A stretch of DNA of 32,187 nucleotides. Source: Streptomycetaceae bacterium. GTDB lineage: Bacteria > Actinomycetota > Actinomycetes > Streptomycetales > Streptomycetaceae. The stretch covers positions 1-32,187 of the forward strand of contig JAFAUH010000188.1 in assembly GCA_019243445.1 (NCBI GenBank), in the 5' to 3' direction. The position numbers and the translations under genes were made by a program. Shown here piece by piece: positions 1-32,187 of this stretch. The notes beneath the pieces are model-generated. The model worked only from the letters and a program-made list of their open reading frames with translations, was not told the origin of the DNA and did no database searches. The stretch's first letter is position 1, and every line of letters begins with the position of its first letter.

Positions 1-37
1 CGGTTCGGCGAACGTGGTGCGTTGAGTGGGTGTAGCG

Positions 38-126
38 AGCGCGCGGTGGCGCGCGGAAATGCCTGTGACGCAGGCGTCCGGGCCTTTGGGGACAGGCGGC
101 GTGCGAGGCGTCCTCTGCACGCCGCC
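38..126. other. Cluster of three hairpin-forming inverted repeats
   Basis: Three inverted repeats follow one another here: CGCGC/GCGCG around positions 40-55, a 5-5-5 stem GCCTG/CAGGC at 61-75, and a perfect 10-bp stem (95-104 with 117-126, 12-base loop). They lie left of the tetR gene and beyond the operator at 148-184. If a gene off the left edge is read leftward from that operator, these stems would be in its 5' leader; otherwise they may be terminators. No T-run follows any of them on either strand, so I do not call them terminators. Confidence 0.4.
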
Positions 127-147
127 CGCCCGGACACCATCAATCTA

Positions 148-184
148 TGGCACGCGGTGCCATCAGTAAAGACACTGCGTGCCA
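148..184. promoter_or_regulatory. Duplicated TetR-type operator
   Basis: TGGCAC-GCG-GTGCCA at 148-162 is a perfect 6-3-6 palindrome. A second, weaker copy (170-184, AGACAC-TGC-GTGCCA) matches it at 10 of 15 positions. The centres are 22 bp apart, two helical turns, so two dimers would sit on the same DNA face. The site lies about 50 bp beyond the 3' end of the tetR gene, not before it. I infer that it controls a leftward gene outside the window, and that the neighbouring TetR is the candidate binder. On the minus strand TTTACT followed 17 bases later by TAGATT could be promoter elements overlapping the palindrome. Confidence 0.5.
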
Positions 185-235
185 AAAATTTTCTTTTCCT
201 GCTACTCGTGCAGATCGCAGGCAGGTTTGAAGGGG

Positions 236-1012
236 TTATCCCGCCAGAGGGTCATGGGTGCCGAGCGCCTTTTCGACCGCGCGCAGCACCTCGGCGGGGG
301 AAGTGTTCGTACGAGCCACCGCCACCACTACCTCGCTGCCGCGCGGCTCGGCCGGGGGCTGTGCCGGCTTGCTCCGGCCACGACCCACACCCATCCCCGT
401 CCCGAAAGTCTCCCTGATCACATCGAAGGCGTGCGCCAGCTGCGCCTCCACATCGCCCTTTCCGCCCGCTCGCAGCCAGCGCCGCAGCACATGGTTGTGA
501 GCGGCCACCACGGCGGACGCGGCCACCTCCGCGAGCAGCGGATCGTCATCGCCGACGCGGTGCTGCGACTCATCGAAGTGGCCCAGCAGATAGCGGGTGA
601 ACAGTCGGTCGTAGCGGGCCACCGAGGCGATCTCGTGCTCGCGCAGCGCCGGGACCTCGCGGGTGAGCTTGTAGCGTGCGACGGAGACTTCGGGGGATTC
701 GGCGTACATCCGCAATACTTCGGTAATGCCGCGGCAGACCACCTCCAGCGGATGTTCGTCCGGCCCCGCACTGTCAAGTACGGCCTGGACGCGGACGAGG
801 GTGTCGTCGTGGTCCGGGAAGATCGCCTCTTCCTTGGAGCGGAAGTGGCGGAAGAATGTGCGCCGGGCGACCCCGGCCGTCGCGGCGATCTCGTCAACCG
901 TGGTCGCTTCATACCCCTTTGTGGAGAAAAGGTGCATCGCGGCGGTGGACAGCTCTTGGCGCACTCGGTGCCGCTGAGCAGTGGTACGGGCGGTACTGCG
1001 CGGCTGGGACAT
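236..1012 (-). CDS. TetR/AcrR family transcriptional regulator
   Basis: 258 residues. The N-terminal 25-75 region is a TetR helix-turn-helix: AMHLFSTKGYEATTVDEIAA, then TAGVARRTFFRHFRSKEEAI, the classic recognition-helix pattern. The remainder is a helical ligand-binding domain that I cannot assign to a ligand. The ATG at 1012 is chosen because the longer open frame to 1219 runs through the upstream dehydrogenase gene out of frame and reads as low-complexity shadow; no good ribosome site precedes 1012 (only GGGAG about 20 bases upstream). The gene follows the 3-hydroxyacyl-CoA dehydrogenase by 46 bases on the same strand, so co-transcription is likely. A fatty-acyl-CoA-type ligand would fit this context, but that is inference. 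Confidence 0.85.
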   Translation of the reverse strand: MSQPRSTARTTAQRHRVRQELSTAAMHLFSTKGYEATTVDEIAATAGVARRTFFRHFRSKEEAIFPDHDDTLVRVQAVLDSAGPDEHPLEVVCRGITEVLRMYAESPEVSVARYKLTREVPALREHEIASVARYDRLFTRYLLGHFDESQHRVGDDDPLLAEVAASAVVAAHNHVLRRWLRAGGKGDVEAQLAHAFDVIRETFGTGMGVGRGRSKPAQPPAEPRGSEVVVAVARTNTSPAEVLRAVEKALGTHDPLAG

Positions 1013-1058
1013 GGGGGGAACGTACCGCACTCCCCTGGTGGACGTTCCCACGCGCTCG

Positions 1059-2924
1059 TCAGGCCCGGGCGTATTCGCGGAAGCCGCGGCCGGTCTTGCG
1101 ACCGAGACAGCCCGCGGAGACCAGGTGCTCCAGCAGCGGGGCGGGGGCGAGTCCGGGGTCGCGGAACTCGCGGTGCAGCACCTGCTCGATGGCGAGCGAG
1201 ACGTCGAGACCGACCACATCGAGGAGTTCGAACGGACCCATCGGATAGCCGCCGCCGAGCTTCATCGCCGTGTCGATGTCGTCCACGCTCGCGTAGTGCT
1301 CCTGCACCATCTTCACCGCGTTGTTCAGATAGGGGAACAGCAGCGCGTTGACGATGAAACCAGCCCGGTCACCGCAGTCCACCGGGTGCTTGCGCAACCT
1401 CTTGCATACCTCGTGCACGGTGGTGCGTACCTCGTCGGTGGTCAGCACCGTCCGGACCACCTCGACGAGCTTCATCGCCGGAGCCGGATTGAAGAAGTGC
1501 ATGCCGATGACGTCCTGCGGTCGCGAAGTGGCTGTGGCGATCTCGACCACCGGCAGCGAGGAGGTAGTCGTGGCCAGCACCGCGTCGGCCTTGCACACCT
1601 TGTCGAGCCTGGCGAACAGCTGCTGCTTCACCGGGAGTTCCTCGGCGATCGCCTCGACAGCGAGATCGACATCGGCGAAGTCGTCCAACGACCCCGACGG
1701 GGTGAGGCGGGCCAGCGCCGCGTCCCGGTCCTCGGCGGTCAGCCGCCCCTTGTCGACGGAGCGGGCAAGGGATCCCGCGATCCTGGAGACCGCGGAGGCG
1801 GCCTTCTCCAGCGAGCGGGCGGCCAACACGACCTCGTACCCGGCCTTGGCGAAGACCTCGGCGATGCCGCAGGCCATCGTGCCGGAGCCGGCAACACCGA
1901 CGCGCCGCACCGTGCGACCTGCGCCAGCCGTCGTGCCGACGGTGGAGGTCTCGCTCCGCTGCGCTTCGCCTTTGCTCTTCAATTCGTCCTCGGATGCAAA
2001 GTCATCCGGGACTTTCGTCCGGCTGCCGGGGGATTGGTAGGTGTAGAAACCGCGCCCGGACTTGCGGCCGGTCAGCCCGGCAGCGGCGAGGTGGTTCAGC
2101 AGCGGAGTGGGCGCGTGCAGCCGGTCGTGCGAGGCGGCATACATCGCTTCGAGCACCGTCTTGGCGGTGTCGATGCCGATCAGGTCGAGGAGCTCAAGCG
2201 GCCCCATCGGCAGACCACAGCCCAGCTTCATCGCCGCGTCGATGTCCTCGCGGGTCGCGTAGCGTGCCTCATACATCGCAGCGGCCTGGTTGAGGTAGCC
2301 GAACAGCAGCCCGTCCGCGAGGAATCCCGGCCGGTCGCCTACCGGGACGGCCTCCTTGCCGAGGCTGCGGACCAGGGCCGTGACGCGCTCGGTCGCCTCC
2401 GGCGAGGTGAGGACGGTGGAGACCACCTCGACGAGCTTCATCGCCTGTGCGGGAGCGAAGAAGTGCAGGCCGAGCACGCGCTCCGGATGGGCGGTGTCGG
2501 CGGCGAGCTGCGTCACCGACAGCGCGTTGGTCCCGGTGGTCAGGATCGCGCCAGGTTTGACGACGGCATCGAGCGCGGCGAAGACCTCGCGCTTGAGCTC
2601 GTAGTTCTCCGGCACGACCTCGATCACCAAATCGGCCTCGGCAGCCGCCTGCAGGTCGGCGAAGGTACAAAAGCGGGCGAGCGCGGCGTCGCGCTCGACT
2701 TCGGTGATCCTGCCGTGCTCGACAGCGCGGGTGGTGGAATGCTCGAGGGCGGCGACGGCCGCGGCGGCGGCGCGCTCGGCCGGCTCGATGCCAATGACGT
2801 GGTGACCGGCCCTGACCAGGACCTCGGCGATACCGGAACCCATCGTGCCGAGCCCGACGACGGCGACGGTCAAGAAGGGGGAAGCCGGGGAGGGGGAAGC
2901 GGGCGTAGCGGACGGACGGTCCAT
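1059..2924 (-). CDS. Tandem 3-hydroxyacyl-CoA (3-hydroxybutyryl-CoA) dehydrogenase, two fused modules
   Basis: 621 residues holding two complete 3HCDH modules in tandem, about twice the length of a single PaaH/Hbd-type enzyme. Module 1 has the Rossmann motif GLGTMGSG (24-31) and HFFAP (154-158); module 2 has GSGTMACG (346-353) and HFFNP (477-481). The family oxidises (S)-3-hydroxyacyl-CoA with NAD(P), or reduces acetoacetyl-CoA. Module 2 keeps the canonical residues (SSL 455-457, H477, N480, N526 in FIVN). Module 1 has A157 for Asn and D204 (FLAD) where FIVN is expected, so it may be weak or altered. The ATG at 2924 has GGAG seven bases upstream; the longer open frame to 3275 lacks similarity. 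The next gene on the strand is tetR. A role in butyryl/ethylmalonyl-CoA supply or beta-oxidation is inferred. Confidence 0.88.
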   Translation of the reverse strand: MDRPSATPASPSPASPFLTVAVVGLGTMGSGIAEVLVRAGHHVIGIEPAERAAAAAVAALEHSTTRAVEHGRITEVERDAALARFCTFADLQAAAEADLVIEVVPENYELKREVFAALDAVVKPGAILTTGTNALSVTQLAADTAHPERVLGLHFFAPAQAMKLVEVVSTVLTSPEATERVTALVRSLGKEAVPVGDRPGFLADGLLFGYLNQAAAMYEARYATREDIDAAMKLGCGLPMGPLELLDLIGIDTAKTVLEAMYAASHDRLHAPTPLLNHLAAAGLTGRKSGRGFYTYQSPGSRTKVPDDFASEDELKSKGEAQRSETSTVGTTAGAGRTVRRVGVAGSGTMACGIAEVFAKAGYEVVLAARSLEKAASAVSRIAGSLARSVDKGRLTAEDRDAALARLTPSGSLDDFADVDLAVEAIAEELPVKQQLFARLDKVCKADAVLATTTSSLPVVEIATATSRPQDVIGMHFFNPAPAMKLVEVVRTVLTTDEVRTTVHEVCKRLRKHPVDCGDRAGFIVNALLFPYLNNAVKMVQEHYASVDDIDTAMKLGGGYPMGPFELLDVVGLDVSLAIEQVLHREFRDPGLAPAPLLEHLVSAGCLGRKTGRGFREYARA

Positions 2925-3421
2925 CGCAAAACTCCAGAGGGCTGCCCCGCACGGGGGCTTGACGACATAAGGGGTGCACGGACACAGGAGTACCCGCGGA
3001 AGGAGTGGCGGGCCCTGTCCCGGAGCCTCGCCGCGATGCTGCCGAACCGACGTACTGCTATTGATGGTGCTTTTGGTGCCTTTGGTGCTGTGCCACGGCG
3101 GCTGCGTCACCAGGCCGCCGTGAGCGGTGAGCCCGTACGGCCACGGTCGGTGGCGTACGGCCTCGCGGTTCTGAGCGTAACTCTCCAGTAACCTGGGCGC
3201 CAGACTTCCGCCCATGTGATCTTTGTCTGGTACAGATGAGCATTCCGGGGATCCCGTCCCTGCGCCTCGGGGCACCTCATGAGACAGGGGCGACGAGCGT
3301 ACGCCCTTCGGTGTGCAGCCCCTGGATTCGATTGCCTCGCCCGTCAGTGGTTGGCTGTGTGCGGCGGCGCAGCAGACACATGAGCCGACTCACGTCGCAC
3401 AAGACATCCAAGGAGACAGAC
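2925..3421. promoter_or_regulatory. Divergent intergenic region between the dehydrogenase and the SRPBCC gene
   Basis: 497 bases with no supported gene; the open frames crossing it are read-through extensions of flanking genes. It must carry the promoters of two divergent genes. An imperfect 10-bp tandem repeat (three units with TGGTGC/TTGGTGC cores) occupies 3061-3090. A small palindrome TCTG-GTA-CAGA lies near 3227-3237. I cannot place the -35/-10 elements with confidence. Confidence 0.4.
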
Positions 3422-3865
3422 ATGGCGCAGGTCGAGGCCACCACGCAGCGCGTGGTCGCAGCCGCACCCGAGGCGGTTTTCGCGGCACTCGCCGACTACA
3501 GCAAGACCCGTCCTGAGCTGCTGCCCGAGCAGTTCAGCGAGTACGAGGTGCGGGAGGGCGGCACCGGGGCGGGCAGCGTCGTGCACTGGAAGCTGCAGGC
3601 GACGCAAAAGCGGGTGCGCGACTGCCTGATCGAGGCGAGCGAGCCTTCCCTCGGGCAGCTGGTCGAGCGGGACCGCAACTCCTCCATGGTCACGACGTGG
3701 ACCGTCACTCCCTCGGGTGAGGGAGGCGCCAAGGTGGTGGTGACAACCACCTGGCAGGGTGCGAGCGGCATCGGCGGTTTCTTTGAGAGGACTTTCGCCC
3801 CCAAGGGCCTCAACCGCATCCACGATGCCGAACTCGCCCGCCTCGCCGCCCATGTGGAGAGCTGA
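3422..3865 (+). CDS. SRPBCC (START/Bet v1-like) small-molecule-binding protein
   Basis: 147 residues with the SRPBCC/polyketide-cyclase-like pattern: VVAAAPEAVFAALADYSK near the N-terminus, central beta strands (GSVVHWKL, TTWTVTP, KVVVTTTW) and a C-terminal helix ending LNRIHDAELARLAAHV. Such proteins form a helix-grip cavity that binds hydrophobic ligands; many are stand-alone proteins of unknown role, some are cyclases or lipid carriers. The ATG at 3422 has AAGGAG seven bases upstream, which decides the start over the longer frame from 3236. It is a single-gene unit followed by a strong hairpin. Substrate unknown. Confidence 0.75.
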   Translation: MAQVEATTQRVVAAAPEAVFAALADYSKTRPELLPEQFSEYEVREGGTGAGSVVHWKLQATQKRVRDCLIEASEPSLGQLVERDRNSSMVTTWTVTPSGEGGAKVVVTTTWQGASGIGGFFERTFAPKGLNRIHDAELARLAAHVES

Positions 3866-3936
3866 CCACGTTCACCGGTTGGGGTGGATTTGATTGCCGC
3901 GTGCCTTTGAGGCCGCGGCTGACAACTACCCGACAC

Positions 3937-3980
3937 GCCACGGCCCCGGCTCCCGCGAGGGCGGGAGCCGGGGCCGTGGC
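3937..3980. terminator. Perfect 20-bp hairpin, bidirectional terminator
   Basis: The left arm 3937-3956 and right arm 3961-3980 are exact reverse complements, 20 bp with a GAGG loop. It sits between the 3' end of the rightward SRPBCC gene and the 3' end of the leftward oxygenase gene, the expected place for a bidirectional terminator. No T-run follows on either side, as is common in actinomycetes. Confidence 0.8.
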
Positions 3981-4030
3981 TTCAGCTCAGCCACGGTCCA
4001 ACGGAGTCCTTCAGGCCGAGAGGAGGTCGG

Positions 4031-4837
4031 TCAAATGACTTCGACACGCTGCAGATGACGCGATGTCGAGCCAGTGAACGCGTTGCGGCCATGGATGAGG
4101 GAGAAGTTGTCGGCGATGACGATGTCGCCCGGCTGCCAGGCATGGGCGTAGCAGTACTGGGGCCGGTGCACCAATTCGCTCATCATGGCGAGGAAGTCGT
4201 CGGTCTCCTCTTGTTGGTTCCCCTCCACAGTAACGAACACGGGGTTCTTGTAGACGGTGGGGTCCAGTGGCTCGGCGAAACGCAGGACGGGCACGCCAGT
4301 ACTCGGGTGCTGGCTGACCAGCTTTTCGGTGATCTGGCCTCCGTAGTGCGCCAACTTCTCCGTCTTATAGGTGAGACTGATGCCCTCCCACTGTCGGCGT
4401 AGGTCCTCGTCAGCATCCCGGTAGACAGCAGTAGTGTCACAGAAGACAGTCTCGCCGCCTGCGTCGAGGGCCGCGTCCAGGCACTGGAAGAAGAAGAATC
4501 GCGGATCGGCCTCGACGAAGGCGCCGTCCCAGTGGAAGGGTACGTCACCGCTGGCGAAGAGGTAGTTCTTGGGTTTGTCCTGGACAACCAGGTCCATCAC
4601 CGCGCCGACTTCCCATTCGAGTAACTCCCCCCAGAGCCGGCAGTAATCGGCGAATTCCTGCTTGCCGAGTATGGAAAAGCCGCGCAGCACCAAGACCCGC
4701 GACTCCTCGGTCCACCTCCTAAGCGTCTGGACCGGTATGTCGGTGATCCGGGTGCCTTCAGGCACCTGGAGGACACGGCCGAAGGGACGGAGCGGGGACT
4801 GGTCCATCATGATGCCGAGCGATGACGATCGGGGCAT
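4031..4837 (-). CDS. Fe(II)/2-oxoglutarate-dependent oxygenase, TauD/PvcB (IsnB)-like
   Basis: 268 residues of the TauD/TfdA clavaminate-synthase fold. The metal triad is visible: H102-W-D104 in VPFHWDGAF and distal H249 in LIHGRNAF, with R260 or R264 as the likely 2-oxoglutarate-binding arginine. GGETVFCDT (127-135) is the usual conserved loop. Next to an isonitrile synthase this is the expected PvcB/IsnB partner, which oxidises the isonitrile amino acid (decarboxylative desaturation to a vinyl isonitrile, or ring formation, in known systems). The ATG at 4837 has AAGGA six bases upstream and overlaps the synthase gene by 31 bp; the alternative ATG at 4810 would overlap its stop as ATGA but has no ribosome site. 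L72 is a TTA codon (4624-4622). Confidence 0.85.
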   Translation of the reverse strand: MPRSSSLGIMMDQSPLRPFGRVLQVPEGTRITDIPVQTLRRWTEESRVLVLRGFSILGKQEFADYCRLWGELLEWEVGAVMDLVVQDKPKNYLFASGDVPFHWDGAFVEADPRFFFFQCLDAALDAGGETVFCDTTAVYRDADEDLRRQWEGISLTYKTEKLAHYGGQITEKLVSQHPSTGVPVLRFAEPLDPTVYKNPVFVTVEGNQQEETDDFLAMMSELVHRPQYCYAHAWQPGDIVIADNFSLIHGRNAFTGSTSRHLQRVEVI

Positions 4838-5946
4838 GTGTGGTCCTTTTCCAAGGGGTTTATGGTGAGGTGCGGAGCCACGAAGTGACTGGGGCGTCCG
4901 TTGCGCCAGACGATGGAGGCACCCACTTCCTCGGCGACCCAGCGCTTGGTCAGGTGCAGCTTGTTGCCGTCGTCAAGCACGGCACTGTGCCACGGAGTCA
5001 GCCAGCTGTCCTTGGTAGGCATGAGCTGTAGGCCTAACTTCTCGGAGTGCGGCGGCTGCGGGTGTATCGACAGCCTTACCGCTTCCGGAAACGTTTCTGC
5101 AATCACTCTGCTCCAGGCGTCACTTCGACGCATTACCTGGTAGGTGGTGGCCTTCGAGTTGTTCCTCAGCTTCGTCTTGGACACTCCTTCATTCTCGCCG
5201 TTGGCCAGCGTGTCCTCGTACACGAAGCGGTGGATTCCGTTGAACATCGAACGGGTGGCGTTGTCGGTGCGAACGCTGTTCCTCATTTCCTCGAGATTCA
5301 CGGCGTAGTCGCGTTCGAGAATCTCTCGCAGCCTCGGGTAATAGTTGCAGCCGAATGCGTCATCCAGCCCGAAAATATCGAGCGATTCCAAGTTCGCTGT
5401 CTTGATGATTTCCGCCAGGCCTTGGCGGTAAGCGGTCGCCGCACTGTCGGTCACCCCAACCACATCACCGAAGACGTGTCCGTCGGAGCATATCGTCACA
5501 CGGGCACCTGGTGAATAGAAATGACTCACGTGGTCGCATATCGACTGCAGGAAGCGCAATGATTCCAGTTCGCCGAGATCCGGTAGAGCGCCCAGTACTT
5601 TTTTCCTGTTGGGTGATTTCGCCGGAAAAGCCGGGATGGCGAAGAGTATTGTTTCGCGGTTCCGGATGAATCGTTCGATCTTTGAGTGTCGTGCCTCGAA
5701 ACACGTCGTGCAGGGATCGAGCAAGGTGCAGGGAACGCGCGACTTTTCTTCGTCCGTGGGCCCCGGTCGATCCACTCGTTGGTGACGGTGGAGCAGTTGG
5801 AAAATCAGGCGAGAGACCCGAGAAATGGAAAGTGATGTACTTTTCGCGTGCAAGCTCGACATATCCCTCATATCTGGTAAAGTAGATGTCCCCATCCTTC
5901 TTCGGCCGGCTTGTTGCCTCCTCATTGACTCATCGACTAGGCGCAC
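4807..5946 (-). CDS. Isonitrile (isocyanide) synthase, PvcA/IsnA/DIT1 family
   Basis: 379 residues, a little longer than usual for PvcA because of an extra 40 or so N-terminal residues. Family hallmarks: AFPAKSPNRKKVLG (106-119), CSDGHVFGD (153-161), RLSIHPQP (291-298) and WHSAVL (319-324). Known members convert the alpha-amino group of L-tyrosine or L-tryptophan to an isonitrile using ribulose-5-phosphate as carbon donor; which amino acid is used here cannot be read from sequence. The GTG at 5946 is chosen because AAGGGGAG lies nine bases upstream; ATGs at 5925 and 5895 are alternatives. A Cys group (C73, C79, C82) precedes the core. Codons 23 and 304 are TTA (5880-5878, 5037-5035). First gene of a two-gene operon with the oxygenase; G+C is visibly lower than in neighbouring genes. 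Confidence 0.88.
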   Translation of the reverse strand: MRLVDESMRRQQAGRRRMGTSTLPDMRDMSSLHAKSTSLSISRVSRLIFQLLHRHQRVDRPGPTDEEKSRVPCTLLDPCTTCFEARHSKIERFIRNRETILFAIPAFPAKSPNRKKVLGALPDLGELESLRFLQSICDHVSHFYSPGARVTICSDGHVFGDVVGVTDSAATAYRQGLAEIIKTANLESLDIFGLDDAFGCNYYPRLREILERDYAVNLEEMRNSVRTDNATRSMFNGIHRFVYEDTLANGENEGVSKTKLRNNSKATTYQVMRRSDAWSRVIAETFPEAVRLSIHPQPPHSEKLGLQLMPTKDSWLTPWHSAVLDDGNKLHLTKRWVAEEVGASIVWRNGRPSHFVAPHLTINPLEKDHTCPDRHRSAS

Positions 5947-6075
5947 TGTTGACTACTCCCCTTCTGGCTCGTTAACCGTGAGTCGACGCGGAAGGCTGCG
6001 GGGATCGCTCCGACTCGTCTGCGCAGCTGAGGCATGGAGCGCACTCGGAGAGTAGTGCGAGTGTCTCGTGCATCC

Positions 6076-6105
6076 ATTACAGAACGCCCCGTGTCGGGCC
6101 CGCAA
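6076..6105 (-). promoter_or_regulatory. Candidate promoter of the isonitrile synthase operon
   Basis: On the minus strand TTGCGG (6105-6100) and TGTAAT (6081-6076) are separated by 18 bases, a fair match to a housekeeping-type promoter. The leader to the GTG at 5946 would be about 120 bases. Pattern match only. Confidence 0.35.
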
Positions 6106-6144
6106 GAAACGTTTTAGGACAGCTTGTGAGCCGCGGCGAAGGTA

Positions 6145-6173
6145 TTGCGAAGCCGGAATGTCCGGTAAATGAT
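6145..6173 (+). promoter_or_regulatory. Candidate promoter with palindromic spacer for the prenyltransferase operon
   Basis: TTGCGA (6145-6150) and AATGAT (6168-6173) are 17 bases apart. The spacer contains the perfect 5-3-5 palindrome CCGGA-ATG-TCCGG (6153-6165), where a repressor would block polymerase. The leader to the small ORF at 6444 would be about 260 bases. Speculative. Confidence 0.3.
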
Positions 6174-6443
6174 CGTTTGGCCTCCGGAGAACCAAGCCGC
6201 CCCCGAGCGATGGGTCGCACAGATCTGTGGAACGGGGCGGACGCGGGTTATGGGGGCCGCCAGGTTTTGAATTCTGTCCGAGATTGGCAGTGGCAGTCAT
6301 GCCAGGTGGTACTGTGCTTCGGCGGCGAGAAGTGAAGCCGTTTTTGGTTTAGGGTACTTGCTGACGATCTGCAAGAGCTTTGGTTTTCCCGGGCACAACT
6401 TTTCTGCTGTTGTCGCCCGTTCTCGAAGCCGAGGAGGGAACTG

Positions 6444-6539
6444 ATGGGCACTGCTGCAAGGCCGGACTGCGGTTCGATGGAATTCTTATCCCTGCTCCCA
6501 TTATCATACGGCGCGCGAACCGGGCGGTGTGAGCAATGA
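6444..6539 (+). CDS. 31-residue leader ORF coupled to the prenyltransferase gene
   Basis: A small ORF with its own strong ribosome site: GAGGAGGG at 6431-6438, five bases before the ATG. It ends with a TGA at 6537-6539 that overlaps the ATG of the prenyltransferase gene (6536) as ATGA. The peptide starts MGTAARPDCG, has a short hydrophobic stretch (FLSLLPLSYG) and no recognisable domain. Codons 15 and 20 are TTA (6486-6488, 6501-6503). The prenyltransferase has no convincing ribosome site of its own and an in-frame stop at 6530-6532 just upstream, so translational coupling through this ORF would explain how it is translated. It may be a true small protein or only a leader whose TTA codons gate the operon. 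Confidence 0.55.
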   Translation: MGTAARPDCGSMEFLSLLPLSYGARTGRCEQ

Positions 6540-7468
6540 CGAAACCTTCGAAGCGGCAGTTCATCCACGATTCCCTCACCATCCGCCGTCCAGAATTCAT
6601 GGTCGCGGAAATTCCTATCGTTATGATCCCGGCGCTGTTGATGGCATCCAACCCATCCCATCTCGTCAGGTGGCAGTTCGCTGCCGCCTTCGCACTCATC
6701 TATCTGACGGCCAATTTTGGCGACATGATCAATTGTCTGGCTGATCGCGACCTTGACGCCGTCTACAAGACCCGGTTATCCAGCGCCGTTTACCGCCTCG
6801 GTGTCGGCAATGTGCGATGGCAGCTGAGGATCACGTGTGCCGCGGTGATTGCCCTTTCACTTCTTTTGGCGGTCGGCACCCGGCACTGGGACCTGATTCC
6901 GCTCGTTGGGGTTGAACTCCTGTGGGTGGCCCAGTACTCGGTGCCTCCGCTGCACTTCAAGAGGCGTGGTCTGTGGCAGATGGTGACTCTGTGCGCGATC
7001 ATTTTTGCGCTGCCCATGACGATCGTGGCACGGACGCTTCCGGGCTATCCGTCTTGGGAACTCCTGCTGTTCTTCGTGGGGTTCGGCACCATGCAGGAGG
7101 GCATCATCCTGGTCAACACGGCGGAGGATATACCCGAGGATCAGCAGGCCGGTCTCCACACATCCGCACTCGTCCTGGGACTGTCCCGCTCGGTGGCGGT
7201 CGGTATCGCTATGGTCGCCATCGGCGGAGCAGCCTGCGCGGCCTGCCTGACAGCCATCGGCAACCCCTCGTGGGGGCTTGCTGTTTTCATGCTCAGCTTG
7301 TTGTGGGTGCTCTGGGAAATGGTCTCGATCTGGCTCCGGGTACGGCGCCAGCCGCTGACGGCAGGAATGGCCATCCTGCGGCCACGAGCTCGCAGGATGC
7401 CGTTGTGGATCACGGCGACCGGATTGAGCGTTTTGCTGACGGCCGGGTTCGTGGTCAGTCACCGCTGA
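6536..7468 (+). CDS. UbiA-superfamily membrane prenyltransferase
   Basis: 310 residues, nearly all hydrophobic helices (about 8-9 membrane segments). The two metal/prenyl-diphosphate motifs are present: N66-C-L-A-D70-R-D-L-D74, matching NDxxDxxxD with Cys for the second residue, and N194-T-A-E-D198-I-P-E-D202. YSVPPLHFKRRG (134-145) is the usual family signature. UbiA enzymes transfer isoprenyl chains to aromatic acceptors in the membrane; some bacterial members act as terpene cyclases. Here the acceptor may be the isonitrile product of the divergent operon; that is inference. The exporter gene follows by 45 bases. L81 is a TTA codon (6776-6778). The start is fixed by an in-frame stop six bases upstream. 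Confidence 0.85.
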   Translation: MTKPSKRQFIHDSLTIRRPEFMVAEIPIVMIPALLMASNPSHLVRWQFAAAFALIYLTANFGDMINCLADRDLDAVYKTRLSSAVYRLGVGNVRWQLRITCAAVIALSLLLAVGTRHWDLIPLVGVELLWVAQYSVPPLHFKRRGLWQMVTLCAIIFALPMTIVARTLPGYPSWELLLFFVGFGTMQEGIILVNTAEDIPEDQQAGLHTSALVLGLSRSVAVGIAMVAIGGAACAACLTAIGNPSWGLAVFMLSLLWVLWEMVSIWLRVRRQPLTAGMAILRPRARRMPLWITATGLSVLLTAGFVVSHR

Positions 7469-7513
7469 CCGCCTGCCTCCACATAGCGCCAGATTCTCTC
7501 CCAAGGAGGCACG

Positions 7514-9751
7514 ATGTTCACTTGGCTCGGCCAGTGGGTCTTACGACGCGCTCGACTGGTCCTGGTGCTCGTAGGTTTGGCCTTGGCCATCGCCACGACA
7601 CTGGCCACCGGTGCCATGGATGTGCTCAAAGTCGGCGGCTTCCTCGATCCCCACGCACAGTCAAGCCAGGTCACCCAGCTCATCGATACCCAGTTCGGCG
7701 GGAAGGTGAACCTGGTCTTCCTGGTCGAGGCCTCCCACGGTTCGGTGGACTCGCCCGCAGTACGGTGGGCCGGACAACGGCTCACCGGTCAGCTGGCCAG
7801 GGAGCCGGTTCTCACCAATGTGACTTCCTACTGGTCCGTCGGCAACCCGGCATTGAAGTCGGCCGACGGCAGATACGCGGTCATCGCCGCCCACCTCAGC
7901 GGGGATGAGAACACCGCTTTGCACCGCACCCTGCACCTCCACGACAAATACGCGGGCACCACCGGCCCGTTGAAGGTAGCACTGGGTGGCTGGCAGGGTG
8001 TCTACCGGGACATTTTTGTCAACGTTACGAAGAGTCTGGTGCTCGCCGAGACGATCGCCGTCCCGCTCACCCTGATCCTGCTGCTGGTCGTCTTCGGCAA
8101 TGTGGTATCGGCTCTGCTGCCGCTGGCCATCGGAATCTCCGCCATCGTCGGCACCTTCGGCCTGCTGCGCGTCCTGGGCAGCGTCTCGGACGTTTCGATC
8201 TTCGCCGCCAACGTCACCACCGCCCTCGGCCTTGGCCTGGGCATTGACTATGCCCTGCTGATCGTAGCCCGGTTCAGCGAACGCCTGGCCGCGGGCGACG
8301 AGGTACCGCAAGCCCTCCAGCACACCGTAAGCACGGCGGGGCGCACCATTTTCTTCTCCGCGACCATCGTCATGGCGGCCCTGGCCGCCATGCTGGTCTT
8401 CCCGCTGTACTTCCTGCGCTCGTTGGCCTACGCGGGCATGGGTGTCGTGGCCATCGCCGCCCTCGCCGCGCTGTTCGTCGCGCCGGCTCTGCTGGCGCTG
8501 CTCGGGCACCGGGTCAACCCTGGACGGCGCCGGGTAAAAGGTGGACGGCACCGGGCCATGAGGGGCCGGCACCGCACCACAGTTGGACGACTGCCGCGGA
8601 TGCGAGGCATTCAAGGCAGCGACACGCCGTTTTGGGCGTGGCTGGCGCGCGGAGTGAGCCGTCGACCGGTGATCACCACGCTCCCGGTGGTCGCGGCCCT
8701 GCTACTGGCGGCCAGTCCACTGCTGGGGGTTGTGTTCGGCACGCCAGACGAGCGGGTACTCAAGTCAGACGTGACCAGTCGACAGGTCACCACCATCCTC
8801 GATAAGGAGTTCAAGGGGATCGGCAGCGACACGGTAGAGGTAGTCGTCACGCCGCGAGTGAAAGACGCAGCACTCGCGGCGTACGCGTGGCGGCTGTCCC
8901 GACAGCCGGACGTCACTGCTGTGACCAGCAGCGTTGGTATCTACGCCGGAGGGCAGCAGGTATCCGGCCAGGCCGATCAGCGGCGGAGCAGTGCCCAAGC
9001 GCAGTGGCTGTCCGTCTCCACCGGTCTGGTGCAGAAGTCCGAACGGGCACTCGGTCTCGTCCAGCGGATCCGGGACGCGGCTGGCCCGGCGAGCACCCGG
9101 ATCTTTGTCGGCGGCACCGATGCCGAATTGATGGACACCCGGTCGGCCATCGGCTCCCGGCTGCCCCTTGCTGCTGCGATCATCATCGTCACCACCTTCG
9201 CGGTGCTCTTTTTGTTCACCGGAAGCCTGTTGCAGCCATTGCGTGCTCTGCTGCTCAACGGACTGGTGTTGGCCTCCACGCTCGGCGCGATGGTGTGGAT
9301 CTTCCAGCGGGGCCATCTGAAGAACGTGCTGGGTTTCACACCACAGCCGACCGACGCCACGGTGGCGGTCCTCATCTTTTGCGTGCTGTTCGGGCTCTCC
9401 ATGGACTATGAGGTATTCGTAGTGGCCCGCATCAAGGAGATGAGGCAGGGGGGTCTGGACACCGCGGCGGCGGTCGAGAGAGGGCTGGCGAAGACCGGCC
9501 GGATCGTCTCGACCGCCGCTGGACTGCTGGCGGTGAGCTTTCTGGCGTTCGTCAGTAGTTCGATAAATTTCATACAAATGTTTGGACTGGGTGCGGGATT
9601 GGCGATCCTCCTGGACGCGGCCATCGTCCGCGGAGTACTGGTGCCAGGGGCGTTCGCGCTGATGGGGAGGGCGGCTTGGTGGGCCCCTGGTTGGCTACGC
9701 GGTGTCGGGGACCGTTTCGCCCTGGTCGAGGAGGTGCCGGCCTCTTCTTGA
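7514..9751 (+). CDS. MMPL/RND-family transporter
   Basis: 745 residues with the MmpL layout: one N-terminal helix, a large extracytoplasmic domain (about 40-165), five helices, a cytoplasmic linker, then a second repeat of helix, domain and five helices. The proton-relay signatures are present in both halves: GLGIDYALLIVARF (about 238-251) and FGLSMDYEVFVVARIKE (about 619-635). Actinobacterial MmpL proteins export lipids and hydrophobic metabolites; its place 45 bases after a prenyltransferase suggests export or self-protection for the locus product. The ATG has AAGGAGG five bases upstream. Codon 10 is TTA (7541-7543). The linker after the sixth helix carries four basic heptad repeats (GRRRVKG, GRHRAMR, GRHRTTV, GRLPRMR). 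The 3' end overlaps the convergent gene by 57 bp. Confidence 0.9.
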   Translation: MFTWLGQWVLRRARLVLVLVGLALAIATTLATGAMDVLKVGGFLDPHAQSSQVTQLIDTQFGGKVNLVFLVEASHGSVDSPAVRWAGQRLTGQLAREPVLTNVTSYWSVGNPALKSADGRYAVIAAHLSGDENTALHRTLHLHDKYAGTTGPLKVALGGWQGVYRDIFVNVTKSLVLAETIAVPLTLILLLVVFGNVVSALLPLAIGISAIVGTFGLLRVLGSVSDVSIFAANVTTALGLGLGIDYALLIVARFSERLAAGDEVPQALQHTVSTAGRTIFFSATIVMAALAAMLVFPLYFLRSLAYAGMGVVAIAALAALFVAPALLALLGHRVNPGRRRVKGGRHRAMRGRHRTTVGRLPRMRGIQGSDTPFWAWLARGVSRRPVITTLPVVAALLLAASPLLGVVFGTPDERVLKSDVTSRQVTTILDKEFKGIGSDTVEVVVTPRVKDAALAAYAWRLSRQPDVTAVTSSVGIYAGGQQVSGQADQRRSSAQAQWLSVSTGLVQKSERALGLVQRIRDAAGPASTRIFVGGTDAELMDTRSAIGSRLPLAAAIIIVTTFAVLFLFTGSLLQPLRALLLNGLVLASTLGAMVWIFQRGHLKNVLGFTPQPTDATVAVLIFCVLFGLSMDYEVFVVARIKEMRQGGLDTAAAVERGLAKTGRIVSTAAGLLAVSFLAFVSSSINFIQMFGLGAGLAILLDAAIVRGVLVPGAFALMGRAAWWAPGWLRGVGDRFALVEEVPASS
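8521..8604 (+). repeat. 21-bp imperfect tandem repeat inside the exporter gene
   Basis: Four consecutive 21-bp units (starting at 8521, 8542, 8563, 8584) begin TGGACGGC/GGGCCGGC/TGGACGAC and encode seven-residue units each starting Gly-Arg. The copies have diverged but period and frame are kept, giving a strongly basic segment of about 28 residues in the cytoplasmic linker between the two transporter halves. Confidence 0.65.
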
Positions 9752-11449
9752 GGTGGAGAGCGCGGGCAGTGAGGTTATTGTCGACCTGGGAACGCGAGGT
9801 GACGTCCCTGGTGCTGCGTCCCCGCAGGGAGTGCCCCGCGGGATCCGATAGCTCCCCCCAATGCGGAACACCCCGGCATCTCGGGCCCGAAGCCGAGTCC
9901 ATTCCCCCTCCCGCTCCAGACATCCTGGACCACCGCTCACGCCCAACCACGGTGACCACGCCACACGTACCAGGAACGACCCTGCCTCGGGGACACGCAC
10001 CCGCAACTCGCCCTGGCCCGCCCGCGCCACCGTCGACGGCGCCGACGTCAGCGGCACCGCGTCCGCGACGGCGTACATGCGCCAGTGCGCGTCCCGCCAG
10101 ACCGGTCGCAGCCACGGCTGCCCGGCCATGACGATCCGTGCTTCCGCGGCTGCCGCGCTGTCGGGCGCGGCGTCGGGAAGTACCACATACGTCACCGCCC
10201 ATCTCCGCAGCCATGCGTGATACGTCGCAGGCGTGAGCTTTCCGTCGTAGAAGACCGGGTTGCGTTCGACATCGAGCTGGCGGTTCCAGCCCCGCGCGAG
10301 ATCGACGTACGGGCTCAGACCCGCCGACTCCCAGTGGGTTTTGGCAGCCACAGCCTCGACGCGTCCCCGGTCGGCACCCAGCCTCCCCAACTCGACGATC
10401 AGTGGCTTGGCGTACTCGGACCAACTCGCCGCGGATGCCGTACTGACCAGATCCTGCACCGGTTTTACCACCTGCCAGCCCGCAGCGAAGACAAACGCCA
10501 GCAAGACCGCGAGTCTTTGCCTGCCATGCGGGAGCGCCGGCACTGCCGCAAGCAGCACCATCGCGGCGAACAGCAGTGCCAGCCGCTCCACGTTGCTGCC
10601 GATCGGCGACGGGACCGCGAGCGTGAGCAGGTCGCCGGCAATGTAGACCCAGGCCCCGGCCCGCACCGGCCGCCAGGACTTCGGCGCCCACACGGCGATG
10701 GGCAGCGCCGTCGCAGCCACGAGCGCCGCACCGCCGACCGAAAACGGCTGCACACCGTAGAAGGGGAAAAGCAGCGTGGCCACCCCGACCACCAGCGGGG
10801 GGCCGGCCAGCAGCGCGAACGACTCCTTGCGACGTCCCGTCAGAAACAGTGCGACCCCTGCGACCAGCAGGAACAACCCAGCTACCGGGCTGGAGCACGC
10901 CGCAATGACCCCGAGCACGAAAGCACCGACGTTACGCGCGAAGCGCCCGCCGACGCTCTCGTACACCACCAGGGTGGCCGCCAGGCCGAAGAGCACGCCG
11001 ACACTGAAGGTGATGCGCCCCGACGCGGTGTCGCAGGAAAGCGCGAACGCGCCCCACACCGCGGGGTACAGCGGACGATCGATACCCGAACGCATCAGCA
11101 GGCGTGCCAGCACCGCGGCTGAGAAGATCCCGGCCATGACCGCCGTGGTGCGCACCCCCAGCCACGCCATGAGATAGGGGGTGAGCACGCTGTAGGAGAC
11201 GGGGTGCATCCCGCCGTACCACGACAGGTTGTACGCCGAACCGGGGTGTGCGCCGACGAACTCGGCCCATGCGTACTGCGCTGCCATGTCGCCGCCGTCG
11301 GTGGCGAAGAACACCGCCCAGAGCAGGTGCAGCACGGCGGCCACGAGCACTGCCGCAACTACTGGGTGGCGCAACCAGTACAGCGGCCGTGGGACGACCG
11401 GTGACGGTGTCAAACAAGCAGCGTGCGGGGATGACTCAAGGGCGTTCAT
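9695..11449 (-). CDS. Polytopic membrane protein, GT-C-like architecture, function unknown
   Basis: 584 residues. The first about 320 residues form some ten hydrophobic helices; the rest is a soluble domain with beta-rich segments. The first extracytoplasmic loop after helix 1 has acidic residues (FFATDGGDMAAQYAWAEF) followed by SAYNLSWYGGMHP, a layout reminiscent of GT-C glycosyltransferases that use polyprenyl-phosphate sugars, but I cannot name a family and no catalytic residue is proven. The last about 35 residues are Ser/Arg/Pro-rich and overlap the convergent exporter gene by 57 bp, suggesting recent extension of one of the two 3' ends. The ATG at 11449 has no clear ribosome site. Whether it belongs to the isonitrile locus is open; it has no TTA codon that I found. 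Confidence 0.6.
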   Translation of the reverse strand: MNALESSPHAACLTPSPVVPRPLYWLRHPVVAAVLVAAVLHLLWAVFFATDGGDMAAQYAWAEFVGAHPGSAYNLSWYGGMHPVSYSVLTPYLMAWLGVRTTAVMAGIFSAAVLARLLMRSGIDRPLYPAVWGAFALSCDTASGRITFSVGVLFGLAATLVVYESVGGRFARNVGAFVLGVIAACSSPVAGLFLLVAGVALFLTGRRKESFALLAGPPLVVGVATLLFPFYGVQPFSVGGAALVAATALPIAVWAPKSWRPVRAGAWVYIAGDLLTLAVPSPIGSNVERLALLFAAMVLLAAVPALPHGRQRLAVLLAFVFAAGWQVVKPVQDLVSTASAASWSEYAKPLIVELGRLGADRGRVEAVAAKTHWESAGLSPYVDLARGWNRQLDVERNPVFYDGKLTPATYHAWLRRWAVTYVVLPDAAPDSAAAAEARIVMAGQPWLRPVWRDAHWRMYAVADAVPLTSAPSTVARAGQGELRVRVPEAGSFLVRVAWSPWLGVSGGPGCLEREGEWTRLRARDAGVFRIGGSYRIPRGTPCGDAAPGTSPRVPRSTITSLPALSTSRRGRHLLDQGETVPDTA

Positions 11450-11673
11450 ATGACAACCATGCCTACCGTATCACAAAATTCTTACTCTCTGTAGCGATGT
11501 TTTACCTATTGTGATGAGTCGGGCTTCTGGCGGAAACCGCACGACGGTGCTGGACGGCGTGATGGCGCGGACGATCAATATGCTTGCCATAGCGCGATCC
11601 TGACCCCGCCGTGGCAACGCCCGGATGGGCCTGTCTCTACTTTCCGGGACGGGACTGTCGATAGAGTCAGTAC
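11450..11673. promoter_or_regulatory. Divergent intergenic region with leaderless promoter candidate
   Basis: 224 A+T-richer bases between the leftward membrane protein and the rightward peptidase operon. ATCACAA (11470-11476) and TTGTGAT (11509-11515) form a 7-bp inverted repeat. TAGAGT at 11662-11667 would serve as a -10 box placing the transcript start at or next to the A of the ATG at 11674; there is no ribosome site there, so a leaderless mRNA is likely. Confidence 0.4.
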
Positions 11674-12516
11674 ATGAAGATCCTCATCTCTGCTGACATG
11701 GAGGGCGCCACCGGCGTGACCTGGCCCGCTGATGTGCTGCCCGGCACTGAGCAGTGGCAGCGCTGCCGCAGGATGTTCACTTCCGACGTGAATGCGGCGA
11801 TCGCCGGCTTCTACGACGGCGGAGCCAATGAGGTGATGGTCAACGAGGCGCACTCGACCATGCGCAACCTGCTGCTCGAAGAGCTCGACGAGCGGGCGCG
11901 GATGCTCACCGGGCGGCACAAGGACCTGTCGATGATCGAAGGCGTGCAGCACGCACCGCCTCAGGGACCGGATGGGATCGCGTTCGTCGGTTATCACACC
12001 GGGGCAGGCAGCGAGGGCGTCCTTGCCCATACCTATCTCGCCAATTCCATCACTGGGGTGTGGGTCGACGGTGAACCGGCGAGCGAGGGCAGGCTGGGCG
12101 CGTTGGTGGCGGGGGAGTTCGGAGTGCCGGTGGTGCTGGTGACGGGCGACGATCGCACTGGGCTCGATGCACAGCGCTATGCGCCGCACGCGCGCACCGT
12201 GGCCGTCAAGGAGTACGTGTCGCGGTACGCGGCGGTATGCCGGCCACCGGCGCGCACCGCCGAGGAGATCCGGGCTGCCGCGAAGGAGGCGACAGCGCTC
12301 GCGACGCGTCATGCACCGGTATGTGGCGGGCCGTTCACCGTTGAGGTGGAGTTCGACGCCGCTCATCTGGTCGGAGCGGCGGCCGTTGTACCGACCGTCG
12401 AGCCGAGCGGGGAGCGCCGCGTGCGCTACACCGCAGCCACCATGTACGACGGCATCCGGTGCTTCAAGGCCGTGACCACCTTGGTCTCGGCAGCGGTCGA
12501 GGAGGCATATGGCTGA
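11674..12516 (+). CDS. M55-family D-aminopeptidase (DppA-like)
   Basis: 280 residues, matching the length of DppA. The N-terminal MKILISADMEGATGV carries the zinc ligands D8 and E10; H60 (NEAHSTMRN) and H108 (VGYHTG) correspond to further ligands known from Bacillus DppA. GVLAHTY (115-121) and VDGEPASEG (131-139) are also typical. The family removes N-terminal D-residues such as D-Ala from small peptides, so recycling of peptidoglycan fragments or other D-peptides is the usual idea. First gene of a four-gene operon; its 3' end overlaps the next start by 8 bp. No ribosome site precedes the ATG, pointing to leaderless translation. Confidence 0.88.
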   Translation: MKILISADMEGATGVTWPADVLPGTEQWQRCRRMFTSDVNAAIAGFYDGGANEVMVNEAHSTMRNLLLEELDERARMLTGRHKDLSMIEGVQHAPPQGPDGIAFVGYHTGAGSEGVLAHTYLANSITGVWVDGEPASEGRLGALVAGEFGVPVVLVTGDDRTGLDAQRYAPHARTVAVKEYVSRYAAVCRPPARTAEEIRAAAKEATALATRHAPVCGGPFTVEVEFDAAHLVGAAAVVPTVEPSGERRVRYTAATMYDGIRCFKAVTTLVSAAVEEAYG

Positions 12517-13873
12517 CATGGTGAGTGACGCACCGGGTGAGGAACAGGCACTCGAGGAAGTGGTCCGCTTCACCTCCGACCTGATCAGGATTGATACGAG
12601 CAATCGCGGCGGCGGTGACTGCGCCGAACGCCCGGCGGCGGAGTACGTCGCGGAACGCCTGGCCGAGGTCGGGATCGAACCGCGGATCTTGGAATCGGCG
12701 CCCGGGCGCGCCAATGTGGTGGCGCGCCTCGAGGGTTCGCAGCCCGACGCCGCAGGGCTGCTGGTGCACGGTCATCTGGACGTGGTACCCGCCGAGCTCG
12801 CGGAGTGGAGCGTGCACCCGTTCTCCGGTGAGATCCGCGAGGGGCTGGTGTGGGGCCGCGGCGCGATCGACATGAAGAACATGGATGCCATGGTGCTGGC
12901 CACGGTCCGTGCCTGGGCGCGTGAAGGCCGTCGGCCGCGCCGCGACATCGTCCTTGCCTTCACCGCCGATGAAGAAGACAACGCCGCCTTCGGATCCGAC
13001 TATCTGGTGCGCCAACACGCAGGCATCTTCGAGGGCTGCACCGAAGCCATCGGTGAAGCGGGCGCGTTCACCTTGCACGACGGCCCGCAAAGGCGGCTGT
13101 ATCCGATTGGCGCGGGGGAGCGCGGTACGGCGTGGCTGAAACTCACCGCACGAGGAAGACCAGGCCACGGCTCCAAGAGCAACAGTGAGAACGCCGTCAG
13201 CAGACTCGCCGCAGCCCTCACCCGCATCGCCGAGCACCAGTGGCCGATCCGGCTCACCCGGACCGTCCACGCAGCGCTCACCGAACTCGCCGCGCTCTAC
13301 GGCGTCGACCAGGCAGAGGTGCCGGAAGTATCCAATGCAGTGAATGGGGCGGATGGGGTGGACGTCGACGCCCTTCTGCCCAAGCTCGGGCCGGCCGCCG
13401 CGCTGATCGCACCGACGCTGCGTAACAGCGCCAACCCGACCATGCTGTCGGCCGGTTACAAGATCAATGTCATTCCCGGGAGCGCCACAGCTCACATCGA
13501 CGGCCGGATCGTGCCAGGCGGAGCAGAGGAGTTCACCGAGACGCTCGACCGGCTCACCGGCCCCCATGTCGACTGGGAGTTCCACCACCGGGAAGCCGCC
13601 CTGCAGGCACCGGTCAACTCGCCGACGTATGCGGCGATGTGCGAGGCCGTCGAGCACTTCGACCCCGGAGCACACACGATCCCGTATTGCATGGCGGGCG
13701 GCACCGACGCCAAACAGTTCTCCCGCCTCGGCATCACCGGTTACGGCTTCGCACCGCTCAAACTGCCCCCGGACTTCGACTATCAGGGGCTCTACCATGG
13801 CGTGGACGAACGGGTGCCTGTCGAGGCCCTGCACTTCGGCGTCCGTGTCCTCGACCGCTTCCTCAGCCGATGA
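12509..13873 (+). CDS. M20/M25/M40-family metallopeptidase
   Basis: 454 residues. Di-zinc site residues are visible: H89-L-D91 (LVHGHLDVVP), D121 (GRGAIDMKN), E155-E156 (FTADEEDN) and H430 near the C-terminus (YHGVDERV); a lid/dimerisation domain lies at about 205-330. The family covers acetylornithine deacetylase, dipeptidases and carboxypeptidases; substrate not readable. The ATG at 12509 lies three bases after GGAGG (12501-12505), which is tight; a second ATG at 12518 gives a spacing of 12, so three residues are uncertain. It overlaps dppA by 8 bp, so the two peptidases are probably translationally coupled and act on related peptides. Confidence 0.85.
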   Translation: MADMVSDAPGEEQALEEVVRFTSDLIRIDTSNRGGGDCAERPAAEYVAERLAEVGIEPRILESAPGRANVVARLEGSQPDAAGLLVHGHLDVVPAELAEWSVHPFSGEIREGLVWGRGAIDMKNMDAMVLATVRAWAREGRRPRRDIVLAFTADEEDNAAFGSDYLVRQHAGIFEGCTEAIGEAGAFTLHDGPQRRLYPIGAGERGTAWLKLTARGRPGHGSKSNSENAVSRLAAALTRIAEHQWPIRLTRTVHAALTELAALYGVDQAEVPEVSNAVNGADGVDVDALLPKLGPAAALIAPTLRNSANPTMLSAGYKINVIPGSATAHIDGRIVPGGAEEFTETLDRLTGPHVDWEFHHREAALQAPVNSPTYAAMCEAVEHFDPGAHTIPYCMAGGTDAKQFSRLGITGYGFAPLKLPPDFDYQGLYHGVDERVPVEALHFGVRVLDRFLSR

Positions 13874-13875
13874 AC

Positions 13876-13937
13876 CGGACGCCTCGGGCGAATCGGACGA
13901 CTCGGATGACTCGGACGCCCCGGACGACCCGGACAGG
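13876..13937 (+). repeat. 9-bp tandem repeat before the S9 peptidase start
   Basis: Six full units of consensus CGGACGACY plus a partial seventh run from just after the stop of the M20 gene to the ribosome site of the S9 gene. Some units differ by one to three bases. If the S9 protein began at the ATG at 13870 the repeat would encode Arg-Thr-Thr/Pro triplets. Confidence 0.75.
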
Positions 13938-13950
13938 AGGTTCGACAGCT

Positions 13951-15969
13951 ATGACCATGCGCACCGCACCGTACGGCACCTGGCAGTCCCCGATCGACGC
14001 CACGACGGCCGCGGCCCACAACGGCCGCGCAGATTTCGTCGGCACGGTCGGCGACGAAGTGTGGTGGACCGAGCCCAGGCCCGCGGAAAGCGGCCGGACG
14101 ACGCTGGTGCGCCGCCGCGCCGATGCCACACAGCAAAACGTGCTGCCCGCACCGTGGAACGTCCGAAGCCGGGTCATCGAGTACGGCGGTACCCCCTGGA
14201 CGGTGGTGCCTGGCGCCTCGGGCCCGCTGCTGGTCTTCGTCCACTTCGCCGACCAGCGGCTGTATGCGTACGAGCCCGACGCGCAGTACGGCGGGCCGCG
14301 GCCCCTCACCCCGCTGTCCCCGGTGGGCGGCGGGCTGCGCTGGGCCGATCCCCAGGTGTTTGTGGAGCGCGGCGAAGTCTGCTGTGTGCTCGAGGAATTC
14401 ACCGGCCAGGGACCGACGGATGTCCGGCGGGTCATCGCAGCGGTGCCACTCGATGGCTCCGCTGCCAAGGACCGGGCCGTGATCCGCGAACTCACCGATG
14501 ACACACACCAGTTCGTCACCGCCCCGCGGATCTCCCCGGACGGCCGCCGCGCCGCATGGCTGGTATGGGACCACCCGCGGATGCCGTGGGACGGTACCGA
14601 AGTAAAGATCGCCGAGGTGGATGACGGCAACTTCACCGGCGTCCGTACGCTCATCGGCGGCCCCGAGGAGTCGGTCGCCCAGATCGAATGGGCCCAGGAC
14701 GGCACCCTGCTCGCCGCCACCGACCGTACGGGGTGGTGGAATCTGCACCGCGTGGATCCGGTGACCGGTGAGGCCGTCAACCTCTGTCCGCGCGAAGAGG
14801 AGTTCGCCGGGCCCGGATGGCGCATCGGCTTGCGCTGGTTCGCGCCACTCGAAACACCACCCGAAGCACCTGAAGCACCACCCGAAGGCAGCCTGGTCGC
14901 GGTGCTCCATGGGCGGGGCGCCCAGCGGCTCGGCATCGTGGACACCACGACCGGCGAACTCACCGACGTGCCCGGACCGTGGACGGAGTGGGCTCCGACC
15001 CTCGCCACCAGCGGGATCAAGGTGACTGGCGTGGCGGCGAGCAGTACCACCGGATTCGAGGTCGTTGAGTTCGACGCCCGCACCGGCCGCGCCTGCGTGA
15101 TCGGCGCCCGGCATGCAGACACCGTCGGCTCCGGATTTTTGCCGCAGCCCGTGGCACGCACCTTCGACGGACCCGGTGGCCGCGAGGTGCACGCCGCCGT
15201 CCACCCGCCACGGAACCCGGAGTTCACCGCTCCTGACGGCGAGTTGCCGCCGTATGTCATCTGGGTGCACGGTGGCCCGACGAGCCGCGCCCCCTACGTC
15301 CTCGACTTGCAGATCGCGTACTTCACCTCACGCGGCATCGGCGTCGCCCAAGTCAACTACGGCGGTTCCACCGGCTACGGCCGTGCCTACCGCAACCGGT
15401 TGCGCGAGCAGTGGGGCGTTGTCGATGTGGAGGACTGCGCGGCGGTGGCGCGGGCGCTGGTCGCCGAAGGCACCGCCGACGGCGGCCGGTTGGCGATCCG
15501 CGGTGGCAGCGCCGGCGGCTGGACGACAGCCGCGTCGCTCGCCTCGACCGACGTCTACGCCTGCGGCACGATCAGCTATCCCGTCCTCGACCTGGTCGGC
15601 TGGTCCCAGGGCGGAGAGACCCATGACTTCGAGTCGCAATATCTCGAATCGCTTATCGGTCCCCTGCAGGCAGTCCCCGACCGTTACCGCGACCGCTCCC
15701 CGCTGACCCATGCAGACCAGGTCACCGTGCCATTCCTGATCCTCCAGGGTCTCGACGACGTGATCTGCCCGCCCGTCCAGTGCGAACGCTTCCTGGCCGC
15801 GATCGCCGACCGCCTCATCCCGCACGCCTACCTCACCTTCGACGGCGAAGGCCACGGCTTCCGCCGCAAGGAGACGATCGCCACCGCCCTCGAGTCCGAA
15901 CTCTCCCTCTACGGGCAGGTTTTCGGCTTCACGCCCCCTGGCGTGCCGCTGCTGGAGCTCACCAAATGA
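13951..15969 (+). CDS. S9-family (prolyl-oligopeptidase-like) serine peptidase
   Basis: 672 residues: an N-terminal beta-propeller (about 1-390) and a C-terminal alpha/beta-hydrolase domain. The catalytic Ser is S520 in GGSAGGW, the Asp is D603 in QGLDDVICP and the His is H635 in GEGHGF. WVHGGPTSR (about 434-442) is the usual oxyanion loop. These enzymes are acylaminoacyl peptidases or dipeptidyl peptidases acting on short peptides. The start at 13951 has GGAGG ten bases upstream; the ATG at 13870 overlaps the M20 stop as ATGA and would add 27 low-complexity residues, which I consider less likely. A Pro/Glu-rich direct repeat (TPPEAPEAPPEG) sits in the propeller. The stop overlaps the next start as ATGA. 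Confidence 0.85.
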   Translation: MTMRTAPYGTWQSPIDATTAAAHNGRADFVGTVGDEVWWTEPRPAESGRTTLVRRRADATQQNVLPAPWNVRSRVIEYGGTPWTVVPGASGPLLVFVHFADQRLYAYEPDAQYGGPRPLTPLSPVGGGLRWADPQVFVERGEVCCVLEEFTGQGPTDVRRVIAAVPLDGSAAKDRAVIRELTDDTHQFVTAPRISPDGRRAAWLVWDHPRMPWDGTEVKIAEVDDGNFTGVRTLIGGPEESVAQIEWAQDGTLLAATDRTGWWNLHRVDPVTGEAVNLCPREEEFAGPGWRIGLRWFAPLETPPEAPEAPPEGSLVAVLHGRGAQRLGIVDTTTGELTDVPGPWTEWAPTLATSGIKVTGVAASSTTGFEVVEFDARTGRACVIGARHADTVGSGFLPQPVARTFDGPGGREVHAAVHPPRNPEFTAPDGELPPYVIWVHGGPTSRAPYVLDLQIAYFTSRGIGVAQVNYGGSTGYGRAYRNRLREQWGVVDVEDCAAVARALVAEGTADGGRLAIRGGSAGGWTTAASLASTDVYACGTISYPVLDLVGWSQGGETHDFESQYLESLIGPLQAVPDRYRDRSPLTHADQVTVPFLILQGLDDVICPPVQCERFLAAIADRLIPHAYLTFDGEGHGFRRKETIATALESELSLYGQVFGFTPPGVPLLELTK

Positions 15970-16697
15970 GCGCGCCGTACCAGATAGCCCCGGCCCCGGA
16001 AGCGTGGACACTCCCACCCGGCCCGCTCAGCGGGCCGTTGGAGAGGCCGAAGCCGGGGGCGGTGCCGCATGTGTGGCTGGTGCGCGTTGCCGGGCACCGG
16101 GAGTCGCTCGAAGACGCTCTCGCGCTCTTCGACGAGGAGGAGCAGGCGCGCTATGCCGCCTTCCTCCGGGCAGCGGACCGAGACCGCTACGCCGCCGCTC
16201 ATGCGGCACTGCGGCGTCTGCTCGGCGCCTACCTGGGTACCGGGCCGGGTGAGGTCGCCGTGGGGTGCGAGCCGTGCCCGCTTTGCGAGGGTCCGCACGG
16301 GCGGCCGGCGGTGCCGGGGGCCGGGCTGCACTTCTCCCTCTCACACAGCGGAGAGCTGGTGCTGCTCGCTTTCGCCGCGACGCCGGTCGGGATCGACGTC
16401 GAAGAGTCGCGCGATCCGGCGGTCGTCGCGGAGGTGTCGACGTGTCTCCATCAACGCGAGCAGGCCGAGTTGACTGCGCTCGCCCTTGCCGACCGGGCCT
16501 CCGCCTTCCTGCGCTGTTGGACGCGGAAGGAGGCGTATCTCAAAGGCACCGGTGAGGGCCTGTCCGGTGGTCTGTCCCGTACGTACGTCGGTACGGGGGA
16601 GTCGCCGGCGGCCGTGCCGGGCTGGACGCTGTGGGACATCCCCGTCGACGCGGGGCACGCGGCGGCGGTCGCCATGCGCCTCGAAAGCTCTTGCTGA
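15966..16697 (+). CDS. Sfp-type 4'-phosphopantetheinyl transferase
   Basis: 243 residues. FSLSHS (123-128), GIDVEE (142-147; Asp and Glu bind Mg) and WTRKEAYLKGTGEGL (185-199) are the three hallmark motifs. It transfers phosphopantetheine from CoA to carrier-protein serines of NRPS/PKS or fatty-acid systems. A Cys group, CEPCPLCEGPH (101-111), lies before the active-site strands. The ATG overlaps the peptidase stop as ATGA, so it is the last gene of the peptidase operon. No carrier protein or NRPS/PKS is in the window, so it presumably serves clusters elsewhere. The isonitrile synthase does not need it. Confidence 0.9.
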   Translation: MSAPYQIAPAPEAWTLPPGPLSGPLERPKPGAVPHVWLVRVAGHRESLEDALALFDEEEQARYAAFLRAADRDRYAAAHAALRRLLGAYLGTGPGEVAVGCEPCPLCEGPHGRPAVPGAGLHFSLSHSGELVLLAFAATPVGIDVEESRDPAVVAEVSTCLHQREQAELTALALADRASAFLRCWTRKEAYLKGTGEGLSGGLSRTYVGTGESPAAVPGWTLWDIPVDAGHAAAVAMRLESSC

Positions 16698-16789
16698 CAA
16701 GGGCGCGCTGCTGCGCTGCGGTGTTGCGGTCGCGTAGCATCCTCAACCGGCCCATGATCAATGTCCCAACATCCCCGTGGAGGCCCCCT

Positions 16790-17596
16790 TTGCGTAGATC
16801 CCCTCTGTTCGCCTCCGCCACCGCGCTCGCTGCAGCTCTGGGTATCGCACTGGGCGGCGCATCCGCCGCAGGCGCAAGTGGCGTCAACCATGGCGTCAAC
16901 TATGTAGCCCTTGGCGACTCGTTCTCCGCCGGAGTCGGCTCCACCAGTGACTACCTCAACAGCTGCGACCAGAGCACAGCCGCTTACCCCTACCTCTACG
17001 CCACTGCGATCAACCCAAGTTCCTTCAGCTTTCAGGCATGCACCGAAGCCACCACCGCCAGCACCGAGAACAGCCAGCTCGGGACACTCAACTCCGGTAC
17101 TACGCTGGTGAGTGTGACCGACGGCGGCAACGACATCGGCTTCTCAACCGTCATAGGAGACTGTGTCTTCGGAGACGACAGCCGCTGCCTGAACGCCATC
17201 AACACCTCCGAGAACATGATGAGGGATCAGCTCCCGGGCCGACTCGATACGTTGTACTCCAAAATCCGTGAGGGCGCGCCCAACGCCCATGTCGTGGTGC
17301 TTGGTTACCCCGAGTTCTACGACCTGTCCCGGTCCGACGGCTGCAGGGGGCTCGACACCACCAAGCGCACTGCCGTCGACCAGGCCGCCGGCCTCCTCGA
17401 CAGTGTCATCTCGGGTGAGGTTGCCAAGTACAAGAACTTCACCTTCGTGGATGTGCGACCCTACTTCGCCGGACATCAGCTCTGCGACTCCGAGGCGTGG
17501 CTGCACTCTCTGACAGGGAGACTCTTCGACTCCTACCACCCCACGGCGGCAGGCCAGTCCGGTGCCTACCTCCCGGCGTTCGAGGCGGGCATCTGA
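16790..17596 (+). CDS. Secreted SGNH/GDSL lipase-esterase
   Basis: 268 residues with a Sec signal peptide (RRSPLF, then an Ala/Leu-rich core, cleavage around ASAAGASG). Catalytic blocks: GDSFSAG with S44, GGND with N114, and D247-S-Y-H250 in DSYHPTAAGQ, as in Streptomyces secreted SGNH lipases. Six Cys residues are spaced as in that group, which has three disulfides. I choose the TTG at 16790 because GGAGG (16779-16783) lies six bases upstream and it leaves a normal signal peptide; the in-frame ATG at 16754 has no ribosome site and would add 12 residues. Acts outside the cell on lipids or acyl esters. Confidence 0.85.
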   Translation: MRRSPLFASATALAAALGIALGGASAAGASGVNHGVNYVALGDSFSAGVGSTSDYLNSCDQSTAAYPYLYATAINPSSFSFQACTEATTASTENSQLGTLNSGTTLVSVTDGGNDIGFSTVIGDCVFGDDSRCLNAINTSENMMRDQLPGRLDTLYSKIREGAPNAHVVVLGYPEFYDLSRSDGCRGLDTTKRTAVDQAAGLLDSVISGEVAKYKNFTFVDVRPYFAGHQLCDSEAWLHSLTGRLFDSYHPTAAGQSGAYLPAFEAGI

Positions 17597-17619
17597 TCCC
17601 CTGATCACTGGAAACAGAC

Positions 17620-17652
17620 AAGAGACCGCGCGGCCAGGGCGCGCGGCCTCTT
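17620..17652 (+). terminator. Terminator of the SGNH lipase gene
   Basis: A 13-bp stem with one A/C mismatch (17620-17632 with 17640-17652) and a 7-base loop lies 23 bases after the stop codon. Only TT belongs to the stem end; a C-rich stretch follows. Confidence 0.6.
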
Positions 17653-17780
17653 GCTCCCCCGGTCGTTACGGCGATCGACCAAGCTTTTCAGCCTCCTGGG
17701 CGGCATCACGCATGCCTGCCGTTCCTTCGGGTACCCGAGCCCACTCGACGGCCCGAACAACCCGAGAAGGAGACGAACGG

Positions 17781-18194
17781 ATGACTGAGAACGAGAACAG
17801 GCCCACGGACGACCCCACGGCCGTCCAACAAGCACTGCACCAGCTCGCCGCTGACGGGACCAACACGGTGGCGCTGGGCACCCTGGCCGCCAGTGAGGTG
17901 CTGCTGCCCGTGCCTGAGGAGGCTGCCAACGCGGAGGGCGAGGAACCCGGCTCGATCGCGCTGCCTGTCTTCGAGCAGGGCGACGGGCTGCGTCTTGTGC
18001 CGGTCTTCACCTCCGAGGAGCGGCTGACCCGCGCGTTGCCGCAGGTGCGCAGCTACCGGACCGTCCCACTTGCCACGCTCAGCCAGGGCTGGCCGGGGGA
18101 CGATCTGTCGCTGTCGATCGACGCAGGCTCACCCGATACCCTCACCGTCCAGGGCGAGGGCGTACGGGCGCTGGCGACGCTCACCGGAGACTGA
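17781..18194 (+). CDS. SseB-family small protein
   Basis: 137 residues. The segment ALHQLAADGTNTVALGTLAA is followed by LLPVPEE, SIALPVFEQGDGLRLVPVFTSEERL and PLATLSQGWPGDDLSLSIDAG, the pattern of SseB N-terminal-domain proteins, common in actinomycetes with no firm biochemical role. It is acidic, with no signal peptide or membrane helix. AAGGAG eight bases before the ATG at 17781 decides the start over the longer frame from 17562. Monocistronic, convergent with the next gene. Confidence 0.6.
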   Translation: MTENENRPTDDPTAVQQALHQLAADGTNTVALGTLAASEVLLPVPEEAANAEGEEPGSIALPVFEQGDGLRLVPVFTSEERLTRALPQVRSYRTVPLATLSQGWPGDDLSLSIDAGSPDTLTVQGEGVRALATLTGD

Positions 18195-18215
18195 AGGCCT
18201 CGCGGATCTCGCAGG

Positions 18216-18259
18216 GAGCGGGCGCTGCTTCGCCATAACCGGCGAGACGGCGCCCGCTC
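18216..18259 (+). terminator. Terminator after the SseB-like gene
   Basis: A perfect 10-bp stem (18216-18225 with 18250-18259) encloses a 24-base loop in which TCGCC/GGCGA form a nested stem. A short T-containing tail (TTTCG) follows. It lies 22 bases after the stop. Confidence 0.6.
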
Positions 18260-18264
18260 TTTCG

Positions 18265-18316
18265 TAACGGCCATGCGCAGCGGCCATGCGTAACGACCAC
18301 GCGTAACGACCACGCG
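18265..18316. repeat. 13-bp tandem repeat, four copies
   Basis: Units at 18265, 18278, 18291 and 18304. The last two are identical (TAACGACCACGCG) and the first two differ by two to four bases. They lie between two convergent genes, outside coding sequence. Confidence 0.75.
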
Positions 18317-18342
18317 CCCCGCTGTGATGCAGCCCGCACCCT

Positions 18343-18714
18343 TCACTCGCGGCGCAGTTCGTCGACGACCTCCTGCACGTTGTGGTAGGTCTTGCCGCCC
18401 GGCAGTTGGCGCAGCATCTCGGTGAGACCGTCGGGGGCATGCTGTTCGGTCAGGTCGTGGACGAGTCCTCCGCGCTTCGCCGGGAACGCGCTACGCCCCA
18501 GGTGCCGGGCGAGCTCGAAGCGCAGCGATACCTCGTCCGGCGGGCGGCCCGAAGGAACGTTGCCCGTCGCGACCTGGGGGTCGTCGTCGGCTCCGGGCTC
18601 GGGATCATGCCATTCCTCGACCCTGGTGGGGCGGCCCGAGCGGATCAGCCCTTTCAGCTCGTGCTTCATTTCGTCGTCCTTGTGGAAGCTGAGCCGATCG
18701 CTACCTCGCTGCAT
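18343..18714 (-). CDS. DUF2795-domain protein
   Basis: 123 residues. The C-terminal part (FELARHLGRSAFPAKRGGLV, then LTEMLRQLPGGKTYHNVQEV) matches the DUF2795 pattern, a small helical domain of unknown role common in actinomycetes. The N-terminal part is charged and probably disordered (HDPEPGADDDP). The ATG at 18714 has GGGAGG six bases upstream; an internal ATG at 18669 has only a weak site. Single gene, convergent with the SseB-like gene. Confidence 0.7.
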   Translation of the reverse strand: MQRGSDRLSFHKDDEMKHELKGLIRSGRPTRVEEWHDPEPGADDDPQVATGNVPSGRPPDEVSLRFELARHLGRSAFPAKRGGLVHDLTEQHAPDGLTEMLRQLPGGKTYHNVQEVVDELRRE

Positions 18715-18889
18715 GACATCCCTCCCGGATTGTCCCGCTAGGTGTATTGCTTCTTACCCGCTCCACGCCGCTCATGCGTTCCCTCATGACCAGGAATACT
18801 CAGGAATGCTCGCAAATGCTGCAGGCGCCTCATCTGCGCCTAATCTGGTGGCAGGGGGCGTGGCAGGGACTGCGGCAAAGGAGCGCGCC

Positions 18890-19144
18890 ATGGCCGATCA
18901 CCTCACTGGTGTGACACCGGAGCTGTTGGACGACCGGAGGTTGATCAAGGAGTTGGAAGCGCTCCACCGGACTCGGCACGACACGCTGCTGTATGGTTCC
19001 GCGGAAGCGCTGCGCACCCACAGTGATCGGATGAGCGCTCTCGAAGGGGAGTATCTGCGCCGTCATCCAAGGCGCACCCCACTCGCGGGGCGCACCAGGG
19101 AAGGTGCGCGCGCCCGTACCGCCGCACGCCCCGTGGAGGCCTGA
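18890..19144 (+). CDS. Small DUF6158-like actinobacterial protein
   Basis: 84 residues: TGVTPELLDDRRLIKELEAL, then HRTRHDTLLYGSAEALRTHS and RMSALEGEYLRRHPRR. This helical, His/Arg/Glu-rich pattern matches a small actinobacterial family that I recall as DUF6158; no function is known. AAAGGAG six bases before the ATG at 18890 decides the start. It ends eight bases from the 3' end of the convergent ThDP enzyme gene, so the two 3' ends are tightly packed with no room for a separate terminator. Confidence 0.65.
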   Translation: MADHLTGVTPELLDDRRLIKELEALHRTRHDTLLYGSAEALRTHSDRMSALEGEYLRRHPRRTPLAGRTREGARARTAARPVEA

Positions 19145-19152
19145 GCAGCCGG

Positions 19153-20793
19153 TTACATCGCCGGCCCGGCAGGTACCATCGAGATCAACCCATCGGTGAG
19201 GAACTCCACGACTGCGGGGCCGTCGGCGTCAAGCGCACGCCGCCATGCCCCCGCCACCTCATCCGCTTCCGTCACCCGGATCCCGGTGAGGCCGAGCGAG
19301 GCCGCGAAAGCGGCGTAGGAGACATCCGGGGCTTTCCCGACCTCAGGGGCTGTACGGCAGGGGCTGCGCTCGTTCCAGACGCCGATCACCAGCCGCGGGT
19401 CCTTCCACGCATCCCGGTACTGTGCCGCCGTGATCAGCTCGGCGAGGCCACTCATCTGCATGGCCTCCTCCCCGACCAGCGCGATCGCCGGCCGGTGAGG
19501 ACAGGCGAACTTCGCGCCGATGGCGTACGGTACGCCGCTTCCCGTCGACGCCAACGTCCCGGAGAGCGAAGCCCGCATCGTCCCGCGCATCCGCAGATGG
19601 CGCGCGTACCAGGTGGCGACAGGACCCGGGTCACAGGTGATGACCGCATCCTCGGGCAGCAGCGGATCCAGCGCGCGCGCCACCAACTCGGGGTTGATCG
19701 CCTCCGTCGGCAGCCCGGCGCGCTGTTCCATCTCGCTCTGCCAGCGCTCGGCGTCGGCAATCACCTGTTCTTGCCAGCGGCGGTCGGCCTTGCGCCGCAG
19801 CTTGGGCAGCAGTCGCAGCAGCGTGATGCGGGCGTCACCGACGAGGTTCACCTCATAGGGGTATCCCATCCCGACCGTGTGCGGATCGATGTCGATCTGG
19901 ACGCCGCGCGCTCTCCCGAACGTCGGCAGGTATCGGGTGTAGGGGAAGTCGGAGCCCACCGTCAGCAGCGTGTCGCAGCCGCGCATCAGCTCATACGCCG
20001 ACCGAGTGCCGAGCATGCCGATCAGCCCGCTGACGCAAGGGAGTTCATCGCTGAGTACGTCCTTGCCGAGCAGCGCCTTGGCTACTCCGGCAGCCAGGAC
20101 ATCGGCTACCTGCTCGACCTCGGCGCGCGCTCCGGCGGCACCCTGTCCGACCAAAATGGCCACTTTACGGCCGGAATTGAGCACTTCGGCGGCGTGTTCA
20201 AGTGCGTCACTGTCCGGCATAGGCGCCCACTGTTCGGTGCCGACGCCGACGACGTCCATCGTGAACTCGCGCGCGGAGGGGGCGTAGTCGGCGAACTGCA
20301 GCTCCGCCGGGACGATCACGACGGCCGGGCAGCGGCGGCCGTTCGCGGTGCGGATGGCTCGGTCGAGCACATCGGGCAGCCGATCGGGGACGGAGACCGT
20401 CTCGAGGAAGTCGGCGGCCACGTCTTTGAACAGGGCGTGCAGATCGACGTCCCGCCGGTACGGGCCGCCCGTCGCGCCGCGGTCGGCGTGGCCGACGATC
20501 GTCACCAGCGGCACATGATCGAGTTTCGCGTCGTACATTCCCCCCAACAGGTGGATGGCGCCTGGCCCCGAAGTTGCCGTGCACACCCCCGTCAGACCGC
20601 TGAACTTCGCATAGCCCACAGCCTGGAACGCACACGACTCCTCATGGCGGGCCCGGACGAGCCGCGGATCGTTCCCTGCTTTGGGCCAGGCAGTGAGCAG
20701 CCCGTTGATCCCCTCGCCGGCATGACCGAAGACGTGGGTGACACCCCACTCCCGCAACCGGGTGAGGATGTGGTCAGCCACTGTGGTACTCAT
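19153..20793 (-). CDS. ThDP-dependent enzyme of the pyruvate oxidase/acetolactate synthase family
   Basis: 546 residues with the three-domain layout: PYR (about 1-175), central (about 185-330) and PP (about 365-540). The catalytic glutamate E51 is in RHEESCAF, and SGPGAIHLLGG is the usual loop. Relatives are PoxB-like pyruvate dehydrogenases and acetolactate synthase-like proteins; the substrate is not readable. Odd: the ThDP/Mg motif GDG...NN reads G441-E-E...N474-E here, so the metal Asp is Glu and the second Asn is Glu, and the loop after NE is shortened. It may still bind Mg through Glu, or be impaired. The ATG at 20793 overlaps a leader ORF stop as ATGA. Confidence 0.85.
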   Translation of the reverse strand: MSTTVADHILTRLREWGVTHVFGHAGEGINGLLTAWPKAGNDPRLVRARHEESCAFQAVGYAKFSGLTGVCTATSGPGAIHLLGGMYDAKLDHVPLVTIVGHADRGATGGPYRRDVDLHALFKDVAADFLETVSVPDRLPDVLDRAIRTANGRRCPAVVIVPAELQFADYAPSAREFTMDVVGVGTEQWAPMPDSDALEHAAEVLNSGRKVAILVGQGAAGARAEVEQVADVLAAGVAKALLGKDVLSDELPCVSGLIGMLGTRSAYELMRGCDTLLTVGSDFPYTRYLPTFGRARGVQIDIDPHTVGMGYPYEVNLVGDARITLLRLLPKLRRKADRRWQEQVIADAERWQSEMEQRAGLPTEAINPELVARALDPLLPEDAVITCDPGPVATWYARHLRMRGTMRASLSGTLASTGSGVPYAIGAKFACPHRPAIALVGEEAMQMSGLAELITAAQYRDAWKDPRLVIGVWNERSPCRTAPEVGKAPDVSYAAFAASLGLTGIRVTEADEVAGAWRRALDADGPAVVEFLTDGLISMVPAGPAM

Positions 20794-20894
20794 GCGCTGT
20801 CCTCGCTGTCCTCGCTGTCCTCGCTGTCCTCGCTGCGCTCGGCTGCGCCTTCGCACGGTGCGCACCTTTCGCTGCGCTCGATTCGCTCGCTCAT
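20790..20894 (-). CDS. 34-residue leader ORF with Ser-Glu-Asp repeats, coupled to the ThDP enzyme
   Basis: GAGGAGG lies seven bases before the ATG at 20894. The peptide is strongly charged: MSERIERSERCAPCEGAAER, then four Ser-Glu-Asp triplets. It includes a CxxC pair (CAPC). The TGA at 20792-20790 overlaps the ATG of the ThDP enzyme (20793-20791) as ATGA. The ribosome site is much better than any internal one, so coupled translation is plausible. Against it, this Arg/Ser/Glu composition also arises from GC-rich repetitive DNA, so the peptide itself may be functionless. Confidence 0.45.
   Translation of the reverse strand: MSERIERSERCAPCEGAAERSEDSEDSEDSEDSA
20797..20832. repeat. 9-bp tandem repeat at the ThDP enzyme start
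   Basis: Four identical units of CTGTCCTCG on the plus strand; on the minus strand each supplies a GAGGA ribosome-site-like core. They encode the Ser-Glu-Asp repeats of the leader ORF. The unit adjacent to the start puts GAGGA about seven bases before the ATG at 20793. Confidence 0.85.
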
Positions 20895-20978
20895 GGGGCT
20901 GCCTCCTCGCCTCCTCCTCGCCTCATACGGCCGGATAACCTCTTCCGGCTCGGGGAAACCTCTGCGGAAGAGACACAG

Positions 20979-21005
20979 CCTCTACCGCCTCTACCGCCTC
21001 TATCG
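20979..21005. repeat. 9-bp tandem repeat in the ThDP/aminotransferase intergenic region
   Basis: Three units of CCTCTACCG (the last has T for C at one position). Non-coding; lies 80 bases before the aminotransferase-like gene. Confidence 0.7.
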
Positions 21006-21085
21006 CCGACAAGGCTGTCGTAAGGTCGCCTCTGACCAGCCGTTCAAGGCCGGGCCTTCCCGGCCGATGTCCACCGGAGGTACGG

Positions 21086-22285
21086 ATGCAGCGGACCGCA
21101 GCCGGTTTCCGGCCCGCCAAGCCCGCCATCACCGATCCCGGCCTGCCGGTTCCGCCGCTGCTCGCCGAACGGCTCGCGGCTGCGGCGCCGGCCGATGGCG
21201 AGCCGCAGCCCGTGGGCGGCGGCCCTGAGGTCCGTACCGCCGCCTGCGGCTACTGGGAGCGGCGTGGGCTGCCCACTCTCCCTGAACGGGTGGTTTTCGG
21301 CCCGGGGCCCGGCCCCCTGCTGCTGGCCCTGCTCGCCGCCGCCGGGGGCGACCTGCTGCTGCCCCGACCCGGTCCCGCTTGGTACGAGCCGCAAGCCCGG
21401 CTTTTGGGCCGTACCGCGCACTACACCCCCACCCCCTCCGACGGCGGCGGGGTGCCCGATCCCTTCGCCCTGCTGGAGACGGTGCGGCGGGCCAGCGCCG
21501 AAGGGAGGGATCCGCGATTGCTGGTGCTTTCCGTCGCCGACGATCCGACTGGCACCGTCACCCCGCCCGAGCTGCTGCACGAGGCGTGCGAAGCGGCGGC
21601 CGACGCCGGGCTGCTGATCGTCTCCGACGAGACATACCGCGATGTGCTGCATGATCCGCACACCGTTCTGGTCAGCCCGGCCGAGATGCTGCACGACCAC
21701 ACCGTCGTCCTCGCCGACCTGGGCTCCGGGCTGATGCCGCCCGGCTGGCCCGCCGCCCTTGCCCTCTTCCCGGCGGACGGTCCTGCTGCCGCTCTGCAGG
21801 CGCCTGTCATGGACGCCCTTGCCGCCGCACGTGCGGAAGCAGCCGCCCCCGTCTGCGCGGCTGCGGCTCTTGCGCTCACCGAACCGCTCGAGCTGCGCGC
21901 GCACGCCGCCGCCGCCAACCGGCTGCACGCTGCCGTGGCGGGAGCCGCCCACCGTGAGCTCACCGCGCGGGGTGCACTGTGCCCGCCCCCACAAGCCGGC
22001 TTTCATCTCTATCCCGACTTGACGCCGCTGCGTCCGGCTCTCCAAGCGCACGGCGCGACCCGATCGGATGAGCTGGAGGACCTGTTGCCGGCGTGCCTGA
22101 GCGGTCACCGCTTCGGCGAGGACCCGGCGGCGCTGCGCGTCCGCCTCACCACATCCGCGTTCTACGGCAGCACCCCCGCCGAGCGGCGCGCGGCCCTGGA
22201 GGCACCGGAGCCTCTGCGGCTCCCGCATGTGGCAGGAGCTTTGACGGAGCTGGGCAGAGCCCTCACCGAACTGACCACCGGCTGA
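21086..22285 (+). CDS. Class I aminotransferase-fold protein lacking the PLP lysine (probable pseudoenzyme)
   Basis: 399 residues with a fold-type I aminotransferase pattern: D153-P-T-G (normally NPTG), D181-E-T-Y (the PLP-pyridine Asp region), and LRVRLTTSAF near the end (carboxylate Arg). At the place of the S-K Schiff-base motif the sequence is LGSGLMPPGW (212-221), with Gly for Lys. The whole protein has only one lysine, K12, so no internal aldimine is possible in the usual way. Composition is unusually rich in Ala, Leu and Pro. The ATG at 21086 has GGAGG five bases upstream. Divergent from the ThDP enzyme. It may be a binding or regulatory protein. Confidence 0.75.
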   Translation: MQRTAAGFRPAKPAITDPGLPVPPLLAERLAAAAPADGEPQPVGGGPEVRTAACGYWERRGLPTLPERVVFGPGPGPLLLALLAAAGGDLLLPRPGPAWYEPQARLLGRTAHYTPTPSDGGGVPDPFALLETVRRASAEGRDPRLLVLSVADDPTGTVTPPELLHEACEAAADAGLLIVSDETYRDVLHDPHTVLVSPAEMLHDHTVVLADLGSGLMPPGWPAALALFPADGPAAALQAPVMDALAAARAEAAAPVCAAAALALTEPLELRAHAAAANRLHAAVAGAAHRELTARGALCPPPQAGFHLYPDLTPLRPALQAHGATRSDELEDLLPACLSGHRFGEDPAALRVRLTTSAFYGSTPAERRAALEAPEPLRLPHVAGALTELGRALTELTTG

Positions 22286-22297
22286 CCTGACCCTGCC

Positions 22298-22348
22298 TGA
22301 TCATGCTTGATCGTATGGTCCTCGCTGTATGCGGGATCCGCATGATCA
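22298..22348. terminator. Inverted repeat after the aminotransferase-like gene
   Basis: TGATCATGC (22298-22306) and GCATGATCA (22340-22348) are perfect 9-bp complements with a 33-base loop, starting 13 bases after the stop. It may be a terminator or an operator for the next gene; the long loop weakens the terminator reading. Confidence 0.35.
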
Positions 22349-22477
22349 TCTTGTGGTAAATGCGTGTTTGCCGGTACAACTAAACTTCCGCGACCGGTCT
22401 GTGGGGAGGCTTCTCGTGCGTGCCACGCATGTCACCGACCCGGGCGACGAGAACCAACACGACCTGAGGCAGTCTCC

Positions 22478-22828
22478 ATGATTACGCCATCATTGCCACC
22501 TGACGACTCGTCATCTATTCCCGATGAAGTCTGGGAGAAATTCCAGCAGGATTCCGAGGCCGCGATCCGGCAGACCGCCCCGAAGGAACCCTCTGCCCGT
22601 GCCCGCATGGTGGCCCGCAAACTGCGGGAGCAGGGCCCGGGCCGATCCGAGGGGTGGCGGGCCGGCACTGCCTGGGGCGAGTCGCCGTCGCCGGAGCAGC
22701 GCCGCTCGCCACGAGGCCGTTTGTGGCAGCTGACCCGGTCGTTGCTGATGGTGATCGTGGTGGGCGCGATCGTCCTGTTCGCCCTTCACCCCTCCGGTGC
22801 GATGTCGCTGCTGCGCGACACTCGGTGA
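22478..22828 (+). CDS. Small single-helix membrane protein
   Basis: 116 residues. The N-terminal about 85 are hydrophilic (PDEVWEKFQQDSEAAIRQ, then Arg-rich), followed by one membrane helix (LLMVIVVGAIVLFALH, about 89-104) and a short tail. No domain recognised. The orientation is probably N-inside because of the Arg residues before the helix. The ATG at 22478 follows GAGG by about nine bases. Ends well before the EfeO-like gene; role unknown. Confidence 0.6.
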   Translation: MITPSLPPDDSSSIPDEVWEKFQQDSEAAIRQTAPKEPSARARMVARKLREQGPGRSEGWRAGTAWGESPSPEQRRSPRGRLWQLTRSLLMVIVVGAIVLFALHPSGAMSLLRDTR

Positions 22829-22835
22829 CCCAGGG

Positions 22836-22868
22836 ATGTTCTGGAGCTCTACAAGGTCTTCAGAACAT
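22836..22868. other. 8-bp inverted repeat upstream of the EfeO-like gene
   Basis: ATGTTCTG (22836-22843) and CAGAACAT (22861-22868) are exact complements with a 17-base loop, 7 bases after the stop of the small membrane protein gene. It may be a terminator of that gene or a regulatory site for the following operon. Confidence 0.45.
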
Positions 22869-22870
22869 TC

Positions 22871-22903
22871 GTAGTGCCGCCGTAGTGCCGCCGTAGTGCC
22901 GCG
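22871..22903. repeat. 11-bp tandem repeat upstream of the EfeO-like gene
   Basis: Three units of GTAGTGCCGCC, identical except for the last base of the third. Non-coding, directly after the inverted repeat and about 85 bases before the chosen start. Confidence 0.85.
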
Positions 22904-22987
22904 CGGATGAACTCCGGTGGAATTCACCGTCCCACCACTTCGGATGTACCCTTCACGGCCGTCGCGCTGCCTACGATGAATGACGTG

Positions 22988-24190
22988 ATGTTCCGCCCGC
23001 GGACACCCCGCAGCCTGGCCGCTGGGGGAGGAGCGCTTGCCGTAGGAGCGGTGGCCGCGGCTGTGCTCGTACTGTCCGGGCTGCGCACCGGGGCGGAGGG
23101 GCAGGACCCCGCCGACGGGCTGCCGCACACCCCCGTCCACATCTCCTCCTCCAAGTGCGGGGACGGGTGGACGCGTCCGCGCGGTGGGCTGCAGGTCTTC
23201 GACGTGCGCAACACTTCCGATTCGACCGTCGAGGTCGAGCTGACCGACGCGACAACCGGAAAAGTCCACGGTGAGATCGAGAGCCTCGCCCCGGGCGCCA
23301 CCCGGCCGCTCCAGGTCACCCTCGGCAACGGCTCCTACGCCTTCACATGCCTCCCCGACGACTCCGACGCGGCCACCGGTGCCACGGTCACGATCAGCGG
23401 TTCGCACGCCGCCTCCGGCCCGGCCGTACTGCCCGTCACCGTCCACGACCTCATCCCGCCGGCCATCACATACCAGCAGTGGATCGGCGACCGGATGGGG
23501 GATCTGGCGGTCGGCGTCGGGGCACTCAAAGCCGCAATCGACAGCGGCCGACTGGCCGCCGCCCGCAGTGCCTGGCTGCCCGCGCACCTGGTCTATGAGC
23601 GGATGGGGGCCGCCTACGGCACCTTCGGCGACGTCGACAAGGCGATCAACGGCACCACAGCGGGACTCGCGGACGGCATCGATGACTCGCACTTCACCGG
23701 TTTCCATCGCATCGAGTACGGACTTTGGCATGGACAGTCCGCCACGCAACTGCGCGGGGCCACAACCAAGTTGGCCAGCGATGTCGACCAACTGCGCGCC
23801 TCATGGGCGCAGACCCGCATGAACCCGAACGACCTGGGACGGCGTGCTCACGAAATCCTGGAGAACACCTTGCAATTCGAGCTGACCGGCCGCACCGACT
23901 ACGGCAGCGGCAGCAATCTTGCCACCGCCCGCGCCAACCTCGACGGCACCCGTACCGTACTGGGCTTTCTGCGCCCCCTGCTCACCTCGCGTGACCTCGG
24001 ACTGACGCAACTCGATGCCCAGTTGGACCAGCTGCAGCGTACCCTCGACTCCTTCACCACCCCGTCCGGGTGGACTCCGCTGGACAAGCTCACCCTCCAC
24101 CAGCGCGAGCGGATCGACGCGGACCTCTCCGAGTCGCTCGAACAACTCGCGCGGGTGGCGGCAGTTTGTGATGTGCGGAGGACTTCATGA
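22988..24190 (+). CDS. EfeO-type imelysin (M75) lipoprotein-like/periplasmic iron-uptake protein
   Basis: 400 residues from the chosen start. An Arg-rich N-terminus and hydrophobic segment (AAGGGALAVGAVAAAVLVLS) act as signal or anchor, then a cupredoxin-like domain (about 48-140; VFDVRNTSD, YAFTCLPDD) and an M75/imelysin domain with GFHRIE, the GxHxxE metal motif. Known EfeO captures iron for the EfeU permease, with EfeB oxidising it. Neither EfeU nor EfeB is here; instead the stop overlaps a phosphoesterase start as ATGA. The start is uncertain: ATGs at 22907, 22976 and 22988 all lack ribosome sites. TACGAT at 22972-22977 could be a -10 box giving a nearly leaderless mRNA, which favours 22988. 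Confidence 0.8.
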   Translation: MFRPRTPRSLAAGGGALAVGAVAAAVLVLSGLRTGAEGQDPADGLPHTPVHISSSKCGDGWTRPRGGLQVFDVRNTSDSTVEVELTDATTGKVHGEIESLAPGATRPLQVTLGNGSYAFTCLPDDSDAATGATVTISGSHAASGPAVLPVTVHDLIPPAITYQQWIGDRMGDLAVGVGALKAAIDSGRLAAARSAWLPAHLVYERMGAAYGTFGDVDKAINGTTAGLADGIDDSHFTGFHRIEYGLWHGQSATQLRGATTKLASDVDQLRASWAQTRMNPNDLGRRAHEILENTLQFELTGRTDYGSGSNLATARANLDGTRTVLGFLRPLLTSRDLGLTQLDAQLDQLQRTLDSFTTPSGWTPLDKLTLHQRERIDADLSESLEQLARVAAVCDVRRTS

Positions 24191-26106
24191 GCGGCGCATC
24201 CCTCGCACGTTGTTGGGTGCTGCGAGGGATGGCCGCGGCCGGAGCCGTCGCGCTTGCCGCGACGGGCGGCACACTGGCTGCTGCTGCGCCCGCCGTTGCC
24301 CCCGCTCCCGCGTACCAGGGCGCGCATACTGCCACCCCGGTGAAGCACCTTGTGGTGATCTACGACGAAAACGTTTCCTTCGACCACTACTTCGCCACGT
24401 ACCCGCAGGCGGCGAACACCGACGGCACGCCGTTCACGCCCTCCAAGAACACCCCCAAGGTCAACAACCTTGCGACCGCAGGCCTGTTGAAGCAGAACCC
24501 CAACCAGTACGCGCCGCAGCGGCTCTCCTCTTCCCAGGCGATGACCTGCGACCAGAACCACAACTACACACCCGAGCAGTACGCTTACGACGGCGGCAAG
24601 GCCGATCAGTTCATCCAGCACACCGACACGGGCAAGTGCACCGGCAATCTCTACGGCGATCCGGGCCTGTCGATGGACTACTACGACGGCAACACCGTCA
24701 CCGGCCTGTGGAACTATGCCCAACACTATGCAATGAGCGACAACTCCTTCGCCTCGAGCTACGGACCATCCACCCCCGGTGCGCTGGAGCTGGTCTCCGG
24801 CCAGACCCACGGCGTGATCTCCACCGCCCCCTCCTCCGGCACCGAGAACCCCCGGCGGACCGCGACCCCGGACCCGCATATCGTGGCCTCCCCGAACGCC
24901 AAGGGCATCGGCACGGTCATCACCGACCCGGACCCGGCGTTCGACGACTGCGCCGACAGCAACCACATCAGTGACAACGCCCTCGCCAAGCTGACCGGCA
25001 AGAACATCGGCGACCTGCTGGACGCCAAGGGCGTGACCTGGGGCTGGTTCCAAGGCGGCTTCGCACCCAGCAGCCCAGGGAACAGCCGACACGGACAGCA
25101 CGGCCAATACGCCACGTGCAAGGGCAAGACGCACACCAACGCAGGCGGCGCCGCGGTCGAAGACTACAATGCGCATCACAACCCCTTCGCGTACTACAAG
25201 TCCACCGCCAACCCGCACCACCTGTTGCCGAAGAGCATCAACGAGATTGGCCACAACGGGCAGGCAAACCACCAGTACGACCTCAGCGCCTTCGACGCAG
25301 TAGCCAAGGCGGGCAAGCTTCCCGCCGTCAGCTTCCTCAAGGCCGCCGCATTCCAGGACGGGCACGCCGGCTATTCCGATCCGACCGACGAGCAGCACTT
25401 CCTGGTCAAGGAGATCAACGAGATCGAGCAGTCGCCGCAATGGAAGAACACCGCGGTCATCATCGCCTACGACGACTCCGACGGCTGGTACGACCACGTC
25501 TACGCACAGCCACTGAACGGCTCAAAGGACTCCACCAAGGCCTCCGGCGGCAACGCCACCGACAGCCCGGCCTGTCAGGCGGGTCCCGCGCCCATCGGCG
25601 GCTACCAGGACCGCTGCGGCCCCGGGCCGCGGCTTCCCCTGCTGCTGATCTCCCCGTACAGCAAGGTCAACGCCGTCGACCACACCCCCACTGAGCAGAC
25701 CTCGATCACCCGCTTCATCGAAAACAACTGGGGGACCGGCGGGATCGGCGACGCGTCGTTCGACCAGCGGGCAGGCTCGCTGAGCGGCCTGTTCGACTTC
25801 AGCCACCCGAACTACCAGCAGGTGCTGCTGAACAGCAACGGCGCGGTTGCCTCGGTCAAGCCCATCCCCGCCGCGCAGATGAGCGCAGCCGACAACAGCG
25901 ACCACAACGCCCCGAGCCCCGCCGACTTGGCGACGCAGCAGTTCGCCGAGACCAGCTCGTCCTCCCTGACCCTGCCGGTGGGTCTCGGCGCCGCCGCGAT
26001 CCTCGCCGCCGCAGCTGCGGGCCTCGCGTATCGGGCGCACGCGGGCCCGTCGCCGGGCGCTGCCTGGCGATCTGCGCGATCGACGTCCTCGCCGACGGGA
26101 CCCTGA
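24187..26106 (+). CDS. Secreted phosphoesterase (acid phosphatase/phospholipase C family)
   Basis: 639 residues. A signal peptide (about 1-40) precedes a phosphoesterase domain with HLVVIYDENVSFDHYF, where E-N-x-S-F-D-H-Y-F is the metal and nucleophile-region motif; further conserved segments are SMDYYDGN, SYGPSTPGALEL and AYDDSDGWYDHVY. A C-terminal hydrophobic helix (about 598-618, LPVGLGAAAILAAAAAGLAY) followed by an Arg-rich tail suggests cell-surface anchoring. The family hydrolyses phosphate monoesters or phospholipid head groups; the length and closing helix fit the actinomycete acid-phosphatase subgroup. ATGA overlap with the EfeO-like gene implies coupled expression, perhaps iron release from phosphate complexes (inference). 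Confidence 0.85.
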   Translation: MSGASLARCWVLRGMAAAGAVALAATGGTLAAAAPAVAPAPAYQGAHTATPVKHLVVIYDENVSFDHYFATYPQAANTDGTPFTPSKNTPKVNNLATAGLLKQNPNQYAPQRLSSSQAMTCDQNHNYTPEQYAYDGGKADQFIQHTDTGKCTGNLYGDPGLSMDYYDGNTVTGLWNYAQHYAMSDNSFASSYGPSTPGALELVSGQTHGVISTAPSSGTENPRRTATPDPHIVASPNAKGIGTVITDPDPAFDDCADSNHISDNALAKLTGKNIGDLLDAKGVTWGWFQGGFAPSSPGNSRHGQHGQYATCKGKTHTNAGGAAVEDYNAHHNPFAYYKSTANPHHLLPKSINEIGHNGQANHQYDLSAFDAVAKAGKLPAVSFLKAAAFQDGHAGYSDPTDEQHFLVKEINEIEQSPQWKNTAVIIAYDDSDGWYDHVYAQPLNGSKDSTKASGGNATDSPACQAGPAPIGGYQDRCGPGPRLPLLLISPYSKVNAVDHTPTEQTSITRFIENNWGTGGIGDASFDQRAGSLSGLFDFSHPNYQQVLLNSNGAVASVKPIPAAQMSAADNSDHNAPSPADLATQQFAETSSSSLTLPVGLGAAAILAAAAAGLAYRAHAGPSPGAAWRSARSTSSPTGP

Positions 26107-26232
26107 TCGGCATCTACGGGCTTCTGCTCAGCATTTAACCGACGCAAAGGCTGTGGGGTGCCCGGCCTGGGCGGTGATGATCTCATCGCCCTTTTGGGGG
26201 AACTGAAGCGGCGTCCTATCCGTCACACAGGT

Positions 26233-26697
26233 ATGAAGAAACGTTCATTTGCGCCCACCGCTGCAGCGGCCATAGCCGCCGGTGTGCTCCTCACCGGAGT
26301 CTGCGGCTACGGAAACTTCGCCACCACCACGAGCAATGTCGCCGACCGGATCGCGAGCCCCGCTGGCCCGGGCACATCCATAGATCCCGGCGGCCCGATG
26401 CAGCCCGCGCCCACACCGAGGATCAGCAAGCAGCCGATCGATCAGCCGGTCACGGCCCAGGGCCGTACGCTCACCACCAAGGCCGTCGCCGGCGGCTGCC
26501 GGACGGCGCAGCTCGTCTCGCAGGAAACCCCGACCACCGTCACTCTCACCATACTTGTGACGAACCATCAAAAACCTGGTGAGCTGTGCTCATTTATCGC
26601 CATGCTCACCCCGGTGTCGACGACGCTGAAAGCACCGCTGGGCTCCCGTCAGTTGATTGACGGCGCGACTGGCAAGCAGTTGCCCGCTCCCCAGTAG
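26233..26697 (+). CDS. Small secreted protein, function unknown
   Basis: 154 residues: KKRSFAPTAAAAIAAGVLLTGVCGYG is a typical export signal (given here only by its key parts: KKR, then an Ala/Leu core, then LTGVC). The lipobox-like LTGVC has Val at -1, so it is not a good lipoprotein signal. After a Pro-rich stretch comes a beta-rich domain with two cysteines (C89, C122, possible disulfide). No family recognised. The ATG at 26233 lacks a good ribosome site. Its 3' end faces the L,D-transpeptidase gene with 29 bases between stops. Confidence 0.55.
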   Translation: MKKRSFAPTAAAAIAAGVLLTGVCGYGNFATTTSNVADRIASPAGPGTSIDPGGPMQPAPTPRISKQPIDQPVTAQGRTLTTKAVAGGCRTAQLVSQETPTTVTLTILVTNHQKPGELCSFIAMLTPVSTTLKAPLGSRQLIDGATGKQLPAPQ

Positions 26698-26726
26698 TCC
26701 TCCTCAGCAGCCCTTGTGAGCGAGCG

Positions 26727-27296
26727 TCAGGGGCCGGCCGGGCCTGGCCCGGCCCGGCCGGTGCCCTGGACAATCACTGTGTCGCCGACGCGTGAGAAGT
26801 CGAAGAAGCGGCGGGCGTCCGCCGTGGACAGGTGGATGCATCCGTGCGAGGTGTCGGCGGTACCGATCTGCGAATCCCACGGCGCCGCGTGGACGAAGAC
26901 ACCTCCCGAGGTGAGCCGCACGGCCCAATGCACCATCAAGTCGTAGTAGCCGGGGCTGCGCGGGTTGCAGGTGATGTTCACGCTGCAGGAGGTCATCTCG
27001 ACCACCGCGTCCTTGCCGAGGACGTGGAAAGTCCCGGACGGAGTGCGGAAGCCGGGTTTGCCGAAGCTCACCGGGAACGTCATCGCCGTCCTGCCGTTGT
27101 CGGTGACGCGCATGGTGTGGGTCGTGGCGTCGATCATCGTGACATGACCCGTGGTGACCGGGTCGCTGCGATATGTCGTCGCAGCCGTTGTCGAAGCCGC
27201 CAGTACGGCTGCCAGGGCGCCGGATAGCGCGGTGCGCCGAATCGTTCGAAGGCGAATCGTTCGAAGGCGAATCGTTCGAAGTCGCTGCTGTGCCAT
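26727..27296 (-). CDS. L,D-transpeptidase (YkuD domain), short secreted form
   Basis: 189 residues. The active site is H136 in GVFVHAAPW and S150-H-G-C153 in TSHGCIHL, the YkuD signature; C153 is the nucleophile. The enzyme makes 3-3 peptidoglycan cross-links or attaches proteins to the wall. It has no Ig-like or PG-binding extra domain, so it is near the minimal size. A C104/C110 pair precedes the core. The N-terminus carries three RTIRL repeats before the signal hydrophobic stretch (ALSGALAAVLAAS), an unusually long basic n-region made by a 15-bp DNA repeat. The C-terminus (GRAGPGPAGP) is encoded by a GC inverted repeat. The ribosome site is weak. Confidence 0.85.
   Translation of the reverse strand: MAQQRLRTIRLRTIRLRTIRRTALSGALAAVLAASTTAATTYRSDPVTTGHVTMIDATTHTMRVTDNGRTAMTFPVSFGKPGFRTPSGTFHVLGKDAVVEMTSCSVNITCNPRSPGYYDLMVHWAVRLTSGGVFVHAAPWDSQIGTADTSHGCIHLSTADARRFFDFSRVGDTVIVQGTGRAGPGPAGP
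26736..26754. terminator. GC-rich inverted repeat at the L,D-transpeptidase 3' end
   Basis: GGCCGGGCC (26736-26744) and GGCCCGGCC (26746-26754) are exact complements around one base, inside the last codons of the L,D-transpeptidase gene and just beyond the convergent secreted-protein gene. It could serve as a terminator for the latter. Confidence 0.35.
27241..27285. repeat. 15-bp tandem repeat inside the L,D-transpeptidase N-terminus
   Basis: Three units of ATCGTTCGAAGGCGA (plus strand), the third diverging in its last four bases. Each contains the palindrome TTCGAA. In the minus-strand reading frame the units encode Arg-Thr-Ile-Arg-Leu, lengthening the basic part of the signal peptide. Confidence 0.85.
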
Positions 27297-27406
27297 GTCC
27301 GATCACCGTCCCTGTGCTCCGGGGCCAGGCGCTGATCTTCCTTGATTCAGCGTATGCGCAGCGCGGCGGTGCCGCCGCCCGAGCGGCGGCACCGCCGCAT
27401 CCATGC

Positions 27407-28249
27407 TCAGCTCCAATCGAAGGTGCCCGGCTCCGGGCCGAGCCGGTTGCCCTTGTCCAGGGCGCCGAGGGCGGCCAAGTCCTCGCCGTCGAGTTCGAAG
27501 CCGAAGATGTCGAAGTTCTCGGCGATTCGGGACGGGGTCACGGACTTCGGGATGACGATGTTGCCGAGTTGCAGATGCCAGCGCAGCACGATCTGAGCCG
27601 GAGTCCTGCCATGCTTGCCCGCGATCTTGCCGATCACTGGGTCATGGAGCAGCCCCTTGCCCTGGCCCAGCGGCGACCACGCCTCGGTAGCGATGCCGTG
27701 CTCCGCGCCGAATGCGCGCAGCTCGCTCTGGGCGAAGTCCGGGTGGAGCTCGATCTGGTTGACGGCCGGGACGATCTCAGTCTCGTCCATCAGCCGCCGC
27801 AGATGGGCCGACTGGAAGTTGGAGACGCCGATCGCCTTGGCGCGCCCACTGCGGTGGATTTCTTCGAACGCCCGCCAGATGGTGAGGTAATCGTCACGCA
27901 TCGGACGAGGCCAGTGGACCAGGTACAGATCCACGTAGTTGAGGCCCAGTCTGGACAGTGAGGCGTCGAACTCGCGCTGCACACTGTCCCGCGTCCACGT
28001 CTCGGACGCGCTGTTCCACAACTTGGTGGTGACGAAGAGCTCCTCACGAGCGATGCCGGAAGCCGCGAGCGCCCTGCCGGTTCCTTTCTCGTTGCGGTAT
28101 ATGGCGGCGGTGTCGATGCTGCGATAGCCTTCCCGCAGTGCCGTGGCGACGGCATCGGCCGCTTCCGCGTCCGTCATCTGCCAGACGCCGAAGCCGAGCT
28201 GCGGGATATGCACCCCGTTGTTCAGGGTGATGAAGGGGGCCTTGCTCAC
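27407..28249 (-). CDS. Aldo/keto reductase (AKR family)
   Basis: 280 residues with the full catalytic tetrad: D46 (SIDTAAIY), Y51, K76 (VTTKLW) and H112 (YLVHWP). GFGVWQM and GRGFxx-like NADPH-binding segments at the C-terminal third (IPKSVTPSRIAENFDIFGF) are standard. The fold is a TIM barrel reducing aldehydes or ketones with NADPH; closest in layout to 2,5-diketogluconate-reductase-type AKRs. I choose the GTG at 28249, which gives the normal AKR N-terminus (SKAPFITLNNGVHIPQLG); the longer frame begins with TTG at 28291. AAGGA lies about a dozen bases upstream. Divergent from the SBF-like transporter. Confidence 0.85.
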   Translation of the reverse strand: MSKAPFITLNNGVHIPQLGFGVWQMTDAEAADAVATALREGYRSIDTAAIYRNEKGTGRALAASGIAREELFVTTKLWNSASETWTRDSVQREFDASLSRLGLNYVDLYLVHWPRPMRDDYLTIWRAFEEIHRSGRAKAIGVSNFQSAHLRRLMDETEIVPAVNQIELHPDFAQSELRAFGAEHGIATEAWSPLGQGKGLLHDPVIGKIAGKHGRTPAQIVLRWHLQLGNIVIPKSVTPSRIAENFDIFGFELDGEDLAALGALDKGNRLGPEPGTFDWS

Positions 28250-28508
28250 GAGCGGTGGTTTCCTTGTCTCGTCGTTGCCCAGCAGATACAAAATCTGATG
28301 CTAACGCCGTAACAAGCGCTCCACCTTTACGTACCAGGTCATCCTGGAAGAGGCGGGGCGGGGGCGGTCACGTTTTTCGCAGGTTGCTTTTTTCGGGGCT
28401 TCCGATCGCTACGGTGAACATGTCGGTGACGAACGTGAGTGGATCAACCTCGAGCCCCAGCCAGTGAACGGGTTCACAAAGACCGTGGCGTCCCGCAGGC
28501 TGTAAAGC

Positions 28509-29552
28509 ATGCTGCGCCTGAAGATGCCGTCCTGGCTGCCCCTCGACCCGTACATACTCGTGCTGGTCATAACGGTGGCCCTCGCGGCGCTGGTGCCCGC
28601 CGAGGGCGCTGCCGCGCCTGTGGCCGACGAGGCGGCGAGCCTCGCCATCGGACTGCTGTTCTTCCTCTACGGCGCCAGGCTCTCCACCCGCGAGGCGGTG
28701 GCCGGGATGGGCCACTGGCGGCTGCACCTCACTGTGCTGGTGAGTACCTTCGTGCTCTTCCCGCTGCTCGGGCTCGCTGCGCGCGGGCTCGTTCCCTATG
28801 TGCTGACCCCGCAGCTTTATACCGGACTGCTTTATCTGTGCATCCTGCCGTCGACGATCCAGTCGTCGATCGCTTTCACCTCGATTGCGCGTGGAAATGT
28901 ATCCGCAGCTATATGTGCGGGTACGTACTCCAACCTGATCGGTATGATCGGCACCCCCGTACTCGCCGGGCTGGTACTGCACTCCACTGGCGCCGGCTTC
29001 TCCGGCCACGGCCTGCTCGGCATCGCACTTCAGCTGCTCATGCCCTTCGTCGCCGGGCAGTTGCTGCGGCGCTGGATCGGTGGCTTCGTCGCACGGCACA
29101 AGAAGGCACTCGGGTTCGTCGATCGCGGATCGATCCTGCTCGTCGTCTACACGGCGTTCAGCGAGGGGATGGCGCGCGGCATCTGGCACCAGGTGACCGC
29201 GGTCAGGCTGCTCGAACTGGTCGGCGTCGAAGCGGTGCTTCTCGGCCTCGTCCTCACCCTCACCAGCACGGCCTCGCGGTGGCTCGGCTTCCACCGCGGC
29301 GATCGGATCGCCATCGTCTTCTGCGGTTCGAAGAAGAGCCTGGCGGGCGGCCTGCCGATGGCCAGCGTGCTCTTCGGTGCCCAGGCCGGACTCCTCGTCC
29401 TGCCGCTGATGCTGTTCCACCAGATGCAGTTGATGGTCTGCGCGGTGATAGCAAAGCGTTGGTCAACTGATGCCGGGGACGGTGGGGCAGGTAGCCTGCC
29501 ATGGAAGCAGTCATCGTCCCCTGCCGCTCAGGCCCGTCCCACCCACGCATGA
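28509..29552 (+). CDS. SBF-like (bile acid:sodium symporter family) transporter
   Basis: 347 residues, about nine to ten membrane helices. LLFFLYGARLSTREA, CILPSTIQSSIAFTSIARGN and FCGSKKSLAGGLPMASVLF are hallmark segments of the SBF-like/YfeH group. These carry organic anions with sodium or protons; the substrate is unknown. The last about 30 residues are hydrophilic and low-complexity. The ATG at 28509 has no clear ribosome site; M6 at 28524 is an alternative. The 217-base region before it is shared with the divergent aldo/keto reductase. Confidence 0.8.
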   Translation: MLRLKMPSWLPLDPYILVLVITVALAALVPAEGAAAPVADEAASLAIGLLFFLYGARLSTREAVAGMGHWRLHLTVLVSTFVLFPLLGLAARGLVPYVLTPQLYTGLLYLCILPSTIQSSIAFTSIARGNVSAAICAGTYSNLIGMIGTPVLAGLVLHSTGAGFSGHGLLGIALQLLMPFVAGQLLRRWIGGFVARHKKALGFVDRGSILLVVYTAFSEGMARGIWHQVTAVRLLELVGVEAVLLGLVLTLTSTASRWLGFHRGDRIAIVFCGSKKSLAGGLPMASVLFGAQAGLLVLPLMLFHQMQLMVCAVIAKRWSTDAGDGGAGSLPWKQSSSPAAQARPTHA

Positions 29553-29591
29553 CTCCACGCATACACGCATGACACGCTTGAGGAGCAAACC

Positions 29592-29846
29592 GTGATCCGC
29601 GACCTGTTCACCCCGACCCATCTGCTGATTGTGGTGCTCGCCGCGATCGTGCTCTTCGGCGCCAAGCGGCTGCCCGACACGGCCCGCCAGCTGGGCAAGT
29701 CGCTGCGCATCCTCAAGGCGGAGACCAAGGCGCTGCGCGACGAAACGCCGCCGGGCGAGCAGCGCACCGTGGCCGGCGAGGTCGTCGGTCCCGGCGCGGA
29801 GCGGCAGGCGCACTCTGAGCCAGGGCCGCAGGCACAGGCCCGCTGA
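29592..29846 (+). CDS. TatA/TatE-like twin-arginine translocase subunit
   Basis: 84 residues: one membrane helix (LLIVVLAAIVLFG), the hinge FGAKRLPDTARQLGKSLRI and an amphipathic helix, then a charged tail, the TatA layout. It would form the pore-forming oligomer of the Tat system for folded proteins. A polar residue near the N-terminus of the helix (T7-P-T-H) is normal. The GTG at 29592 has GAGGAG six bases upstream. Not next to tatC, so probably an extra copy. It faces FdhD. Confidence 0.85.
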   Translation: MIRDLFTPTHLLIVVLAAIVLFGAKRLPDTARQLGKSLRILKAETKALRDETPPGEQRTVAGEVVGPGAERQAHSEPGPQAQAR

Positions 29847-29861
29847 CGGCAGCGAGCCGGA

Positions 29862-30716
29862 TCAGGCGCTGTGCGGCGTCGCCGCTGTAGGCAGCGTGAT
29901 CCGGTGTTCACCCGCATAGATGTTCATCGATGTCCCGCGCAGAAAGCCGACCAGCGTGAGCCCGCTCTGGGCGGCCAGGTCGACGGCGAGCGACGACGGT
30001 GCGGAGACTGCGGCCAGTACAGGGATCGCGGCCATCACCGCTTTTTGGGCGAGCTCGAACGAGGCACGCCCGGAGACCAGCAGGATCTTGTCGGAGAGAG
30101 GGAGCAGCCCCTGCTGCAGGGCGCGTCCGACCAGTTTGTCCACCGCGTTGTGACGGCCCACGTCCTCGCGTATGTCGACCAGTTCCCCGTCCGCCGTGAA
30201 CAGCGCGGCGGCGTGCAGGCCCCCGGTCCGCTCGAAGACGCGCTGCGCGGCGCGCAGCCGGTCGGGGAGGGCGGCCAGTAGCTCCGGGGTGAGCCGGAGG
30301 CCAGGAGCGTCGGAAACGGTCCAGCGGGCGGTGGTCCGGACGGCATCGAGGCTGGCCTTGCCGCACAGGCCACAAGACGATGTGGTGTACACGTTTCGTT
30401 CGAGCGTGATGTTGGGCAGCGGCACACCCTCGGCGAGCCGGACGTCCACCACGTTGTACGTGTTGGAGCCGTTCTCGGTTGCACCCCCGCAGTAGACGAT
30501 CGCGGCGAGCTCCTCGGCCGTCCCGATCACACCCTCGCTGACCAAGAACCCCGCAGCGAGCGCAAAATCGTCACCGGGAGTGCGCATGGTGATCGCCAGC
30601 GGCCTGCCGCCCAGACGGATCTCCAGGGGTTCCTCGGCGACCAGAGTGTCCGCACGGTGACTGGCCGCGCCGTCCCTGATCCGCAGTACTCGGTGTCGCT
30701 CGGTGACCCGCCCCAT
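29862..30716 (-). CDS. fdhD: FdhD formate dehydrogenase accessory sulfurtransferase
   Basis: 284 residues. The SCGLCG motif (about 122-127) has the two cysteines that carry sulfur from a cysteine desulfurase to the molybdenum cofactor of formate dehydrogenase. EDVGRHNAVDKLVG and VSGRASFELAQKA are the other family signatures. The ATG at 30716 is chosen because GGGGA lies nine bases upstream; ATGs at 30725 and 30722 are too close to it. No formate dehydrogenase gene is in the window, so this is an orphan accessory gene. The TatA-like gene ends 15 bases away on the other strand. Confidence 0.92.
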   Translation of the reverse strand: MGRVTERHRVLRIRDGAASHRADTLVAEEPLEIRLGGRPLAITMRTPGDDFALAAGFLVSEGVIGTAEELAAIVYCGGATENGSNTYNVVDVRLAEGVPLPNITLERNVYTTSSCGLCGKASLDAVRTTARWTVSDAPGLRLTPELLAALPDRLRAAQRVFERTGGLHAAALFTADGELVDIREDVGRHNAVDKLVGRALQQGLLPLSDKILLVSGRASFELAQKAVMAAIPVLAAVSAPSSLAVDLAAQSGLTLVGFLRGTSMNIYAGEHRITLPTAATPHSA

Positions 30717-30896
30717 GATCATCATTCCCCGGCTGTGTGATTGCCGCCTACAGGCATTGTCCTGCATGGTCGCGCGCGGACGGCACCGCTGTCCGCGCTG
30801 ATCCACGCCGATCCGCAGCGGATACCCAGGTGAAACGTGCTGCGAATCCTTGGTATCGTTGCTTCTGTCGCCGCGGGGAACCGCGGCGTGGACCCG

Positions 30897-30981
30897 GTCC
30901 GGGTGGCGGAATGGCAGACGCGCTAGCTTGAGGTGCTAGTGCCCTTTATCGGGCGTGGGGGTTCAAGTCCCCCTCCGGACA
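30897..30981 (+). tRNA. tRNA-Leu (GAG)
   Basis: 85 bases. The acceptor arm GTCCGGG pairs with TCCGGAC (one G-U), followed by discriminator A. The anticodon stem CTAGC/GCTAG encloses TTGAGGT, giving anticodon GAG at 30930-30932. There is a long variable arm (TGCCCTTTATCGGGCG) typical of class II tRNA-Leu, and the T-arm GGGGGTTCAAGTCCCCC. CCA is not encoded. Confidence 0.95.
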
Positions 30982-31001
30982 CTTACTATACATACATGTG
31001 T

Positions 31002-31038
31002 AAGAGGGATGTGACCCGACGGTCACGCCCCTCTTTTT
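31002..31038 (+). terminator. Rho-independent terminator of tRNA-Leu
   Basis: AAGAGGG/CCCTCTT outer stem and GTGACC/GGTCAC inner stem around CGAC, ending in a run of Ts. Lies 20 bases after the tRNA. One of the few canonical T-tailed terminators in the window. Confidence 0.85.
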
Positions 31039-31273
31039 CCTATCAAGGGTGAGAGCGAGACCGAAACTCTCGTATACGGGCGGTGCGCAGGACCTCGGCA
31101 GCGTTGCCTGTGGCATGGATGAGGCCGACGGGCTGGTCGCGAGGGTGACCCAAATGGCCTCGCCGAAGTTTGTGAAGCAACTCCGGAGGCTACACGGTAG
31201 TCGCGTCGGCAGCGCCGTGTCCCGTCACGCTGCCGCTGGGCACCCAATCTGTGAGGGGCTCTTAGGAGGGGCG

Positions 31274-32187
31274 ATGCCGCAACTTGGCCAGGAAACTCGT
31301 CAAGAGCTGCTGGGCGCTGCAAAAAATCCACGTGTTGCCATGGGGAAGAAAATCAGGAATTACCTGACCACCACCGATCACAAGACGATCGGCAATATGT
31401 ACCTCGTCACCTCCTTCGGGTACTTTTTGTTTGCTGGCGGCCTGGCGATGTTGATGCGTGCGGAACTGGCCCGACCCGGACTGCAATTCCTGAGTAATGA
31501 GCAGTACAACCAGTTTTTCACGATCCACGGCACCGTCATGATGCTGCTGTTCGCCACCCCGACCTTCACCGGTTTTGCGAACGCTGTTATGCCCTTGCAG
31601 ATCGGTGCTCCCGACGTAGCGTTCCCCCGCCTGAACGCTCTGACGTACTGGATGTTCCTGTTCGGTGGTCTCATGGTCATCTCAGGATTTGCCGTCCCTG
31701 GCGGGGCGGCTTCCTTCGGCTGGTTCGCCTACGCACCGCTCAATGAATCGCTCCACACACCTGGCGCCGGTGGCGACCTGTGGGCGATGGGCCTGGTAAC
31801 GGCAGGCTTGAGCACGACTTTGGGATCAGTCAACTTCATCGCCACCATTGTGTGCCTGCGTGCGCCGGGCATGACGATGTTCCGGATGCCGATCTTCACC
31901 TGGAACATCCTGCTTACTTCCGTCCTGGCCCTGCTTGCCTTCCCTGTGCTGACGGCTGTTCTGCTGTGCCTGGAGGCGGATCGGAAGTTCGGGTCTCACG
32001 TCTTTGACGCCGCAAACGGTGGAGCGATCCTGTGGCAGCACCTGTTCTGGTTCTTCGGGCATCCTGAAGTCTATATTGTTGCCCTGCCGTTCTTCGGCGT
32101 GGTCACGGAGATCATCCCGGTCTTCAGCCGCAAACCGGTCTTCGGCTACGTCGGCATGGTCGGCGCGACCATCGCTATCACCGTACT
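31274..32187 (+). CDS. ctaD: Cytochrome c oxidase subunit I (CtaD), 3' truncated by window edge
   Basis: 304 residues visible; the gene continues beyond the window. [17 protein letters not shown] begins the core. H85 (FTIHGTVM) is the low-spin heme a ligand. H263-P-E-V-Y267 (FGHPEVYI) holds the Cu(B) His and the cross-linked Tyr. [12 protein letters not shown] is the usual conserved loop. This subunit reduces oxygen in the aa3-type oxidase. AGGAGGGG just before the ATG at 31274 decides the start, though the frame stays open upstream to an ATG at 31115. The N-terminus is short, and no ctaC precedes it, so this is probably a second, alternative copy rather than the main operon. It follows tRNA-Leu. 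Confidence 0.92.

Follow-up and report, generated by a model that had tools for sequence, protein, structure and literature searches.

Isonitrile pathways known to us are few, and among the isonitriles that originate from a PvcA-type synthase, we are aware of prenylated ones only in the cyanobacterial hapalindoles, made via a soluble prenyltransferase. In bacterial secondary metabolism, UbiA-type prenyltransferases include AuaA of the aurachin pathway. AuaA and the dihydroxyphenazine prenyltransferase, likened here by description, are both membrane UbiA enzymes acting on an aromatic secondary metabolite, but their acceptors come from pathways other than isonitrile biosynthesis. The second of these is a membrane-bound UbiA-type enzyme of bacterial secondary metabolism (PMC4044012). 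The hapalindole, ambiguine, and welwitindolinone clusters unite an isonitrile synthase, an Fe/2OG oxygenase partner, and a prenyltransferase to produce hybrid isoprenoid-isonitriles; the prenyltransferase P1 is a soluble ABBA-fold protein without the (N/D)DxxD motif, and the clusters contain a dedicated GPP synthase as well as MEP and tryptophan genes (PMC4236562). Domain fusion within an isonitrile pathway is found in fungi, where the synthase is fused to TauD, in a survey that makes no mention of UbiA (PMC10153163). Finally, the PvcA/PvcB pair (paerucumarin, Pseudomonas aeruginosa) and the PIsnA/PIsnB pair (rhabduscin, Photorhabdus/Xenorhabdus) belong to the same two enzyme families as the pair described here.

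The window (the whole stretch of DNA that was analysed, 32,187 nucleotides) comes from a Streptomycetaceae genome of 5.36 Mb in 414 contigs, and contains the following features.

3900..9820, extent of the cassette, missing from a sister species (genome comparison)
3937..3980, palindrome, long and GC-rich, in the stretch from the upstream SRPBCC gene to the cassette
4031..4837, minus strand, Fe(II)/2-oxoglutarate oxygenase of the PvcB/IsnB family (FeOG), 268 aa (Pfam TauD, 5.8e-46)
4807..5946, minus strand, PvcA/IsnA-type isonitrile synthase (Pfam DIT1_PvcA, 1.4e-74; PDB 3E59; tree)
5947..6535, intergenic gap separating the two divergent pairs, GC 0.59, promoter signal not significant
6444..6539, plus strand, possible leader ORF of 31 codons with a GAGGAGG ribosome site and two TTA codons
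6536..7468, plus strand, UbiA-superfamily membrane prenyltransferase, 310 aa (Pfam UbiA, 1.8e-18; alignments; AlphaFold2 model)
7514..9751, plus strand, MMPL/RND transporter, MmpL3-like, 745 aa (Pfam MMPL, 2.5e-64, in two stretches)

A profile search of positions 4031-9751 placed all four genes far above the curated Pfam cut-offs (hits of 1.4e-74 to 1.8e-18), in agreement with the earlier note, which had named the same four families at these positions. The FeOG and PvcA genes share 31 bp, and 45 bp separate UbiA from MMPL; 5947-6535 is the sole intergenic region separating the two pairs. The shared divergent control region proposed in that note is particular to the window, as is the divergent layout, all UbiA-bearing relatives being colinear. 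A sigma-70 scan of the gap returned 1 site against 1.1 expected, which is chance level, and no promoter can be claimed there. The stop codon of the ORF at 6444-6539 overlaps the UbiA start codon (ATGA), and this ORF is a possible leader peptide with translational coupling to UbiA; it was spotted after the fact and a comparable coupled ORF arose in 64 of 5000 shuffles, which makes the indication weak.

Compared with the PvcA/PvcB and PIsnA/PIsnB systems, the window adds UbiA and MMPL without a glycosyltransferase, and its two isonitrile enzymes fall in separate clades (support of 98/97 for PvcA and 100/100 for FeOG). Compared with the hapalindole-type clusters, its prenyltransferase is a membrane UbiA protein with both Asp motifs, and supply genes are absent; indeed, no ABBA prenyltransferase, GPP synthase, or MEP gene was detected by Pfam among the four cassette genes and the flanking genes examined. 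We consider it reasonably probable that these genes form a compact, mobile cassette for a prenylated aromatic isonitrile, acquired as a unit.

From gene content, motifs, synteny, fusion, and borders, all directly observed, we infer the chemistry as follows. Judging from its family, PvcA would join the amino group of an aromatic amino acid and a carbon of ribulose-5-phosphate into an isonitrile acid, which FeOG, again by family membership, would desaturate, and perhaps also decarboxylate, giving a vinyl isonitrile or an isocyanoacrylate. UbiA would then transfer a prenyl chain to the FeOG product or its precursor, as the conserved neighborhood and the FeOG-UbiA fusion described below suggest; the prenyl diphosphate donor would come from primary metabolism because the cassette contains no prenyl-diphosphate synthase gene. 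In the last and weakest step, for which the evidence is synteny in two loci, the MMPL pump would export the lipophilic product. A para-substituted phenol, such as the vinyl isonitrile derived from tyrosine, would be similar to the acceptors that UbiA enzymes use in nature, and an indole substrate is equally open. Against this model stand close PvcA/FeOG relatives at four loci (L038-L041) that lack UbiA, which is therefore dispensable for the synthase and oxygenase steps.

The synthase matches the DIT1_PvcA domain over its whole length and the solved PvcA structure 3E59 (2.6e-65) over residues 85-358. Its score against the NCBIfam equivalog for Tyr-specific PvcA is 237 bits, below the 600-bit cut-off, and the PvcA proteins of these loci form a clade that matches the FeOG clade and stands apart from the two structure-solved PvcA. 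The start at 5946 is the first possible one; homology to the nearest relative begins at about residue 31, and the true start probably lies downstream. With regard to Tyr versus Trp preference, characterised references were sought in 14 control genomes, which contain no PvcA family member, and among plasmid matches, which include no characterised protein; one such pair, on a Burkholderia plasmid, has the R/N residues of ordinary PIsnB enzymes.

The oxygenase, whose nearest solved structures are 7TCL and 3EAT PvcB, retains the metal- and carboxylate-binding residues of PvcB and PIsnB, namely the HxD...H triad and the Gly, Arg, and Trp residues (PIsnB columns 74, 101-104, 250, and 265), within a pocket signature H-W-D-G-A-F-V ... 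T ... A ... H ... R. The residues that line the substrate ring are where it departs from these enzymes: Met105-Tyr106-Lys107 of PIsnB become Ala-Phe-Val or Ala-Phe-Ala in the window clade, and position 188 is an Ala. This altered signature occurs in all 14 members of a clade with 100/100 support, seven of which have no UbiA nearby. Enzymes forming vinyl isonitriles carry K/R and N/H at the two selectivity positions and those forming isocyanoacrylates carry Leu and Cys (Kim et al. 2022, PMC9467999). FeOG of the window has V and A, and the 14-member clade V/A and A, corresponding neither to K/R107 with N/H188 nor to L with C; these residues classify an enzyme but do not prove its product, because single changes at them failed to switch it (Kim et al. 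2022, PMC9467999). Furthermore, PIsnB lost its ligand stabilisation once its Met-Tyr-Lys was mutated to Ala-Phe-Ala (PMC9467999), and since FeOG naturally carries Ala-Phe-Val/Ala its substrate may not be tyrosine isonitrile. The altered pocket may thus reflect another aromatic substrate or another outcome.

This pocket bears on an order of events that we regard as unlikely, in which prenylation precedes desaturation, or in which the isonitrile is no more than an intermediate, so that a prenylated formamide or other derivative is exported. Such isonitriles hydrate readily and isocyanoacrylate decomposed in vitro (PMC9467999), and the FeOG pocket differs from that of tyrosine-isonitrile enzymes, both of which speak for this order. 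However, the FeOGs of the UbiA-less loci L038-L041 have the identical A-F-V-T-A signature, so the change is a property of the lineage, which a prenylated substrate does not explain, and the cassette holds no hydratase gene. Three of these loci (L039, L040, and L041, about positions 2700-12300), whose PvcA and FeOG are among the nearest relatives of the window genes after those of Streptomyces sp. A012304 (L049), also encode a LysR regulator, a luciferase-like monooxygenase, one or two flavin monooxygenases, and an MFS pump. A same-clade PvcA-FeOG pair at L044:13338-17066 adjoins a flavin halogenase (WxWxIP) without UbiA, which suggests halogenated isonitriles in this lineage.

The prenylated aromatic isonitrile we favor is supported by the association of UbiA with the isonitrile genes. 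An alignment of two UbiA proteins led to the A012304 locus, where PvcA, FeOG, UbiA, and MMPL lie in this order and in one direction, with protein identities to the window of 65%, 79%, 77%, and 75%, respectively. Over 20.9 kb, nucleotide similarity (about 76%) is limited to the four genes and the flanks are unmatched. Two near-identical loci, in G340 and in Streptomyces sp. SAJ15 (counted as one genome with G796), have the order P450-PvcA-FeOG-flavin halogenase-UbiA without MMPL; the halogenase carries the WxWxIP and FxxPxxSxG motifs, and an MFS transporter and a MarR-like regulator adjoin. Beyond Actinomycetota, FeOG and UbiA form a single protein of 565 or 588 residues, with TauD as its N-terminal half and UbiA as its C-terminal half, in a myxobacterial Sandaracinaceae MAG (L051) and on two Hymenobacter plasmids (L052 and L053) whose copies are 97% identical and were counted as one. 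The PvcA-FeOG-UbiA core hence spans Actinomycetota, Myxococcota, and Bacteroidota, and the fusion in two phyla is the strongest evidence for a role of UbiA in the isonitrile pathway.

Each TauD-UbiA fusion adjoins a synthase with an N-terminal TetR-like domain in one polypeptide (L052:7212-8846, L053:7211-8845, and L051:7659-9203; Bacteroidota and Myxococcota). Both arrangements differ from the fungal one, in which the synthase itself is fused to TauD (PMC10153163). The Hymenobacter loci additionally encode a flavoprotein resembling the geranylgeranyl reductase family, with a score under the family cut-off.

The earlier note had called for a search for conserved synteny of the four genes. A second species does show it: the genes are kept together at the unrelated A012304 locus, and the core of PvcA, FeOG, and UbiA recurs in three phyla. 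Nor is the UbiA-MMPL pair consistently found without the synthase and oxygenase, the closest UbiA and MMPL homologs either adjoining PvcA/FeOG or belonging to distant other families (about 30% identity for UbiA and at most 56% for MMPL). The functional link which that note drew between the genes is borne out for UbiA by synteny, by three phyla, and by fusion, and is weaker for MMPL, which accompanies them in the window and A012304 only.

The UbiA-linked isonitrile locus is rare. It was found in two of 395 family genomes, namely G340 and the genome of the window itself, and in two of 393 Streptomyces genomes. The scan of genome contigs that led to A012304 relied on a pair of short exact patterns and overlooks diverged copies, so true frequencies do not follow from these counts. 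A broad scan of 395 Actinomycetes genomes yielded no new UbiA-linked locus, and scanning genome contigs with PvcA patterns alone, which are not conserved, returned no relative. PvcA homologs are much commoner (98 of 395 family genomes).

UbiA itself displays N66-x3-D70-x3-D74 and D198-x3-D202, invariant in all seven isonitrile-linked copies aligned. Its AlphaFold2 model (pLDDT 85.6) has the UbiA helical fold, the best Foldseek matches being solved UbiA enzymes (7BPU, 4OD4, and 8DJK among the top matches, query TM 0.64-0.68). UbiA-type terpene cyclases have similar Asp motifs, so the motifs are compatible with an intramembrane cyclase, the isonitrile pair making a separate or later-joined unit; a distant Streptomyces UbiA (about 30% identity) that adjoins mevalonate-pathway genes and monooxygenases also favors cyclisation. 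We nonetheless hold this disfavored reading to be improbable: UbiA is fused straight to a PvcB-type oxygenase in two phyla, the loci share no terpene tailoring enzyme, and a prenyl synthase gene is absent.

Five further Streptomyces UbiA matches with about 30% identity were set aside as a different family; in the two whose surroundings were read, no PvcA was found. At L037:5983-13580 and L069:6171-11494, members of this family occur with Baeyer-Villiger-like and other flavin monooxygenases, one of the two loci also having mevalonate-pathway and polyprenyl synthase genes, and they likely represent another meroterpenoid cluster.

As for the borders of the cassette, a contig of the sister species G001 (C17) matches window positions 29-3899 and 9821-16000 with 81-90% identity and in the same order, which led us to reject a contaminant origin of the contig. 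Between these blocks, G001 has a gene for an 801-aa MFS transporter instead of the four genes. Homology ends 34 bp past the upstream SRPBCC gene on the left and restarts close to the 3' end of the membrane-protein gene that follows on the right. The frame of the latter gene extends into the cassette (to 9695), beyond the end of its ortholog, and its C-terminus overlaps the MMPL gene; it reads through (9695-9820) because its original 3' end was displaced. The palindrome at 3937-3980, near-perfect over about 42 bp and 91% matched to its own reverse strand in a genome search, lies close to the left border and may be terminator-like or mark the cassette edge. GC3 is 0.68-0.80 in the cassette genes versus 0.82-0.88 in five genes flanking them; TTA codons are absent from those five but occur at least once in all four cassette genes. 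Lower GC3 and TTA codons fit a secondary-metabolite locus that was acquired recently and is under bldA-type control. Altogether, the borders and composition fit horizontal gain of the cassette as a unit; a history in which the sister species lost it and then gained the MFS gene is a less simple possibility.

The MMPL protein matches the PDB structure of MmpL3 (4.4e-94) and keeps both Asp-Tyr proton-relay pairs of this trehalose monomycolate exporter (D245-Y246 and D631-Y632), but scores far under the MmpL3 equivalog cut-off (377.7 versus 1400 bits). To our knowledge, Streptomycetaceae do not make mycolates. The protein belongs to a subfamily common in this family, with homologs of 50-56% identity in 63 of 395 genomes and none above 56% among the matches listed; next to isonitrile genes it was seen at just two loci, those of the window and A012304, and it is accessory. 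That MMPL and UbiA are unrelated neighbors of an ordinary PvcA/PvcB pair would agree with these paralogs and with the many PvcA/FeOG loci without UbiA and MMPL, yet it is very improbable given four genes conserved at an unrelated locus, a single cassette with clean borders, and UbiA beside PvcA in three phyla, the fusions already contradicting its UbiA part.

The earlier note found a membrane UbiA enzyme in an isonitrile role unfamiliar, and no paper linking UbiA to an isonitrile synthase, nor any relevant description combining isonitrile or isocyanide with UbiA or MMPL, turned up in the open-access literature searched, which leaves most subscription journals outside and is no proof that the cassette is undescribed. 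Whether these loci represent a new class of membrane-prenylated aromatic isonitriles, with a PvcA/FeOG lineage that has its own desaturation or substrate selectivity, a UbiA enzyme that can be fused to the oxygenase, and horizontal spread across Actinomycetota, Myxococcota, and Bacteroidota, seems to us evenly balanced. For genome mining, the TauD-UbiA fusion, or PvcA and FeOG with HWDGAF together with UbiA, provides a handle. The third FeOG class offers a test of what sets vinyl isonitrile versus isocyanoacrylate formation. If the proposal is true, joining at the membrane, sometimes by an enzyme fused to the oxygenase, would be a new route to lipophilic metal-binding isonitriles.

Follow-up and report, generated by a model that had tools for sequence, protein, structure and literature searches.

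A TTA-containing short ORF that overlaps a UbiA-family prenyltransferase start: a putative ribosome-delivering leader beside divergent isonitrile genes

How do ribosomes reach a prenyltransferase gene whose start is weakly marked, and does a short upstream ORF with two TTA codons place that gene under bldA control? The locus lies within a 32,187-nucleotide contig of a Streptomycetaceae bacterium (hereafter the window), in which a first-pass annotation had described a bldA-gated coupling switch: ribosomes would pass from a 31-codon leader ORF to the prenyltransferase, and those stalled on TTA would not arrive. Dependence on bldA is usually assigned from TTA codons within annotated genes, and lists built in that way would miss targets if UUA codons can also sit in short leaders that are not annotated. 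We propose, with a probability of roughly 0.58, that the leader is a translated cistron that brings ribosomes to the prenyltransferase start and stands in for an upstream partner gene.

A strong ribosome site and an ATGA overlap

The leader ORF spans positions 6444 to 6539 of the forward strand, stop codon included, and its 31 codons read MGTAARPDCGSMEFLSLLPLSYGARTGRCEQ from the ATG at 6444. Its Shine-Dalgarno sequence (SD), GAGGAGGG, lies at 6431-6438 and is followed by the five-base spacer AACTG. Two TTA codons occur, at codon 15 (6486-6488) and codon 20 (6501-6503), and the TGA at 6537-6539 overlaps the prenyltransferase ATG at 6536-6538 as ATGA (6536-6539; AUGA in the mRNA), with the two genes out of frame with each other. 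Sequence and translation agree with the original description on each of these points. The downstream gene encodes a UbiA-family prenyltransferase of 310 amino acids (6536-7468, forward strand; Pfam PF01040, E 1.8e-18). Its start is well defined by an in-frame TGA at 6530-6532 and by the position of the following in-frame ATG, which falls within the conserved motif PEFMVAEI.

SD strength was scored as the computed duplex energy with what we take to be the 16S tail sequence. The leader site scores -12.1 kcal/mol, the prenyltransferase -7.1 and the exporter gene that follows -11.2. The earlier claim that the prenyltransferase has no ribosome site of its own is thus slightly too strong, as a bulged site, GGGCGGTG, is present at 6522-6529; it is nonetheless weak, and 8.0% of 6,000 ATGs from the same genome reach -7. 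The leader site, on the other hand, ranks first among the 21 ATG or GTG sites in 5947-6535 (runner-up, -7.2). Of those 6,000 ATGs, sampled from the 7,015 present in 331,929 bases, 0.18% pair at -12 or better, as does 1 of 1,942 ATGs when intergenic DNA is shuffled. When the 300 upstream bases were shuffled with dinucleotides preserved, a strict layout (ATG, at least 6 contiguous SD bases, at least 20 codons, an end exactly in ATGA) recurred in 0.4% of 10,000 shuffles, or 0.9% with GTG allowed, and a looser one (5 SD bases, 15 codons) in 4.3% of 5,000, all of these being post hoc tests of a feature that had been picked first. Because these shuffle frequencies and duplex rates are low, the leader initiation site is beyond chance.

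Under the proposed mechanism, ribosomes would load at GAGGAGGG, translate the leader, terminate at the TGA within the overlap and restart on the prenyltransferase ATG. Short, SD-led ORFs that end near an SD-poor start are not peculiar to this locus. A census of 60 stretches (1.13 Mb; 788 predicted genes, comprising 250 from the same genome, 238 from G339 and 300 from G361) returned 16 candidates, with genes called by a crude, home-made finder whose starts are uncertain. The exact one-base-offset overlap is seen in 8 of the 16, and six have no alternative start with a better site while the other ten do; none contains TTA. The leader arrangement is therefore not rare, and its TTA content is. A second case in the window, on the reverse strand at 20793, is an SD-led ORF of 34 codons (duplex -11.6, no TTA) that overlaps, again as ATGA, a likely start of the 570-amino-acid ORF at 19153-20865.

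The peptide itself is less convincing. G+C at codon positions 1/2/3 is.55/.61/.61 in the leader versus.60/.47/.76 in the prenyltransferase gene, a profile without codon-position bias, and the codon-usage log-likelihood ratio of -5.27 is lower than that of every one of 155 in-frame 31-codon windows taken from the cluster genes, and matches the mid-range of 401 intergenic open windows of equal length. NCBIfam holds no family matching the peptide, tblastn against twelve loci (L001-L012) found the peptide in the window itself (L001) and nowhere else, and a blastn search of plasmids with the 100 bases surrounding the leader produced a single chance match (E 0.8). The leader is thus probably not a protein under selection, and its amino acid sequence probably does not matter.

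Such non-coding-like codon usage, the missing homologue and the weak site of the prenyltransferase count against a translated leader; the codon usage, the lack of codon-position bias and the weak site also favour a chance ORF. The prenyltransferase might then be started at its own -7.1 kcal/mol site, or its mRNA might begin near 6515-6536 and be leaderless or carry only a short 5' leader; translation of the leader frame would be of no consequence, and its TTA codons would reflect AT-rich DNA, possibly including a -10 element (TATCAT at 6502, which fits TANNNT). In S. coelicolor, about 21% of primary transcription start sites are reported to yield leaderless mRNAs (PMC4895711). TATCAT, however, is without a -35-like partner: no promoter pairing TANNNT with a -35 of 4/6 or better was found on the forward strand of 5901-6560, a result that also weighs against the leader reading. 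Given a ribosome site far above chance and an exact ATGA overlap, we regard the chance ORF as unlikely.

A probable upstream source of ribosomes in relatives

In the window, the prenyltransferase and the exporter are transcribed divergently from two isonitrile genes on the reverse strand. These encode an isonitrile synthase of the DIT1/PvcA family (4807-5946; Pfam PF05141, E 1.4e-74; TTA at codons 23 and 304 counted from GTG 5946) and a TauD-family dioxygenase (4031-4837; Pfam PF02668, E 5.8e-46). The start of the synthase is uncertain, either GTG 5946 (duplex -8.8; TTA at codon 23) or ATG 5862, which would leave the codon-23 TTA in an untranslated leader. An ATG at 4810 of the dioxygenase would overlap the synthase stop as ATGA; because its SD is almost nil (-1.7), these two genes may be coupled as well. 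The divergent intergenic region also contains a perfect inverted repeat (TGGCA-GTCA-TGCCA, 6291-6304) that is a possible operator. The cluster as a whole (4031-9751) has a G+C content of 61.7% versus 67.0% in 331,929 sampled genome bases.

Related loci serve the prenyltransferase differently. Dioxygenase and prenyltransferase share one open frame in four myxobacterial or deltaproteobacterial metagenome-assembled genomes (L002, L003, L004 and L005), and a single annotated CDS (5224-6990) covers both on a Hymenobacter plasmid (L010). Fusion in these five relatives suggests a bifunctional enzyme in a prenylated-isonitrile pathway. In L007, the sequence has the two genes overlapping. In L011 and L013, near-identical loci that amount to one observation, the stop of an upstream gene is followed directly by the prenyltransferase start (TGA-TC-ATG), and the duplex is only -1.9; the upstream gene has a motif that we take to be that of an FAD-dependent oxidoreductase, i.e., a flavoprotein. 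The prenyltransferases of this pair, at 63% identity, are the only near relatives in the genomes searched, and a 13-row tree groups the window with them (support 100/99). At the margins of the set, L006 has an isonitrile synthase nearby only as a chance-level match, and the UbiA genes of L009/L012 and L014-L017 are distant, at about 30% identity.

The prenyltransferase is sparsely distributed. It was found in one of two genomes of the genus (the source genome only), three of 394 of the family at E 1e-15 (source genome included), one of 394 of the class at 1e-25 (again the source genome), seven of 392 from the genus of G339 at 1e-25, and two of 392 from the genus of G794 at 1e-40, the last pair already known from other draws and the draw itself largely overlapping an earlier one. 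No relative in these searches has the divergent arrangement.

Since the upstream gene is fused to, overlaps or abuts the prenyltransferase in relatives, the enzyme usually seems to be supplied with ribosomes from upstream. We infer that the operon was split here, and that the leader now occupies the place of the usual partner: a dioxygenase or flavoprotein gene in relatives would be replaced by the leader, with the isonitrile synthase and dioxygenase on the other strand. The locus would thereby show an enzyme gene regaining a source of ribosomes after an operon split. Termination-reinitiation coupling from leader to prenyltransferase is likely on these grounds, i.e., upstream service in relatives, a leader in the partner's position and the precedent of uPPE2-PPE2 discussed below. 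This portion of the first-pass annotation, coupling, accords with the gene order of relatives, with a leader site that is strong where that of the prenyltransferase is weak, and with the ATGA overlap.

The same position invites another explanation, that the leader specifies a small protein with a function of its own or is what remains of an upstream gene since lost. A remnant of the L011 flavoprotein gene was considered and rejected, as no similarity was detected (the top tblastn match has E 0.18 and lies on the opposite strand). With neither a homologue of the peptide in NCBIfam or, beyond the window, in L001-L012 nor gene-like codon usage, we consider a functional product or remnant the remotest of the explanations weighed here.

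TTA codons and the extent of bldA control

The second portion of the original claim, gating by bldA, concerns the TTA codons. The genome carries a tRNA-Leu(taa) gene, reading UUA (L055; G000:C2), and in the genome sample that includes the window, TTA occurs in 22 of 261 predicted genes and accounts for 24 of 94,137 codons. Against this background, two TTA in 31 codons appear striking (P of at least two, 2.9e-5), and they remain so at the rate of the cluster genes (P = 0.0038). At the TTA rate of neighbouring intergenic DNA, which is the fair comparison because the leader is non-coding-like, P is 0.039. The two leader TTA are therefore only mildly unusual given base composition and are not, on their own, beyond chance. 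Each of the four cluster genes also holds a TTA, four seen versus 8.8 expected from base composition if the reverse-strand starts are taken as 5862 and 4810.

If the leader is translated, its two UUA codons would keep prenyltransferase output low whenever charged tRNA-Leu(UAA) is in short supply. They would add to bldA dependence rather than create it, because the prenyltransferase gene already contains a UUA (codon 81, 6776-6778). The exporter is a further case. This MMPL-family protein of 745 amino acids (7514-9751, forward strand; Pfam PF03176, E 2.5e-64) starts 45 nt past the prenyltransferase stop, carries a TTA itself, at codon 10 (7541-7543), and is preceded by AAGGAGG at 7503-7509 (duplex -11.2 kcal/mol). 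The suggestion that the leader also controls the exporter consequently finds no support. A bldA effect on both proteins is expected even without the leader, since both genes carry their own TTA.

A dedicated switch, in which the two UUA were selected as a bldA gate on the prenyltransferase and, by polarity, on the exporter, is possible. It would draw on the density of TTA in the leader relative to the 261 predicted genes, on the absence of TTA from all 16 other leader candidates, on the tRNA gene and on the polarity described for SCO6638-SCO6637. The gate would nevertheless be redundant here because prenyltransferase and exporter carry TTA themselves, the exporter has a strong site, and the base-composition figures (four versus 8.8 in the cluster; P = 0.039 in leader-like DNA) mean that selection on the leader TTA need not be invoked. 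We hold such a switch to be quite improbable. Alternatively, the leader alone could act as a cis bldA gate, a non-conserved ORF recruited in place of the lost upstream cistron when the operon split, working through termination-reinitiation and independent of the TTA in the enzyme gene, which we judge improbable. Any gate, moreover, need not be tight, as UUA mistranslation is possible in bldA mutants (PMC4932002). Our search of the open-access literature found no bldA-gated leader ORF; the wider lesson for lists of bldA-dependent genes is weakened at this locus, where the enzyme and exporter genes already carry TTA.

Finally, UUA stalling could act with the opposite sign, as in erm-type translational attenuation, with a ribosome stalled in the leader freeing the prenyltransferase start from a hairpin. 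The computed cost of opening 6521-6541 does fall from 15.0 to 11.7 kcal/mol with a ribosome at codon 15 and to 8.3 kcal/mol at codon 20, but blocking adjacent bases lowers opening costs anyway, and the drop was computed without a shuffled control. Predicted folding of the 201-nt region is no more stable than that of its shuffles (z = 0.53), a search of 5000-8000 gave no Rfam match at E up to 1, and the sole terminator-like site in 5700-7000 is on the reverse strand. Neither hallmark of a ribosome-mediated attenuator, a terminator or an SD-sequestering hairpin with an alternative fold, was thus recovered from these regions. Since the enzyme's own UUA would also cancel the gain, we consider an attenuator highly improbable.

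Comparison with known systems

The proposed translated leader can be set beside four kinds of described systems. In the ermBL-ermB type (PMC8274638), stalling in a short leader changes expression of the next gene. The locus here differs in having no supported alternative hairpin, and stalling would lower coupled translation. Leader genes surveyed by Korolev et al. likewise lie beside structural gene starts in Actinobacteria and would feed them by reinitiation, and the authors expect stalling at regulatory codons to lower it (PMC4833913). Those pairs are non-overlapping, whereas the present pair overlaps; in that survey, the favoured distance is 10-11 bp, the distance peak is least for UGA stops among the groups compared, and overlapping leaders are not counted. 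The preferred distance and the weak UGA peak count against the leader reading.

In S. coelicolor, the TTA-bearing gene SCO6638 has a stop that overlaps the start of SCO6637, and both genes fall in a bldA mutant, SCO6637 at the level of RNA and protein; UUA stalling and polarity are suggested by the authors (PMC2000904). The present locus shares the TTA in the upstream cistron and the stop/start overlap, in a genome with a UUA-reading tRNA gene. The upstream gene there has a detected protein, whereas a 31-codon ORF without homologues takes its place here. In a downstream gene free of TTA, any effect would have to arise through polarity, a consideration that belongs to this analysis and not to that paper; the prenyltransferase, with TTA at codon 81, is a different case.

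The M. tuberculosis gene PPE2 is described as SD-less and has an AUGA overlap with the upstream ORF uPPE2, on whose translation its expression depends, mostly via termination-reinitiation (PMC11260477). Both loci feature a short, out-of-frame upstream ORF and an AUGA overlap, and the leader here has a strong SD. The prenyltransferase start has a weak, bulged site (-7.1 kcal/mol). The loci differ in that a B12 riboswitch controls the uORF there while no Rfam family matched 5000-8000 here, and that two UUA codons are special to the present leader; the dependence was tested for PPE2 and is proposed for the prenyltransferase. Overall, the arrangement is a putative variant of these known kinds, in which a TTA-bearing leader would pass its ribosomes to a prenyltransferase start across an AUGA overlap.
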